Source: Polyangia bacterium (lineage in GTDB: Bacteria > Myxococcota_A > Polyangia > Fen-1088). From it: a DNA stretch of 64,000 bases. A model generated the notes under the pieces. That model did no database searches, was not told the DNA's origin, and saw only the letters and a list, made by a program, of their open reading frames with translations. Of this stretch, positions 1 to 64,000 are shown piece after piece. How positions within the stretch are numbered: the stretch's first letter is position 1; the number at the start of each line of letters is the position of its first letter. Made by a program: the position numbers and the translations under genes. The stretch is from positions 62,001 to 126,000 of the forward strand of contig DATATI010000074.1 in NCBI GenBank assembly GCA_036268875.1. The letters are read 5' to 3'.

Positions 1-1
1 G

Positions 2-964
2 GGTGATCGCATCACGCTGGAACGCAACGATACGTACTGGGATCAACCGGCGCGCACGCAGTACCTGGTCTTGCTAGCCATGCCCGACGCCCGCCAGCGC
101 ATGCAGGCGCTGGAGTCGGGCGCCGCCGACATCATTCAACAGCTGGATCCCGATGACTTGCCGCTGGTGCGCCTGCACCCGGATCTGCGGCTTGAGACGG
201 CGCCGGCCGCGCTGGTCTCGTACCTGGCGATGAACACCCAGCGCCGCCCGCTGAACGACAACCGCCTGCGCCGGGCCATCGCCCACGCCATCCGCCGCGA
301 GGCGCTGGTCAAGCTGGTCTATCAAGAGCTGGGCATTCCCGCCGTCGGTCCGCTGCCGCCGAACGTGTGGGGCGCGCGTTCGGACGTGGTGACCTATCCG
401 TATGATCCCGTCCGCGCGCGCAAACTGCTGGCCGAGGTCATGCCGACCGGATTTCACGGCCCGCCGCTGAAACTGTACGCGCCGGCGGTGGCGCGCCCAT
501 ACATGCCCGCGCCCGAACGGGTGGCCAGCATCATCAAGAATTGCCTGCAAGAGGTCGGCATCCCGGTCGAGGTGATCCTGGCCGATCCCGCCGAACACCA
601 GCGCGCGCTGTGGGCCGGCGAGCATGATCTGGCCTTGCACGGCTGGTTCAACGAGAACGGCGACCCCGACAATTTCTTGTATACGCTGCTGGATTCGGAC
701 AACACCACCGGATCGCGTCCGTCGAACATCGCCTTTTACAACAGCGGCTGGTTCCACGACGTCATCGGCGTGGCCCAGCGGACCACCGACCGCACCGAAC
801 GCGAACGGCTGTACTGGCAGGCGCAGGCCATCCTGGCCGCTGACGTGCCGTGGGTGCCGCTGGCGCATTCGAAGGTTGTCTTCGCCGCGCGCAGCTCCAT
901 CACGGGACTGGTGGTGCAGCCGTCGGCGATCGGTCTTTATCGCTGGGCGGAGCGAGCGCGATGA
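2..964 (+). CDS. ABC-type solute-binding protein, family 5 (peptide/nickel type), C-terminal part
   Basis: The reading frame is open from base 2 and runs off the left edge, so the N-terminus and any signal peptide are missing. The visible ~320 residues match the C-terminal two thirds of family-5 periplasmic binding proteins: the stretch MNTQRRPLND followed by an Arg-rich helix with AIAHAIRREAL is the family's typical 'NT..PL.D.R.R.AI..AI.R' segment, and NENGDPDNFLY resembles the usual late lobe motif. The family binds oligopeptides or other small ligands outside the inner membrane, normally for an ABC importer. Here the stop codon overlaps the start of a histidine kinase gene (ATGA at 961-964), so a ligand-sensing role for that kinase is a reasonable inference. 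The ligand cannot be read from the sequence. Confidence 0.85.
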   Translation, partial: GDRITLERNDTYWDQPARTQYLVLLAMPDARQRMQALESGAADIIQQLDPDDLPLVRLHPDLRLETAPAALVSYLAMNTQRRPLNDNRLRRAIAHAIRREALVKLVYQELGIPAVGPLPPNVWGARSDVVTYPYDPVRARKLLAEVMPTGFHGPPLKLYAPAVARPYMPAPERVASIIKNCLQEVGIPVEVILADPAEHQRALWAGEHDLALHGWFNENGDPDNFLYTLLDSDNTTGSRPSNIAFYNSGWFHDVIGVAQRTTDRTERERLYWQAQAILAADVPWVPLAHSKVVFAARSSITGLVVQPSAIGLYRWAERAR

Positions 965-3900
965 AAAACCGACGCGGCGACGGCGACGGCACTCCCGAAC
1001 GCGATCGCGATCGCGAGACCCTGCGCGACATCAGCCCGGTGGTGGGGACGGGCGTGCCGGACGCGCAGGCCCGATCGCAGACGCCGCTGGCGGGTACGCC
1101 GGCCGCGTACAGCAAGCCGGGACGATCGAACCCCAACATGCGCGCCTCGGGCCTTTACCGGCTCTCGGGCATTTTCCTGCCGGTGCGCGCGCAGGCCTCG
1201 GCGTCGTCGTTCACGGCGCTGGCGCCCATGCGCCGCCGCGGGCTGCGCCGGCGCATCTCGGCCATTCTGATCGTCGCGACGCTGAGTCCGGTGATCGCCG
1301 TGTCGGCGGTGGCCATCGCGTTGATTTTCTCCAGCGTCGAACAAGGCATCGCCTTCGAGGCCATCCGCGGCTTGCAGGTGGCGCGAGGGTTGTTCCTGCA
1401 GCAGGTGCAGACGGTGGCCCGACGAGCGGCCAACGTGTCGGTGGATCCGCCGCTGCTGCACGCGATGGGTGGAAAACCCGGTGACGTGCGCGACCGCTTG
1501 GCCCAACTTTCTGACGCTGGTGTGCCGGTGCAACTGGAGGTGACCGACGCCGTCGGGCGAGTGATGGCGCGTTGCTCGCAGGGGGTGTGCTCCGACGTGG
1601 CGGCGGAGGCAGCGAAGTCGCGCGGTGTGCCGGTGGCGCGTTCGCCGCTGGTGGTGCGCGCGCTGTCTTACGAACGCACGGTCAGCATCGAATCGCTGGG
1701 CGATCGCCTGGTGGTGCGGGCGGCGCAGCCGCTGGTCGATCCGGCGTTGCGCATTCTGGGCGTGGCGGTGGTGTCGCTGAGCGTGGACGGTCCGATGACC
1801 GATCGCTTGAAGGCGTCGCTGGGGGCAGGGCGCGAGCTGGTCATCTACCGCGACGTCGAACCCAGTGCGTCGACGTTCATGGCTTCCACCGGGGCGCGGC
1901 TGCCGCCGCCGGCGGTGCCTCCGGAAGTCTTGACCAAAGATCTTTCGACGCTGGTCCCGGTGGTGCCGCTGGAGATCGGCGGCCATTCGTACTCGGTGGC
2001 CTTCGGGCAACTGCAAGACGTCAACGCGCAGCGGGTGGGTCTTCTGGGCGTGGCCATCGATCGCGAACCTTTGGCCGCGGCCCGGCGGCGGGCCAGCACG
2101 ACGCTGTTTTTGGGCGCGCTGTTGGCGCTGCTGCTGGCGATCGGCCTTGGTGATCAGCTGGCGCGGCGCCTGACCAAGCCGCTGCAGAATCTGCACGCCG
2201 GCGCGCTGTCGGTGGCCCGCGGCGATCTGGACACGCAGATCGCCGTCGACAGCGACGACGAGATCGGTGACGTGGCCGAAGCCTTCCGCGTGATGACCCG
2301 CAGCCTGAAAGAAAATCAAGAAGGCCTGGCGGCGCGCGTGCGCGAGCTCGTCACCGTGCACCAGGTGGGCCGGGCGATAAGCTCGGTGGTCGATCTGGAT
2401 CGGGTGCTGCGGTCGGTGGTCAGCGAGGCGCTGTCGGTGTTGCACGGCAAGACGGCGGCGCTGGCGCTGTCGATCGACGGCCCAAAGAAAAAATTCGTGG
2501 TGCGCGCCGTGGCCGGCGAGACGGTGGGCCGCCTGCTGGCGCCGGTGGCCGATGTGGTGGCGGCCCTGGGGCACCCGCGCCGAACGCCGTCGGTGGGCGC
2601 CGATCCGCAGCTGATGGATGTGGCCAAGGCGGCGGGGCTAACCGGGCCGCTCATCGCCGCTCCGCTGGCCTTGAAGGAACGGATCGTCGGCGTGTTGATG
2701 GTCGGACGTTTGCACGACGATCCCTTCGCCGAGGCCGACCTGCGCTTGCTGGTGACGTTTGCCGATCAGACCGCAACGGCGATCGAGAACGCGCGCCTTT
2801 ACGCCGAGGTGCGGGCCTTCTCGGAGAATCTGGAGCAAAAAGTTCGCGACCGCACCGCACAGCTGGAGAAGGCCAAGGCGGAGATCGAACGAACGTTGCA
2901 AGAGCTGGGCACGGCGCAAGGACACCTGATCCATTCGGAGCGCATGGCCGGCCTCGGTATGTTGGTGGCCGGCATCGCCCACGAAGTGAACTCGCCGGCG
3001 GCGGCGGTGCAGGGCTTGGTCGACGCGCTGTCAGCGACGGTGCGTCGGCTGGGACAATGCGCGGCCGATCTGTTTCGGCTGGGGCTGCCGCCCGAATCGG
3101 TGCAGGCGTACTTTGCCATCATCGATGGTCTTCTGCCTGAGATGGAGACGGCGCCGCTGTCGTCGACGTTGGAGTCGCGCCAACGCTTGCGTCGCATGAA
3201 GGTCGTGCTGGAACACGTTCCGGGCTCGGACGCCGCCGCTGCGATGCTGGCTGAACTGGGCGAGATGGGCGAGGGCCTCACCGGCCGCTTGGTCGAGCTG
3301 GCTGACGGAAGGGACCTGGCGCCGCTGGCAGGCTACCTGCGCGAGATCGCCTTCCTGGCCCGCACATCGGGGACCATCCGGTCGGCGATCGGGGCCATTC
3401 GCCGCATCGTCGGCGCCCTGAAACGATACTCCCGTCTGGACGAAGCACCGCTGGAGCGCGTCGATGTTCATGCCGGCCTTGAAGACACGCTGGTAATCCT
3501 CCAGCACCAGTTGAAGTCCGGTGAGAACGGGATTAATGTGAAGCGGTCATACGGAAAAATTCCTCATATATCTGCTTATGTAGGTGAACTGAACCAGGTG
3601 TGGACGAATCTCATCCACAACGCGGTCCAGGCGATGGGGGGCAGTGGGACGTTGGTGATTGAGACGACGGTTGAGGACGGGGACGTGCAAGTGGCCATAC
3701 AGGATTCGGGCCCAGGGATTCCAGACGATGTCGCGTCACGAATCTTCGAGCCTTTCTTCACGACCAAGGGCAAGGGCGAAGGGACCGGGCTGGGATTGGC
3801 GATTGCCTCGCGCATCGTCGAAAAGCACGGTGGCCGCATCCGTGTGACCAGTGAACCGGGAAGAACGCGCTTTGAAGTGCGTCTCCCTATTGAAGGCCCG

Positions 3901-3993
3901 CTGGCCACGCCCGCTCCCCTCATGTATGCGCTGACCACGCCACCGCTTGGGTTGTTGCCGACCGCGAAATCAAGCGGCGGGGAGAAGATTTGA
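961..3993 (+). CDS. Membrane sensor histidine kinase (sensor loop, HAMP, GAF, HisKA-HATPase)
   Basis: This 1010-residue protein starts at the ATG that overlaps the previous stop; a longer frame upstream lies inside the binding-protein gene and is rejected. It has a long Arg-rich cytoplasmic N-terminus, TM1 at about 99-123, an extracytoplasmic region to about 380, TM2 at about 381-396, then HAMP (397-450), GAF (460-610) and a coiled coil. The kinase core has the phospho-acceptor H674 in AGIAHEVNSP, an N-box with N883/N887 (NLIHNAVQAM), a G1 box DSGPGIP near 916 and a G2 box GTGLGLA near 941. About 200 residues separate the H box from the N box, which is long. The downstream receiver-GGDEF gene overlaps its stop and is the obvious partner. 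Codon use around 3510-3720 is distinctly less GC-rich than the flanks. Confidence 0.93.
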   Translation: MKNRRGDGDGTPERDRDRETLRDISPVVGTGVPDAQARSQTPLAGTPAAYSKPGRSNPNMRASGLYRLSGIFLPVRAQASASSFTALAPMRRRGLRRRISAILIVATLSPVIAVSAVAIALIFSSVEQGIAFEAIRGLQVARGLFLQQVQTVARRAANVSVDPPLLHAMGGKPGDVRDRLAQLSDAGVPVQLEVTDAVGRVMARCSQGVCSDVAAEAAKSRGVPVARSPLVVRALSYERTVSIESLGDRLVVRAAQPLVDPALRILGVAVVSLSVDGPMTDRLKASLGAGRELVIYRDVEPSASTFMASTGARLPPPAVPPEVLTKDLSTLVPVVPLEIGGHSYSVAFGQLQDVNAQRVGLLGVAIDREPLAAARRRASTTLFLGALLALLLAIGLGDQLARRLTKPLQNLHAGALSVARGDLDTQIAVDSDDEIGDVAEAFRVMTRSLKENQEGLAARVRELVTVHQVGRAISSVVDLDRVLRSVVSEALSVLHGKTAALALSIDGPKKKFVVRAVAGETVGRLLAPVADVVAALGHPRRTPSVGADPQLMDVAKAAGLTGPLIAAPLALKERIVGVLMVGRLHDDPFAEADLRLLVTFADQTATAIENARLYAEVRAFSENLEQKVRDRTAQLEKAKAEIERTLQELGTAQGHLIHSERMAGLGMLVAGIAHEVNSPAAAVQGLVDALSATVRRLGQCAADLFRLGLPPESVQAYFAIIDGLLPEMETAPLSSTLESRQRLRRMKVVLEHVPGSDAAAAMLAELGEMGEGLTGRLVELADGRDLAPLAGYLREIAFLARTSGTIRSAIGAIRRIVGALKRYSRLDEAPLERVDVHAGLEDTLVILQHQLKSGENGINVKRSYGKIPHISAYVGELNQVWTNLIHNAVQAMGGSGTLVIETTVEDGDVQVAIQDSGPGIPDDVASRIFEPFFTTKGKGEGTGLGLAIASRIVEKHGGRIRVTSEPGRTRFEVRLPIEGPLATPAPLMYALTTPPLGLLPTAKSSGGEKI

Positions 3994-5039
3994 CGCCCAC
4001 CTCGGTCTTGCGCGAGCACATCCTGTGCGTCGACGACGAAGAGGGCATCTTGGCCGCCCTGCGCCAGCAGCTTTCGGCGCGGTTCGGCGGCGAGTGCGAC
4101 ATCGCGGTGGCGAAGAACGCGCGCGAGGCGCTGGAGCTGATCGACGACCTGCAAAACGACGGCGAGCAGGTGGCGGTGGTCATCGCGGACCAGATCATGC
4201 CGGGTATGAAAGGCGTCGAGCTGCTGGAAGAGGTGCACCGACGCAGCCCGAAGACGGTGAAGATCCTGCTGACGGGGCAAGCCGGCCTGGATGCCGTGGT
4301 GTACGCCATCAACCGCGCCGGTCTTGATCAATACATACCCAAGCCGTGGGACGAGCCGGACTTGCGCCTGACCATTCAGACTCTGCTGTCGAAGTTTCGG
4401 TTGGAGCGCGAACGGCAAGAGCTGTTGTTGGAGCTACAAAGCAAGAACGCTGAGCTTGCCAACCTGAACGAGTCGCTGGAAGAAAAAGTCGCCGCTCGCA
4501 CGCGTGAGCTGGAAGCGGTGAACTCTCGCCTGTCCGAGCTGGCCATCACCGACGGATTGACCGGCATCTACAACCATCGCCACTTTCGCGAACGCCTCTC
4601 GCTGGAGATGGAGCGCAGCAACCGCACCGGGCTGCCGTTGTCGGTGCTGATGATCGACGTCGACCATTTCAAGATCTACAACGACCGCCACGGCCATCTG
4701 GCCGGCGACAATGCTTTGCGCGGGGTCTCGAAGATCCTGCAGCACGGCCGGCGGGCCAATGACGTGGTTGCCCGCTACGGCGGCGAGGAGTTCGGGATCA
4801 TTCTGCTGGACGTGGGCAAGGCCGCCGCCCGCGAGGTGGCCGAACGCATCTGTGCCCACGTGGCGGAGTTCCCTTTCGAGTTCGGCACCAGCCAACCGGT
4901 CGGCCGCCTGACCATCTCCGTCGGTGTGGCGGCCTTCCCCGACGACGGCGCCGAACCGGCCGTGGTGCTGGCCGCCGCCGACCGCGCGCTGTTCGCCGCC
5001 AAGAACGGCGGCCGTAACACCGTGCGCATCGCCGAATAG
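3990..5039 (+). CDS. Response regulator with diguanylate cyclase output (REC-coiled coil-GGDEF)
   Basis: This 349-residue protein starts at a TTG that overlaps the kinase stop codon (TTGA). The receiver domain (about 10-130) has the acidic pair D15/D16, the phospho-acceptor D67 in IADQIMPGM, T95 and K118 (PKPW). A helical linker (about 135-185) leads to a GGDEF domain with the metal-binding segment MIDVDHFK and the active-site motif GGEEF at 264-268. An RxxD inhibitory site (R255-D258) lies exactly five residues before GGEEF, so both catalysis and product inhibition by c-di-GMP look intact. The architecture is that of WspR/PleD-like regulators: phosphorylation by the upstream kinase should promote dimerisation and c-di-GMP synthesis. 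A possible c-di-GMP reader in this window is the PilZ protein at 60.1 kb, although its binding motif is imperfect. Confidence 0.95.
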   Translation: MTPTSVLREHILCVDDEEGILAALRQQLSARFGGECDIAVAKNAREALELIDDLQNDGEQVAVVIADQIMPGMKGVELLEEVHRRSPKTVKILLTGQAGLDAVVYAINRAGLDQYIPKPWDEPDLRLTIQTLLSKFRLERERQELLLELQSKNAELANLNESLEEKVAARTRELEAVNSRLSELAITDGLTGIYNHRHFRERLSLEMERSNRTGLPLSVLMIDVDHFKIYNDRHGHLAGDNALRGVSKILQHGRRANDVVARYGGEEFGIILLDVGKAAAREVAERICAHVAEFPFEFGTSQPVGRLTISVGVAAFPDDGAEPAVVLAAADRALFAAKNGGRNTVRIAE

Positions 5040-5045
5040 GCTTTG

Positions 5046-5071
5046 GCGGCCGCGGCGAAAAATTCGGCCGC
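5046..5071 (+). terminator. Stem-loop after the diguanylate cyclase gene
   Basis: A perfect 7-bp inverted repeat, GCGGCCG (5046-5052) and CGGCCGC (5065-5071), encloses a 12-base loop rich in A. It lies 7 bases after the cyclase stop and 29 bases before gpsA. There is no T-run after it, so it is a weak candidate for intrinsic termination and may only be an mRNA hairpin. Confidence 0.25.
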
Positions 5072-5100
5072 GCTGACCGAAGCGGCTTAGTCTTCCGCGC

Positions 5101-6105
5101 ATGAAGATCGCGGTCCTGGGTGGCGGCGCGTGGGGTTCGGTGCTGGCGAGCATGCTGGCCGAACCGCAACGCGACACCCAGCACGACGTCGCGTTGTGGG
5201 AAAGCGATCCGACGGCGGCGCGGGCGCTGGAAACCGATCGCCGTGGCCCGCGCAGCCTGCCTGGGCACACGCTGCCGCCGAACGTCGCCGTGACTGCCCA
5301 GCTCGCCACCGCCGTCAGCGGCTGCGCGCTGCTGGTGGTGGCGGTGCCGTCCGAGACGGCTCGCGCCACGCTGGCGGCGGCGCGGGCGAAACTACCGTCG
5401 CCGGTGACCGTCGTCTGCGCGTCAAAGGGCCTTGAAGCGGGAACCGCCGCCACGATGGATCGGGTCATCGAAGAATCGCTGCCCGGCGCGGCGGTGGTGC
5501 TGCTGTCGGGGCCGACGTTCGCCCAGGAGATCGCCCGCGGTCTGCCCGCCGCGGTGGTGGCGGCGTCGCGCGATCGCGCCGCCGCCGAACTGGCGCGCGC
5601 TTGTTTCGGCAACGAACGCTTTCGCGTCTACACCAGCGACGACGTGGTCGGCGTCGCCGTCGGCGGGGCGCTGAAGAACGTCATCGCCATCGCCGTCGGT
5701 TGCTGCGACGGCTTCGGCTTCGGCAACAACGCCCGCGCCGCGCTGATCACCCGCGGTCTGGCCGAGATGAGCCGGCTGGCCGCACGGCTGGGTGCCGATC
5801 CGCTGACGCTGGCTGGATTGGCCGGGCTTGGCGATCTGGTCCTCACCTGCACCGGCGAGCTGTCGCGCAACCGGCAGGTGGGCCTGGCGCTGGCCCGTGG
5901 CGAGGCGCTGCCGGCCATCCTGGCCAGCTTGGGTCATATCGCGGAAGGAATCGGCACCGCCGCCACCGCCCGCGCGCTGGCCGACCGCCTAGGCGTCGAC
6001 ATGCCCATCACGCGCTTGACCGCCGCGGTCCTGCACGACGGCAAACCGGCACGCCAGGTGGTGACCGAGCTTCTGTCGCGCGGCGCCGGCGCCGAACGTG
6101 GCTAG
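5101..6105 (+). CDS. gpsA: Glycerol-3-phosphate dehydrogenase [NAD(P)+]
   Basis: The cytosolic enzyme reduces dihydroxyacetone phosphate to sn-glycerol 3-phosphate, the backbone precursor of phospholipids. The 334 residues fit the family length. The N-terminal Rossmann motif reads VLGGGAWGSVLA (G7-G12). The conserved CASKG segment (K109), the catalytic Lys in GGALKNVIAI (K192) and the substrate-loop signature NNARAALITRGL are all present. The ATG at 5101 gives the exact N-terminus expected for GpsA (MKIAVLGGGAWG). It is separated by 61 bases from the cyclase gene and has no functional link to it that I can see. Confidence 0.97.
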   Translation: MKIAVLGGGAWGSVLASMLAEPQRDTQHDVALWESDPTAARALETDRRGPRSLPGHTLPPNVAVTAQLATAVSGCALLVVAVPSETARATLAAARAKLPSPVTVVCASKGLEAGTAATMDRVIEESLPGAAVVLLSGPTFAQEIARGLPAAVVAASRDRAAAELARACFGNERFRVYTSDDVVGVAVGGALKNVIAIAVGCCDGFGFGNNARAALITRGLAEMSRLAARLGADPLTLAGLAGLGDLVLTCTGELSRNRQVGLALARGEALPAILASLGHIAEGIGTAATARALADRLGVDMPITRLTAAVLHDGKPARQVVTELLSRGAGAERG

Positions 6106-6154
6106 GGTTTTCGTCAGACTCACGGTGAGAATTCGACAGCCCGGTGGTGATTGA

Positions 6155-6170
6155 CCGCCGAAGCCGGCGG
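6155..6170 (+). terminator. Short GC hairpin between gpsA and the next gene
   Basis: CCGCCG (6155-6160) and CGGCGG (6165-6170) form a 6-bp stem with a 4-base loop, followed by CGTTTCGC. The T content behind it is low, so termination is only a possibility. Confidence 0.2.
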
Positions 6171-6259
6171 CGTTTCGCGCCGCACCGCCTGGATCACGCC
6201 TTGCAAATTCAACTGGCGAGGCTCAATCAGCGGCGTCGGTGCGCCACGGAGGATCAAGC

Positions 6260-7102
6260 ATGTCTGACGGTAAGGGTCGGTGGTTGGCGACGGTGGTTGC
6301 GGCGGGGGCTGTGGCGGCGGTTGGCTGTGGCGAGGCGCAGGGCGATCTGGGCGGCATCCCCGCTGACCAGGCGCCGACAGCGATCGCCGAGACGGTGTGC
6401 GCGAAGGCCTACGACTGCTGTACGCCCACCCAGTTGATGGGCAACGATCTCGCTGGCACCGACGAAGCAACCTGCGAACAAAAGACCCACGACGCCTTCG
6501 CCAACAATCTGGCCCCGGTTCTGGCGTCGCAGGCGCGTTATCGCAGCGCCTACGACGGCGCCAAGTTGGGGGCATGCCTGGCATTCATCCGCGCCACCAA
6601 CGGTCACGACCTGGGCACCACCAATCATTTTTCAGGCATCCCGGGCTGCGACGCCTTCGTTCAGCCGCGCGTCGCCCTGGGTGGCGGCTGCACGTACGAC
6701 TGGGAGTGTCAGCAAGGCCAGTGCATCAAGAGCGCCGGGCAGATCGACGGCCTGTGCAAACCGCTCGACGCCGTCGGCGAAAGCTGCGACAGCAGCCAGT
6801 GCGCCGCCGACCTTATCTGTGATGGGCAAAGCAAGATCTGCGTGGCGCCGCTGGCGGACGGCGCGCCGTGCACGCGCGGCGATCTTTGCAGCAGCAGCAG
6901 CTGCAACGCCAGCACCGACGCCGACGCCGGCGCCACGACGATGGTCTGCGGGCCGCCCGATGGCGGCAGCTGTTTTTACTCCAGCGGTTGTTCGACCGGC
7001 GGACGTCCGCCGGCGGGATCGCTCTTCGCCGCGGCGATGCTGGCGTTGGTGGCGCGGCGACGGATCAAGCGCGCCGGCGACACAGCGCCGCCGCGCCGAT
7101 GA
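6260..7102 (+). CDS. Cys-rich lipoprotein with MYXO-CTERM-like tail
   Basis: This 280-residue protein of unknown function is predicted to be exported. The ATG at 6260 is preferred because a strong ribosome site (GGAGGA) ends 6 bases before it; an in-frame start at 6239 has none. The N-terminus is a lipoprotein signal with lipobox VGC (C23). A Cys-rich middle (patterns such as CQQGQC, CDSSQCAADLIC and CTRGDLCSSSSC) resembles the small disulphide-rich repeats common in myxobacterial surface proteins. The C-terminus has Gly/Cys, a short hydrophobic segment (AGSLFAAAMLALVA) and an Arg cluster (RRRIKR), the layout of MYXO-CTERM sorting signals. Its last 38 bases overlap the convergent ABC permease gene. 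Confidence 0.75.
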   Translation: MSDGKGRWLATVVAAGAVAAVGCGEAQGDLGGIPADQAPTAIAETVCAKAYDCCTPTQLMGNDLAGTDEATCEQKTHDAFANNLAPVLASQARYRSAYDGAKLGACLAFIRATNGHDLGTTNHFSGIPGCDAFVQPRVALGGGCTYDWECQQGQCIKSAGQIDGLCKPLDAVGESCDSSQCAADLICDGQSKICVAPLADGAPCTRGDLCSSSSCNASTDADAGATTMVCGPPDGGSCFYSSGCSTGGRPPAGSLFAAAMLALVARRRIKRAGDTAPPRR

Positions 7103-7874
7103 CCGCCAGCAAGGCGAACACCGCCACCACCGACAGATCCAGCGGCGCCGACGACGTGGCCGGCACCAAACCAGCGGGCACAACCGCGCCGTAGCATCCG
7201 CGGCGCACCGCCGACACGGCGTAGGTCATCGGATCGGCGGCCATCAAGACGCTGATCCAGCGGCTGCCGCCCGCCGGCGGGAACATCGCGCCCGACAGCA
7301 TCCACAGCGGGATCAAGGCGACGCTCATCAGCGCGTGATAGCCCTGCGTGGAGTCGATCCACCAGGCCATGGCAAACCCCAGCGCGCAAAAACCCACCGC
7401 CGCCAGCGCCAGCGCGCCGATCACCAGCGGCCAGTTGATGGCCAGCAAAGAGAATCCCGCCAGTGGCGACAGCAGCAGCAACGCCAATCCTTGCAGCATG
7501 GCGATGGCCACCCCTCCCAGCGTCTTGCCCAGCACCAAGGCGGTGCGCGACACCGGCGCCACTAATACGGCCTGCAGAAACCCGTGGTGCCGATCGTCGA
7601 TCAGCGAAATCGTCGAGAAAATCGCGGTAAAAAGCACCGTCAGCACGATGGTGCCGGGATAAAAATATTGCAGGTACGAAACTCCGCCCGCGCCCGCCAC
7701 GCGAAAGCTGCCGCCGAGACCTGCGCCCAGCACCGCCCACAAGATCAGCGGCTGCGCCAGCGAACCGACGACGCGACTGGGCTGGCGAAAAAACCGCCGC
7801 AGGTCACGTCCGACCAGCGCCGCCACGATGCGGCCGGCGACCGAGCGGGGCGGCGCAAACCCGGCAGCGCTCAC
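7065..7874 (-). CDS. ABC-2 type exporter permease
   Basis: A 269-residue integral membrane protein with about six hydrophobic helices and the ABC-2 layout: an N-terminal amphipathic segment (ALVGRDLRRFFRQPSRVV) before TM1 and the central 'SLIDDRHHGFLQAVLVAPVSR' type coupling helix region. It pairs with the ATPase gene immediately upstream, whose TGA overlaps this ATG (ATGA at 7871-7874). Because it is the last pair in an operon with the SCO protein and the CtaA-CtaB fusion, it may export a factor needed for oxidase or heme biogenesis. Its substrate is unknown. The 3' end overlaps the convergent lipoprotein gene. Confidence 0.88.
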   Translation of the reverse strand: MSAAGFAPPRSVAGRIVAALVGRDLRRFFRQPSRVVGSLAQPLILWAVLGAGLGGSFRVAGAGGVSYLQYFYPGTIVLTVLFTAIFSTISLIDDRHHGFLQAVLVAPVSRTALVLGKTLGGVAIAMLQGLALLLLSPLAGFSLLAINWPLVIGALALAAVGFCALGFAMAWWIDSTQGYHALMSVALIPLWMLSGAMFPPAGGSRWISVLMAADPMTYAVSAVRRGCYGAVVPAGLVPATSSAPLDLSVVAVFALLAVIGAAALCRRRA

Positions 7875-8839
7875 GACGTCAACCCCCGGCCGGTCAGCTT
7901 GGCGAACACGTCGGCCAGCGTGGGGCGAGCGGTGGCGATGCTGCTCAGGCGGCCGGGCGCGAACAGCTCGGCGATGCGCGGGATGATCTCCGGGCCGCCC
8001 GCCGCCTCGACCACCGCGACGTCGCCGACCACGCGCGCGGGCAGCTGCAGCCGTTGCGCGATGGTGGCGGCGATCTGTTCGGCGCCCTCGCCGCGCACGG
8101 TGATCACGTCGCCGGCCACGCTGCGGCGCAGTTCGTCGGGCGTGCCGGTGGCGCGGACGGCGCCTTGGTCAAGGATGGCGATGCGATCGCAATGCTCGGC
8201 CTCTTCCGCTTGGTGGGTGGTGACGACAAGGCTGGTGCCGCGGGTCTGCTTCAGCGCCAGCAATTCATCCCAGATGCGCCGCAGAGCCTCGGGGTCGACG
8301 CCGCGGCCGGGTTCGTCCAGCAGCAACAACGTCGGGTCGTGCAACAGCACGCGGGCGATCTCTATGCGCCGGCGCATGCCGCCCGAGTACGTCGCCGCCA
8401 GTTCGTCGGCTCGATCGCCAAGGTCCATCAAGCGCAACGCCTGGTCGATGCGCCCCGCCGCGCGCGCGCCCGGTAAACCGTACAGCGCGGCGCCCAGTTG
8501 CAGATTCTCGCGCCCGCTCAGCTTGAGGTCGATGCTGGGATCTTGAAACACCACGCCCAGGCGGGCGCGATAGCTGCGGCTGGTCGGTGACAGCGGCTGA
8601 CCGTCCCACTCGAATTTTCCTCCGTCGGCGGGGATCAAGCCGGACAGCACGCGAAAGGCGGTGGTCTTCCCAGCGCCATTCGGGCCCAAAAGGCCGAAGA
8701 TTTCGCCGGGCCGCACGTCGAAGGCGATGCCGTCCAGGGCCACGCGCGCGCCGAACCGCCGGCGCAGCTCAGCGACGCGCAGGCGCGGCGGTGAAGCAGC
8801 GGCGATGGCAAGGCCGGGGGCCAGCTCGGCGGCGCTCAT
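7871..8839 (-). CDS. ABC exporter ATP-binding protein
   Basis: A 322-residue ABC ATPase. The ATG at 8839 is chosen because the longer open frame upstream lies inside ctaA-ctaB. Walker A GPNGAGKTT, signature YSGGMRRRIEIARV, Walker B LLLLDEPGRGVDP and the H-loop (TTHQ) are intact. The C-terminal ~90 residues form the accessory domain usual for DRA/CcmA-type exporter ATPases. It starts 2 bases after the CtaA-CtaB stop and overlaps the permease start, so the three are co-translated. Confidence 0.93.
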   Translation of the reverse strand: MSAAELAPGLAIAAASPPRLRVAELRRRFGARVALDGIAFDVRPGEIFGLLGPNGAGKTTAFRVLSGLIPADGGKFEWDGQPLSPTSRSYRARLGVVFQDPSIDLKLSGRENLQLGAALYGLPGARAAGRIDQALRLMDLGDRADELAATYSGGMRRRIEIARVLLHDPTLLLLDEPGRGVDPEALRRIWDELLALKQTRGTSLVVTTHQAEEAEHCDRIAILDQGAVRATGTPDELRRSVAGDVITVRGEGAEQIAATIAQRLQLPARVVGDVAVVEAAGGPEIIPRIAELFAPGRLSSIATARPTLADVFAKLTGRGLTS

Positions 8840-8841
8840 GA

Positions 8842-10611
8842 TCAGACGACGGTGCGATCGACGATCAACGCCACGAAGAGCAACGTCAGATAGACGATCG
8901 ACATGAAGAACAGCGACCGCGCCCAGCGCGCGGCGGCCGCCTGGCGAAAGCCGGCGACGGCCCACCCGATGAACACCGCGCCCAGCACGCTGGCCGCCAC
9001 CGCGTAGCCCACGCCAGCCACGTGCATCGGCAGCAGCAGGATCGTCGCCACCACCAGACCCACCGAGAAGGTCATGATGTGCAGCCGGGTCCCGAACGCC
9101 GAGATGGCCAGCGGCAGCACCTTGAACCCCGCCTGCTGATAGTCCTGCGACCGATAGATGGCGATGGCCAGAAAATGCGGGATCTGCCAGAGAAACAAGA
9201 TGGCGAACAGCACCAATCCGGGCGCGTCCAGGTGGCCGGTGGCGGCGGTCCACCCCATCAGCGGCGGCATCGCGCCCGGCACCGCGCCGACGAACAGCGC
9301 CAGCGCCGAGTGTCGCTTCATCGGGGTGTAGATCCACACGTACGACAGCAGCGCCACCGCACCCAGAATTCCGGTCAAGGCGTTGCCGGCCAAGAACAGC
9401 AAGGGCAGGGCGGCCGATGCCAGCAGCACGCCGAAGGCCAGCGCGCTTTCGGGCGACAGTCGCCTTTCGGGCAGCGGCCTGGCGCGCGTGCGGGCCATCA
9501 GGCCGTCGGCGTCACGTTCCAGGTACATGTTCAGCGTGTTCGACGCCGACACCACCAGCGCCATCCCGATCAGCGTCATCACGATCCGCCAGGTCGGCAG
9601 CGCGCCAGGCGCCAGCCACATCCCGCCGGCGAACGTCGCCAGCACCAGGCCGGTGATGCGCGGCTTGGTCAGGCTGACCAGGTCGGCGAACCAGCGCAGG
9701 CGAATCGGAGCCGGCGCAGCGTCGGGCCGGCCCAGCAAGACGATGGCGATCTGCGTGGCCAGCAGCGCCGTCGCCACCGCCAGGTGGGATTCCACCGTCG
9801 CCAGATCCAAGAACGACTGCACGGCGTGCACGCCCAGCCACACCTGGGTCAGCACCAGCAACGGCGCCAGCAGCGCCAGCCCGCGCAACAGCGGCCGTTT
9901 GCTCGCCGCCCGCACGGTGACCACCGACGACGTCAGCACCAGCGCCGTCACCACCAGCGCGTTCAGCCGGTGCAGCACGTGAATCAAAACCGTCGGGTGC
10001 GCGTCGGGCCAGATCGATCCGCGGCACAGCGGCAGATCCAGACACGCCAGCGCCGCCCCGGAATGCCGAACCAGCCCGCCCAGCACCATCTGAAAATAAA
10101 CCGCCACCGCCGATGCCAGCGCCAGACGAACCGCGCCCGTGGCCAGCGCTGGCGGGCGTACATTCGCCACGCGTGGCGAACCCGATCGAAACGCCAGGTA
10201 CAGCGTGGTCATGAAGAACAGCAGCGACACCGCTGTGTGCGCCGTCGACACTGGCGTCGGCAGGCGCAGCAACACGGTCACGCCGCCCAGGACGGCCTGC
10301 ACGATCACCAGGCCCACCGCCAGCCAGCCGTACGGACGCAACGCCTTCTGATGCGGCGCCTTGCTGAACGTCAAGGACAGGGCCAACGCGATGGTCAGCA
10401 GCACCACGCTGCCGGCGGCCAGCCGATGGCTGTGCTCGACCAGCACACCGCCTTCCATCTTCGGCATCATGGTGCCGTAGCAGGTCGGCCAGTCAGGACA
10501 CGCCAGGCTTGATCCGGTGCCGTGCACCAGCCCGCCGATCAAGATCAGCAGGTAAGTGGCGATCGCCGTTGTGACGGCGAGGGCATGGACCAGCGCGGGC
10601 GTTCGTTTCAT
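8842..10611 (-). CDS. ctaA-ctaB: Fused heme A synthase (CtaA/COX15) - heme O synthase (CtaB/COX10)
   Basis: This 589-residue membrane protein joins two consecutive steps of heme A synthesis for cytochrome oxidase. Residues 1 to about 295 match CtaA: the extracytoplasmic Cys pair in SLACPDWPTC, and putative heme ligands in EHSHRL, TAHTAV, HVLHRL and ESHLAV. Residues from about 300 match CtaB, a UbiA-type farnesyltransferase: SLTKPRITGLVL, the prenyl-diphosphate site NMYLERDADG followed by RTRARPLP, and IYTPMKR. The two halves are in one uninterrupted frame. Fused CtaA/CtaB proteins are known in a few lineages. It lies in a minus-strand operon with SCO1 and a cupredoxin-like protein, in keeping with oxidase assembly. 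Its ATG lies 4 bases upstream of the preceding gene's last codon, that is, the genes overlap. Confidence 0.95.
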   Translation of the reverse strand: MKRTPALVHALAVTTAIATYLLILIGGLVHGTGSSLACPDWPTCYGTMMPKMEGGVLVEHSHRLAAGSVVLLTIALALSLTFSKAPHQKALRPYGWLAVGLVIVQAVLGGVTVLLRLPTPVSTAHTAVSLLFFMTTLYLAFRSGSPRVANVRPPALATGAVRLALASAVAVYFQMVLGGLVRHSGAALACLDLPLCRGSIWPDAHPTVLIHVLHRLNALVVTALVLTSSVVTVRAASKRPLLRGLALLAPLLVLTQVWLGVHAVQSFLDLATVESHLAVATALLATQIAIVLLGRPDAAPAPIRLRWFADLVSLTKPRITGLVLATFAGGMWLAPGALPTWRIVMTLIGMALVVSASNTLNMYLERDADGLMARTRARPLPERRLSPESALAFGVLLASAALPLLFLAGNALTGILGAVALLSYVWIYTPMKRHSALALFVGAVPGAMPPLMGWTAATGHLDAPGLVLFAILFLWQIPHFLAIAIYRSQDYQQAGFKVLPLAISAFGTRLHIMTFSVGLVVATILLLPMHVAGVGYAVAASVLGAVFIGWAVAGFRQAAAARWARSLFFMSIVYLTLLFVALIVDRTVV

Positions 10612-11384
10612 TTGGCGTCGAAGCTGAAGTTGATCTCCGTTGGTTTGTCAGCGGCCACGGTGATGTCGGCCGTCTTGGAGCCGTAGCGCTCGTGCCAGGC
10701 CTCCAGGGTGTACGTGCCGGCCGGGACCTTGGCGATGGTGAAGGTGCCGTCGTCACCGGTGACGGCGAAGAACGGGTGGTTGGTCACCGACACATACCCG
10801 GTCATCCACGGATGGACGTCGCACTTGAACTTGATGATGTCGCCGCTGTCGTTGAATTTCTTTCCCATCGGCGCCAGCCCGGGGATCTGCGCCTGGTTGA
10901 ACAGCGTCGACGGACCCTTGTAGCTGTGCACGTTGTGCAGAGTCTGGTCGCCGTTTCTGATCACCAGGGACTGTCCGGTCATGATCGCCTGTACGCGCGG
11001 CCGGTACATGCAGTCCAGCTGATCCAGCGCCGCGTCCTGGGCCGGCGGATCGTAGTGGCCGGTGACGCCCTTCGAGATGCGCACGATGACGTTCTTCAGC
11101 GCGCCGCCTGCGCCGACGATGACGTCTTCCTCCTTCATCTGTTTTTGCGCGCAGTAAGGATCGGTGTCGCGCTTGATCATCTTCACCTCGGGCGGCGCGC
11201 CCTTGAGGGTGACGACGCCTTTGATCACCGCGCTGCCGGCCGCCGGCGCCGCAGCCGCGGCGGAGCCTGCTGGTGCACCCGGCGCGGCGGTTGGCGAGGG
11301 CGCAGGCGCCTCTTCATGCTTGGTGCAGGCCACCGCCGACAGCGCCAACCCGGCCATCACGAAAAGCGCGCTCGATTTGCTCAT
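10608..11384 (-). CDS. Cupredoxin-like lipoprotein with carboxypeptidase-regulatory-like end
   Basis: A 258-residue protein starting at the ATG at 11384, behind the ribosome site GGGGAGA; the longer frame upstream is a shadow of the SCO gene. It has a lipoprotein signal (SAVAC, C20), an Ala/Pro/Gly linker to about 50, then a beta-rich domain. The segment FKCDVHPWMTG carries a C-x2-H-x2-M motif and is preceded by NVHS, an arrangement like the type I copper site of plastocyanin-like proteins. The last ~60 residues (GTFTIAKVPAGTYTLEAW) match the carboxypeptidase regulatory-like fold. Sitting between the SCO chaperone and ctaA-ctaB, it may carry copper or electrons at the periplasmic face. Function is inferred, not proven. 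Confidence 0.75.
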   Translation of the reverse strand: MSKSSALFVMAGLALSAVACTKHEEAPAPSPTAAPGAPAGSAAAAAPAAGSAVIKGVVTLKGAPPEVKMIKRDTDPYCAQKQMKEEDVIVGAGGALKNVIVRISKGVTGHYDPPAQDAALDQLDCMYRPRVQAIMTGQSLVIRNGDQTLHNVHSYKGPSTLFNQAQIPGLAPMGKKFNDSGDIIKFKCDVHPWMTGYVSVTNHPFFAVTGDDGTFTIAKVPAGTYTLEAWHERYGSKTADITVAADKPTEINFSFDAK

Positions 11385-11458
11385 CAAAAAACGTCTCCCC
11401 CTTGCGTCGTACATGCTTTGAAAACCCTGGCGTCCGTATATCAGCCGCGCTCGCACCG

Positions 11459-12178
11459 TCAAGCATTGTTGATGATGAGGCCGATGGCCTCCATCAACTG
11501 ATCCAGCCCTTCGGGCGTGGCGGAAAAATAACCGCGAATGCGCAGCTGGCGATCGACCAGGACCAGGTGTTCGCCGTGGAAGATCTCCCAGAACGTCGGC
11601 CCGGCCGGATCGGCGACGGCGCCGGCGGCAACCCGGGCCGGCGTGCGCTCCAGCCCTTCTTTGAATCCATCCACGACCGCGCCCTGAATGACGTCCATCG
11701 GTCCGGTCAGAAATGACCACTTCTGCGGGTTGGCGCCGAAGCGCGCGCCGTATTCGGCCAGGCGGGCGGGCGTGTCGCGTTCGGGATCGACGGTCAGCGA
11801 CACCAGATGAAAGTCTGGACCCAGCAGGCGGGCGCGGCGCATGACTTCGGCCATTTTTTGGCTGAGCAGCGGGCACGCTTCCTGGCAGGACGTGAAGATG
11901 AAGTCGGCCACCCAGACCTTTCCTTGCAACTCGGCGGTTCCCATTCGCCTCCCGGCCTGGTCGGTGAGGCTGAAAGTGGGCACGGCGCCCAGCACCGGCG
12001 GCGCGGCCGGCACACGACGCAGGAACGAACGCCCCAGCGGTACGCCGAACAGGAACGAAACCGCCACCACCCAGAACACCGGCCGCCCGAGAAGCCGGCC
12101 CGCCCAACCGCTTCGCGGCCGAGTTGGCGTCGGCGCGGCGGCGGGTGCGGTTTCAGGCGAGGCAGGCAGGGGGTTCAT
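11459..12178 (-). CDS. SCO1/SenC-type copper chaperone for cytochrome oxidase
   Basis: This 239-residue membrane-anchored thioredoxin-fold protein delivers copper to the CuA site of cytochrome c oxidase subunit II. One TM helix (about 34-50) is followed by the periplasmic domain. The copper-binding C98-x3-C102 lies in FTSCQEACPLL, and the third ligand His is in IFHGEHLVLVD. The conserved SLTVDPERDTP loop is present. The ATG at 12178 gives a normal short cytoplasmic N-terminus; the longer frame upstream overlaps the divergent oxidase module and is rejected. First gene of the minus-strand assembly operon, with a 72-base divergent spacer to the subunit III-like gene. Confidence 0.93.
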   Translation of the reverse strand: MNPLPASPETAPAAAPTPTRPRSGWAGRLLGRPVFWVVAVSFLFGVPLGRSFLRRVPAAPPVLGAVPTFSLTDQAGRRMGTAELQGKVWVADFIFTSCQEACPLLSQKMAEVMRRARLLGPDFHLVSLTVDPERDTPARLAEYGARFGANPQKWSFLTGPMDVIQGAVVDGFKEGLERTPARVAAGAVADPAGPTFWEIFHGEHLVLVDRQLRIRGYFSATPEGLDQLMEAIGLIINNA

Positions 12179-12250
12179 CGGAGGGGCCGCGTGTAATCTC
12201 CCTGGTCTTTCGAGGCTGTCAAGGGCGTGCTGGCGTGTTATCGATAGCGC

Positions 12251-12835
12251 ATGGTCGGTCCCGCGGGCGACGGTGCGACGCTGACCAGGCGCGGGGCGTT
12301 CGGGATGTGGATCTTCCTCGGCACCGACGCGGCCGGCTTTGGTGGGCTGCTGCTGGCCGACGGCGTGTTGCGGGCGCGGGCCAGCGTCTGGCCGGATCCG
12401 CGCCAGCGGTTCTCGCTCGGCTGGGCGGCGGCGATGACATTCGTGCTGCTGGCGTCCAGCTTGACCATGTCGCTGGCTGCGGACAGCGCGCGCCGACGGC
12501 AACGGGGCCTCGCGCTGGCGTGGTTGGCGGCGACGATCGTCGCCGGCGCCGCGTTTCTTGGTTGCCAGGCGTTCGAGTACCAACACCTCCTCACGGGCAC
12601 GCCGGCCGTCGGGCTGACCAGTGATCTGGCGGCGTCGCTGTTCTTCGTCATCACCGGTTTTCACGGCGCCCATGTCTTGGCGGGGATCGTCTACTTGATC
12701 GCGGTGACGATCGCCCAAGCCCGCGCGACCACCGCCTCGGAGCCGCTGCTGGCGGTGGCGGCTTTGTTCTGGCACTTCATCGATTTTGTGTGGGCGGCGA
12801 TCTTCTTCGCTCTTTATTTGTTGCCGGTGAACTGA
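12251..12835 (+). CDS. Cytochrome c oxidase subunit III-like protein (short, five-helix form)
   Basis: This 194-residue membrane protein has the heme-copper oxidase subunit III pattern: an N-terminal GMWIFLGTDAAGFGGLLLA helix, the central AFLGCQAFEYQHL segment with the conserved Glu/His, FFVITGFHGAHVLAG, and FWHFIDFVWAAIFFALYL at the end. It is the five-helix form found in caa3- and bo3-like enzymes. A second subunit III gene lies in the main oxidase operon at 16.5 kb, so this copy is separate from subunits I and II. It is followed 2 bases later by a subunit IV-like gene and is divergent from SCO. Confidence 0.88.
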   Translation: MVGPAGDGATLTRRGAFGMWIFLGTDAAGFGGLLLADGVLRARASVWPDPRQRFSLGWAAAMTFVLLASSLTMSLAADSARRRQRGLALAWLAATIVAGAAFLGCQAFEYQHLLTGTPAVGLTSDLAASLFFVITGFHGAHVLAGIVYLIAVTIAQARATTASEPLLAVAALFWHFIDFVWAAIFFALYLLPVN

Positions 12836-12837
12836 CG

Positions 12838-13122
12838 ATGGCGACGTTCAGGGCAGGAATGTTCGGCGTGTTCGCGGCCGCGGCGGCGCTGACCGCGCTG
12901 GAGCTAGGCGCGCTGACGTTGGATTTTCAGCGTCCGGCACGGGTCACCGTCCTGGCAGGCCTGGCCATCGCCAAGGGCGCGTTGATCTTGTGGGCCTTCA
13001 TGCACCTTGGTCGGCAGCGACGGTCGCTGCGCGCCGCGGTCCTGACGCCAATCGGCCTGGTCGCCGGGTTGACGACGATCTTGATGCTGGACGCGGTGGT
13101 CAGGCTTGGAGGCGGGCCTTGA
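12838..13122 (+). CDS. Prokaryotic cytochrome c oxidase subunit IV-like protein
   Basis: A 94-residue membrane protein, starting at the ATG at 12838, 2 bases after the previous stop. It has three hydrophobic helices, with a conserved-looking LAIAKGALILWAFMHLGRQ segment, matching the small CtaF/COX4_pro subunits (K and 'FMHL' region). Such subunits stabilise the catalytic core in the membrane. It overlaps the next small gene by TGATG. Confidence 0.75.
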   Translation: MATFRAGMFGVFAAAAALTALELGALTLDFQRPARVTVLAGLAIAKGALILWAFMHLGRQRRSLRAAVLTPIGLVAGLTTILMLDAVVRLGGGP

Positions 13123-13316
13123 TGCGTCGGCGCCTGTTGGTTCTGTTCGCGGCCCTGGTGGTGACGGTCGCTTATTCGCCTCTCGTCAACGCGTGCCCGT
13201 ATTGCCTGGGCAAGGAGACGACGCTGCCGCCGTCGTTGAAGCTGGTCGGGGTATTTCTGCTGGTCCCCTTCGTCGTCGCTGGTGCCGTCGCCGCTGTCGC
13301 CCGCCGCCTGCGGTGA
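13122..13316 (+). CDS. Small membrane or exported Cys protein in the oxidase module
   Basis: A 64-residue protein that starts at the ATG in the TGATG overlap with the subunit IV-like gene, so translation is very likely coupled. It has an N-terminal signal-like helix (LLVLFAALVVTVAYS), a short exported stretch with CPYCLGKE, and a second hydrophobic helix (LVGVFLLVPFVVAGAVAAVA) before an Arg-rich end. The CxxC could bind a metal or form a disulphide. I do not recognise the family; the context suggests an accessory role in oxidase assembly or stability. Confidence 0.65.
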   Translation: MRRRLLVLFAALVVTVAYSPLVNACPYCLGKETTLPPSLKLVGVFLLVPFVVAGAVAAVARRLR

Positions 13317-13337
13317 TGCTCTGGCGCGGCCGGCGCC

Positions 13338-14130
13338 TTACATGCACTGAGGAATGAAGCTGTCGATCCGCAACCCGCGGAAGACCAACGTGTTGGCGGC
13401 ATCGCCGATCATGAATAGGCCGCGCACCTGGGTGATGGCTTGATCGAACGTCACGGTCGGTTTGCCCAGCGCCGGCAAGTTGGTCCAGTTCGACGCGGCG
13501 AACGAGATGAACACCGACTGCGTCTGGCCGCCGGTGCTGGGGATCTGCACGACAAAGTGTCCGCCGTTCGCGTAATTGGCGGTCTCGCGCGGCTGCACAT
13601 AAAAGTTGGCCGTCGCGCTCTAGGTCAGCGTAAATCCCTCGAGCCCGAGAAATCGGCCTGCGAGGTATTGGAGTTGGTGGTCCATACCGAAACGATGTGC
13701 CAGCCGCCGCCGACAAATTTCACCATGCCCGATCTGGTGATCGCCTTCAGTCATCAAGATGCGGTTGTTGATGGCCGGCATGGTGACCGCGCTGGCCTCG
13801 CTGGCCACCCCCAGTGCTGCAGGCGATCGATGGAAGGGGTGCCGCATTCTTGCAGGGGCGGCGGCGTCTCCGGGTGACGTCGACGGGCGAAGGCGCGGTG
13901 TCGACGATGGGCGCTGCGTCGCCGTCGCCGCCATTGCCGCCGGCCGCGTCCATCGCCGCGTCGAACCCGGCACCATCGGTTCCGGCTTGCACGCCGCCGC
14001 TGCCGCCGGTGCCGCCGCCGGTTCCATCAGAAGCTCCGCCTGTGCCGCATACACGGCCGTGCAATTGATGACATGGGCTTTGGAGCGCACCAGCGTCACA
14101 AAAGGAGCGGTCGCGGCCGGCCACCGGCAT
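13338..14130 (-). pseudogene. Decayed gene for an exported protein (four frame changes and a stop)
   Basis: On the minus strand, plausible protein segments follow each other in different frames. First comes a Gly-rich linker such as ASDGTGGGTGGSGG with Asp/Ala repeats, ending near 13878. Then PETPPPLQECGTPSIDRLQHW (split here: PETPPPLQEC / GTPSIDRLQHW) lies at about 13876-13814. AVTMPAINNRILMTEGDHQ follows at about 13790-13734, and MVKFVGGGWHIVSVW at about 13730-13685. After an in-frame TAG at 13620, SATANFYVQPRETANY continues to a C-terminus ending SFIPQCM at 13338. Read in order, these form one protein interrupted by about four frameshifts and one nonsense codon. No family is recognised. 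Assembly errors cannot be excluded, but five lesions in 800 bases favour decay. Confidence 0.7.
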
Positions 14131-14203
14131 CAGAAATTTGATTGCGGTGCACCGATTTCCGTCGAGAAAACTTCGCGGTCCTGCCTTTGAGCGCGAGGTT
14201 TGT

Positions 14204-14219
14204 TGGCATGTGTTCTGCT
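14204..14219 (+). promoter_or_regulatory. Sigma54-type -24/-12 promoter candidate
   Basis: TGGCATG, four bases, then CTGCT matches the consensus TGGCAYR-N4-TTGCT with one mismatch. The invariant GG (14205-14206) and GC (14217-14218) are exactly 12 bases apart. It lies about 43 bases before the ATG of the Cys-rich MYXO-CTERM-like gene, leaving room for a short leader and an AGGAAGG ribosome site (14246-14252). If real, expression needs an enhancer-binding activator. Confidence 0.5.
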
Positions 14220-14261
14220 TTATTTGGCGGGCAAACCCCTTGCCCAGGAAGGTCCTTGCCC

Positions 14262-15428
14262 ATGACTTTTGCCACCAAGCTTCTCGTTTCCAGCGCCACG
14301 TTCGCCGTTGGCCTGGCCATCGGCGCAAGCGCTTCGGCCCAGACCTGCACGGCCGACAAAGACTGCCCCCCCAGTTTTACTTGCGTGCAAATTGGCGTTG
14401 TCAGTGAACCCACGCCGGCCTGTCCGCCCAACACCGACTGCGCCCAGCCGGTCAAGGCGCTTCCCTCCACGCCCGTTTACGCCTGCCAACCGAAAGCGTG
14501 CGCCGTCGACGCGGATTGCTCGGCCGGTATGATCTGTCACGCCGAGACGTCGACCGAGTGTTCGGGTGGCTCGGCTGTTCCTCCTTGCGCGCCCGGCGCC
14601 GATTGCCCGACGCCCACGACGAAGGATCCGGTTTGCACGACGGTCCAGGGGCCGTCTGCGTGCGCGTTCAAATGGCAGTTGCCGTGCAACGCCGACGCTG
14701 ACTGCGGCGATGGCTTCGCCTGCCAACCGTCGGTGATCGGGAGCTGTTCCGGCTCGGGTGGGGGCTCCGCATCGTCCGGCGGATCGAACGGCAGCGGGTC
14801 GGCCGGCAGCGGCTCGGCTGGTTCCTCGGGGCAGGTGCCGGCCGCCGACGCGGGCACCGCGCCCGGCAGTGGTCAGGAACTTCCGCCCCCGGACATGTGC
14901 ACGACGATGGCGGTCTACCCGGGCTCGTGCCGGCCGAAGGCCACGAGCTGCATCGCCGACGCGGATTGCCCGGCCGCCTGGAAGTGCCTCGACGCGCCCG
15001 TTCCCATTGCCGAGCCGGCGACCGGCGGGACTCAGTCAGGATCAGCGGTGGACGGCGGCGCTGCGACGAAAAGCGCCAGCAGCAACAACAGCGGGGCCGC
15101 GACCTCGCCGCCGACCGTCGCGCCGGCGGTCAAGACCTGCGAATCGCCGTACGATCTCGGCATTCGCAACGGCACCACGAAGGGCGATGGCCCGATCGGA
15201 ACGCCCGGAGCGTCCGCTCCTGCGACGGACAACGGAACCTCGGGCGGAGGGCCCACGATGGGAACGCCGCCGTCCGGATCGACGCAGGGCTCAGGCAGCG
15301 GTTCGACGACCAGCCCGTCCGCAGGCGGCTGTTCGATCAATCCCGGCACCGATGCGTCCCACTTTGGTGGGCTGGCGTTATTGACCTTGCTGGGCCTGAT
15401 CGCGGTTCGCCGCCTGCGCCGCAGCTGA
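14262..15428 (+). CDS. Exported Cys-rich protein with MYXO-CTERM-like tail
   Basis: A 388-residue protein. The ATG at 14262 is chosen because of the AGGAAGG ribosome site just upstream and because it begins a clean Sec signal peptide (cleavage likely after SASAQ). The mature part has repeated Cys modules of the type CTADKDCPPSFTC, CAVDADCSAGMIC, CNADADCGDGFAC and CIADADCPAAWKC, each with a 'DxDC' core, separated by Ser/Gly-rich low-complexity linkers. The C-terminus is GGCSINPG, a hydrophobic helix (FGGLALLTLLGLIAV) and RRLRRS, a MYXO-CTERM-like sorting signal. It is probably displayed on the outer surface; no enzymatic domain is visible. A sigma54-like promoter precedes it. Confidence 0.8.
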   Translation: MTFATKLLVSSATFAVGLAIGASASAQTCTADKDCPPSFTCVQIGVVSEPTPACPPNTDCAQPVKALPSTPVYACQPKACAVDADCSAGMICHAETSTECSGGSAVPPCAPGADCPTPTTKDPVCTTVQGPSACAFKWQLPCNADADCGDGFACQPSVIGSCSGSGGGSASSGGSNGSGSAGSGSAGSSGQVPAADAGTAPGSGQELPPPDMCTTMAVYPGSCRPKATSCIADADCPAAWKCLDAPVPIAEPATGGTQSGSAVDGGAATKSASSNNSGAATSPPTVAPAVKTCESPYDLGIRNGTTKGDGPIGTPGASAPATDNGTSGGGPTMGTPPSGSTQGSGSGSTTSPSAGGCSINPGTDASHFGGLALLTLLGLIAVRRLRRS

Positions 15429-15445
15429 TCTGATCTGATCTGATC
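15426..15445. repeat. Tandem TGATC pentamer, four copies
   Basis: Four perfect head-to-tail TGATC units. The first supplies the TGA stop of the Cys-rich protein gene; the remainder lies in the 30-base spacer to the convergent cytochrome gene. It is a slippage-prone microsatellite; since the stop is in the first unit, copy-number change would not alter the protein. Confidence 0.9.
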
Positions 15446-15458
15446 GCGCCCGGCGGCG

Positions 15459-16454
15459 TCAGTCGCCGTCAGCCCGGGCGTCGCCGCCGCCGTCACCGGT
15501 CCCGCCATCGGCGCCCGGGGGTGGGGGCGGCGTCCACGCTGGCTGCGCCAGCAGCCGGGCCGCGAGCTCGTCGGCCCGCCGATCGTCCCGCAGATCGACC
15601 AGCGAGCGAACATAACGCGCCAGCGCCCATAGATCAGCTTCGGGCAGCACGTTCTTCCAGGTGGGCATGGCCGTCCCGCCGATACCGGCGGCGATCGAGC
15701 GATAGATGTCGTTCAACATTTCGCCCGCCCGCAGCCGGTTGAAGGTGAAATCGGGCGGCAGGATCTTCACGCCGTAGTCGCTGTCCTTGGCCACCGCCTG
15801 ATAAAGATCCGGGCGAAACGCCGTCACGCGCATTCCGGTCAGCTCTTTCGTCGCCGCATAGATCTCCGGCTTGGTGACGTAGGCGGGATGGCAGGCGACC
15901 GCGCACTGGGCCAGGCCGTGATAGATCTTCTGCCCGCGCCGGACGGCGTCGGCCTCGCGCCCGGGCCACGGATCGGGCGAAGCGGTGACCGGTTCGCCCG
16001 CCGACTCATTTCGCCAGCGCGGCGCGAAGGACTTCACGTACTGGATGAGATCCCCGAGCTCGGCCGGAGGGACATCCCAGGCCAGCATGGCGGTGCCTTG
16101 CAGGCCGCCGCGAATGATGCGGATAAAATCGGCGTCGCTGGGCAACTGGCCGGCCGCCACGCCACCAAACTTGTAGACGCCGAGGCGCAGATCGCGGGGC
16201 GGTGGACGCAGTCCCAGCGCCGACGGCCCAGCGCCATCACCGGAGACGCCGTGGCAGGGGCGGCAATACTGCGTGTAGACGCTGGCGCCATGATTGAGTT
16301 GGGCCGCGCTGACGGCTCGCCCGCCCAAGGTCAGCGGCGCGGTGAACGGCGGCGGCAGATCGGTCGCGGCGTTCTTGCACCCGATGACCAGCAAGCACGC
16401 GACGGCAAAACGCGCGGGAAACCCCGGCTGGTCACGAAGGCGCGATGGCGTCAC
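15459..16454 (-). CDS. Diheme cytochrome c lipoprotein of the oxidase operon
   Basis: A 331-residue lipoprotein with GTG start, overlapping the subunit III stop (GTGA). The signal peptide ends in VIGC (C26). The first cytochrome c domain (about 50-145) has a canonical CRPCH site and distal Met in GTAMLAWD. The second (about 180-290) has C-A-V-A-C-H, a CX3CH spacing, with distal Met in GTAMPTW. Both have the YVKSF/YVRSL C-terminal helices typical of class I cytochromes. The C-terminal tail is Pro/Gly/Asp rich. It is encoded last in the II-I-III operon, and since subunit II here has no fused heme domain, this protein is a likely electron donor to CuA. Confidence 0.9.
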   Translation of the reverse strand: MTPSRLRDQPGFPARFAVACLLVIGCKNAATDLPPPFTAPLTLGGRAVSAAQLNHGASVYTQYCRPCHGVSGDGAGPSALGLRPPPRDLRLGVYKFGGVAAGQLPSDADFIRIIRGGLQGTAMLAWDVPPAELGDLIQYVKSFAPRWRNESAGEPVTASPDPWPGREADAVRRGQKIYHGLAQCAVACHPAYVTKPEIYAATKELTGMRVTAFRPDLYQAVAKDSDYGVKILPPDFTFNRLRAGEMLNDIYRSIAAGIGGTAMPTWKNVLPEADLWALARYVRSLVDLRDDRRADELAARLLAQPAWTPPPPPGADGGTGDGGGDARADGD

Positions 16455-17017
16455 AGCCAGAACACCGTGGCGTAGATGATCAGCCAGACCACGGTGACGA
16501 AATCCCAGAACAGCGCCGCCAGCCAGAGCGCGTTGCCGGTTCCGCCGCGCGCGCGAAGCGCCGCCACGAACAAGAGCACCAGGCCGCAGGCCACGTGCAG
16601 GGCGTGAAAAACCGTCAACGCGAAAAACACCGAGGCGTAGGTTCCGGTCCCCGGCGTCAGGCCGGCCGCCAGCGCCGATCGCCAGACCGTCGCCTGCACG
16701 CAGACGAAGATCAGCCCTAGCAGCGCCGCGGCCAGCGCCCGTATCGAGGCGCTGCCCACGCGAGCGCGCAACACCAAGCTGGACGCCAACAAGATCAACG
16801 TGGCCACGCCCGGCCAGGCGCGCGGCAAACGCGGCAGCGATGGCGGCGGCCAGGCAGGAGCTTGTGCGCGCACCATCGCGTAGGCCAGGAACAGGGCCGC
16901 GAACAACATCACCCAGGTACCCAGGAACACCGCCATGCCCAGGCGAGCGTGACCTTCGGTTCGGTTGCTGCGCGCGGCGGCCGCCGGCGCCCGCAAGGTC
17001 GGCGCCGCTTCAGACAA
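16451..17017 (-). CDS. ctaE: Cytochrome c oxidase subunit III
   Basis: A 188-residue membrane protein of the short five-helix class. It has LGMAVFLGTWVMLFAALFLAY at the N-terminus, a central FVCVQATVW helix, FFALTVFHALHVACG, and FWDFVTVVWLIIYATVFWL at the end. The start is TTG at 17017, 8 bases inside the subunit I gene; no better in-frame ATG lies upstream. It accompanies subunits I and II in the operon and stabilises the core and its oxygen access. A paralogue sits at 12.25 kb. Confidence 0.92.
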   Translation of the reverse strand: MSEAAPTLRAPAAAARSNRTEGHARLGMAVFLGTWVMLFAALFLAYAMVRAQAPAWPPPSLPRLPRAWPGVATLILLASSLVLRARVGSASIRALAAALLGLIFVCVQATVWRSALAAGLTPGTGTYASVFFALTVFHALHVACGLVLLFVAALRARGGTGNALWLAALFWDFVTVVWLIIYATVFWL

Positions 17018-18845
17018 GACGGTTCTTCTCGTCGCCGTCGCCGTCGCCAGCGTCCGCGTCGGCCGGCAGCGGTTCGTTCTGCGCCAACCAATCGCGGTGC
17101 AGGTGCTTGATGGCGGCGGGGTTGGCCAGCTCGTGCGGGCCGTTCAGAACCAGCGGGATGCGATCAAAATTGTGGTGAGGTGGCGGCGACGGCGTGGTCC
17201 ATTCCAGCGTCCCCACCTGCCAGGGATTGGCGTCGGCGCGCCGGCCGCGAAAGAGGCTCCAGAAAAAATTGAAGATGAACAGCAGCTGCGACGTGCCCAG
17301 CACGAACGCCGCGTGCGTGATCCCGCGGTTCAGCGGCAGGAGCGGGCGCAGAAATTCGTACACCGACGGATCGTACAGGCGCCGCTGCATCCCTGCGTAC
17401 CCGATCAGTAACTGCCCACCGAAGACCAGATTCAGCGACACGATGGTCAGCCAGAAGTGCAGCTTGCCCAGAGGTTCGTTCATCAGCCGACCGAACAACT
17501 TGGGGAACCAGTAATAGATCGCAGCGAACGTCGCCAGTAACACCGCCGCCGCCATGATCAGGTGAAAGTGCCCGACCACGAAGTAGGTGTCGTGCAGGTA
17601 GACGTCGCTGACGATGTCGGCCAGGAACAAGCCGGTCAGTCCGCCGATGCCGAAAGTGAACACCAACCCGAGACAGAACAGCATGGGCGTCGGCGTGCGC
17701 ATCGCTCCGCGCCAGATGGTGCCGAGCCAGTTCAAAAACAGCAGCACCGCCGGCACGGAGATGATCATGGTCAGCAGCATGAAACTTTCGCCCAGCATCG
17801 GGCTCATCCCGGTGACGAACATGTGGTGGCCGTAGACCACCGCCGACAGGACGGTTATGGCGATCATCGACCACACCGTCACGCGATAGCCGTACGCTGG
17901 TTTGCGGGCGAAGAACGACAGCAGGTCCGAGACGATGCCCCAGGCCGGCAAGATCAGGATGTAGACCTCCGGGTGCCCGAAGATCCAGAACAGGTGCTGG
18001 TACAAGATCGGATCGCCACCGCCCTTGATGGTCGAGCCGGCGATGAAGAACGTCGTGCCGAGGACGCGGTCGAAGAAAAGCAGCACCATGCCGGCGGCCA
18101 GCACGGGCACGAACAGCGCATTCAGGATCGCCGTCAGCCAGAAGCCCCACACTGTCAGCGGCATGCGGAAATAGTGCATACCGGGCGCCCGCAGCCGGAC
18201 GATGGTGGTGATGTAATTGACCGCGCCCATGATCGACGAGGCGCCGTTCAGATAGATCGCCACCACCCACAGCGTCTGTCCCGGCCCGGGCGTGCCGATG
18301 GCGCTGGACAGCGTCGGGTAAGCGGTCCAGCCCGCCGATGGCGCGCCCAGTGGCACGAAGAACGACGCCGTCAGCGTCGCCGTCGACGCGAACATGGTCC
18401 AGAACGACAGCAGATTCAGGGTCGGGAACGCCATGTCGCGCGCGCCGATCATGAGCGGGATGCAGAAGTTGCCGAACGCGCCGATCAGAATCGGTGTGAT
18501 GGCGAAGAAGATCATGATCGTGCCGTGCATGGTGAACAGCGACACGTACGCCGCTGGCGAGATCACGCCGCCCGACGCAGGAAACAGCAGCTTGCCCAGC
18601 AGCGGATAAGGCCGGCCCGGGTTGGCCAGCTGCCAGCGAATCAGCATGGCCATGAAGCCACCGATGGCCAGAAAACCCAGACCCAAGAACAGGAACTGCT
18701 TGGCGATCACCTTGTGGTCGCGGGCGAAAACAAACCGGCTCACGAAGCCGGTTGGCGCCGGGTGGATCTCGGCGGGATCGTCGCCGAGCGCGACGGCGCC
18801 GGCGGGGTCCGGATCGGCGGCGGCGCTCACGAGCCCCAGTCCCAT
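17010..18845 (-). CDS. ctaD: Cytochrome c oxidase subunit I (aa3 type, catalytic)
   Basis: A 611-residue protein with twelve expected TM helices, holding heme a, heme a3 and CuB. Signature residues are intact: the FTMHGTIMIFF heme ligand His, the CuB site GHPEVYILILP with the His-Tyr pair and the D-channel Glu (type A1), the YGHHMFVTGM His pair, and HDTYFVVGHFHLIM with both axial His. The C-terminus is an Asp-rich hydrophilic tail. The ATG at 18845 lies inside the subunit II gene (19-base overlap), showing tight coupling. Heme A for this enzyme would come from the CtaA-CtaB fusion at 8.8-10.6 kb. Confidence 0.97.
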   Translation of the reverse strand: MGLGLVSAAADPDPAGAVALGDDPAEIHPAPTGFVSRFVFARDHKVIAKQFLFLGLGFLAIGGFMAMLIRWQLANPGRPYPLLGKLLFPASGGVISPAAYVSLFTMHGTIMIFFAITPILIGAFGNFCIPLMIGARDMAFPTLNLLSFWTMFASTATLTASFFVPLGAPSAGWTAYPTLSSAIGTPGPGQTLWVVAIYLNGASSIMGAVNYITTIVRLRAPGMHYFRMPLTVWGFWLTAILNALFVPVLAAGMVLLFFDRVLGTTFFIAGSTIKGGGDPILYQHLFWIFGHPEVYILILPAWGIVSDLLSFFARKPAYGYRVTVWSMIAITVLSAVVYGHHMFVTGMSPMLGESFMLLTMIISVPAVLLFLNWLGTIWRGAMRTPTPMLFCLGLVFTFGIGGLTGLFLADIVSDVYLHDTYFVVGHFHLIMAAAVLLATFAAIYYWFPKLFGRLMNEPLGKLHFWLTIVSLNLVFGGQLLIGYAGMQRRLYDPSVYEFLRPLLPLNRGITHAAFVLGTSQLLFIFNFFWSLFRGRRADANPWQVGTLEWTTPSPPPHHNFDRIPLVLNGPHELANPAAIKHLHRDWLAQNEPLPADADAGDGDGDEKNRLV

Positions 18846-19564
18846 CCGTCGTGGGCGGCGGTGTCACCCGGTTCATAGCGCAGCGCCGAGTCGGCGGCGG
18901 CGGCGCGCAGCCAGCGGTCAAAGTCGTCGGCAGGCAGGGCGCGCAGCTCGCCGCGCATCTTGTAGTGGTTGACGCCGCAATGCTGGGCGCAGCCGATCTC
19001 GAAGCGGCCGGCCTCGCGGGCCTGGAACCATAGCCGGGTCTCGCTGCCCGGGATCACGTCGACCTTGGTGCGAAAGTTGGGCAGGTAAAAAGAATGAATC
19101 ACATCCTTCGCGTGAAACTTCAGGTACACCGGGCGATCGATCGGCACCCGCAGATCGTTCAGCGTCACCACGTCGTCCGGCGTGTTGAATTGCCCGTCCG
19201 CGCCGGCATAGCGAAAGTTCCAGGCCCACTGCTGGGCCGTGACCTCGACCCGCACGGCGTTTTCGTCCGCGGTGGGAAAGCGCCAAAAATGATTCCGGAG
19301 ATCCGCCGCCGCCTCCACCAGCAGGACGCCGTCGATGCCGAAGAACATCGCCGCCGCCACCAGGGCCACCAGCAGGTGATCGCGGCGCCGGGTTCCGTGG
19401 GTATACGCTGCTTTGTTGCGGCCTTGGCGATGAAACAGCAGCGCCACCAGCATCACCAAGACCATCACCAGCAGGCACAGCGCGGTGGCGGTCGTGACGT
19501 AGCGAAGAACGCCATCGACCAGGTGTCCGTTCACCGAGGCGTCATGGGGAAGGGCGGGGCGCAT
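18827..19564 (-). CDS. ctaC: Cytochrome c oxidase subunit II (CuA)
   Basis: A 245-residue protein with two TM hairpin helices (YVTTATALCLLVMVLV and VALVAAAMFFGIDGVLLVEA) and a periplasmic cupredoxin domain. Quinol-type substitutions are absent: the aromatic QQWAWNF stretch, the upstream His in KDVIHSFYLP and the CuA loop CAQHCGVNHYKM (CxxxC, His, Met) are all there. There is no C-terminal heme c domain, unlike caa3 subunit II. The ATG at 19564 is preferred; a TTG at 19609 would add 15 residues. It is first in the II-I-III-cytochrome c operon and divergent from the Ser/Thr kinase. Confidence 0.95.
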   Translation of the reverse strand: MRPALPHDASVNGHLVDGVLRYVTTATALCLLVMVLVMLVALLFHRQGRNKAAYTHGTRRRDHLLVALVAAAMFFGIDGVLLVEAAADLRNHFWRFPTADENAVRVEVTAQQWAWNFRYAGADGQFNTPDDVVTLNDLRVPIDRPVYLKFHAKDVIHSFYLPNFRTKVDVIPGSETRLWFQAREAGRFEIGCAQHCGVNHYKMRGELRALPADDFDRWLRAAAADSALRYEPGDTAAHDGWDWGS

Positions 19565-19680
19565 TCGGCAGGCGCGTCCATTCCTACTCGGGCGATCCGG
19601 AACGGTCAACCGCGCCAGCGCGGCGGTGGCCGTTCGCGGCGCTTGGGACGGCGACCTCGCATGCTAGGATGCGCCGCCAA

Positions 19681-21051
<1,371 letters not shown>

Positions 21052-21143
21052 TAGCGTTCCCGGGCGGTTTCGGAGGCGTGAGGCATCGGGTGTCCCAGCT
21101 GGACCTATAGAAACTATCGAGAAAAGCCGACTTTCATCCTCGA

Positions 21144-21160
21144 CCAGCCAGGTTGGCTGG
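21144..21160. promoter_or_regulatory. Perfect 7-bp inverted repeat before the AgmX/PglI gene
   Basis: CCAGCCA (21144-21150), a 3-base spacer, then TGGCTGG (21154-21160). In RNA it would be a tight hairpin 50 bases before the ATG at 21210; in DNA it could be an operator. The following bases (AGACCTGTTTGTCG) are too poor in T for a confident terminator call. Confidence 0.35.
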
Positions 21161-21209
21161 AGACCTGTTTGTCGTTCGACCCCCGCCAGATTCAAGGCCA
21201 GTCCCCGGA

Positions 21210-22925
21210 ATGAAATTCGTCTGCGATCGCTGTCAAACGAGATATTCCATCGCGGACGACAAGGTCCGGGGGAAAATTCTCAAGGTTCGCTGCAAATCCT
21301 GCCAGAACGTCATCACGGTTCGTGAAGCAGGAGCAGCCGCGGCCGCCGAAGCGGCCGGGCCTCAGGTCAATGAAGACCGCACGGTGCTGGCCGCTGCGCC
21401 CAGCGCCATCGAGCCGGTCGCGGCCCCGCGCCAGTCGGCCGTGATGCCCGCTGTCTCCGCCCGCCCAGGAGCGCCGCCACCCGCGCCGGCTCCTTCGCGC
21501 GATCGCGACGACGTCCAGTGGTACATGGCCCTCGACGGCAACCGCAGCGGGCCTTACTCGCGCAATGGGTTGGTCGACAAGCTGGCGGTGCTGCTGAACG
21601 GCGCCGACGTCCACGTGTGGAACGAAAAGCTGGACGGCTGGAAGGCGCCCGAGCAGGTGCCGGTCGTCGCGCGTGAGTTGCAAGCGCGCCGCCGCCCCGT
21701 GCTGCCGCCGGTGCCCACTGTGCCTGGGCACATCGGGCCGCACCCGGTTCCGGGGACGCGCGGGCGCACCACCAGCGGATCGCAACCGGCGCTGGCCGCC
21801 GCGCCGGCGTCGCCGCGCAAGACCGCCCATTCGCTGCCGGCGCCCTCGGGCGCAGTGGAACCAGCGGGGCACGACCTGTCCCTGGCCGCCACCGCTGTCG
21901 CCACCGAAGCGCCCGCGGCCCGCGGGAAAAAAGCCGCCAACGGTATCTCGCACGGCAGCGGCGAGCAGGGCGGCGTGACCGCGGCTCCTTTGGGTACGCT
22001 GGAGCCGTCCGTGGCGGGATTGAACGGCGACGCGGTCTGGACCGATGTCAAAGAGGCGCCGCCCGCCACCGAGATGCCGACGGGAGCGCCGGCCAGTATA
22101 GGCGGCAACGACGTGGTTCACGCGGTGCCGGGCTGGCAGGCGTCATCGGTCCCTATCGTCACCACCCCGAAGAACCGCAGCGTCAGGTTGATCCTGACCG
22201 CCCTGGGGCTGGTGGCGGTGATCATCGTCGTGATGACGTTCTTCTTGTTCGGCAAGAAGGCGCCGCCGGCGGTGGTCGAAGCGTCCAGGAGCGCGGCCCA
22301 GCCGGAAAACAGTTTTTCGCAGCTTGCGGACAAGCTGGCTCAACAGGCGAAAGAGTCGCCCTCACCAGTCGAGCCGCCTCCGCCCAAGATCGTCGAGCTG
22401 CCCAAGGAGGCGGCCGCTGCAACCAACGTGGTGATCGGTCGACCGGTGAAGGCTGGCAAGGGCAAGAAATTCAAGCGCGGTCAGTTGGCGGCGCGCGGAC
22501 CGACGGCGCCCACCAGCCCACCGCCGCTGTCCGCCACCGCCCCGGCGCCGGGTGGCGAGGCGCCGCCGGCCGCGCCGACCTACTGGGGCTCGGAGCGACA
22601 AGTGCAGTTGCACGGCGGCGGTGGCGGCGCCCGCACGACGCCGCAGCAGGGGGACATCAGCCGCGTCATCAACAACAACAAGGCGGGCATCAAGATCTGT
22701 TATCAGCGGGCGCTGTTGAAAGACAGCACGCTGACCCACGGCAAGATCAACGTGCACGTCACGCTGGGTCTGTCAGGCCGGGTGAAGAGCGTCGGCATCG
22801 AGGGGCCGCCTGCCTTCCTGTCTTTGCAGCCCTGTATCAAAGAATTGGTTTCACGCTGGGCCTTCCCGCCGTCATCGGAGCAGTACGAAGCCGACTTCGC
22901 CTACGTGTTCCAGGGCAACGAGTGA
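21210..22925 (+). CDS. AgmX/PglI-family protein (zinc ribbon, GYF-like, TM, TonB-like C-terminus)
   Basis: A 571-residue protein. The ATG at 21210 begins a zinc ribbon of the MJ0042/'zinc_ribbon_5' kind (C5xxC8 and C28xxC31) exactly at the N-terminus, so the upstream in-frame start is rejected. Residues about 100-155 (VQWYMALDGNRSGPYSRNGL) match the GYF_2 domain. A Pro/Ala-rich linker precedes one TM helix (about 330-350, LILTALGLVAVIIVVMTFFL). The C-terminal ~95 residues (RVINNNKAGIKICYQRAL, then GRVKSV and RWAFPPS) match the AgmX/PglI C-terminal domain, related to TonB/energy-transducing domains. In Myxococcus such proteins belong to the adventurous gliding motility machinery. A direct motility role here is inference; many paralogues exist in these genomes. 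Confidence 0.85.
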   Translation: MKFVCDRCQTRYSIADDKVRGKILKVRCKSCQNVITVREAGAAAAAEAAGPQVNEDRTVLAAAPSAIEPVAAPRQSAVMPAVSARPGAPPPAPAPSRDRDDVQWYMALDGNRSGPYSRNGLVDKLAVLLNGADVHVWNEKLDGWKAPEQVPVVARELQARRRPVLPPVPTVPGHIGPHPVPGTRGRTTSGSQPALAAAPASPRKTAHSLPAPSGAVEPAGHDLSLAATAVATEAPAARGKKAANGISHGSGEQGGVTAAPLGTLEPSVAGLNGDAVWTDVKEAPPATEMPTGAPASIGGNDVVHAVPGWQASSVPIVTTPKNRSVRLILTALGLVAVIIVVMTFFLFGKKAPPAVVEASRSAAQPENSFSQLADKLAQQAKESPSPVEPPPPKIVELPKEAAAATNVVIGRPVKAGKGKKFKRGQLAARGPTAPTSPPPLSATAPAPGGEAPPAAPTYWGSERQVQLHGGGGGARTTPQQGDISRVINNNKAGIKICYQRALLKDSTLTHGKINVHVTLGLSGRVKSVGIEGPPAFLSLQPCIKELVSRWAFPPSSEQYEADFAYVFQGNE

Positions 22926-22997
22926 GGGCGGGAGGACTGGGCCCTCCCAGAGCCAACCCGGTCTTCGCAAGGTGAGCCGCGCGGGCAAAGCCCGCGC
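22922..22997 (+). repeat. Dispersed two-hairpin repeat, copy 1
   Basis: This starts on the stop codon of the AgmX/PglI gene and contains two stem-loops. The first is GGGAGG/CCTCCC (22930-22935 with 22943-22948). The second is a perfect 8-bp stem around AAA, GCGCGGGC/GCCCGCGC (22979-22986 with 22990-22997). Nearly the same layout and sequence occurs in inverted orientation at 63.9 kb: the blocks GCGGGAGGACTGG, CCCTCCCA, AGCC, GGTGAGCCGC and CGGGCAAAGCCCGC are shared in order, with a variable 14-16 base middle. This is a REP-like element of the host genome. Confidence 0.8.
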
Positions 22998-23061
22998 TCC
23001 TGGCTGAAACGGCGACGCTTCGGAGCCGGAAAAGAGCCGACGGTGGTAGATTGCCGGCGAA

Positions 23062-25908
23062 ATGCGGCATCCGTACGCGGAGTTCTTGGGGAAGGTGGAC
23101 AAGCCTTCGCGCTATCTGGGTGGCGAATACCAGGAGGCGCGCAAGGATCCGGCGGCGGTGCGGGCGCGGGTGTGCCTGGCGTTTCCCGACGTTTACGAGA
23201 TCGGGATGTCCCATCTCGGCACGAAGATCCTCTACGCGATCTTGAACCGCCACCCGGACATCGCCTGCGAGCGGGCGTTCGCGCCCTGGGGTGACTGCGA
23301 GGCCGAGCTGCGCCAGCGCGGCCTGTCGGTGTTGACCTTGGAATCTGCGGCGCCGCTGCGGGACTTCGACGTGGTGGGCTTCTCGCTGCAATACGAGCTG
23401 ACGTACACCAACGTTTTGAATCTGCTGGATCTGTCGGGCATCGCCTTGCGCGCCGTCGAGCGCGGCGACGACGATCCGTTGATCATCTGCGGCGGGCCGA
23501 CGGCGACGCACCCCGAGCCGCTGGCGCCGTTCATCGACGCCTTCTTCATCGGCGAGGGCGAAGAACAGCTGCCGCCGCTGGTCCTGGAATCCGCCGAGCT
23601 GCGCCGGGCCGGGGTTCCGCGCCGCGAACGTCTGTGCCGCCTGGCCGCGCGCTATCCGCTGTACGTGCCCGAGCTGTACGAGACCATGGTCGACGCCGAG
23701 ACTGGGTTCATCGTGGTCGGCGCACCGCTGGATCCCCGCGTGCCGGCGCGGCCACGACGAGCGTGGGTGGCGGACATCAACCGCTTCCCGTTCCCCGACG
23801 ATTCGCCGCTGCCCTACGCCGAGGCCATCTTCGATCGCATGGCGGTCGAGGTGGCGCGCGGCTGCACTGAGGGGTGCCGCTTCTGCCAGGCCGGGATGAT
23901 CTATCGCCCGGTGCGCGAGCGCGATCCGGTGGCGGTGGTGGACGCGCTTTTGGGCGGCGTGAAGAAGGGCGGTTACGACGAGACGGCACTGACCTCGCTG
24001 TCGACGGCGGATTACTCCTGCGTGACGCCGCTGGTGAAGACCGCCATGGCCAAGCTGCGCGACGAGAAGGTGTCGCTGTCGGTGTCGTCGCTGCGCGCTT
24101 ATGGCTTGAACGAAGATCTTCTGGGCGAGATGGCCAGCATGCGCGCCGGCGGGCTGACCTTCGCGCCTGAGGCCGGCACGCAGCGCATGCGCGACGTGAT
24201 CACCAAGAACGTCACCGAGGCGGACATCATCGAATCGGCGCACCGGGTGTTCGGGCGCGGGTTTCAGCGCATGAAGCTGTACTTCATGATCGGCCTGCCG
24301 ACCGAAGAAGACGCCGACGTCGACGGCATCGTCGAGACCGCGGCGCGCGTCCAGGAGATCGGGCATCGCTACAAACGGTCGTCCACCGTGACGGCGTCGG
24401 TGTCCACGCACGTGCCCAAGCCGCACACGCCGTTTCAGTGGGCGGCCATGGACAGTGAGGAGGAGACGGCGCGCAAGCAGACGCGGCTGGCGGCGGCGGC
24501 CCGCAAGACGCACGTCGAGCTGAAGACCCACGAGAACCATCAGTCGCACATCGAAGGGATCTTCTCGCGCGGCGATCGGGCGGTGGCCGATGTGCTGGAG
24601 GCGGCCTTTCGTCTCGGCTGCCGCTTCGACGGCTGGGACGACGTCCTGCGGGTCGATCTGTGGGACCGGGCAATCGAGGAGACCGCCGCGCGCACCGGCG
24701 TCGAGGTGTCGCGCTATCTGGGGACGATCCCGGTGACGGCGCGGCTGCCCTGGGATCACATCGACATCGGGCTGGAGCCGGATTTCTTGCTCAAGGAATA
24801 CCGCAAGGCTTTGAAGGATCGGCTGTCGCCTCCCTGCGGAAAGCCTTACAAGCAGCTCTTGCACCACAACAACGTGGCCGATGCCGAGGCGGGCGCGCAG
24901 CAGAAGCTGATCTGTTACGACTGCGGCATCGCCTGCGATCTGCAAGCGATGAAGACCGAGCGGCTTTATTACCTGCGGCGCATGAACGCCTGGACCAAGC
25001 CGACGGCGCCCGCGACGCCGCCGGTCGAACGTCCGCTGGCCGGCGCCAAGAGCCAGCGCCCGCAACCCACCAGCCGCATCGAGCAGGGCACGCCCGAGCG
25101 CTATCGCCTGCGCTACACCAAGACCGGCCGGGTGGCGTTTCTGGGGCACCTGGATCTGATTCGCCACCTGCCGCGGATCTTCCGGCGCGCCGGACTGGAG
25201 CTGTTCTATTCGGCGGGATTCCATCCCAAGCCGGATCTTTCGTTCGGCCCGGCGCTGGGCCTGGGCATCCCGTCGCTGGGCGAGCTCATCGACGTGCGTC
25301 TCATCGATCGCCTGCAGCCGGACGACCTGCTGCGCCGGCTGCGGCCGGTGTCACTGGACGGGGTGTGTTTCCTGGCGGCGGCGGTGCTGGGCGAAAATGA
25401 TCGGGTGCTCGGTCGGGTGGTCACGCAGACCGAATTTGCCGCCCGCTTGCCCGCCGACACCGACGCCTCCGACGCCCTGGCGCGTTTCGCCAGCGGCGCG
25501 CCGTTGCGCGTGCGCCGGGCGGCCGACGGCGAGGCGGCGCGCAAATCGAACGGCGCCGGCGGAGGCCTGGACCGCATCGTCGACGTGCGCCGGTCGTTGC
25601 TGTCGGTCGACGGGCTGGAAGATCAGGCGGTCCGCGCGGCGCTGGATTGGCCCGACGGGGCGTTGATTCGCTTTCGCATCGCCGTCAGCCACGAAGGCAG
25701 CGCGCGTCCCATCGAGGTGGTGACAGCGCTGCTGGATCAGGCGCTGGCCAGCCGCACGGAGCTGGCGCGCCTGGGCCTGTGGAGCAGCGACGGCGTGGCC
25801 GATTCGATCGACGTGCTGGACATCGAGGCGCTGCGCCGGCGCGCGCCCGCCGTGCCAATCGCCACCGCGCCGACGTCGTCGACGGAAGCCACGCCGCTGT
25901 CGTTGTGA
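23062..25908 (+). CDS. B12-binding-like/radical SAM protein fused to DUF2344
   Basis: A 948-residue protein of the TIGR03960 (radical SAM) plus TIGR03936/DUF2344 architecture. The N-terminal ~220 residues have the Rossmann-like B12-binding fold outline (CLAFPDVYEIGMSHLG, then GFSLQYEL, IICGGPTAT and FIGEGEEQLP) but I see no DxHxxG cobalamin-ligand motif. The radical SAM cluster is C268-x3-C272-x2-C275 in ARGCTEGCRFCQAG. The C-terminal DUF2344 part starts near 679 (RYRLRYTKTGRVAFLGHLDL). The family is widespread and its reaction is, to my knowledge, not settled. The stop codon overlaps the GTG of the ABC ATPase gene, and the four genes to 29.5 kb look like one operon. A shorter paralogue lies at 33.6-35.1 kb. 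Confidence 0.93.
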   Translation: MRHPYAEFLGKVDKPSRYLGGEYQEARKDPAAVRARVCLAFPDVYEIGMSHLGTKILYAILNRHPDIACERAFAPWGDCEAELRQRGLSVLTLESAAPLRDFDVVGFSLQYELTYTNVLNLLDLSGIALRAVERGDDDPLIICGGPTATHPEPLAPFIDAFFIGEGEEQLPPLVLESAELRRAGVPRRERLCRLAARYPLYVPELYETMVDAETGFIVVGAPLDPRVPARPRRAWVADINRFPFPDDSPLPYAEAIFDRMAVEVARGCTEGCRFCQAGMIYRPVRERDPVAVVDALLGGVKKGGYDETALTSLSTADYSCVTPLVKTAMAKLRDEKVSLSVSSLRAYGLNEDLLGEMASMRAGGLTFAPEAGTQRMRDVITKNVTEADIIESAHRVFGRGFQRMKLYFMIGLPTEEDADVDGIVETAARVQEIGHRYKRSSTVTASVSTHVPKPHTPFQWAAMDSEEETARKQTRLAAAARKTHVELKTHENHQSHIEGIFSRGDRAVADVLEAAFRLGCRFDGWDDVLRVDLWDRAIEETAARTGVEVSRYLGTIPVTARLPWDHIDIGLEPDFLLKEYRKALKDRLSPPCGKPYKQLLHHNNVADAEAGAQQKLICYDCGIACDLQAMKTERLYYLRRMNAWTKPTAPATPPVERPLAGAKSQRPQPTSRIEQGTPERYRLRYTKTGRVAFLGHLDLIRHLPRIFRRAGLELFYSAGFHPKPDLSFGPALGLGIPSLGELIDVRLIDRLQPDDLLRRLRPVSLDGVCFLAAAVLGENDRVLGRVVTQTEFAARLPADTDASDALARFASGAPLRVRRAADGEAARKSNGAGGGLDRIVDVRRSLLSVDGLEDQAVRAALDWPDGALIRFRIAVSHEGSARPIEVVTALLDQALASRTELARLGLWSSDGVADSIDVLDIEALRRRAPAVPIATAPTSSTEATPLSL

Positions 25909-26630
25909 TCGAGACCTTCGCCCTCAGCAAACGATACGGCGACAAGACCGCGCTGGATCAACTGAGCCTGCGCGTGGAAGCCGGCGAGGTGATGGGATTC
26001 CTTGGCCCCAACGGTTCCGGCAAGACCACCACCATTCGTTTGTTGATGGGATTGCTTCGCCCCAGCGACGGTCGCGCGACTATTCTCGGCCGGGATTGCC
26101 ACAGTGACGCTGTGGCCTTGAAGCGCGTGGTGGGCTATCTGCCCGACGAGCCGTTTCTGTATCCTTATCTGTCGGGCCTGGAGATCCTGCAGCTGGTGGC
26201 CGGCCTGCACGGCTTTTCGCGCACCGAGATCGTTCGCCACGCCGCCGCCGCCGCCGAACAGATGGGTCTGGGCGAGGCGGCCACCGCATATTCGATCACC
26301 TACTCGCTGGGAATGAAAAAGCGACTGGCGCTGGCCATGGCCCTGGTGCACGACCCGCAGGTCTTGATCCTGGACGAGCCCACCAACGGGCTGGATCCGC
26401 GCGGCGCCCGCGAGATGCGCGAGACCATCGGTCACCTGGCCGCCACCGGCCGCACGGTGTTCCTGTCCACGCACCTGCTGGAAGCGGCTGAACGCCTGTG
26501 TCACCGCGTGGCCATCATCCGTCGCGGCGTCTTGCAAGCGGTGGGTACGCCGCCCGAGCTGCGCGCGCGTTTTCAGGCTGCCTCCGATGCCAGCCTGGAA
26601 GATCTCTTCCTGCAGGTCACCGAGGGCTGA
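25905..26630 (+). CDS. ABC transporter ATP-binding protein
   Basis: A 241-residue ATPase that starts at the GTG in the GTGA overlap with the radical SAM stop; the longer upstream frame is a shadow. Walker A GPNGSGKTTT, Q-loop region, signature YSLGMKKRLALAMAL (an LGMK-type exporter signature), Walker B VLILDEPTNGLDP and H-loop STHLLE are intact. The length and sequence match exporter-type ABC-2 ATPases. The permease partner begins 1 base after its stop. Confidence 0.94.
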   Translation: MIETFALSKRYGDKTALDQLSLRVEAGEVMGFLGPNGSGKTTTIRLLMGLLRPSDGRATILGRDCHSDAVALKRVVGYLPDEPFLYPYLSGLEILQLVAGLHGFSRTEIVRHAAAAAEQMGLGEAATAYSITYSLGMKKRLALAMALVHDPQVLILDEPTNGLDPRGAREMRETIGHLAATGRTVFLSTHLLEAAERLCHRVAIIRRGVLQAVGTPPELRARFQAASDASLEDLFLQVTEG

Positions 26631-26631
26631 C

Positions 26632-28833
26632 GTGGCGCTGACCGCGGCGCAGGCGACGCCGACGTTCCGGGTGGCCGCGCTGCTGACGTGGTTTCGGCTG
26701 CGCTACCTGCGCAACGCCTTGCGCTCCCGCCGCACGCGCCTGCCGGTGCTGGTGGTGGCGGTCAGCTTGCTTTCGTCGCTGGCGTACATCGGGCTTTTCT
26801 GCCAGGCCTTCGCCGCCATGACCGAGACCACCGACCTGCGCGGCCAGGCGGCGGCGCTGGCGCTGATCGTCGGCACGATCGTCGTCGGGGGGTTGGCGGC
26901 CAAGGCAGCCGGCAGCGACGCGGTCCTGGCCGGGTCGCCGGAAAATGAATTTCTGCTGTCGCGACCGCTGACGTTGCCTTCTCTCGTCATGGCCCGCTGT
27001 CTGTCCGACGCGGTCACCGATCCGGTCGGCGCGCTGTTCATCTTTCCGGTGTTGCTGGCGTCGGCGCTGATCTGGAATCTGGGCTGGGCGGCCTGCTTGC
27101 TGGCGGCGCTCACGTCACTGCTGGTGCAGGTCGGCGTGTCGGCGGCGGCGCAGGCCGTGCAGATCAGCGTGGTGCGCTTCGTGCCGGCGCGGCGGCGGCG
27201 CGCGGCCTGGGTGGGGTTGCGTCTCTTCGCTTCGCTGGCGCTGGCGTCGCTGTGGATGACCGGCACCTGGGTGCTGCGCGCGCCCGGCCCGTTCGCCGTC
27301 GCGGTGGCGCGGGCGGCGCCCTGGCTGACGGTTTCGCCCGGTGGCCTGATCGTGCGGCCGCTGCTGGGCCTTGAACAAAGCGATCCGCTGGCCGCGGTCC
27401 TCGGGTTGCTGGGCGTGGCGACGGCGACGGCAGCAGCGTTACTGGTGGCCATGGGCGTGGCCCGGCAGGCCGGGCTGCACGGGTGGGAACAGGCCGGCGC
27501 GTCGTGGGCCGAAGCGAACGCCCAAACGGCTTCGCCGACGCGCCCGCCGCCCACCGCGGCGACCAAGGATCTGCGTCTGCTGCTGCGCGATCGCTCGCAG
27601 CTGCTGGCGCTGGTGGCGATGCCGGTGATCTTCGTCGGCGTGCAGATCTTCGGCGCCGCCGGCTGGTCGTGGTCGACCGAGTCGGTGCAGCGCGTTTCAT
27701 ATCTGTCGTTCTCGCTGTGTCTTTACATGGCCACCATCGGACCGCTGGCGCACATGCAATCCGAACGGCGGGCCTTCTGGATCCTGCTGACGGTGCCGGT
27801 GCCGCTGGGGCGTTTGATGGCTGCGAAGGCGCGCGCCTGGTCGGCCATCGTCGGTGGCGTGGCCGCGCTGGTGTTTCTGGGATTATCGCTGGGCGCGCCG
27901 CCGGTCGGGGCGATGGCCTTCGCGGGCACCGGTCTTCTGGTGGTGGGCGGCGCCGTGGGCATGACCTGGCTGGCGGTGGGGCTGGCCTGTCACGCCGCCG
28001 ATCTGTCCGACGAGCATCGCCCGGCGGTCGGCCCGTCGACGATCTATCGTTTTCTGTTGATGGGCGGGCTTTACAACCTGGTGCTGGCCGGCGATGCGGG
28101 GCTGCGGACGCGCGGGCTTTTGCTGTACGCGCTGTCGGTGGCGGCGTTCTGGTCCACCGGGATCAAGCGCGCCGCTCAGTGTCTGGATCCCGAGTCGGCG
28201 CACCGGCGCGAGCCCTGGCTGGGCGACGCAGCGACCTTCGCGCTGTGCGCGTTTCTGGGCGCACACGGCGTGGCGGCGGCGGTGCGGGTGGGCGGGATGG
28301 CGCCGGATCGGGCGGACGTCGTCGGCTGGATGGTGGCGGCGGCGGTGCTGGGGTTGCTGGCGGCGATCTATGTCGCCCGCATGCCGCGGACGGCGTCTGG
28401 CTTGCGCGTCGGGCCGGCGTTGCTGGTGGCGGGCGCGGCGGGATTTTTTCTGGGCGCGATCCTGCGCCACACGCCCGCGGTCGGCGGCGCGGAGATCTGG
28501 CGCCAGCTGCTGGCGGGCGGCGTGGCTTCACCAGAGCTGGGCGTGGCCACGCTGGCGGTGCTGGTGTTGGTGGTCCTGTGCGACGAGCTGATCTTTCGCG
28601 CGGTGATTCAGCGGGCCTTGCAGCACCAGCTACAAAACGCGCCGCTGGCCGCGCTGCTGGCCACCATCGTCGCCGTGCTGGCGGCGGCGCAGGGCGCGGC
28701 TCCGGTTGCGCTGGTGTCCATTCACGCGTTGGCGGCGGCGGTGTGGGCGTTGACCCGACGGACCTGGCCGTGTGTGGTGCTGCGCCTTTTGGCCATCGCC
28801 ATACTAGCGACGGTGCCGGCGCCGCCTTTATAA
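26632..28833 (+). CDS. ABC exporter permease fused to a CPBP (CAAX-protease/Abi-like) domain
   Basis: A 733-residue polytopic membrane protein, starting at a GTG 1 base after the ATPase stop. The N-terminal ~530 residues have many hydrophobic helices, a soluble loop (about 285-310) and an internal TKDLRLLLRDRSQLLAL repeat of the membrane-entry helix, as in ABC-2/PTM1-like permeases. The C-terminal ~180 residues look like a CPBP intramembrane protease: VVLCDELIFRAVIQRAL corresponds to the EExxxR motif (first Glu replaced by Asp), followed by a helix with SIHALAAAVW, which could supply the metal-binding His. If active, transport and proteolysis of a substrate would be coupled in one chain. Activity is inferred from motifs only. 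Confidence 0.82.
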   Translation: MALTAAQATPTFRVAALLTWFRLRYLRNALRSRRTRLPVLVVAVSLLSSLAYIGLFCQAFAAMTETTDLRGQAAALALIVGTIVVGGLAAKAAGSDAVLAGSPENEFLLSRPLTLPSLVMARCLSDAVTDPVGALFIFPVLLASALIWNLGWAACLLAALTSLLVQVGVSAAAQAVQISVVRFVPARRRRAAWVGLRLFASLALASLWMTGTWVLRAPGPFAVAVARAAPWLTVSPGGLIVRPLLGLEQSDPLAAVLGLLGVATATAAALLVAMGVARQAGLHGWEQAGASWAEANAQTASPTRPPPTAATKDLRLLLRDRSQLLALVAMPVIFVGVQIFGAAGWSWSTESVQRVSYLSFSLCLYMATIGPLAHMQSERRAFWILLTVPVPLGRLMAAKARAWSAIVGGVAALVFLGLSLGAPPVGAMAFAGTGLLVVGGAVGMTWLAVGLACHAADLSDEHRPAVGPSTIYRFLLMGGLYNLVLAGDAGLRTRGLLLYALSVAAFWSTGIKRAAQCLDPESAHRREPWLGDAATFALCAFLGAHGVAAAVRVGGMAPDRADVVGWMVAAAVLGLLAAIYVARMPRTASGLRVGPALLVAGAAGFFLGAILRHTPAVGGAEIWRQLLAGGVASPELGVATLAVLVLVVLCDELIFRAVIQRALQHQLQNAPLAALLATIVAVLAAAQGAAPVALVSIHALAAAVWALTRRTWPCVVLRLLAIAILATVPAPPL

Positions 28834-28840
28834 TGCGGCG

Positions 28841-29494
28841 GTGTTCCGTCTCGCCTTGACCGCTGCAACCACCTTTGCCGCGGTCGTCGCTGGGGGCTGC
28901 TCGCTGAATCGCGACGGTCTCGGCGCGGTGGACGCGCTGGTCCCCATCGACGACACCTCCCTTCCCAGCGAGCAGGGGCAACTGGGATGCACGCCATGCG
29001 GTCCGTGCGAGATCTGTGGCTCTGACGGAACCTGCCAGATCGATCCGGCGTCGCGCTGGGAGATCGTGTGCGTGTCGGCCGGCATCGCCGCCGCGCCACC
29101 CGACGGCGACAAATGGGATCCCGAGGCCACCACCAGCGCCGGCGCCGCGCCCGATCCGTACTGCCAGTTCGACACCCTGTCGGGCGGCGACGGCGGCCCC
29201 GACACCACCGACGTGACCACCACCCTTGCGGACACGTTCACGCCGACATGGAACCAGGTGATCACCCCGGCCGGGCAGACCATCAGCGCCGCCGATCTGC
29301 TGGACCCGCCCGCGATGTGGAGCCTGACCGTCATTGATGACGACGATTGCGACTCCGATCAAGGTTGTGTGGCCGAGACCATCTGCACGCTGTCGCCGCC
29401 GATGAACGCCAGTTGGTTGGCGGACGGATCAGTCAGCACCGCGGTGGCGCCGAGTTGCTCGACGCTGACCCTGCGCCTGGTCTGCCAGCCGTGA
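28841..29494 (+). CDS. Lipoprotein with Cys/Asp-rich exported domain
   Basis: A 217-residue protein with a GTG start 7 bases after the permease stop. The lipobox is AGGC (C20). The exported part has a CTPCGPCEICGSDGTC cluster near 48-63, long Asp/Thr-rich stretches and further Cys pairs (DCDSDQGC, ETICTL, CSTL, LVCQP). The even number of Cys suggests disulphides. I do not recognise a family. It may be the last gene of the radical SAM/ABC operon, or an independent surface lipoprotein. Confidence 0.65.
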   Translation: MFRLALTAATTFAAVVAGGCSLNRDGLGAVDALVPIDDTSLPSEQGQLGCTPCGPCEICGSDGTCQIDPASRWEIVCVSAGIAAAPPDGDKWDPEATTSAGAAPDPYCQFDTLSGGDGGPDTTDVTTTLADTFTPTWNQVITPAGQTISAADLLDPPAMWSLTVIDDDDCDSDQGCVAETICTLSPPMNASWLADGSVSTAVAPSCSTLTLRLVCQP

Positions 29495-29621
29495 CGCTCG
29501 TCCCGTTCGTGTTCACGGAGCCGACGCCCCGGCGAAGAGAGGCTGGCGCGAAATTGACGGACAGGGCAATATCGGCCGCTCAAAACGAGTCTATTCGCGC
29601 TCACAGAAAGAGACGGTCGCC

Positions 29622-32600
29622 ATGATGAATGCTTTGAAGACGAGAGCCGTAGCCGTTCATACGCTCGCGCGCGCCTGCGCCGCCCTTTCACTTGTGGCCT
29701 CGCTGGCCTTCGCGGCTGGTTGCGGCGGCTCGGGCTCGGTGACCCTGACCGCCATCGCTGTCACGCCCGCCAATCCTTCGATCGCGAAGGGCTCGAAACA
29801 GCAATTCGTCGCGACCGGCACCTATAGCAACAAGACCACGAAAGACCTGTCCGAAACCGTCACCTGGGCCTCGGCGACGCCGGCCACTGCCACCATCTCC
29901 AGCGCGGCGGGTTCGAAGGGCCTCGCCACGGGGGTGGCGGCGGGCACCTCCGTCATCACGGCCACCAGCGGGAACGTCAGTGGAAAGACCACGCTCACCG
30001 TGAGCTCCGCCACCCTGCTGTCGATCGCGGTCACGCCGGCCTTGCCATCGATCGCCAAGGGCAGCACCCAGCAATTCGTCGCGACCGGCACCTACGACGA
30101 CGCCACCACGCAGAACCTGACCAGCATGGTGACCTGGGCATCGGCGACGCCCGCGACGGCCACCATCTCCGACGCGGCCGCCTCAAAGGGACTGGCGACC
30201 GCCGTCGCGGCGGGTACCACGGTCATCTCGGCGACGAGCGGTGCGATCACCGGCAAGGCGACGCTCACCGTGACCGGCGCAACCCTGACCTCGATCGCGG
30301 TCACGCCGGCCACGCCTTCGATCGCCAAGGGCAGCACCCAGCAGTTTGTCGCGACGGGGACCTACAACGACGCCACCACGCAGGACCTGACCACCATGGT
30401 GACCTGGGCGTCCGCGACCGCAGCCACGGCCACCATCTCCGACCTCGCCGGATCCAAGGGATTGGCGACCGCCGTGGCCGCAGGCACGTCTGTCATCTCG
30501 GCGACGAGCGGCGCGATCAGCGGCAGCACCACGCTCACCGTGACGCCGGCGGTCCTGGCCTCGATCGCCGTCACCCCGGCCACGCCTTCGATCGCCAAGG
30601 GCACCACCCAGCAGTTCGTCGCGACCGGGACCTACAACGACGCCACCACGCAGGACCTTTCCGCAACGGTCACCTGGTCGTCGGCGACCGCCGCGACGGC
30701 CACCATCTCCAACGCCGCCGGATCCAAGGGATTGGCGACCGCCGTGGCCGCAGGCACGTCTGTCATCTCGGCGACAAGTGGCGCGATCAGCGGCAGCACC
30801 ACGCTCACCGTGACGCCGGCGACCCTGGTCTCGATCGCCGTCACCCCGGCCACGCCTTCGATCGCCAAGGGCACCACGCGGCAGTTCGTCGCGACCGGGA
30901 CCTACAACGACACCACCACGCAGGACCTTTCCGCAACGGTGACCTGGACGTCGGCGACAACCGCGACGGCCACCATCTCCAATGCCGCCGGTTCCAAGGG
31001 TCTCGCCAGCGCCGTTGACACGGGCACGTCCCTCATCTCCGCCACCAGCGGGGCGATCACCGGCAACACGACGCTCACCGTGGTCGCCGTGAGCCTGGTC
31101 TCGATCGCCGTCACGCCCGCGACGCCCTCGATCGCGAAGGGCACCACGCAGCAATTCGTCGCCACCGGGACCTACAACAACGCCAGCACGCAGGATCTCT
31201 CGGACACAGTGACCTGGGCGTCCGCCACGACCGCCACGGCCACCATCTCCAACGCCGCCGGTTCGGCGGGCCTCGCCAGCGCCGCGGCCCCGGGCACCTC
31301 GCTCATCTCCGCCACCAGCGGGACAATCAGCGGCAGTACGACGCTCACCGTGACCGCCGCGACCCTGGCCTCGATCGCTGTCACTCCGGCCACACCCCAG
31401 ATTGCCAAGGGCACCAAGCAGCAGTTCATCGCGACCGGCACCTATACCGACGCCACCACGCAGGACCTTTCGGCCACCGCGACCTGGGCGTCCGCGACGA
31501 CCGCCACGGCCACCATCTCCAACGCCGCCGGCTCCAAGGGCCTTGCCAGCGGGGTGGCCGCGGGCACCTCGGTCATCTCCGCCACCAGCGGAACCGTCAG
31601 CGGCAACACGACGCTCACCGTGACCGCGGCGACGCTGGTCTCGATCGCGATCACGCCGGCCAGTCCAACCATCGCCAAGGGGACCACCCAGCAGTTTGCT
31701 GCGACCGGATTTTTCAGCGACGCCACCACGCAGGATGTGTCGGCGAGCGTCACCTGGGCGTCCGCGACGGCCGCCACGGCGACCATCTCCAACGCGGACG
31801 ATTCTTCGGGCCTGGCCAGCAGTGTCGCGGTGGGGACTTCGGTCATCTCCGCGAGCATCGGCTCCGTGACCGGCTCCACCACGCTCACTGTCAGCCCCGC
31901 GGTTCTCGTCTCGCTCGCGGTGACACCCGCGACGCCCTCGATCGCCAAGGGCACCACCCGGCAGTTCACCGCGACCGGGACGTACAGCGATGCCACCACG
32001 CAGAACCTCACCACCACGGTAACGTGGGCGTCAGCGACGACGGCCACGGCAACCATCTCCAACGCCTCCGGCTCGCAGGGTCTGGCCAGCAGCGTGGCGG
32101 TGGGGACGACGGTCATCTCCGCGACCAGCGGGACGGTCAGCGGCAGCACGACGCTCGCGGTGACTGCCGCTACGCTCGCCTCCATCGCCGTCACGCCGGC
32201 GACGCCTTCGATCGCCAAGGGGACCACCCAGCAATTCGTCGCCACAGGAACCTATAGCGACACCACCACCCAGGACCTGTCCGCCGCGGTAACCTGGGCA
32301 TCCGCGACGCCCGCCACGGCGACCATCTCCAATGCCGCTGGTTCGAAAGGCCTCGCCAGCGCCCTGCTGCCGGGTGCGTCGGTCATCTCCGCCACCTCGG
32401 GCACCGTCATGGGTAGCACCACGCTTACCGTGACCGCGGCGACCCTGGTCTCCATCGCGGTCACCCCGGCCACGCCGTCGATCGCCAAGGCCACCAAGCG
32501 GCAGTTCATCGCCACCGGGACTTACAGCGACACCACGACGCAGGATCTGACGGGCTCCGCCACCTGGGCGTCGGCGACGACGGCCACCGCCACCATCTCC

Positions 32601-33521
32601 AATGCCACCGGGTCCGCAGGCCTCGCCAGCGGCGTCGCTCCCGGCACCTCGATCATCTCTGCCACCAGCGGCACCATCAGCGGCAGCACCACGCTCACCG
32701 TGACCGCGGCGACCCTGGTCTCCATCGCCCTTACCCCCGCCAACCCGTCGATCGCCAACGGGACGACCAAGCAGTTCGTCGCCACCGGCTTCTTCAGCGA
32801 CGCCACCACGCAGGATATCTCCGACAGCGTGACGTGGGCATCGGCAACGACGGCCGCCGCCACCGTTTCGAACGCCGCCGGCTCCGCAGGCCTCGCCAGC
32901 GGCGTCGCCCCGGGCACCTCGGTCGTCTCCGCCACCAGCGGCACCATCAGCGGCATGACGACGCTCACCGTGACGCCCGCGACCCTGGTCTCGATCGCCG
33001 TCACCCCGGCCACCCCTTCGATCGCCAAAGGCACCAAACAGCAGTTTGTTGCGACGGGTACCTTCAGCGACGCCACGACCCAGGATCTGACGGACAGCGC
33101 CACATGGGCGTCGGCCACGACGGCCACCGCCACCATCTCCAACGCCGCCGGCTCCGCGGGTCTGGCCAGCAGCGTCGCTCTTGGCACAACGGTCATCTCC
33201 GCCACCAGCGGCGCCGTTCACGGCATGACGACGCTCACCGTGACCGCGGCCACGCTGGTATCCATCGCCGTCACGCCGGCCTCGCCCTCGATCGCCAGCG
33301 GCACGACCCTGCAGTTCGTCGCGACGGGGACCTACAGCGACGCGACCACCCAGGTGCTCACGACGTCCGTGACCTGGGCATCCGCAACGACGGCCACCGC
33401 CACCATCTCCAACGCCGCTGGCTCCAAGGGCCTGGCCAGCAGCGTCGCGGCGGGAACGACGGTCATCTCCGCGACCAGCGGCACCGTCAGCGGCATGACG
33501 ACACTCACGGTGACCCCGTGA
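29622..33521 (+). CDS. Lipoprotein made of 14 Big2-like Ig repeats
   Basis: A 1299-residue protein: a lipoprotein signal with AAGC (C34), then exactly 14 tandem repeats of 90 residues from about residue 40 to the stop (14 x 90 + 39 = 1299). Each unit begins near SIAVTPATPSIAKGTTQQF, continues FVATGTYSDATTQDL and VTWASATTATATISNAAGS, and ends VISATSGTISGSTTLTVT. This is the bacterial Ig-like group 2 (Big2) fold found in surface adhesins. There is no C-terminal anchor or binding domain; the protein stops at the last strand. It would form a rod projecting from the outer membrane. Start: two successive ATGs (29622, 29625) behind an AGAAAGAGA stretch. Confidence 0.93.
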   Translation: MMNALKTRAVAVHTLARACAALSLVASLAFAAGCGGSGSVTLTAIAVTPANPSIAKGSKQQFVATGTYSNKTTKDLSETVTWASATPATATISSAAGSKGLATGVAAGTSVITATSGNVSGKTTLTVSSATLLSIAVTPALPSIAKGSTQQFVATGTYDDATTQNLTSMVTWASATPATATISDAAASKGLATAVAAGTTVISATSGAITGKATLTVTGATLTSIAVTPATPSIAKGSTQQFVATGTYNDATTQDLTTMVTWASATAATATISDLAGSKGLATAVAAGTSVISATSGAISGSTTLTVTPAVLASIAVTPATPSIAKGTTQQFVATGTYNDATTQDLSATVTWSSATAATATISNAAGSKGLATAVAAGTSVISATSGAISGSTTLTVTPATLVSIAVTPATPSIAKGTTRQFVATGTYNDTTTQDLSATVTWTSATTATATISNAAGSKGLASAVDTGTSLISATSGAITGNTTLTVVAVSLVSIAVTPATPSIAKGTTQQFVATGTYNNASTQDLSDTVTWASATTATATISNAAGSAGLASAAAPGTSLISATSGTISGSTTLTVTAATLASIAVTPATPQIAKGTKQQFIATGTYTDATTQDLSATATWASATTATATISNAAGSKGLASGVAAGTSVISATSGTVSGNTTLTVTAATLVSIAITPASPTIAKGTTQQFAATGFFSDATTQDVSASVTWASATAATATISNADDSSGLASSVAVGTSVISASIGSVTGSTTLTVSPAVLVSLAVTPATPSIAKGTTRQFTATGTYSDATTQNLTTTVTWASATTATATISNASGSQGLASSVAVGTTVISATSGTVSGSTTLAVTAATLASIAVTPATPSIAKGTTQQFVATGTYSDTTTQDLSAAVTWASATPATATISNAAGSKGLASALLPGASVISATSGTVMGSTTLTVTAATLVSIAVTPATPSIAKATKRQFIATGTYSDTTTQDLTGSATWASATTATATISNATGSAGLASGVAPGTSIISATSGTISGSTTLTVTAATLVSIALTPANPSIANGTTKQFVATGFFSDATTQDISDSVTWASATTAAATVSNAAGSAGLASGVAPGTSVVSATSGTISGMTTLTVTPATLVSIAVTPATPSIAKGTKQQFVATGTFSDATTQDLTDSATWASATTATATISNAAGSAGLASSVALGTTVISATSGAVHGMTTLTVTAATLVSIAVTPASPSIASGTTLQFVATGTYSDATTQVLTTSVTWASATTATATISNAAGSKGLASSVAAGTTVISATSGTVSGMTTLTVTP
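29739..33518 (+). repeat. 14 x 270-bp coding tandem repeat
   Basis: The Big2 units are also tandem at DNA level with an exact 270-base period and no insertions or deletions between units. Neighbouring units such as those around 30460-30550 and 30730-30820 are almost identical, including silent positions. This is expected for recent duplication or continuing gene conversion. Unit number could vary between strains and is a hazard for short-read assembly. Confidence 0.92.
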
Positions 33522-33597
33522 TGTCGTCTGGCGATTCACCGCGAGCGTTCAGAGGATAGTCAATCGCCGAAACGGTCAGCCCGCGGCGCCTCTGAGT

Positions 33598-35127
<1,530 letters not shown>

Positions 35128-35176
35128 TCAACCAGCCGGTCAATATACGGCGAAATGCCGGCGGGCGCCTGTCCGG

Positions 35177-37057
35177 TCAGATTGACGCGCTTTCGCCCGA
35201 GGTTTCGGGGTGGGCGTGGGCGCTCATCATTTGCAGGCGGTACAGCTTGGCGTAGATGCCGCCCTTGGCCAGCAGCTCGGCGTGCGTGCCTTCCTCGGCG
35301 ATGCGGCCGCGGTGCACGACGACGATGCGCGAGGCGCGCTGGATAGTCGACAGACGGTGGGCGATGACGATCGACGTGCGGCCCTGCATCAGCTCGGCGA
35401 TGCCGCGTTCGATCAAGCGTTCGGTCTCGGGATCGACGCTGGCAGTGGCCTCGTCCAGGATCAGGATCTCCGGCTGCCGGCACAACGCCCGGGCAAAAGC
35501 CACCAGCTGCCGCTCGCCGGCGGAGAAGTTCGCGCCGCGTTCGACCACCATGGCTTGCAAGCCTTCCGGACGCGAGGCGATCACCCGATCGGCGCCGACC
35601 CGCCGGGCGGCGTCGTTCATGCGCTCGGGCGTGACCGTCGGATCGCCGAGACCGATGTTGTCGGCCAGCGTTCCCGCGAACAGGAAGACGTCCTGGCTGA
35701 CCACCACCAGCCGGCGCCGCAACGACGCCGCATCGACGGTTCGGATGTCGGCGCCGTCGATGCGCACCACGCCGCCTTGGGTTTCATAAAGCCGTGGCAG
35801 CAATTTGATCAGGCTGGATTTGCCGGCCCCGGTGGCGCCCACCACCGCCACCGTCTCGCCGCGACGGATGGTCAGCGAGATGTCGTTCAGCACCGGGCGG
35901 TCGGGTCGATAGCCGAAGGTGACGTGGTCAAGTTCAATCATCGGGGCGTTCGCCGGCGGCGGGGCGCCGATCGCCGGGTGGATGGGGGCGTCGGGCTCGA
36001 CGGTGTCCAGCAAGGCGAAGATGCGTTCGGCGGCGGCCATCGCTTGCTGCATGACCGTGTACTTCGTCGACAGATCGCGGATCGGCGCGAAGAACTTGCT
36101 CAGATATTCGATGAAGGCCACCACCACGCCGAAGGTCAGCGTGCCGCCGGCGATGCGCAGGCCGCCGTTCCACAAAAGCCCGGCGATGGCCACCGAACCG
36201 ACCGCCTCGACGATCGAGTACAGCGCGGCGTCGGCGCCGATGGCCCGGGTGTTGGCTTGCCGGTAGGCCAGGTTGATCTCGTCGAACGAGGCGGCGATGC
36301 GCGTTTCCTGGGCGAAGGCCTGCACGATCTTCATGCCGGACAGATGCTCCTGCAGGAAGCTGTTCAGCCGAGCCAGCTTGGCGCGGATCTCGCGAAAGGC
36401 GTCGCGCACCACGCGCCGGAACAGCGATGCGATGCCAAACAAGATCGGCGCCGAGCCCATGGAAAACAGGGCCAGCCGCCAGTCGATGGCGAACATCGCC
36501 ACCAGGAACGCCGTCATGCGCACGAGATCGCCCAGCAAGCTGACGATGCCCGAGGCGAACATGTCGATGACCGATTCGATGTCGCTGGTCATCCGGGTCA
36601 TGAGGCGCCCCACCGGCGTGCGATCGAAGAACGACGCCGCCAGCGACAGCACGTGGCCGTGCAGGCGCAGGCGCAGGTCGTTCATCGCTCGCTGGCCCAT
36701 CAGCTGCGTCAGGTAAAGGTGGGCGAACATGGCGCCGTACTGACCGAGCAGCGCCCCCAGGTACAAAAGCCCGATGCGGTTGAGACCTTGCAGCCGGCCG
36801 ATCGCGATGTGCTCGTCGATGGCTTTTTTCAGCAGGATCGGCAGCGTCACCTCGAACCCGGCGATGATGGGCAGAAAGATCACCGCGGCGATCAGCAGCG
36901 CGCGGTATGGCCAGATGTACTGGAAGATCCGGCGCAGCAGCGTGCGGTCGAGGGCCTTGCCGAGGACGTCGTCGCCGTGGGCCGGGTGCGGGCGGGCGCG
37001 CGCGGCCGCGTTGGGGGCGGCGTTTTCGTCGGCCGGTTTGTTGTCGCCGCCGCTCAC
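35177..37057 (-). CDS. ABC exporter half-transporter, subunit with the catalytic Walker B Glu
   Basis: A 626-residue TM-NBD protein, starting at the GTG overlapping the stop of the partner gene (GTGA). The ABC_membrane domain with six helices occupies about 45-330; the NBD follows with Walker A GATGAGKSS, signature FSAGERQ (non-canonical), Walker B LILDEATASVD and switch His in IAHRLST. Together with its neighbour this forms a heterodimeric type IV exporter of the BmrCD/TM287-288 or MdlAB kind. The Glu after Walker B makes this the subunit carrying the consensus site, while its odd signature contributes to the degenerate site. Substrates may be lipids, drugs or peptides. Confidence 0.93.
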   Translation of the reverse strand: MSGGDNKPADENAAPNAAARARPHPAHGDDVLGKALDRTLLRRIFQYIWPYRALLIAAVIFLPIIAGFEVTLPILLKKAIDEHIAIGRLQGLNRIGLLYLGALLGQYGAMFAHLYLTQLMGQRAMNDLRLRLHGHVLSLAASFFDRTPVGRLMTRMTSDIESVIDMFASGIVSLLGDLVRMTAFLVAMFAIDWRLALFSMGSAPILFGIASLFRRVVRDAFREIRAKLARLNSFLQEHLSGMKIVQAFAQETRIAASFDEINLAYRQANTRAIGADAALYSIVEAVGSVAIAGLLWNGGLRIAGGTLTFGVVVAFIEYLSKFFAPIRDLSTKYTVMQQAMAAAERIFALLDTVEPDAPIHPAIGAPPPANAPMIELDHVTFGYRPDRPVLNDISLTIRRGETVAVVGATGAGKSSLIKLLPRLYETQGGVVRIDGADIRTVDAASLRRRLVVVSQDVFLFAGTLADNIGLGDPTVTPERMNDAARRVGADRVIASRPEGLQAMVVERGANFSAGERQLVAFARALCRQPEILILDEATASVDPETERLIERGIAELMQGRTSIVIAHRLSTIQRASRIVVVHRGRIAEEGTHAELLAKGGIYAKLYRLQMMSAHAHPETSGESASI

Positions 37058-38865
37058 AGCGCCGCCTCGGCCAGCGCTTCGGCGGCCAGTTGCTCGCGGT
37101 AAAGCTGGGCGTAAAGGCCGCCGCCGGACAGAAGCTCGCGGTGCGTGCCGCGCTCGCTGACGCGGCCGGCGTCGAGGACCAGAATTTGATCGGCGTCCTT
37201 CACCGCCGCCACCCGGTGCGAGATCAAGATCGACGTGCGCCCCTTCAAGATCGGCCGCAGCCGGGTGAGGATCTCTTTCTCCGTGCTGGCGTCCACCGAC
37301 GACAGCGAATCGTCCAGGATCAAGATGCGCGGCTGCGCGGCCAGGGCCCGGGCCAGCGCCACCCGCTGCCGTTGTCCGCCGGAAAGGGTGATGCCGCGCT
37401 CGCCGACCATCGTGTCGTATCCGTCGGGCAGCACCGCCAGATCCGGACCCAGGCCGGCGGCTTCGGCGGCGGCGTGAACGGCCGGATCGGCGGCGCCGGC
37501 GCCAGGATGAGCGAAGCCGATGTTCTCGGCGACGGTGGCGGAGAACAAGAACGCCTCCTGAGGCGCGTACCCGATGAGGGCGCGCAAGCGCGAAAGCGGG
37601 ATCTCCCTGATGTCGCGGCCGCCAATCAACAGCGTTCCCGGCGCCACCTCTTGCAGGCGCGGGATGGTGTCCACCAGCGTGGTCTTGCCCGAGCCGGTCG
37701 GCCCGACGATGGCCAGCGTTCCGCCGGCCGGCAGGGCGAACGAGACGTTGTCCAGCACCAGGCGTTCGCCGCGCGTGACGCTGAGGCCGCGCGCCTCGAT
37801 CGACGGGTTCAGCGCTTCGCCGGCGTCTCCGTCGCCGCCGGTGCTGGCGGCCACCGCATCGCTGTCGCGGATCTCGCAGGTCGTGCCCAAAAGCTCGCGC
37901 ACCCGGTTCCAGCCCGCCATCCCGCGCTGCCAGATCGACAGCACGAACCCCAGCGCCACGGTCGGCCACGACAGATACGCCAGGTAGGCGTTGAAGGCGG
38001 TCAATCCGCCGATGGTCATGTGTCCGGCGATCACTTCGCGTCCGCCCGCCCACAACACGATCAGGGTGCCCAGCGCGGCGATGACCGCGAAGAACGGCGT
38101 CAGGATGCCGCGCGCCCGCACCAGGCGCAGCGATCGCTGCAGATAGGTGTCGTTCAAGCGCGAGAAGATGGCGTGCCGTTCCGGTTCCAGCGCATAGCTC
38201 TTCACCACGGTGATGCCGGCCAGATCTTCCTGCAGCGCCGTCGACATGCGTCCCAGTTGATCCTGGATTTCGCGGCTGGCCCGATACATGGCCCGGGAAA
38301 ACGCCCGACCGCCCAGCACCAGCGCGGGATACGGAATCAGCGCGATCAGCGTCAGCGACGGGCTGAGCTGGATGAGCAGGAACAAGCCGGTGCTGTAGAC
38401 GATCGCCGTGTTCACCAGGTTCAGAAGCCCCGGACCGAACAACAACCGGACCGTGCCAAGGTCGTTGGTCAGCCGCGACATCACGTCGCCGGTGGCGTGC
38501 TGGCGATAGAACGCGGCGTCCATGCGCAGCAGATGCCCGAAGAGATCGCGGCGCAGCGTGTATTCGATGTTGCGGCCGGCGTTGAAGATCAGCATGCGCG
38601 AGTAAGTGCGAATCACCGCCTGCATGAGGGCCAGGCCGGCAATCCACAGCGCGTCGTGCCTGACCAAACCATAGACGTCCGACACCCGTCCGACCGTGCC
38701 GGCGTGGCGAAGGGCATCGATGGCATCCTTCAACAGCCAGGGAATCGCCAGCGCGAAACCGTTCGTCACCGCGAGACACAGACAACCGGCGGCGATCCGC
38801 GCCGCCTCCGGTCGCATGCGTCCCCACAATGTGTCGGGACCGGTGCTTGCTTCGCGAACGTCCAT
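37054..38865 (-). CDS. ABC exporter half-transporter, subunit with degenerate Walker B (Asp)
   Basis: A 603-residue TM-NBD protein. ATG at 38865 is chosen; a GTG at 38913 would add 16 residues. Six TM helices (about 25-310), then Walker A GPTGSGKTT, canonical signature LSGGQRQRVALARAL, and Walker B LILDDSLSSVD, in which Asp replaces the catalytic Glu; the switch His is in ISHRVAAV. This is the degenerate-site subunit of the heterodimer with the overlapping downstream gene. The pair is divergent from the giant TPR gene. Confidence 0.92.
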   Translation of the reverse strand: MDVREASTGPDTLWGRMRPEAARIAAGCLCLAVTNGFALAIPWLLKDAIDALRHAGTVGRVSDVYGLVRHDALWIAGLALMQAVIRTYSRMLIFNAGRNIEYTLRRDLFGHLLRMDAAFYRQHATGDVMSRLTNDLGTVRLLFGPGLLNLVNTAIVYSTGLFLLIQLSPSLTLIALIPYPALVLGGRAFSRAMYRASREIQDQLGRMSTALQEDLAGITVVKSYALEPERHAIFSRLNDTYLQRSLRLVRARGILTPFFAVIAALGTLIVLWAGGREVIAGHMTIGGLTAFNAYLAYLSWPTVALGFVLSIWQRGMAGWNRVRELLGTTCEIRDSDAVAASTGGDGDAGEALNPSIEARGLSVTRGERLVLDNVSFALPAGGTLAIVGPTGSGKTTLVDTIPRLQEVAPGTLLIGGRDIREIPLSRLRALIGYAPQEAFLFSATVAENIGFAHPGAGAADPAVHAAAEAAGLGPDLAVLPDGYDTMVGERGITLSGGQRQRVALARALAAQPRILILDDSLSSVDASTEKEILTRLRPILKGRTSILISHRVAAVKDADQILVLDAGRVSERGTHRELLSGGGLYAQLYREQLAAEALAEAAL

Positions 38866-38949
38866 CTCGAGCCGCGGAAGTCTAGTCGCAAGATCGTCCG
38901 CCGTCCGCAACACGATTTCCGACGGTGCCGGCGCGCCCAGCTTTACACG

Positions 38950-38979
38950 TTGAACCCGCGAAACCGCTGGGGCTATAGT
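38950..38979 (+). promoter_or_regulatory. Sigma70-like promoter of the giant TPR gene
   Basis: A -35 box TTGAAC (38950-38955), an 18-base spacer and a -10 box TATAGT (38974-38979). Transcription would start near 38986, about 20 bases before the ATG at 39006. It stands out against the GC-rich background and is the only evident housekeeping-type promoter in the 140-base divergent region. Confidence 0.5.
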
Positions 38980-39005
38980 CGGGAGTCGCCTCGAGCGATC
39001 AACTC

Positions 39006-42000
39006 ATGACCACTGACGTTTCTACCGCCCTGGCCACGCTGCAACTGGATCCCGACAACTCGCAGGCCTTGAAGGCGCTGGCGGCGGTTCACCCTGGCAA
39101 TGGCAGCGGCGTCGACCGCCAGGATCTGTCGAAAGAGCTGTCGGACGCCCGCCGCTTTCACCGCGAGCGCAGCGACTTCGACCTGTGCGTGCAGCTCATC
39201 GATCTCGAGCTCGGGTGGACGCAGGACCGCACCCGCCGCGCCGATCTGCTGCACGAGAAGGGCCGCATTCTCAGCGACGAGCTCTTGCGCGATCAGGACG
39301 GACAGGCCTGCGTGCGCGCCGCGCTGGAGGCCGATCCGCAGCACGGACCATCACGCGAGGCGCTGTCGCAGATGGCGCTGGTCCAAAGCAACTGGAAGCC
39401 CATCGCCGCGCGATACCTGCAGCAGGCCGAGCAGGCCAAAGACGCCACGCTGGCCTCCAGCCTGTACGGTTCGGTGGCCGACTTTCACCTGAAGTACGCG
39501 GCGTCGACCCAGGATGGCGAGGCGTTCTTGCGCAAGAGCCTCGAGCACGATCCGCGCAACCGGCGCTCGGGCTTGCACCTGGAACGCCTGCTGCGCGACG
39601 CCGGACGCTGGGACGATCTGCTGCCGCTTTATGTCAAGCGCGCCGAGGGCGCGACGGCGCGCGACGAACGCGCGCTGGCCGAGGTGGCGGCCGCCGAGCT
39701 CTTGGCCCGCATCAACCGCCCCGACGAGGCGCTGCTGCACTATCGCAAGGCGCTGGAGGCGAACCCGATCGAACACCGCGCCCTGCGGCCGGTGGTGGCG
39801 TCACTGACCAAGAGCGCGAACTGGCCGGAGCTCACCAAGGTCCTCGAGAACGCCGCCCGCACCAAGCGCGGCGAGCAAGATGTCGCGCTGCTGGTCGAGC
39901 TCGGCATGCTGCTGTGGAAGCGGCTGAACGAAACCGCGCAGGCCGAGTCCTACTTCCGTCGCGTGCGCAAGGTCGACCCGTCGAACCGGGAGATGGTCGA
40001 GTTCTACCGCGCCTATTACACCGAACGAAACGAGCTGCCGCAGCTTCTGTCGGTGCTGGCGCAGGCGCAGAAGACCGAGACCGACGTCGATCGCCGGGTG
40101 GCGATGGGCATCGAGATGGCGCGCGCCGCCGACCAGCGTCCCCAGAACGCCGAGAAGTCCATCGAGCTGTGGAAGGGACTGCTGCGTCTCAAGCCCCACC
40201 TGCCAGAGGCGGTGCAGTCGCTACGGCGGCTTTACACCCGCACCGAAAAATGGAACGCGCTGCTCGAGCTGCTGAAAGAGGATCTGGAAACGGTTCCCGG
40301 CGCTGGCGTCGACGAGAAGGTCAACCGATATCTGGAGATCGTCGCCATCTACCGCGACCACCTGAACCTGGACGTCATGGTGGTGAACACGTACCTGAAC
40401 GTCCTGGCGCTCAAGCCCGATCACCCGGCGGCGCTGGCGGCGCTGGCCGTGCGGTACGAAGCCCAGGGGCGCTGGACGGATCTGATCCAGGTTCTCACTC
40501 GGCAAGCGGACGCGCTGCACGATCCGGCCGAGAAGGTCGCGCTGCACCGGCGCGTCGCCTCGCTGTGGGCCGAGAAGCTGGGCAAGCACCACAACGCGGT
40601 GGCCAGCCTGGAAAAGATCCTGGAGGCCACGCCGGGCGACGGCGAGACGCGCACCCGCCTGAAGGAGCTTTACACCCGCAGCCGATCCTGGCGGCAGCTT
40701 TTAGAGGTTCACCGCAAAGAGCTGGCTTTCATCACGCCGGCCGAACAAAAGCAGCGCCTGACCGAGATGGCCCGCATCGCCGCCGATCGCCTGAGCGACC
40801 TGCGCGAGGCGATCAATCTTTGGAACCAACTACTGGCCATCGACAGCCACGATCCGGACGCGCTGGCCGGTTTGAGCGCGCTTTACGAACGCGAGCGGCG
40901 CTGGCCGGCGCTGATCGAGGTGCTGGAACGACAGAGCCACAATGCTTCGAGCGATCCCACCGCCGAGCTGCCGCTCTTGGAACGGCGCGGGATGCTGCTG
41001 TACGAAAAGATGGGCGCCGGTCCGGCGGCCATCGATGTGTTTCGGCGCATCCAGACGGTGCAGCCGGGGAACGCGCGTGCCACCCGGGCGCTGCGCGAGA
41101 TCTATGCGCAGCTCGGTGACTTTGCCGCGCTCGAGGCGCTGTACGTCGAGCAGGGCGCCTTCGGCGAGCTGTGCGATCAATTGACCGCGCTGGCCGATCG
41201 CACCGCCGACATGGCGGCGCGCACGCGCCTTCTAGAACGGGTGGCGTTGCTGGCCACCGAGAAGCTGCGCCAGCCGGAGCGCGCGTTGAAGGCGTACGAG
41301 CGCATCCTGGCGACGGATCCGCACAACCGAAAAGCAGCGCAGGCGCTGGTGCCGCTTTATCGGGCGGCGCAAAAGTGGCCCCGCCTGCTCTCGACGTACG
41401 AGGCGCTGCTGGCGCCCCCCGCCGCCGCCGACATGAGCGTGAGCGAGCGGCTGGAGTTGCTCGCCGACGCGCGCCAGGTCTGCGAGCAGCGCCTTGGTTC
41501 GAAGTCGCTGGCCTTTCAGTGGTGCGCCCGCGCCTTCGAAGCGTCGCCGCGCGACCCGGCGGTGATCGCCGATCTCGATCGTCTGGCCGCCGAGGCCGAC
41601 GAGTGGGCGGGCCTGGCCGCGCTGTTCTCGCGCCGGTTGGAGGTCAGCAAGGATCGCGACGAACGGCTGTGGCTGTTGCGACGGTCGCTGCGCATCGCCA
41701 CCAGCCGGCTTTACAAACCGCTGGAAGCCCGGCGCTTCGCCGAAGAAATTCTGGCCCTCGGCGGCGGCATTGATCAGGAAGCGGACACCGCGCTGGAGCA
41801 GATCTTCACCCAGGGCAAGGCCTGGCCGGATCTGGCCAAGCTGCTGCACGACCGCGTCTCACGCCTGACCGACGCCGGCGAGAAGAGCCGCCTGCTCTTC
41901 AAGATTGCCCAGTTAGAAGAAGAGAAGGTCGCCGATCTCTCGGCCGCGGCCAGGACGCTGGAAGCGATCGTCGGCCTCGAGCCCGGCAATGAACGGGCGC

Positions 42001-45000
42001 TGCGCGCGCTGGTGCGCGTGCTGGAAGCGCGGCAAGACTGGGCGGGCCTGGCGCAGGCGCTCACGCGCGAGCTCACCATTCGGCAAGGATCGGCCAGCGA
42101 TCGGGAAGAGCTGCTGCTCCGCATCGGGCAGTTGCAGGAGTCGCGCCTGCACGATTTGTCGGCGACCTTCGCCACCTACCGAGAGGTGCTGCAAGGCAAT
42201 CCGCTCAGCGCGGCGGCGGTGGCGGGTCTCGAACGCATCGGTGCTGCGGCGGGCATGGACAAGGTGGAGATCGCGCGCCTGTCCGTGCCGCTTTATCAGC
42301 GCACTGACAACGCCGCCAAATTGGCCGCGGCGCTCGAGACCCTGGCCGAGGCCGATCAAGCGGCGGGCGGCGGCGAGGCGCTCAAGCATCTACAGAAGCT
42401 GCGCGCGCTTTACACCGGGCCGCTGAAGGACCCGGCGGCGGCGTACCGGGTGGGGCTGCGGCTTTTTACCTCTGATCCAGCCGATCAACAGAACCGTGAA
42501 CAGCTTTTGGCGGTTGCCGCCGAGACCGAGTCGGTGCCCGATCTGGTCGAGCGGATGCGCGCGGTGGCCGGCGCCACCAAGGACCAGAAATTGCGCCGCG
42601 ATCTGCTGGTCGAGATCGCCGAGCTGCACGAGCAGCGCCTGGGCCGGGCCGGCGACGCCGAGCGCGTCTATTCGGAGATCCTGCAGGTCGAGCCGATGCA
42701 CGCCGGCGCCTTTCGGGCCCTGGCGCGCCTTTATCGCGACGGCGAGCGCTGGCAAGATCTGCGCGCGCTGCTGGAAGCGCGGCAGTCGCAGCTCAGCGAG
42801 CCGCGCGAGCGCCTCGAGCTACTGGCCCAGATCGCCGAGATCGACGAATCGGTCCTGGAGGACGGCGACCACGCGGTGCAGAGCTATGAAATGATGCTGC
42901 GGCTGGATCCCGCCGACCTACGCGCCCATCGCGCGCTGGATCGGCACTACGCCGCCCGCGAGCGCTGGCCCGATCTGGAGGCGCTTTTGGGCGCGCGCAC
43001 GGCGCTGGCCTCGGCGGCCGAGGTGCCGGAGCTGGAGTTTCGCCGCGCCGAGCTTCGCATCACCAAATTCGACGACGTCGAGGGCGCTCTGGGCCTGTTG
43101 GAGTCGATCGTCGAGCGCGCGCCGGCGCACGAAGGGGCGCGGCGGCTTCTTGAACGCTTGCTGACCTTGCCGGCCTACCGGCAGCGGGCCTCGAAGATCC
43201 TCGAGCCGCTTTACGAAGCCAGCGGCGCCTGGGCCCGGCTGGTCACCGTGCTGGAGATGCAGCGCGAGGCCTTGCAAGGTCCGGCGGCGGCGGTGCTGCT
43301 GGCCCGCATCGCCGATCTGCAGGAAAACAAGCTGCAGGCGCGCACCGCGGCGCTGGCCACCTGGCGCCAGGTGCTGGCCGCCGAACCGGCGCACCCCGAC
43401 GCCCTGACCGAGATCGAACGCCTGGCCACCACGCTGGAGCGTTTTTCCGAGCTGGTGGACGTGTATCAAGAACTGGCCTTCAGCCGCGACACCGGCGATC
43501 TGAACGGCCGCGCTGATCTGCTGTCGCGGGCGGCGCGCCTTTACGCCGGCCGCCTCAACAACCGGCGCGCGGCCATCGACGTCTGGAAGCTGGTCCTGAA
43601 CCTGGATCCAAACAACGTCGAGACGGCGCGTCCGGCGGCGGCGGCCCTGGAAAGCCTTTACGCCGAGACCGGCGACATCGTCTCGCTGGTGAAGATCCTG
43701 CGCCAGGAAGCGCGCTGGGCCGAATCGACCGCCGATCGCAAGGCCATCTTGTTCCGCGTCGCCGGCCTGGAAGAAAAGTCGCTGAACGACACCGAGGCGG
43801 CGGTCGGCACGCTGCGCGCGATCCTGGAGATCGATCCCGAGAACCGCGAGGCCATCGACGCCCTAGAGCGCATCTTCGATTCCGGTTCGCAGCACCGGCA
43901 GCGGGTGGAGATCTTGCGCAAGCGCATCGATCTGGCGTCCGACCCGGCGGCCCGGCAAGAGCTGTGGCGGCGGGTGGCGAGCCTCCTCGAGCACGACGTC
44001 GGTGACGTCGAAGAAGCCATCGCCGCCTGCGTGAGCATCCTCGACGAGAACCCCGAGGACGCCAGCGCCCTGGACACGCTGGCGCGGCTGTACCAGCAGC
44101 AGAACCGCCACCGTGATCGCCTCGAAATCCTCGAACGGCGGTTGGCCCTGGCCAAGCGCGACGGTTCGGCGCGCGACACGGCCGTGCGGGTGGAGATTCT
44201 GCGGCAGATCGCCGGCCTTTTGGAAGGTCCGCTCGGCGATCCGGCGGACGCTCTCGAGCGCTGGCGCGAGATCCTGCCGCTATCGCCCGGCGATCCGGAG
44301 GCGCTGGCGGCGCTGGAGCGCTTCCTGCAGCCGGGCGTCGACACCGGTCTGCGCCTGGCCGCCGCGCAAGCGGTCGAGACGATGTACGAAGCGGCGGGCA
44401 ACTGGGCCGCGCTGGCGGCGGTGGTCCAGGTCTACATCGAATCGCAGGACGATCCGCGCGTTCGCGTCGAGCAGCTGGCTCGGCTGGCGGCGCTGCAAGA
44501 GACCAAGCTGCGCGATCCGGAAAGCGCCTTTCGTTCTTACGGACTGGCCATCCGCGAGGCGATCAGCGAGCCCGAATTGCCGTCGTTCCTGGACGCGTAC
44601 GAAAGACTGGCAGGCGCGTCGCGCGGGGCCGAGGTGGCCTCGCTTTACCGCGACATCACCCCTGACGTCTTCGATGAAGGCATCAAGCTGCGCCTCGATC
44701 GTTTCGTCGCCGAGGCGTCCCGCCGCGCCGGCGATCTGGAGGGGGCGGCAGAGTTTTATCGCCGGGTTCTTGATCGTGTCCCCGACGACGACGTGTCGCT
44801 GGCAGCGCTGGAACAGATCTATCGCGACGAAGGCGACACCGCGCTTTTGTACGAGGTGCTGACCCGTCGGGCGGAGCTGGCGAAAGATCCGAACATCGAA
44901 CGGGGTTTGCGCTTGCAGCTGGGCGCGCTGGGCGAAAAGCAGCTTGGCCGCCTGGAAGACGCCGTCGCCTCGTACGAACGCGTGCTGGAGCTGGCCCCGC

Positions 45001-48000
45001 GCGAGCGCGAGGCCAGCGAGGCGCTGGATCGTCTTTACACCCAGACCGAGCGCTGGGGCGATCTGACGCGCTTCCTGGGACAGACGCTGGAACGCGGCCT
45101 GCCCGAGCGCGAAGTGGTGGCCATTCGTTTTCGTCTGGCCAACATCGAGAACGATCGCCAGCACGACAAAGAGCGGGCGCTGGAACACCTGCGCGTGGTC
45201 CTGAACGGCGACCCGGATCATCCGGGGGCGATCACCATGCTGGAAGGCATGCTGGACGATCTGTCCGTGCAGGGCGCCGCCGCCGAGCTGCTGGAGCCGG
45301 TTTATGCCGGCCGCGCCGATTGGCCGTCACTGATCAAGATCGGCGAGATTCGCCTGTTGCAGGTGGAAGAGCCGGCCGAGCGTCTGGCCTGGACCAAGCG
45401 CATCGCGCGTCTTTACGAAGAGCAGCTGGAAGATTTCGAAAGCGCGCTGCGCTGGTATGGCCGGGTCTTCCAAGAGGCGCCGACCGAACGACTGTCCGCC
45501 GAGCAGCTGCTGCGCCTGGCCGACAAGCTCAATCGCTGGCAGGACGTGGCCAGCTTGTTCGCCGATTATCTGGAAGGCGAGCTTTCAGAAGGCCCGGCGG
45601 TGCTGGAGGTCGTGCGTCGGGCGGCGGAGATCTTCGACCTGCGCTTGGGCAACCGGGAAGAGGCGCGCAAATACTATCGCCGCCTGTTCGAAGCCCGCCC
45701 CGACGACGCCGAGACCGCCGCGCTGGTGGAAGCCGCCTTCGAGCGCTGGGAAGCCTGGCTTGAGCTGCGCGCGCTTCACGACGAACGGTCGTCACGCGCC
45801 CCCGATGCGGCGACCAAGAAGGCGCTACTCCGGCGCAGCGCCAAGCTGGATGAGGAGCGGCTCGACGATCGCGGCCGGGCGGTGGGCACGCTGCGCGAGG
45901 TGCTGGAGATCGATCCGGCCGATCTCGACGCCGCCGCCGAGCTGGAACGGCTGCTGCGCGAAGATGGCCAGTGGCACGATCTGGCCGACCTCCTTTCTTC
46001 CAGCCTGAGCCGCGCCACCGCGCCGGCCGAGCGCGACGCCATCGCCTTCCGCCTGGGTAATCTGCTGGAATCCAAGCTAGAGGATCTGCCCGGCGCGATC
46101 GATCGCTACGCCGAGATCGTCGAGCGTACGCCCACCCACCGCGAGGCGGTGGCCGCGTTGGAACGTCTGGTGCGCGATCCCGACCACCGCTATCGCGTGG
46201 CCACCCTCCTCGAGCCGATCTACCGCAAGGCGGGCGACTTCCGCCGGCTGGTGGTGGCGCTGGATGCCCAGCTGGACAGCGTCGAGGACCGCGACGATCG
46301 GGTGAAGATCCTGGGCGAGATGGCCGACATCTATCAGCGGCTGGCCCGGCTGGATCTGGCCTTCGAATGTCGCAGCCGCGCCTGGTTGGTCGACGTCAGC
46401 TCGCAGCCGGCGCTGGCGGCGTTGCAGAACCTGGCTTCGTCGGCGCGGCTTTACGCCCCGCTGACCGAGGCGCTGGAAAAGGGCGCCCAGGCCGCCATCG
46501 ATCCCGAACTGCAAGGCCAGCTGTGGTCGCTGGCGGCGCGCATCGTCGAGGAGTATCTCGGCGATCAGCCGCGGGCCATCGAGGCCTGGCGGCACGCCCT
46601 GGCGGCCCGGCCTGACGATCAGGCGACGTACGTGGCGCTGGAACGCCTGCTGACCGCGGCGGCGCGCATGACCGAGCTGGTCGAGGTGCTGGAGAAACAC
46701 CTGGAGCTGGCCACCAGCACCCACCACGGCGATCGCAAGCTGATCGCCAAGCGCATCGCCGTCCTTTACGAAGAGGCCCTGCGCCAGCCGGACAGCGCGG
46801 TGCGCGCCTGGCAAAGCGTGCTAGAGATCGACGACGCCGATCAAGAAGCGCTGGAGGCGCTGGCGGCGTTGTTCCAGCGCAGCTCGTCCTGGCGCGAGCT
46901 GGCCGAGATCTACGAGCGCAAGATCCTGCTCACGCAGACGGTGGCAGAAAGGCGCGGGCTGCGTTTGCAAGCGGCGCAGATCTACGACGACAAGCTGGGC
47001 GCGCCCGATGAAGCCGTCGGGCAGCTACGCGCCATCCTTGACGACGCCGAGAACGACAGCGAGGCGCTGGAAAGTCTGGACAAGCTCCTCACCCGCGAGG
47101 GCCGGCACGGCGATCTGCTGGAGGTGCTGGATCTGCGCCGAACCGCCGCCACCAGTTCGGCGGTGCGCGACGAGCTGGCCTTCCGCGCCGCCAAGCTGGT
47201 CGAGTCCGATCTGTCCGATACCGAGGCGGCCATCGGCCGCTTGCGGCAGATGCTGGCGGATTCCCCTGCACACGGGCCGGCGCGCGAGGCGCTGTGGACC
47301 ATCGCCCGCGGCAACGACTATCGGCTGTCGGCCATCGCCACGCTGGAGCCGATCCTGCGCGCGGCGGGCGACTGGGACGGGGTGGTCGAATTGCTCGAGC
47401 TGCGGCTGGCGGTCGAGGACGACGTCACCGGCCGCCTGCGCGTGCTGGCCGAGATCGCCCGCATCGACGAGTACGAACGCAAAGATCCCAAACGCGCCTT
47501 CGACGCCTGGGCCCGCGCGCTGATCGAAGAGGCCACCGCCGACGAGCCGCGCGAGGCGCTGGAGCGGCTGTCGGCCAGCCGCGGCGATTACGCCGGCCTG
47601 GCCCGGGTTTACGAGGAGCGGATGGACGCCACCTTCGACGCCGGCCTGCAACGGACGCTGGCCATCCGCCTGGCCGATCTTTATGAGACGCGCCTCACCG
47701 ACCTGAACAAGTCGGCCGAGTTTCTGCGCAAGGCCCTGAGCCTGCCCGGCGATGAGGCCGAGGTGCTGGCGGCGCTGGATCGCGTGCTGCGCCGGACCGG
47801 CGGTTACCACGACCTGGCCGAGGTGCTGGCGCGCGAGGCGGAGCTGGCGGCGGATCCCTCGGCGCAGGCGGATTTCTTGGCGTCGCTGGGCGAGATCCGG
47901 CTGCGCGCGATGGACGACGCCGAGGGGGCCCTCGGCGCCTTCCGCGAGGCCCTGGAGCGAAACCCCGCCCACCGCGGGGCGCGCGATGCGCTGGCCGAAC

Positions 48001-50240
48001 TTCTGTCGCGTCCCGACGCGCGCGAGGGCGCCCTGGAAATTCTGGAACCGATGGCCGAGGCCCGCGGCGACCACGAAGAGCTGGTGGCGCTTTACGACTA
48101 TCGTCTGTCGCTGCACGACGATCGCACCGAGCGCGCCCACTGGCTGCGCCGCATCGCCGAGGTCTATGACGCCCAGCTTGGCAGCCCGGATCGGGCCATC
48201 GAGGCGCTGGGCCGCGCGCTGAAAGAAGAGCCGTTTCCGGGCGCGGCGCTCGACGACATCGAGCGCATCGCCACCGCCGGCAAGATCCCCAGCGACGCCG
48301 CGGAGCTGATCGAAGCCGTGTTGTCGGGCGCCGAACCGGAGGCGGCGCGCGAGCTGGCTTTGCGGGCGGCGCGCCTTTATGAAATGACGCCCGCCAACCG
48401 CGGCGCCGCCGAGCGTCTGTACACTCGCGTCCTCGACGGCGATCCGGAGAACGTCGACGCCTTGACGGCGCTGGAGACGTTTCACCGCGCCAGCGGCGAC
48501 GGCCTGCGCCTGGCCGGCGTGCTCGAGCGGCGGGCCGGCATCGAGCTCGATCCGTCGGCCCGCCGGCGCATGTTGATGGAGGCGGCGCGCCTGCACGAGA
48601 AGATCGGCAACGGGCCGGCCGCCGTGGCCGCCTGGCAGACGCTGCGCGCGGCAGAAGAAGGCGACGCCGAAGTCCTGGGCGAGCTGGCCCGGCTCTTTGA
48701 ACGCCTCCAAGATCTGCCGGCGCTGTGTGAGGTGCTGGCTGAACGGGCCCGCTTCAGCGAGGACCCCGTCGAGCGCGCGGCGCTTTATGCCCGCATCGGG
48801 CAGATCAAGCTGGGCCCGCTCAACGATCTCGACGGCGCGGCCGAGGCTTACCGCGAGGCGATGGAAGGCGGCGCAGAGAGCGCCGAGGTGCTGTCGGCGC
48901 TGGAGCAGATCGAAACCAAGCGCGCGGACTGGACCGCGCTGCAAGAGGTTTTGATGCGCCGGTTGGGCGCCACCAGCGGCGCCGAGCACGCGGCTGTTTT
49001 GCAGAAGATGGCCCGCAACGCCGAGGAGAGACTGTCCGATTCAGAGCAGGCGGTCGGCTATCTGCACCAGATCCTGGTCGACGATCCGAACAACACCCTG
49101 GCCCACCGGGAGCTTGAGCGAATCTTGCGCCAGACCGAGCGCTGGTACGATCTGGTCGACGTGATGACCAAGCACGCCGAGGTGGAAGCGGCGGCTGGCC
49201 GCACCGCCGCCGCGCTGCAGCTGCGGGTGGCCATCGCCGACGTGTGGGAACAGCGCCTGGATTCACCGGACAGCGCGGCCGAAGCGCTGGAGAAGGTGCT
49301 GGAGGTGGCGCCCACCAACGTGCCGGCGCTGTTGTCGTTGGCCCGCCTGCACGAAGCCGCTGAGCGCTGGGACGATGCCGGCCAGGCCCTGGAGCGCGCC
49401 GCCGCCGCCGCCACTTCGGGACGCGACGCCGCGGAGATTCACTATCGTAACGCTCAGATTCTGCGCGCCAAGGACGCACCGCCGGCCGAGGTCGAGGCGC
49501 TGCTGCTGCGCGCGCTGGACAATGATCAGACCCACCGCCAGACGCTGGCGGCGCTGGAAAAACTGGCTCGCCACGCCAGGGAGCCGGATCGCTTGGTGCA
49601 GCTGCTGCAATTGCAGCTGGAGATCTCCGAAGACGACGGCGAACGAAAGAAGCTGCTGGCAGAGATCGCCGCGCTTTACAAAGGTCCCATTCGCCATCCA
49701 GCGCAAGCGGTGACGTATCTGGAACTGCTGACTGCGCTGGCGCCCGAGGACATCGCGGCGCGCGAGGATCTCGCCGAGGCGCTGCTGGCCGCCGGCCGTG
49801 CCGACCAAGCGGCGCAGCTCATGCGCGGCCTCATCGATCAGCTCACGAAGGCGCGGCGAGGCAAGGACGTCGCCCGCTATCACCAGCGGCTCGGCGCCAT
49901 CGCCGAGGCCAAAGGCGACTCCGCCGGCGCCGCCGAGAGCTTCGGCGCCGCGTACAAGTTGGATCCTGGTCAGCCGGCCACGCTGATGGCCCTCGGGCGC
50001 ATCGCCTTGGCTCGCAACGAGCTCGAAAACGCGCGCAAGTACTACCGGGCGTTGCTGTTGCAGAACTTCGACGAGGCATCGAGTGGCGTTTCGAAGGCCG
50101 AGGTCTATCTGGTGCTGGGCCGTCTGCACCTCGCCGCCAAGGAGATCTCCAAGGCCCGCAACATGTTCGAGCGGGGCCTGGAAATCGATCCAAAGAACGC
50201 GGAGCTCAAGCAGGCCCTGGCGACCTTGCCGACCGGCTGA
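39006..50240 (+). CDS. Giant TPR-repeat protein, 3744 residues
   Basis: This single uninterrupted 11.2-kb frame encodes an all-helical protein without signal peptide or TM helix, so it should be cytoplasmic. From about residue 130 to the end it is built of modules of 70-73 residues, each two TPR-like hairpins. A module opens with a Trp motif (RWTDLIQVL, NRWQDVASLF, ERWPDLEALL), continues R-A-x-L-x-E-x-x-L-x-D and ends in a classical TPR half (AVASLEKILEATPGD, then LKELY). About fifty modules fit the length. The end is a more canonical TPR (VYLVLGRLHLAAKEISKARNMFERGLEIDPKN). No enzymatic domain is visible. Such a superhelix is typically a scaffold. Its own promoter and divergent position suggest it is a stand-alone gene. 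Function unknown. Confidence 0.93.
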   Translation: MTTDVSTALATLQLDPDNSQALKALAAVHPGNGSGVDRQDLSKELSDARRFHRERSDFDLCVQLIDLELGWTQDRTRRADLLHEKGRILSDELLRDQDGQACVRAALEADPQHGPSREALSQMALVQSNWKPIAARYLQQAEQAKDATLASSLYGSVADFHLKYAASTQDGEAFLRKSLEHDPRNRRSGLHLERLLRDAGRWDDLLPLYVKRAEGATARDERALAEVAAAELLARINRPDEALLHYRKALEANPIEHRALRPVVASLTKSANWPELTKVLENAARTKRGEQDVALLVELGMLLWKRLNETAQAESYFRRVRKVDPSNREMVEFYRAYYTERNELPQLLSVLAQAQKTETDVDRRVAMGIEMARAADQRPQNAEKSIELWKGLLRLKPHLPEAVQSLRRLYTRTEKWNALLELLKEDLETVPGAGVDEKVNRYLEIVAIYRDHLNLDVMVVNTYLNVLALKPDHPAALAALAVRYEAQGRWTDLIQVLTRQADALHDPAEKVALHRRVASLWAEKLGKHHNAVASLEKILEATPGDGETRTRLKELYTRSRSWRQLLEVHRKELAFITPAEQKQRLTEMARIAADRLSDLREAINLWNQLLAIDSHDPDALAGLSALYERERRWPALIEVLERQSHNASSDPTAELPLLERRGMLLYEKMGAGPAAIDVFRRIQTVQPGNARATRALREIYAQLGDFAALEALYVEQGAFGELCDQLTALADRTADMAARTRLLERVALLATEKLRQPERALKAYERILATDPHNRKAAQALVPLYRAAQKWPRLLSTYEALLAPPAAADMSVSERLELLADARQVCEQRLGSKSLAFQWCARAFEASPRDPAVIADLDRLAAEADEWAGLAALFSRRLEVSKDRDERLWLLRRSLRIATSRLYKPLEARRFAEEILALGGGIDQEADTALEQIFTQGKAWPDLAKLLHDRVSRLTDAGEKSRLLFKIAQLEEEKVADLSAAARTLEAIVGLEPGNERALRALVRVLEARQDWAGLAQALTRELTIRQGSASDREELLLRIGQLQESRLHDLSATFATYREVLQGNPLSAAAVAGLERIGAAAGMDKVEIARLSVPLYQRTDNAAKLAAALETLAEADQAAGGGEALKHLQKLRALYTGPLKDPAAAYRVGLRLFTSDPADQQNREQLLAVAAETESVPDLVERMRAVAGATKDQKLRRDLLVEIAELHEQRLGRAGDAERVYSEILQVEPMHAGAFRALARLYRDGERWQDLRALLEARQSQLSEPRERLELLAQIAEIDESVLEDGDHAVQSYEMMLRLDPADLRAHRALDRHYAARERWPDLEALLGARTALASAAEVPELEFRRAELRITKFDDVEGALGLLESIVERAPAHEGARRLLERLLTLPAYRQRASKILEPLYEASGAWARLVTVLEMQREALQGPAAAVLLARIADLQENKLQARTAALATWRQVLAAEPAHPDALTEIERLATTLERFSELVDVYQELAFSRDTGDLNGRADLLSRAARLYAGRLNNRRAAIDVWKLVLNLDPNNVETARPAAAALESLYAETGDIVSLVKILRQEARWAESTADRKAILFRVAGLEEKSLNDTEAAVGTLRAILEIDPENREAIDALERIFDSGSQHRQRVEILRKRIDLASDPAARQELWRRVASLLEHDVGDVEEAIAACVSILDENPEDASALDTLARLYQQQNRHRDRLEILERRLALAKRDGSARDTAVRVEILRQIAGLLEGPLGDPADALERWREILPLSPGDPEALAALERFLQPGVDTGLRLAAAQAVETMYEAAGNWAALAAVVQVYIESQDDPRVRVEQLARLAALQETKLRDPESAFRSYGLAIREAISEPELPSFLDAYERLAGASRGAEVASLYRDITPDVFDEGIKLRLDRFVAEASRRAGDLEGAAEFYRRVLDRVPDDDVSLAALEQIYRDEGDTALLYEVLTRRAELAKDPNIERGLRLQLGALGEKQLGRLEDAVASYERVLELAPREREASEALDRLYTQTERWGDLTRFLGQTLERGLPEREVVAIRFRLANIENDRQHDKERALEHLRVVLNGDPDHPGAITMLEGMLDDLSVQGAAAELLEPVYAGRADWPSLIKIGEIRLLQVEEPAERLAWTKRIARLYEEQLEDFESALRWYGRVFQEAPTERLSAEQLLRLADKLNRWQDVASLFADYLEGELSEGPAVLEVVRRAAEIFDLRLGNREEARKYYRRLFEARPDDAETAALVEAAFERWEAWLELRALHDERSSRAPDAATKKALLRRSAKLDEERLDDRGRAVGTLREVLEIDPADLDAAAELERLLREDGQWHDLADLLSSSLSRATAPAERDAIAFRLGNLLESKLEDLPGAIDRYAEIVERTPTHREAVAALERLVRDPDHRYRVATLLEPIYRKAGDFRRLVVALDAQLDSVEDRDDRVKILGEMADIYQRLARLDLAFECRSRAWLVDVSSQPALAALQNLASSARLYAPLTEALEKGAQAAIDPELQGQLWSLAARIVEEYLGDQPRAIEAWRHALAARPDDQATYVALERLLTAAARMTELVEVLEKHLELATSTHHGDRKLIAKRIAVLYEEALRQPDSAVRAWQSVLEIDDADQEALEALAALFQRSSSWRELAEIYERKILLTQTVAERRGLRLQAAQIYDDKLGAPDEAVGQLRAILDDAENDSEALESLDKLLTREGRHGDLLEVLDLRRTAATSSAVRDELAFRAAKLVESDLSDTEAAIGRLRQMLADSPAHGPAREALWTIARGNDYRLSAIATLEPILRAAGDWDGVVELLELRLAVEDDVTGRLRVLAEIARIDEYERKDPKRAFDAWARALIEEATADEPREALERLSASRGDYAGLARVYEERMDATFDAGLQRTLAIRLADLYETRLTDLNKSAEFLRKALSLPGDEAEVLAALDRVLRRTGGYHDLAEVLAREAELAADPSAQADFLASLGEIRLRAMDDAEGALGAFREALERNPAHRGARDALAELLSRPDAREGALEILEPMAEARGDHEELVALYDYRLSLHDDRTERAHWLRRIAEVYDAQLGSPDRAIEALGRALKEEPFPGAALDDIERIATAGKIPSDAAELIEAVLSGAEPEAARELALRAARLYEMTPANRGAAERLYTRVLDGDPENVDALTALETFHRASGDGLRLAGVLERRAGIELDPSARRRMLMEAARLHEKIGNGPAAVAAWQTLRAAEEGDAEVLGELARLFERLQDLPALCEVLAERARFSEDPVERAALYARIGQIKLGPLNDLDGAAEAYREAMEGGAESAEVLSALEQIETKRADWTALQEVLMRRLGATSGAEHAAVLQKMARNAEERLSDSEQAVGYLHQILVDDPNNTLAHRELERILRQTERWYDLVDVMTKHAEVEAAAGRTAAALQLRVAIADVWEQRLDSPDSAAEALEKVLEVAPTNVPALLSLARLHEAAERWDDAGQALERAAAAATSGRDAAEIHYRNAQILRAKDAPPAEVEALLLRALDNDQTHRQTLAALEKLARHAREPDRLVQLLQLQLEISEDDGERKKLLAEIAALYKGPIRHPAQAVTYLELLTALAPEDIAAREDLAEALLAAGRADQAAQLMRGLIDQLTKARRGKDVARYHQRLGAIAEAKGDSAGAAESFGAAYKLDPGQPATLMALGRIALARNELENARKYYRALLLQNFDEASSGVSKAEVYLVLGRLHLAAKEISKARNMFERGLEIDPKNAELKQALATLPTG

Positions 50241-50406
50241 GGAAAAGCCGGCCTTCGACGAACGCGAAAATCCGCGCGTTGGCGCTGATAGACGAGCGAC
50301 GGGCATCTTTTACGGCACCGTCACTCTGGCGAAACCCACACGAAACATGAATGCGCGCATCATCTGACCCCGAAGCGGCCGCTGTCGTTCAGGCGTTCCC
50401 TTCACA

Positions 50407-52359
50407 ATGAACGCAGGGTCCGAAATAGCCCCGCCCGACGAATCAGGGGCGATTGTCCCGTCGATGACCGGCCAGCACCCCGTGGTGCACGGCAAGGCCG
50501 AGATGGCGAAGCTGACGCTGGGCGCGCTGGGCGTGGTCTACGGCGACATCGGGACCTCGCCGCTTTACGCGATCAAGGAATGCGTGACGCTTCCCCACGG
50601 CGTGGGACCGACGCCGGCCAACATTCTCGGCGTCTTGTCGCTGGTGTTCTGGTCGATCACGCTGGTGGTCTCGGTCAAGTACCTGACCTTCGTCATGCGC
50701 GCCGACAACAACGGCGAGGGCGGGGTGCTGGCGCTGATGGCCCTGGTGGCGCCGAAAGACGCGCAGGGCAGCCGCCGCCGCGCGCTGTGGCTGGCCCTGC
50801 TGGGTCTGTTCGGCGCGGCGCTGCTTTATGGCGACGGCATCATCACGCCCGCCATCTCGGTCCTGTCGGCCATCGAAGGGTTGGAGGTGGCCACCACGGC
50901 GTTCTCGCCGTTCGTCGTGCCCCTGACGTGCATCATCTTGATCCTCTTGTTTTCCGTGCAGCGCCGCGGGACCGGCGGCATCGGCACGGTGTTCGGCCCG
51001 GTGACCTTGTGCTGGTTCGTGGCCATCGCCATCGCCGGCGTGCCGCCGCTGTTTCGCCATCCGGAGATCCTGCGCGCCATCAATCCGCTCTACGGTGCGC
51101 GCTTTTTCGTCATGCATGGCGGGCACGGCTTTTTGATCCTTGGCTCGGTCGTCCTGTGCGTCACTGGCGGCGAAGCGCTTTACGCCGACATGGGCCATTT
51201 CGGTCCGCGGTCGATCCGCATCGCCTGGTACACCGTGGTGTTCCCGGCGCTGCTGATCAATTACTTTGGTCAGGGCGCGCTGCTGCTGGAACGTCCCGAG
51301 CTGTCGGGCAATCCATTCTACGGGCTGGTCTCGGGCGCCTGGCTTTATCCGATGGTGGTGCTGGCGACGATCGCCACCGTGGTGGCCTCGCAGGCGCTGA
51401 TCTCAGGGGCGTTCTCGCTCACCCGCCAGGCGGTGCAGCTCGGCTACATGCCGCGCGTGACCATCGTGCACACCTCGGGCAAGACCGAAGGGCAGATCTA
51501 CATTCCCGAGGTGAACACCGCGCTGATGGTGATGTGCGTGGCGCTGGTGCTGGGCTTCAAAGAATCCAGCAATCTGGCCGCGGCCTACGGCATCGCCGTC
51601 ACCGGAACCATGTCCATCACGTCGCTGCTGTTTTTCTTCGTGGCCCGACGACGCTGGAACTGGAGCCTGCCGCGCGCCGGCGGACTCTTGCTGCTGTTTC
51701 TGATCTTCGACCTTTCGTTCTTCGCCTCCAGCTTCGCCAAGATCCTGCACGGCGGCTGGGTGCCCATCCTGGTCGCGGTGCTGGTCTTCACCATCATGGT
51801 CACCTGGAAGCGCGGGCGCGCCATGCTGGCCGAACGCGTGGCCGCCGATGCGTTGCCATGGGAAGCGTTCATGGCCGACATCGAGGCGACCAAGCCGTAC
51901 CGGGTGCCGGGCACCGCGGTGTTCTTGACCTCGACGCGACGAGGGACGCCCAACGTGCTTTTGCACCACTTCAAGCACAACAAGGTCCTGCACGAGCAGG
52001 TGGTGATCCTGTCGGTGGTCACCGACGATGTGCCCGAGGTGCCGGCCAAGCAGTCCGTGCGCTTCCGCCACTTCGGGCACGGCTTCTGGGCCGTCACCGC
52101 GCATTACGGTTTCATGCAAAGTCCGAACGTGCTGGAGGCGCTGCGCCGCTGTCGCCCGGCCGGCCTCCGCCTCAATCCGAACGACACCAGCTACTACCTT
52201 GGGCGCGAGACCTTGCTGGCGGCGCCCGGCCGCACCGGCATGGCCCAGTGGCGCAAGCGTTTGTTTCGGTTGCTGTCACGCAACGCTCGTTCGGCGACCG
52301 ACTTCTTCAACATCCCGCCCAACCGGGTGGTCGAGATCGGCACGCACATCGAACTGTAA
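50407..52359 (+). CDS. kup: Low-affinity K+ uptake transporter Kup
   Basis: A 650-residue inner-membrane K+/H+ symporter. The family signature GALGVVYGDIGTSPLYAIKE lies at about 38-57, followed by RADNNGEGGVLALMAL, GDGIITPAISVLSAIEG, and GGEALYADMGHFG in the transport core of about 12 helices. A C-terminal cytoplasmic region of about 150 residues (VPGTAVFLTS, HFKHNKVLHEQVV) is also typical. The ATG at 50407 gives a 35-residue hydrophilic N-terminus. I see no riboswitch in the 166-base region between the TPR gene and this start. Confidence 0.96.
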   Translation: MNAGSEIAPPDESGAIVPSMTGQHPVVHGKAEMAKLTLGALGVVYGDIGTSPLYAIKECVTLPHGVGPTPANILGVLSLVFWSITLVVSVKYLTFVMRADNNGEGGVLALMALVAPKDAQGSRRRALWLALLGLFGAALLYGDGIITPAISVLSAIEGLEVATTAFSPFVVPLTCIILILLFSVQRRGTGGIGTVFGPVTLCWFVAIAIAGVPPLFRHPEILRAINPLYGARFFVMHGGHGFLILGSVVLCVTGGEALYADMGHFGPRSIRIAWYTVVFPALLINYFGQGALLLERPELSGNPFYGLVSGAWLYPMVVLATIATVVASQALISGAFSLTRQAVQLGYMPRVTIVHTSGKTEGQIYIPEVNTALMVMCVALVLGFKESSNLAAAYGIAVTGTMSITSLLFFFVARRRWNWSLPRAGGLLLLFLIFDLSFFASSFAKILHGGWVPILVAVLVFTIMVTWKRGRAMLAERVAADALPWEAFMADIEATKPYRVPGTAVFLTSTRRGTPNVLLHHFKHNKVLHEQVVILSVVTDDVPEVPAKQSVRFRHFGHGFWAVTAHYGFMQSPNVLEALRRCRPAGLRLNPNDTSYYLGRETLLAAPGRTGMAQWRKRLFRLLSRNARSATDFFNIPPNRVVEIGTHIEL

Positions 52360-52371
52360 GCGCGCGCCGGA

Positions 52372-54957
52372 TCAGCGGGCGGCGCAGCGTTTTTCGGCGG
52401 CCTCGGCCAAGGCGGCGAGATGGGCGTCGTCGCCGGTGGCCAGGCGGTGCAACGTGGCGGCGCCGCTGCGCGGGTCGCACAGCCCACCCAGAGCCTCGAT
52501 GGCCGCCGGTTGAAAGGGATGGCGGCGGTCGTCGGCCAGGTTGGCGGCGGCGGTCACGGCGTCGGCGCCGCCCAGGCGGCCGAGGGCGCGCAGCGCCGCC
52601 ACCGCCGGCGCCTCCAGCGCGAGATCGGCTTCCGATTCGGCGACCAGGTGGCGCAGCGCCAACGCCAGCGCCGGCGCCAGCTGCGCGTCGCCGTGGTCGC
52701 CCAGCAGCGTGGCTGCCAGCTCCCGCGTGGTGGCGGTCTCGTCGGCGCGATTCAAAGTGTTCAGCAACAGCGCCGCCGCTCGCGGCTCGCGGCAGCTGGC
52801 CAACCCTATCAACGACACCCGGCGCACCTCGGCCTGGTCTCGCGCCACGGCACGGATCATCAGTTCGTTTCCATCGGGCGTGCACAGATGACCGAGGGCA
52901 TCCAGCTCTGCGCGCCGGACGGCCGGCCACGGTTCTTGTTTGGCGCCGGCGACAAGCCCACCGCTGGCCGTCCGATCGCCACGCTGACCCAGCGCCGCGG
53001 CGGCGGTCTCACGCACGCGCGGATCGCCATCGGCCAGCGCCGCGCGCAACGCCGTGCCGGCCACAGCGCCGGGATCACCGGCCAGCTCGCGTGCAGCCAA
53101 GAACCGCACCGTCGGATCGCTGTCGAAGGCGCGCAGCTCCGCCAAGGCGGTCGCTCCGTCAGCGGTGCGCAGACTGCCGATGGCCATCACCACCCGGCCG
53201 CGCACCTCGAACGGTCGCTCGGGGCCGAGCGCGCCGCGCAACGCGGGCAGGGCCGACGCGGCCGCCTCTGGATGGCGCCCCCAGTAAAGCGGCAGCACGC
53301 GCAGCAGATCCAGCGTCTGATCGCCCAGCGGGCCGCTTCGATTCAACGCCAACGTGGTCCACAGCGCCTCCGGGGTCAGCGCCGGCGACACGCTCAACGC
53401 CTGCACCACCGCCGCGCGTACCTCGTCGGGCCCGCGCCCGGCCCCTGCGAGCAACGTCGCCGCCGCGGCTGGTGAGTCGAACGCGCCCAGCAGCCGGGCC
53501 GCCCGCGCTCGGCTGTCGACGCCGCCGGCGCCATCGCTGCCGTCGTTGTTGTCGCTGTTGCTTTTGCCCGTGAGATATCTTTCCAGCGCAGCGATGGGGG
53601 GCGGCTGCGCGGCCAGCAGGGCGCGCTGGATGGCCGCTTCCTCCGCCGGGGTCGCCTCGCGCAGCGCCGCCAGCAGTGCGTTCACCACCGGCTCGGTATT
53701 CGGCGCCGGCGCCAATCGCGTCAGCGCGTCCAGCAGACACGATCGGGCCGCGCCGGTGGCCGATGGCAGCGCGCGCACCGTCAGGGCCAGCGCGGGTTCG
53801 CCCAGGCCCACCAGCAGCGGGACGCGCGCGGCGCAGTCGTTGCCGTCGGCCATGGCGGCGACCAGACGATCCACGCCGCCCGGCTGATCCAGATCCGTGA
53901 ACACGTCGAGGTCGGCGATAGCGGTGGTGCCGAACGTCTTGGGCGGTGCCGCCTCGCTGCCGCGATAGACCTCGGTCAGCACGATGGTCACGCACGACGA
54001 CGGCAGCGGCTGCGGCAGCGCCACCCAGAACGGCCGGTTCCAGGCCGCGCCGCCGCCGGTCGCCGGATCGGTCGGCAGCTCGACGTCGAACTTCTGCTCG
54101 GCGTTCGGGCCCAGGGCCAGTTGAAAGCGGCGCAGCCGATTGCGCGCTCGAAACGCGGCCGCGCTGGAACCGTCACCCGGAACGATGCGCAAGCCGGTCA
54201 CCAGCAACGGGCCCGCCGCCGCCCGCGCAGTCAGGAACTCGCCGCGGCCGTCGCCGCCCAGGCCTTCGGCCCACGTGGTCGTCGGGTTGCCGTCGTTCAG
54301 GGCGACGGGCGCGGTCAGGCCGCGGGCGTCTCGACCTTCGGTGGCGGTGGTCGATGCGGCCACCCATTGAAAGCCATTGGCTGGCCTTCCGCTGGGCGCC
54401 GCCGGATCATCGCGGCGGGCGATCAGCGTCCGTGAGGCCGGCGCGGGCAGGGGAGACAGCACCGGTCGAAAGCGCCCGCTGGAGAAATCCCAGGCCCGCG
54501 GGAACAAGCGCGCCGGCTGGCCATCGCAGCGGCTGATCGACGCCGCAGTCTGATACTCGATGAGGCCGTCGCCGGTCAGCTGGACCATGACGCTGACTTC
54601 GTCGTCGCTGTCGCGCGGGCCGGAGAACCCTTTCCACAGCAGGCGCGGCGGCTTGACCCCAACGTCGGCGACCCACATTTCGGCGCGGCCGCTGCCCCGC
54701 ACGGGCAGCCGCACCTCGGCCAGCCGATGATCGTCGACCGTCTGTTCGGTCAGCGCCGGGATCCCTCGGCGCATGGGCGGCGTTTCTGGGCGCAGCCGCA
54801 GCGTCGACGAGGGCCCGGCGCGCAGCTCCAGTTCGCCCGCGTCCACCGTCACGATCTCGGCCGCTGACGCCGGCCGGGCCAGGCCGCCCAACAAAGCCAC
54901 GGCCAGCGACAGCCCCGATTGCCGCGCCCCGGAAAAATGCATCACTCCGGATAGCAT
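52372..54957 (-). CDS. Exported protein with discoidin-like region and HEAT repeats
   Basis: An 861-residue protein; the ATG at 54957 is used, and the ATG at 54942 is an equally possible start. Both give a signal peptide ending ARPASA. About 200-400 resembles a discoidin/NADase-type glycan-binding fold (VALNDGNPTTTWAEGLGG, with LVTGLRIVPG and FQLAL). From about 440 to the end are HEAT-like repeats, for example FEVRGRVVMAIGSL, TVRFLAARELAG, RVRETAAAALGQRG and AVRRAELDALGHL. No catalytic site is seen. A role in binding surface polysaccharide or acting as a periplasmic scaffold is possible. Divergent from era and convergent with kup. Confidence 0.75.
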   Translation of the reverse strand: MLSGVMHFSGARQSGLSLAVALLGGLARPASAAEIVTVDAGELELRAGPSSTLRLRPETPPMRRGIPALTEQTVDDHRLAEVRLPVRGSGRAEMWVADVGVKPPRLLWKGFSGPRDSDDEVSVMVQLTGDGLIEYQTAASISRCDGQPARLFPRAWDFSSGRFRPVLSPLPAPASRTLIARRDDPAAPSGRPANGFQWVAASTTATEGRDARGLTAPVALNDGNPTTTWAEGLGGDGRGEFLTARAAAGPLLVTGLRIVPGDGSSAAAFRARNRLRRFQLALGPNAEQKFDVELPTDPATGGGAAWNRPFWVALPQPLPSSCVTIVLTEVYRGSEAAPPKTFGTTAIADLDVFTDLDQPGGVDRLVAAMADGNDCAARVPLLVGLGEPALALTVRALPSATGAARSCLLDALTRLAPAPNTEPVVNALLAALREATPAEEAAIQRALLAAQPPPIAALERYLTGKSNSDNNDGSDGAGGVDSRARAARLLGAFDSPAAAATLLAGAGRGPDEVRAAVVQALSVSPALTPEALWTTLALNRSGPLGDQTLDLLRVLPLYWGRHPEAAASALPALRGALGPERPFEVRGRVVMAIGSLRTADGATALAELRAFDSDPTVRFLAARELAGDPGAVAGTALRAALADGDPRVRETAAAALGQRGDRTASGGLVAGAKQEPWPAVRRAELDALGHLCTPDGNELMIRAVARDQAEVRRVSLIGLASCREPRAAALLLNTLNRADETATTRELAATLLGDHGDAQLAPALALALRHLVAESEADLALEAPAVAALRALGRLGGADAVTAAANLADDRRHPFQPAAIEALGGLCDPRSGAATLHRLATGDDAHLAALAEAAEKRCAAR

Positions 54958-54985
54958 GACATCTGGGCTATATAGAAGCCCCGCA

Positions 54986-55945
54986 ATGCCCCCCGAATCA
55001 TCAACGCCCGCCGACGACACCGCTGGCGCCGCCACCAAGGCGAGCACTACCGCCGACACAGTAGCCGGCACCGTCGCGATCCTGGGCCGCCCGAACGTCG
55101 GCAAGTCGACGCTGCTGAACAGCATCGTCGGCGAGAAGCTGGCCATCGTCAGCCCCAAGCCGCAAACCACGCGCAACCGCATCGTCGGGGTCTGGAACGG
55201 CGACGCCGGACAGATCGTCTTCGTCGATACGCCTGGCGTTCACGCGGGAAAAAAAGGGCTGAACCGCTTCATGGTCGGCCAGGCGCTGGGCACCATCCGC
55301 GACGTCGACGCCGTCCTGCTGCTGGTCGATATCTTCGAAGAAGGCCCGGGCGATGCCGAGCGCAAGATCCTCAGCGAGCTGCGCGCCAGCGACAAACGCG
55401 CCGTCCTGGCCATCAACAAAGTCGACAAGGCCAAAGACAAATCGACGCTGCTGCCATTGCTGACTGCCTGGCAGACGGTGTTTCCCTTCGCGGCGCTGGT
55501 CCCCGTCTGCGCGTTGAAGGGCACCAACGTCGATCGCTTGGTGGCCGAGTTGTGCCGGCTGATGCCGGCCGGGCCGCCGCTTTACGGCCCTGAAATGTTG
55601 ACTGATCGCACGGAGCGATTCTTGGCCGCCGAGCTGGTGCGCGAGCAGCTGTTTTTGAAACTGCGCCAAGAACTGCCTTACGCGGTGGCGATCCGCATCG
55701 ATCGCTGGGAGGAGCGCGAGCGCGGCGACGTGATCATCAGCGCCACCATCCTGGTCGAACGCGACAGCCAGAAGGCCATCGTGGTCGGCAAGGCCGGCGC
55801 GATGATCCGCGAGGTCGGCACCGCCGCGCGCGGCGAGATCACACGCCTGCTGGATCGGCCCGCGCACTTGAAGCTGGAGGTGAAGGTGGCGCCCGACTGG
55901 ACCACCTCGCCGGAGATCCTGGCCGAGCTGGGGTATCAACCATGA
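54986..55945 (+). CDS. era: GTPase Era
   Basis: The 319-residue ribosome-assembly GTPase acts on the 3' end of 16S rRNA. G1 GRPNVGKST, G2 region SPKPQTTRNR, G3 DTPG, G4 NKVD and a G5-like VCALKG are in order. The C-terminal KH domain is seen in VGKAGAMIREVGTAARGEI and LKLEVKVAPDW. The ATG at 54986 gives a ~30-residue Ser/Thr/Ala-rich extension before the G domain; an ATG at 54957 would overlap the divergent gene. Its stop overlaps the der start (ATGA), so the two GTPases are translated together. Confidence 0.96.
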   Translation: MPPESSTPADDTAGAATKASTTADTVAGTVAILGRPNVGKSTLLNSIVGEKLAIVSPKPQTTRNRIVGVWNGDAGQIVFVDTPGVHAGKKGLNRFMVGQALGTIRDVDAVLLLVDIFEEGPGDAERKILSELRASDKRAVLAINKVDKAKDKSTLLPLLTAWQTVFPFAALVPVCALKGTNVDRLVAELCRLMPAGPPLYGPEMLTDRTERFLAAELVREQLFLKLRQELPYAVAIRIDRWEERERGDVIISATILVERDSQKAIVVGKAGAMIREVGTAARGEITRLLDRPAHLKLEVKVAPDWTTSPEILAELGYQP

Positions 55946-57456
55946 CCACGCGCAAGTCGTCGCTGACCTCCCGGCGCTCGCCGTCCAAGGGGCCGCGGCC
56001 GTCGCGCGCGGAGGCGGACGCCAATGCCAGCTTGCCGCTGTGCGCGCTGGTGGGCCGGCCCAACGTGGGAAAGTCGTCGCTGTTCAATCGTCTGGTGGGC
56101 GGCCGACCCGCGCTGGTGGAAGACATGCCGGGCGTGACCCGCGACCGCCGTTATGGGCTGGCCGATTGGGGACCGGCGCACTTTCGGGTGGTCGACACCG
56201 GCGGACTGGATCCGGGCGCAGTCGGCATCTTGAAGGCGATGCGCGCCCAGACCTTGCGCGCCGTGGATGAGGCGACCGTCGTCATCTTCGTCGTCGACGC
56301 CATCGAAGGCATCACCACCGTCGACGAGGACGTGGCGGCGTTGCTGCGCCGGGCGGGCAAACCGGTGCTGGTGGCGGTGAACAAAGTCGACAACGCCAAG
56401 CAGGAAGTCGCCGCCGCCGAGGCGTACCAGCTGGGCTTCGACCAGGTCTTTCCGCTGTCGGCCTCGCACGGCCGCGGGGTGGGCGAGATGCTGGACGCCC
56501 TGGTGCCGCTGCTGGGACCGGAGGCGCGCGCCCGCCGGCCGAACGGCGGCCGGAAAGTCGTCGCCGAGACCGACGACGATCGCGGCGGCGTCGAAGACGA
56601 CCAGGACAACCAGGACGAGCGTCCCGACGACGCGCCCATCCGCCTGGCCTTCGTGGGCAAACCGAACGTCGGCAAGTCATCGCTGGTCAATCGCCTTCTT
56701 GGCGAGGATCGGGTGCTGGTGCACGACGCTCCCGGCACCACGCGCGATCCCATCGACACGCCATTTTCCTTCGACGGACGCGCGTTCATCTTGGTCGACA
56801 CCGCGGGTATGCGTCGGCGTCGATCGATCGACACGCTGACCGAGCACGTCGCCGCCAAGATGGCCCGCGATCAGCTTTCTCGGTGCGATGTCGCCGTGCT
56901 GGTGATCGACGCCCGCGAGGCGGCCACTTCCGAAGACGCCAAGCTGGCCAGCCTGATCGAAGAATCAGGCCGGGCGGCGCTGCTGGTGCTGAACAAGAAG
57001 GATCTGGTCGGCCGCGCTGACGTGGACCAGAAGGTCACCACCACGCGCGAAGAGATGCCGTTCATGAAGCACGCTCCGGTGCTGCTGACGTCGGCCGTGA
57101 CCGGGGCCGGGGTGACGACCATTCCCACCGAAGCGGCGCGCGTGTTCGCGCAGTCGAGCCGCCGCATCTCCACCGGCGAGCTGAACAAGCTGCTGGAGCA
57201 GATCCTGGCCCACCAACCGCCGCCCGCCGGCCCGGGCGGCCGGCACGTGCGCCTTTACTACATCACCCAGGCCAGTACGCGCCCGCCGACGTTCTTCATC
57301 AGCGCCAATCATCCGGCGTCCGTGACGTTCGCCTATCGCCGCTTCCTGGTGAACCAGCTGCGCAAAGCCTATGGCTTCGACGGCAGCCCGGTGCGGATCA
57401 TCTTGCGCGCCCACAAGCAGAAACGAAAAGCGTACCCGCGGCCCGAAGGGCTTTAG
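55942..57456 (+). CDS. der: GTPase Der (EngA), double G domain
   Basis: A 504-residue protein needed for 50S subunit maturation. First G domain: GRPNVGKSS (near 35), DTGG and NKVD. An acidic linker (DDDRGGVEDDQDNQDE) joins it to the second G domain: GKPNVGKSS (near 235), DTAG and NKKD. A C-terminal KH-like domain follows (YYITQASTRPPTFFISANHP). It is longer than E. coli Der by an N-terminal basic tail of about 30 residues (TTRKSSLTSRRSPSKGPRPS). ATG overlaps the era stop. Confidence 0.97.
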   Translation: MTTRKSSLTSRRSPSKGPRPSRAEADANASLPLCALVGRPNVGKSSLFNRLVGGRPALVEDMPGVTRDRRYGLADWGPAHFRVVDTGGLDPGAVGILKAMRAQTLRAVDEATVVIFVVDAIEGITTVDEDVAALLRRAGKPVLVAVNKVDNAKQEVAAAEAYQLGFDQVFPLSASHGRGVGEMLDALVPLLGPEARARRPNGGRKVVAETDDDRGGVEDDQDNQDERPDDAPIRLAFVGKPNVGKSSLVNRLLGEDRVLVHDAPGTTRDPIDTPFSFDGRAFILVDTAGMRRRRSIDTLTEHVAAKMARDQLSRCDVAVLVIDAREAATSEDAKLASLIEESGRAALLVLNKKDLVGRADVDQKVTTTREEMPFMKHAPVLLTSAVTGAGVTTIPTEAARVFAQSSRRISTGELNKLLEQILAHQPPPAGPGGRHVRLYYITQASTRPPTFFISANHPASVTFAYRRFLVNQLRKAYGFDGSPVRIILRAHKQKRKAYPRPEGL

Positions 57457-57467
57457 GGCGTCGCCGC

Positions 57468-58025
57468 CTAGAACAGCCGCGACGCGCGAACCGACAACGA
57501 AAACGCGAACGGGCTTTGCCCCAGCTCGCCCAGGTGTTCGAACAGATCAACGGGCGTGAACAGGTATTGCAACACGCCGCCGACGGCCCAGCGTTTGGTC
57601 AGCCAGAAGTCGGCGCCGAGGCCCAGCTCGCCGGCCAGCTCCATGCGAGGCTGCTTGACCGCGCCATCAAAGCGCACGAACCCGACGCCCAGCTGCGCGT
57701 AGGGCGCCAGGCGCACCACGTCGAAGGTGTACGTCACACCGGCCAGCAGCGACGAGACCCGCGCCCAACCGCCCGGCGCGTGGTCGGCCATTCGGGCGTC
57801 GACAGAGTGCGCGGATTCCCCCAGCATCAAACGCAGCGCCCAGGCGTCCGTGAATCCGCGCTCGACCTCGACCGCGGCCACCGGCCCGAAGGGCGAACGA
57901 TTGTCGAGGTGCAGGTCGCCGATGCCGAGGCGCGCCGACAGTTGCCATTCGTCTTCGCCGGCGGCGCGCGCGGCGGCCGGGGCGAGCAGCGCCACCAGCA
58001 GCGCGGCCGTCAGGGTACGCGTCAC
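57468..58025 (-). CDS. Small outer-membrane beta-barrel candidate
   Basis: A 185-residue exported protein starting at the GTG at 58025, which opens a good signal peptide ending AARAA; an upstream GTG at 58076 adds 17 polar residues. The mature part alternates polar and hydrophobic residues in short strands (WQLSARLGIGDL, LLAGVTYTFDV, LAPYAQLGVGFVRF, GELGLGADFWL, WAVGGVLQYLF, FSLSVRASRLF) and ends in Phe, the usual Bam recognition residue. About eight strands are likely. Convergent with der (12 bases). Confidence 0.75.
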   Translation of the reverse strand: MTRTLTAALLVALLAPAAARAAGEDEWQLSARLGIGDLHLDNRSPFGPVAAVEVERGFTDAWALRLMLGESAHSVDARMADHAPGGWARVSSLLAGVTYTFDVVRLAPYAQLGVGFVRFDGAVKQPRMELAGELGLGADFWLTKRWAVGGVLQYLFTPVDLFEHLGELGQSPFAFSLSVRASRLF

Positions 58026-58159
58026 CGGCGCACTATACGCGACCGCGGGCAACTCCGCCGGTCGCCGCCGGGTCACATCCAGACAGCGCGCCGGGGCCGG
58101 TTTGGCTTTTGAGCCCTTTGATTGACCCTGTGGCGACGCTCTGTTATTCCCTCATCCGC

Positions 58160-58933
58160 GTGGCCAAGCACATCGACAGAAAAGAGCTGAAGAAACCGGA
58201 CCAGTTCGTGAGCTTTTGGACAAAGGTCTCGTCCGATGCTTCACGGATCCTGGCCTCGCAGGGCCGCTCCGTGGCCATCGGCGCGGCAGCGCTGGCGGTG
58301 GTCATCGTGGCCACGGTGGCCTTCACTCAGGTGCGGGCGCGGCGGGCCGAGCGCGACTCGCAAGAGCTGGCGCGTATCGATCACATCGCCAACGCCGACC
58401 TCTTGCCCGCCGATGGCAGCGCCGCCGCGGCGACCAAGGACGAAGGCGTGCCGCGCTTCAAGACCGACAAGGAACGGCTGGAAGGCGCGCTGAAAGAGCT
58501 GGACGCCTTCATCGTCGCCAATCCCAGCAGCGGCCTGCGCGCGGAAGCGATGCTCCACCGTGGATCCTATCTGCTGGGCCTGCAGCGCTATGACGAGGCA
58601 GCGGCGGCGTACACTCAGGCGTTGAGCGCCAGCCTGGCACCGCCGCTGCACGATCTGGCGCAAGAGGGCCTAGGCTACGCGTATGAAGCGAAGGGCGAGC
58701 TGGACAAGGCCGCCGATGCTTTCAGCCGCCTGGGCGGCGGCGCCGCCAAGGATTCGGCGCGGGCCGATGGCTTTTATCAGGACCGCGCTCTTTACCACAA
58801 AGCACGCATCGCCGAGATCAAGGGCAACCGCGCCGACGCCGCCAAGCTGTACCGCGAGGTGCTGGACAAGGCGCCCGGCTCGTCGCTGCGCGACGAGATC
58901 TCGAATCGGTTGGCCGTGCTCGAGTCGAAGTGA
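58160..58933 (+). CDS. YfgM-like membrane-anchored TPR protein
   Basis: A 257-residue protein with GTG start. The cytoplasmic N-terminus (KHIDRKELKKPDQFVSFW) is followed by one TM helix (about 35-57, VAIGAAALAVVIVATVAF) and a periplasmic helical region with TPR-like units (AEAMLHRGSYLLGLQRYDEA, then LGYAYEAKGELDKAADAFSRL and KARIAEIKGNRADAAKLYREV). Topology and the overlap with the BamB-like gene match YfgM, which in E. coli lies next to bamB and der and interacts with the SecYEG/periplasmic chaperone network. Its stop overlaps the next start (GTGA). Confidence 0.8.
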   Translation: MAKHIDRKELKKPDQFVSFWTKVSSDASRILASQGRSVAIGAAALAVVIVATVAFTQVRARRAERDSQELARIDHIANADLLPADGSAAAATKDEGVPRFKTDKERLEGALKELDAFIVANPSSGLRAEAMLHRGSYLLGLQRYDEAAAAYTQALSASLAPPLHDLAQEGLGYAYEAKGELDKAADAFSRLGGGAAKDSARADGFYQDRALYHKARIAEIKGNRADAAKLYREVLDKAPGSSLRDEISNRLAVLESK

Positions 58934-60099
58934 GCGGGGTGGTGGGCCGAACCCGCGTCGGTCGAGGCGCCGTTGGTCTTGGCGTGCTGTGCGCGGTGGC
59001 GCTGAGCGCCTGCGCGGAAACCACGGCCCGCCATCTGGACGGACGAGACGCTCCCGCCCGACGGGCCGGGGTGCTGCAGATTCGCTGGCGCACGCAACTG
59101 CACGAACACGGCCTGTTCGAACCCAGCCCGCAGGAATGCGCCACCGGCGTGGTGGCGCACGGGCGGCTGGTCATCGGATCACGCGCCTCCGCCGTGGTGG
59201 CCATCGACGTCAACCACGGCAACGTCGACTGGGCGACGCCCATCTCGGGCGGGATCGACGGCCAGGCGCGTTTCGATCCAGGGCGTGACACCGTGTACGT
59301 CGGCGCCGACGACGGAAACTTCTACGCCCTGGACGCCGCCCGCGGTTCCGTGCGCTGGTCGTATCACAGCCGAGGCGCCATCGAACGACCACCCGAGACT
59401 GACGCGAACAATGTCTACGTCGCCACCGCCGCCGATCGCGTCTTCTCGCTGGACGCCGCCACCGGCAAATGGCGATGGGGTTACGAACGGGAGACACCTG
59501 AAGGTTTCACCATTCACGGTTACGCCGGTCCACGCCTGGCAGGGCGATCGCTGCTGTCCGGATTCGCTGATGGTTATCTGGTGTCCTTGTCCGCCGACAA
59601 CGGCGAGGTGCTGTGGGCGCGTTCGCTGGCGTCGGTGTCGGAGCAATTCGTCGACGTCGATTCGACGCCCGCATTGGACGGCGAGTCGCTGTACGTGTCG
59701 TCGTATTCAGGCGGTCTTTACGCGCTCGATGCGAAAGACGGTGGGATCCGCTGGCGGCTGGGCATCGAAGGCGCCAGCGGTCTGACGTTCGCCGATCAGC
59801 AGATCTATCTGGCGGCGCCGCGGTTGGGCGTCCAGGCGCTGAACGCTTCTGGCCATCTGCTTTGGCGTCAGGGCCTGACCGCCGCGGGCGAACTGACCGC
59901 GCCCATTGTCGTCGGGTCATACCTGATCTTTTCGGGTAGCCGCGCCGGCATGTTCGTCGTCGACCGTCAGACCGGCGAGCTTTTGGAGACGTTCAATCCA
60001 GGCAGCGGCGTGTGCGCGGCCCCGACTGTGGAGGCCGATCAACAGTCGCTTTACGTGCTGTCGAATGGCGGCGCGCTTTACGCGCTGGATCTATTGTAG
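58930..60099 (+). CDS. bamB: BamB-like beta-propeller lipoprotein
   Basis: A 389-residue lipoprotein with GTG start and lipobox LSAC (C28). The body is a PQQ-type propeller with repeated strands such as VAIDVNHGNVDWATPI, YALDAARGSVRWSY, FSLDAATGKWRWGY, VSLSADNGEVLWARSL, YALDAKDGGIRWRL and FVVDRQTGELLETF. This is the blade pattern of BamB, an accessory subunit of the outer-membrane protein assembly machine. PQQ-binding catalytic residues of dehydrogenases are not seen. The neighbouring yfgM-like and der genes support the assignment. Confidence 0.85.
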   Translation: MSGVVGRTRVGRGAVGLGVLCAVALSACAETTARHLDGRDAPARRAGVLQIRWRTQLHEHGLFEPSPQECATGVVAHGRLVIGSRASAVVAIDVNHGNVDWATPISGGIDGQARFDPGRDTVYVGADDGNFYALDAARGSVRWSYHSRGAIERPPETDANNVYVATAADRVFSLDAATGKWRWGYERETPEGFTIHGYAGPRLAGRSLLSGFADGYLVSLSADNGEVLWARSLASVSEQFVDVDSTPALDGESLYVSSYSGGLYALDAKDGGIRWRLGIEGASGLTFADQQIYLAAPRLGVQALNASGHLLWRQGLTAAGELTAPIVVGSYLIFSGSRAGMFVVDRQTGELLETFNPGSGVCAAPTVEADQQSLYVLSNGGALYALDLL

Positions 60100-60122
60100 A
60101 GAGACGAGCGATGCGGACCGGC

Positions 60123-60785
60123 TTAACCGGTGGTGGCGCCGGCTTCGCTGAAGCCGCCCATGCTCTCGATGCGGCGGACCAGCTCTTTGATGCGGCGGTT
60201 GCCGCCGGCATCGCGCGCTTTCCATTCGACGCCGAAACCGTGCTCGCCGCCGGGCTGGCCTTTCCATGCCACGCGCGCCGACAGAGGCATCGCCACCTCG
60301 GCTCCGGGCGGGGACACCTTCAACACGACGTCGGTATCAGCGGGCAGCATCTGTTCGGTTTTCACGAACGCGCCACCGCGGCCGATGTCGCGCAGGACAC
60401 CGCTGTTGTCCTGCAGCGCACCCGGCACCTGCCACGTCACGGGCAGTTCGACGGGCAAACGCTGGTGACGGCGGGCGATCATCTCTGCCGAGTCGCCGCG
60501 TGCGACGGCTACCAAATAATCTCGGGTCTGTGTCTCGGAGATCAGGAACTCGATGCCGATGCCGGCCTTGGTTTTGGTCCGGTGTTTGCCGGGACGACGC
60601 CACACCACGTGGCCGCGCAATAACATCGGGCTGCGACGTTTGCCCATTCGGATGGACACGACGACCGGTTCGCCAATAGCCAGTGGCCGACGAGTGGGAA
60701 AAAAAATTCCGCCACAAGGGAGCGCAGGCAGATAGTGCTCGACGAACTCTGCGCCGCTGGCGAAATGTGCTTTCAAAATCGTCAT
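60123..60785 (-). CDS. PilZ-domain protein (tandem PilZ-like domains)
   Basis: A 220-residue protein. ATG at 60785 is preferred; longer frames run into the queA start region. Two PilZ-like barrels are visible. The first (about 10-90; LPCGGIFFPTRRPLAIGEPV, VVWRRPG, GIGIEFL) lacks the Arg motif. The second has RxxxR at R105-R109 (RRHQR) and DIGRGG at 133-138, where the usual [DN]xSxxG has Gly in place of Ser. The layout is like the Myxococcus TIGR02266 group. It may bind c-di-GMP weakly, or act as a c-di-GMP-independent adaptor. Confidence 0.82.
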   Translation of the reverse strand: MTILKAHFASGAEFVEHYLPALPCGGIFFPTRRPLAIGEPVVVSIRMGKRRSPMLLRGHVVWRRPGKHRTKTKAGIGIEFLISETQTRDYLVAVARGDSAEMIARRHQRLPVELPVTWQVPGALQDNSGVLRDIGRGGAFVKTEQMLPADTDVVLKVSPPGAEVAMPLSARVAWKGQPGGEHGFGVEWKARDAGGNRRIKELVRRIESMGGFSEAGATTG

Positions 60786-60800
60786 GTGGGGAAGTGAAGG

Positions 60801-60820
60801 AGACTGTACTATTTCAGTCT
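60801..60820. promoter_or_regulatory. Inverted repeat in the PilZ/queA divergent region
   Basis: AGACTG (60801-60806), 8 bases, CAGTCT (60815-60820): a perfect 6-bp palindrome in the centre of the 63-base divergent spacer. The position fits an operator controlling one or both genes. The repressor is unknown and chance is possible. Confidence 0.35.
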
Positions 60821-60848
60821 TGCAGATGTAAAGGTCTCCCGCCACACC

Positions 60849-61964
60849 TTGAGAACTTCTGATTTCAATTACTTCCTGCCGACTGACCATATTGCGGCGC
60901 ATCCCTCGCCGACCCGGGATGGTTCCCGTCTGTTGATTCTAGATCAAAAAACGCGTCAGCGAAGACACGTTTATTTCAGCGACATAGAAGCGGCCCTACC
61001 GCGACGATCGCTGATCGTTGTGAACGACACACGCGTCGTGCCAGCCCGCCTGCGCGGAGTGAAGCAAACGGGCGGAACCATGGAAATAATTCTAACGCAT
61101 AAGGCTCATGATGCTGGGCCTGCACTCAGCCCTGGCGAGGAGACCTGGCAAGCCCTGGGCCGTGGTATTCCCAAACGCGACGCGCCACCAACCTTCGTTT
61201 TCGGCGGGCTGCTGACCGTCACCGTTCTCGCGCGGGGCGAGCGCGGAGGGCTGCGGGTGTCAGTGCGGCCGCCCGCCGGAATGGATGTGTTGTCGGCCCT
61301 GGAACGGGTCGGCGAGGTGCCATTGCCACCTTATATCGAAGCCGCGCGCCGGCAGCGCATGCCTGGTGACGACGGTCGTGCGACGGCTGGCGATCGCGAA
61401 CGTTACCAGTCGGTCTATGCCGCGCACCCGGGTGCCGTGGCGGCGCCGACGGCGGGGCTGCATTTCACGCCGGCGCTGCTGAACGCGGTGGCGGCCGCCG
61501 GTCATTCGATCGTTCCCGTCACGTTGCACGTGGGCCCGGGAACATTTCGGCCGGTCGAGACCGAGGAGATCGCCGACCACCGTATGGACGGCGAACGGTT
61601 TCACATCCCGGAGGTCACGGCGAACGCCGTCAATGCCGCGCGCGCCGAGGGCCGGCCGATCGTCGCCGTCGGAACCACTGTCGTGCGCACGCTGGAATGG
61701 GCGGCCCGCCAGGCGGGCGGAGGATCGATCGGCGCCGGCGACGGCGAGAGCCGCTTGTTTCTTTCGCCAGGCGATGAATTTCTGATCGTCACCGATCTCA
61801 TCACCAACTTTCATCTGCCGCGTTCGACGCTGCTGATGCTGGTGGCCGCGTTCGCTGGACGCGACTGCATACTGGCCGCTTATGAAGAAGCCATCGCGCT
61901 CGGTTATCGTTTCTACAGTTATGGCGATGCGATGTTGATCACCCACGCGCGGGCCTCATCGTGA
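60849..61964 (+). CDS. queA: S-adenosylmethionine:tRNA ribosyltransferase-isomerase
   Basis: A 371-residue enzyme of queuosine biosynthesis; it transfers and isomerises the ribose of SAM onto preQ1-tRNA. The start is TTG: the resulting N-terminus (MRTSDFNYFLP followed by HIAAHPSPTRD) aligns with the family start. Conserved parts are VVNDTRVVPARL, RYQSVYAAHPGAVAAPTAGLHFT, LHVGPGTFRPV and VGTTVVRTLE. Its stop overlaps the tgt start. The first ~250 bases are less GC-rich than the rest. Confidence 0.97.
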   Translation: MRTSDFNYFLPTDHIAAHPSPTRDGSRLLILDQKTRQRRHVYFSDIEAALPRRSLIVVNDTRVVPARLRGVKQTGGTMEIILTHKAHDAGPALSPGEETWQALGRGIPKRDAPPTFVFGGLLTVTVLARGERGGLRVSVRPPAGMDVLSALERVGEVPLPPYIEAARRQRMPGDDGRATAGDRERYQSVYAAHPGAVAAPTAGLHFTPALLNAVAAAGHSIVPVTLHVGPGTFRPVETEEIADHRMDGERFHIPEVTANAVNAARAEGRPIVAVGTTVVRTLEWAARQAGGGSIGAGDGESRLFLSPGDEFLIVTDLITNFHLPRSTLLMLVAAFAGRDCILAAYEEAIALGYRFYSYGDAMLITHARASS

Positions 61965-63049
61965 GCGACGGTGGTCCCGTTTTTCGCGTCGATGCTCAGG
62001 CCGGCCAGGCGCGCGCCGGTCGGTTGCGTACGGAGCACGGCGAGATCGAGACGCCGGTGTTCATGCCGGTGGGGACCCAGGCCAGCGTCAAGGCGCTGGC
62101 GTCCGGCGATCTGGAGACGCTGGGGCCGCAGATCATCCTGGGCAACACGTATCACTTGGCGCTGCGCCCCGGGGCGGAACGCATTCGCTCCCTGGGCGGG
62201 TTGCATCGCTTCATGAGTTGGCCGCGCCCCATTCTCACCGACTCGGGTGGCTTCCAGGTCTTCAGCTTGCGCGAGCGGCGGACCATCGACGACAACGGGG
62301 TGACGTTTCATTCACACATCGACGGGTCGCCGCAGCGGCTGACCCCGGAGCGAGCGATGGAGATCCAGGCCGCGCTGGGCAGCGACATCGCGATGGCCTT
62401 CGACGAGTGTCCGCCCGCCGACGCGTCCGTTGACGTCATCCGCGCCGCCATGACCCGCACCACCCGTTGGGCAGCGCGCTGTGCGGAGGCGCCGCGCGCG
62501 CCCGGGCAGCTGCGCTTCGGGATCGTGCAAGGCGGAATCGACTTTCGATTGCGCATCGAACACCTGTCCGAAATCGGCGAGCTGCCGTTCGAAGGGTTGG
62601 CGCTGGGCGGGTTGGGCGTGGGCGAACCGCCCGAGATCATGCACGACGTCGTCACGTTGATCGCGCCCGAGATGCCGGCCGATCGCCCGCGCTATCTGAT
62701 GGGCGTGGGCACGCCACTCGACATCTGGAACGGCATTCGCGCCGGCATCGACATGTTCGACTGCGTGATGCCGACCCGCAACGCGCGCAACGGTCAGTTC
62801 TTCGTGCGCGGCGCGCGCCTGAACATCGCCAACGCTCAGCACCGCGACGACCCGCGCCCGATCGAGGAGGGCTGCCCGTGCGAGTGCTGCAGCCGGTACA
62901 GCCGCGCCTATTTGTCGCACCTGTTTCACGCCAAAGAGCTGCTGTATTACCGACTGGCCAGCGTGCACAACCTGCAGCACTACCTGGACCTGGCGCGCCA
63001 GGCACGGGCGGCGATTCTGGCCGGACATTTCCCCGACCAGCCCTGGTGA
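61961..63049 (+). CDS. tgt: tRNA-guanine transglycosylase
   Basis: This 362-residue enzyme exchanges guanine 34 for preQ1 in tRNAs with GUN anticodons. GTG start in the GTGA overlap with queA. The nucleophile/acid Asp residues are in LTDSGGFQVFSL and MFDCVMPTRNARNG; the zinc site is CPCECC (CxCxxC) with the following SHLFHA His. Pocket motifs GIVQGGID and LALGGLGVGE are present. The tight queA-tgt operon is common. Confidence 0.97.
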   Translation: MSDGGPVFRVDAQAGQARAGRLRTEHGEIETPVFMPVGTQASVKALASGDLETLGPQIILGNTYHLALRPGAERIRSLGGLHRFMSWPRPILTDSGGFQVFSLRERRTIDDNGVTFHSHIDGSPQRLTPERAMEIQAALGSDIAMAFDECPPADASVDVIRAAMTRTTRWAARCAEAPRAPGQLRFGIVQGGIDFRLRIEHLSEIGELPFEGLALGGLGVGEPPEIMHDVVTLIAPEMPADRPRYLMGVGTPLDIWNGIRAGIDMFDCVMPTRNARNGQFFVRGARLNIANAQHRDDPRPIEEGCPCECCSRYSRAYLSHLFHAKELLYYRLASVHNLQHYLDLARQARAAILAGHFPDQPW

Positions 63050-63067
63050 TGCTAAACCGAAAGCCGC

Positions 63068-63874
63068 ATGGCAAAACGTGTGGGCGTGATTCTGTCTGGC
63101 TGTGGGCATCGCGACGGCAGTGAGATTCACGAAGCGTCGCTGACGATGCTGTCGCTGGACCGGGCTGGCGCGGAGATCATCTGCGCGGCACCTGACGTCG
63201 AACAGGCCCGGGTGGTCGATCACGTCAGCGGCGAGCGAAACGCTGGTCCGCCCAAGCGGCGCGCCTTGGTCGAAGCGGCACGCATCGCGCGCTTCGGAAT
63301 TCGCCCGCTGTCGGCATTGGATCCGCGCGACCTTGACGCGCTGATTTTTCCGGGCGGCGAGGGCGTCGGACAAAATCTTTCGAACTGGTACGAGAAGGGC
63401 GAGGTCTGCGACGTTGACGCCGACGTCGCGCGCTTGCTGCGCGCTTGCCTCCCCGCGCACAAGCCGATGGGATTCATCTGCCTGGCGCCCTTGCTGGCAG
63501 CTCGCATCCTGGGCCCGATCGCTGGCGTGCGGATCACGCTCGGCCCACGGGGCACGGTGCCCGCGCGCCACGCCGCCGTGATGGGCGCCGACGTACGTCC
63601 CTGCGTGGTCAACGATCTGGTGATCGATCAAAAAAACAAAATCGTCTCGACGCCGGCCTTCATGTACGACGACGCCCGGCTGCGCGACGTGGCCGCTGGG
63701 ATCGACAAGCTGGTGCGCACCGTGATGTCACTGGCCCGCGATCGAGCGCCTTCACCCCAGCCGCAAGGCCAACCACAACGACCGTTACCACTTCAACCGG
63801 AGCCGCAGCCCCCGCGATCAGCGATCGATCCCCAGCGCCGCAAGCCCCGCCGAGAATCGCCGCCGCCACGCTAG
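63068..63874 (+). CDS. elbB: ElbB-family DJ-1/PfpI-like protein with C-terminal extension
   Basis: A 268-residue protein of the class I amidotransferase-like/DJ-1 superfamily; E. coli ElbB is annotated as an isoprenoid-biosynthesis-linked glyoxalase. Conserved parts: GVILSGCGHRDGSEIHEA, FPGGEGVGQNLSN, GFICLAPLLA with the putative nucleophile Cys, and TPAFMYDDA. The ElbB domain ends near residue 222. A further ~46 residues, rich in Pro, Gln and Arg, form an unusual basic tail. It begins 18 bases after tgt and may be in the same operon. Confidence 0.9.
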   Translation: MAKRVGVILSGCGHRDGSEIHEASLTMLSLDRAGAEIICAAPDVEQARVVDHVSGERNAGPPKRRALVEAARIARFGIRPLSALDPRDLDALIFPGGEGVGQNLSNWYEKGEVCDVDADVARLLRACLPAHKPMGFICLAPLLAARILGPIAGVRITLGPRGTVPARHAAVMGADVRPCVVNDLVIDQKNKIVSTPAFMYDDARLRDVAAGIDKLVRTVMSLARDRAPSPQPQGQPQRPLPLQPEPQPPRSAIDPQRRKPRRESPPPR

Positions 63875-63899
63875 CCGATCCGTCACCGCCGCTATTTAG

Positions 63900-63975
63900 G
63901 GCGGGCTTTGCCCGGGCGGCTCACCCTACGACGACGGGCGGGCTCGTGGGAGGGCCAGTCCTCCCGCGTTCACTT
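63900..63975 (-). repeat. Dispersed two-hairpin repeat, copy 2 (inverted)
   Basis: The reverse complement of this stretch matches the element at 22922-22997 in five ordered blocks, with differences only in the middle and in a few bases. The hairpins are conserved: GGGAGG (63948-63953)/CCTCCC (63960-63965), and CGGGC (63902-63906)/GCCCG (63910-63914) around TTT. It lies 25 bases after elbB, in the last intergenic stretch of the window. Confidence 0.8.
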
Positions 63976-64000
63976 ACTGATCTAAACCGCGGTTCCGCTT

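Follow-up and report, generated by a model that had tools for sequence, protein, structure and literature searches.

A hairpin at the 3′ end of an RNA can bring transcription to a stop or hold off 3′ exonucleases. The REPs linked to RAYTs are defined by a GTRG head. Integron attC sites are structured sites that lie right behind a stop codon in an orientation fixed relative to the gene, and bacterial MITEs are non-coding, dispersed elements gained at empty sites. REP, BIME and REPIN repeats, with their RAYTs, are short, GC-rich, palindromic and lineage-specific intergenic repeats located mostly behind coding regions (PMC2817692; PMC3733652). Hairpin clusters near stop codons, which have no U tract and place two hairpins no more than tens of bases from the stop, are described as unrelated in sequence and have been proposed as terminators (PMC8355165), and E. 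coli REPs near a stop codon were reported to stall terminating ribosomes (PMC12306157). We characterized an element that resembles the attC sites, MITEs, REP-type repeats and hairpin clusters in the respects just listed, save that its copies are homologous, dispersed and mobile where hairpin-cluster terminators are described as unrelated. It occurs twice in the window, the 64,000-nt stretch of DNA analysed here, which lies on contig C74 of a draft genome (G000; 6.15 Mb, 95 contigs, 96.8% complete). For a window protein, the nearest named relative is a Myxococcales MAG, with 62% identity, so the genome is that of an uncultured member of the Myxococcota.

Two copies in the window

An earlier note on this DNA had described two intergenic stretches that carry the same blocks in the same order, each directly behind a gene stop. 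Both observations were confirmed, and a covariance model matches the two copies with 96.5 and 50.9 bits. The features are as follows.

21153..22925, plus strand: gene upstream of copy 1, encoding a zinc-ribbon and GYF protein (PF13717, PF14237) that presumably resembles myxobacterial AgmX
22926..23017, plus strand: element copy 1, directly behind the TGA stop at 22923-22925; covariance model match 22923-23019, 96.5 bits
22930..22948, plus strand: hairpin 1 of copy 1; stem 22930-22935 with 22943-22948
22949..22974, plus strand: linker of copy 1, between the hairpins, with a conserved CGCAAGGTGA block; the proposed middle stem is unsupported
22975..23005, plus strand: hairpin 2 of copy 1; stem 22979-22986 with 22990-22997, AAA loop, TCCT bulge at 22998-23001, outer AGCC/GGCT pairing of 22975-22978 with 23002-23005
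23006..23017, plus strand: 3′ tail of copy 1; family consensus GAAATAGCGGCG
23062..25908, plus strand: gene downstream of copy 1, encoding a B12-type radical SAM / DUF2344 protein (Pfam)
63885..63972, minus strand: element copy 2, damaged; covariance model match 50.9 bits, E 2.6e-8
63948..63965, minus strand: hairpin 1 of copy 2, an exact GGGAGGACTGGCCCTCCC
63902..63914, minus strand: hairpin 2 core of copy 2, CGGGCAAAGCCCG; stem shortened, TCCTGG tail lost

Copy 2 starts 1 nt after the TAA stop (TTA on the plus strand, 63974-63976) of a minus-strand DUF507 gene (PF04368) that extends beyond the end of the window. The earlier note placed the copies correctly, at 22922-22997 and 63900-63975, but drew them too short: the similarity between them reaches ~20 nt beyond these 3′ ends, to ~23017 in copy 1 and ~63885 in copy 2, and past CTCCTG the conservation drops to background after ~20 nt. 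Its statement that both stems are kept needs correcting for copy 2, where hairpin 2 is reduced to a 5-bp core and the TCCTGGCTG segment is absent. A larger duplicated segment as the source of both copies, which the note had named as an outcome that would speak against its reading, was ruled out because the flanks of the two copies have nothing in common. Elsewhere, the window encodes a 3744-residue protein consisting largely of TPR repeats (39006-50240), directly behind a 700-aa ORF, and a 1299-residue protein with ~14 Big_2 Ig-like domains (29622-33521).

Family members and their structure

The search for further copies that the earlier note had proposed was productive. In G000 the family is dispersed, with 21 copies at E<0.01 by the covariance model, and comprises about 21-26 single copies of a ~100-125 bp unit, none of them paired as inverted dimers; all genomes compared here are drafts, and counts vary partly with the inclusion of weak copies. 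Since both window copies were among the 13 from which the model was made, a blastn search with copy 1 alone provides independent support. Its best other places in G000 scored E=1.7e-24, 2.1e-18 and 2.5e-17, and the copy at G000:C14:162301-162384 is 89% identical to copy 1. A strict stem-1 pattern, in contrast, retrieved only the two window copies from the entire genome (control pattern, 0 matches), which misleadingly hints that there is no family; it is blastn and the covariance model that recover the rest. With up to 3 mismatches allowed, the window contains 3 pattern matches, a number reached by 0 of 100 window shuffles. CGGGCAAAGCCCG by itself is not above chance, whereas the whole element is.

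Carriers were found in four genomes, all of one order, among the 318 genomes of the class, under strict filters that could miss diverged sister families. The sister families in other genera of the same order (G003, G007 and G011) are ~165-180 bp long and laid out as in G000, with genus-specific consensus sequences on one common architecture. The family in G003 has more than 20 copies with 77-98% identity, one of them a tandem partial copy, and is sharply bounded by (T)AACGCGCC at the 5′ end and GGGTAAGGC at the 3′ end; no terminal inverted repeats or target-site duplication were seen at these well-defined ends. The earlier idea of a genome-specific, dispersed family with two hairpins is borne out; conserved REP tags and inverted dimers were not found. 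Rfam gave no match at the gathering threshold and chance-level matches only in a relaxed search. Plasmids, phages and viral contigs had no match to the element, the named GTDB genomes had none to the exact pattern, and the covariance model found no copy in named, mostly myxobacterial genomes, where it was run on 24 loci surrounding the radical SAM gene. A search of the literature for a stop-codon-locked dispersed repeat in myxobacteria returned nothing relevant.

The fuller G000 consensus opens with CGCTCGCT-type units, followed by hairpin 1 (CGGGAGGGC-TGG-GCCCTCCCG in one subfamily and GGGGGGATT-A-AATCCCCCC in another), a linker with CGCAAGGTGAGCC at its end, hairpin 2 with its triloop (GGCCGGGC-AAA-GCCCGGCC) and finally TCCTGGCTGAAATAGCGGCG. 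Three blocks, CGCAAGGTGAGCC, CTCCTG and AAATAGCGGCG, are common to the copies even though they are unpaired. Across 20 copies, the two hairpins are maintained by compensatory change. The helix of hairpin 1 is 90.9% paired, with compensatory changes present, and the inner helix of hairpin 2 is paired in 93.2% of cells, with double changes in 5 of 8 pairs; the outer helix of hairpin 2 is weaker (72% paired). For the structure overall, 86.5% of cells are paired as compared to 34-50% in slid controls, and 47 double-change cells were observed vs. 19.6 in shuffles. The middle stem (stem 2) had no covariation support and did no better than shuffles, and folding energies were no lower than those of shuffles (z about -1). 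A run of five or more T is absent from 57 of 62 copies, indicating that these are not canonical intrinsic terminators. Individual copies may be missing a module: hairpin 1 in L046, and hairpin 2 in L044, which is the copy also labelled L012. In L048 (1608-1680, minus strand), hairpin 1 is separated from the stop codon of a Fic gene by an expanded CGCTCGCT/GACGCTCGCT array, and the 5′ module there looks capable of expansion. There is also a possible second repeat family (L025:1501-1600, L027:1501-1615, L029:1440-1515 and L055:1501-1630), which reads GATCGNAGGCGGGCTTTGCCCGCCGGAG ... CGGATCTCGTCGCGC.GGGGCGGGC, finishes near a GGGGCCAGCAGGCCCC-type hairpin and seems to have modules in common with the main element.

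Placement behind genes and gain at an empty site

Nearly all copies start 0-25 nt from the stop codon of a gene on their own strand, many of them at 0-15 nt. Judged by neighbour strands, the upstream neighbour is in sense for 23 of 25 copies in G000, and L041 would be a 24th if the small lysine/cysteine-rich ORF ahead of it is a gene. Sense placement at the 3′ side was likewise found for 26 of 33 copies in G003 and 4 of 4 in G007/G011, although the genes were called with a simple codon model that had been trained on the window and several neighbour assignments in G003 are uncertain. Where the neighbours are co-directional, 29 copies are in sense and 2 in antisense (p=4.6e-7, with L041 and L220 re-read by hand). 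The upstream products, called by eye, include FtsH, ribosome recycling factor, DnaK, GyrB, RecQ, an OmpA-like protein, a type IV pilin and acetyl-CoA synthetase. RNA genes are followed by the element as well: in G000 it lies behind two tRNAs and rnpB, and the RNA genes concerned overall are tRNA-Cys (3 nt), tRNA-Met, tRNA-Pro and, in two genera, rnpB. About 7 copies have no sense gene upstream (L037 in G000; L072, L078, L079, L217, L227 and L239 in G003), so the orientation lock is strong but not absolute. Most genes of the window have no element behind them, which argues against a general terminator.

Comparison with relatives indicates that copies move. G001, G006, G007, G009, G012 and others retain the two genes that flank copy 1, but have just 15-40 bp and no element between them; the element was thus gained where relatives have an empty site. 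The G003 family is younger: its ends are sharp, and at unrelated sites the identity between copies rises to 98% over 165 bp. At two other positions, the element is common to genera. It is present at the rnpB 3′ flank in G000 and G007, but absent there from most other genomes, and it follows both of the orthologous Fic genes of G000 and G007, which are 84.7% identical. That these positions are shared while the sequence is genus-specific suggests either that elements have been retained for a long time or that the same sites have been used repeatedly. In G001, which belongs to the genus of G007, the rnpB 3′ end has a different hairpin cluster (L187; GGGGGGC...GCCCCCC, GGTCCCCCC and GCGGCAAAGCCGC) in the place that the element occupies in G007. 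The orientation lock, the tRNA and rnpB sites and the empty sites in relatives all go beyond the earlier note.

A proposed portable 3′-end signal and its alternatives

We favor, with a probability of roughly 0.55, the view that this is a small non-coding mobile element acting as a portable 3′-end cassette, which is probably a two-hairpin terminator without a U tract and a stabilizer of mRNA 3′ ends. Its spread is directly evident from the comparison of genomes, while termination is what its structure and position would predict. Since it is nearly always found behind a gene end and faces the gene's way, what spreads is probably a ready-made end-of-transcript signal rather than an ordinary repeat placed at random. 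After transcription, its two GC-rich hairpins would bring the RNA to an end or have it trimmed with no need of a U tract, either through hairpin-cluster termination or as a stop point for Rho or an RNase, and would shield the 3′ end of the upstream RNA. The role at mRNA 3′ ends put forward in the earlier note would fit well. As in hairpin clusters, two hairpins lie close behind the stop in sense orientation; of the hallmarks of a canonical Rho-independent terminator, the GC-rich hairpins are present and the U tract is missing. Copies that land elsewhere or in the other orientation may be lost, or the insertion machinery itself may favor 3′ ends. Since there is no gene in the element and a long autonomous version did not turn up, we infer that it is mobilized by an enzyme acting in trans.

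That enzyme is very improbably a RAYT, as the earlier note had envisaged for a REP/BIME-type repeat. Short GC-rich palindromes behind coding regions are what REPs are known for (PMC3733652), and the bulged hairpin is also in keeping with them, but a search for the Y1 transposase domain (Y1_Tnp, PF01797) found no protein in the 96.8% complete G000, and thus no REP-associated transposase there. In G003, whose copies are the youngest, the only such sequence is a short, degraded IS200-like Y1 fragment (an 86-codon open frame at L197:1501-1602) with no element copies nearby. The GTRG (GT(A/G)G) head is found at the base of stem 1 in just 6 of 22 copies and never at stem 3, the CGTC tag is at the 5′ side of either stem in 0 of 22, and the minus strand of stem 3 has any tag in 1 of 20. 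Neither the high copy number (over 100) nor the frequent inverted dimers expected of RAYT-associated REPs were found, and the 100-180 bp unit is bipartite and asymmetric, its orientation being tied to that of the upstream gene. The other mobile systems also differ: paired RYYYAAC / GTTRRRY cores of attC sites are present in 0 of 22 copies, which are single, scattered and located also after tRNA and rnpB genes, and in contrast to MITEs the element is strongly orientation-biased and no parent transposon was found. Alternatively, the element may be non-autonomous and purely selfish. The lock would then come from a transposase or recombinase that seeks out a stop-codon-like or 3′-flank motif such as TAA, and not from a host function. 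We consider this a possible, though less than even, account. In G003 the element tends to start right at TAA, the stop is TAA for 14 of 23 gene-adjacent copies vs. 2 of 18 background genes (p=0.0015), and TAA is retained at L072, L078, L079 and L227, where no upstream gene on the same strand is evident; the sharp ends and the lack of a carried gene agree with it too. However, sites in G000 also use TGA, TAG, tRNA ends and the rnpB end, so no single short target accounts for them, and persistence at rnpB and a Fic gene in two genera suggests retention.

Two further readings appear improbable. Ordinary, immobile terminators that became alike by convergence would explain GC-rich hairpins positioned behind genes, but not the shared unpaired blocks, the near-identity of G003 copies at unrelated sites or the empty copy-1 site, and judging from the identity outside the stems, convergence without mobility seems largely refuted; we regard it as very unlikely. 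Hairpins within ~15 nt of a stop codon might instead act as a translational brake that stalls terminating ribosomes, in agreement with the many copies that begin at 0-15 nt. A purely translational role is argued against by the sites behind tRNA and rnpB genes, which are untranslated, and we give it little credence.

It is conceivable, and here we are tentative, that the family represents a mobile element of a new kind, namely a non-coding terminator cassette that a 3′-end-directed mechanism would deliver in one direction to the ends of genes (stop codons, tRNA and rnpB ends) and that would rewire operon boundaries as it moves; copy 1 separates two genes whose gap in relatives is just 15-40 bp. 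Small bacterial repeats are usually portrayed as strand-indifferent or as inverted REP pairs, in contrast to this one-orientation family at gene 3′ ends. The empty site in sister genera makes the idea testable. If true, transcript ends would have a mobile source in a family that tracks the 3′ ends of genes for proteins, tRNAs and RNase P RNA, and the family would illustrate how operon boundaries and terminators can originate quickly in GC-rich bacteria without U-tract terminators.
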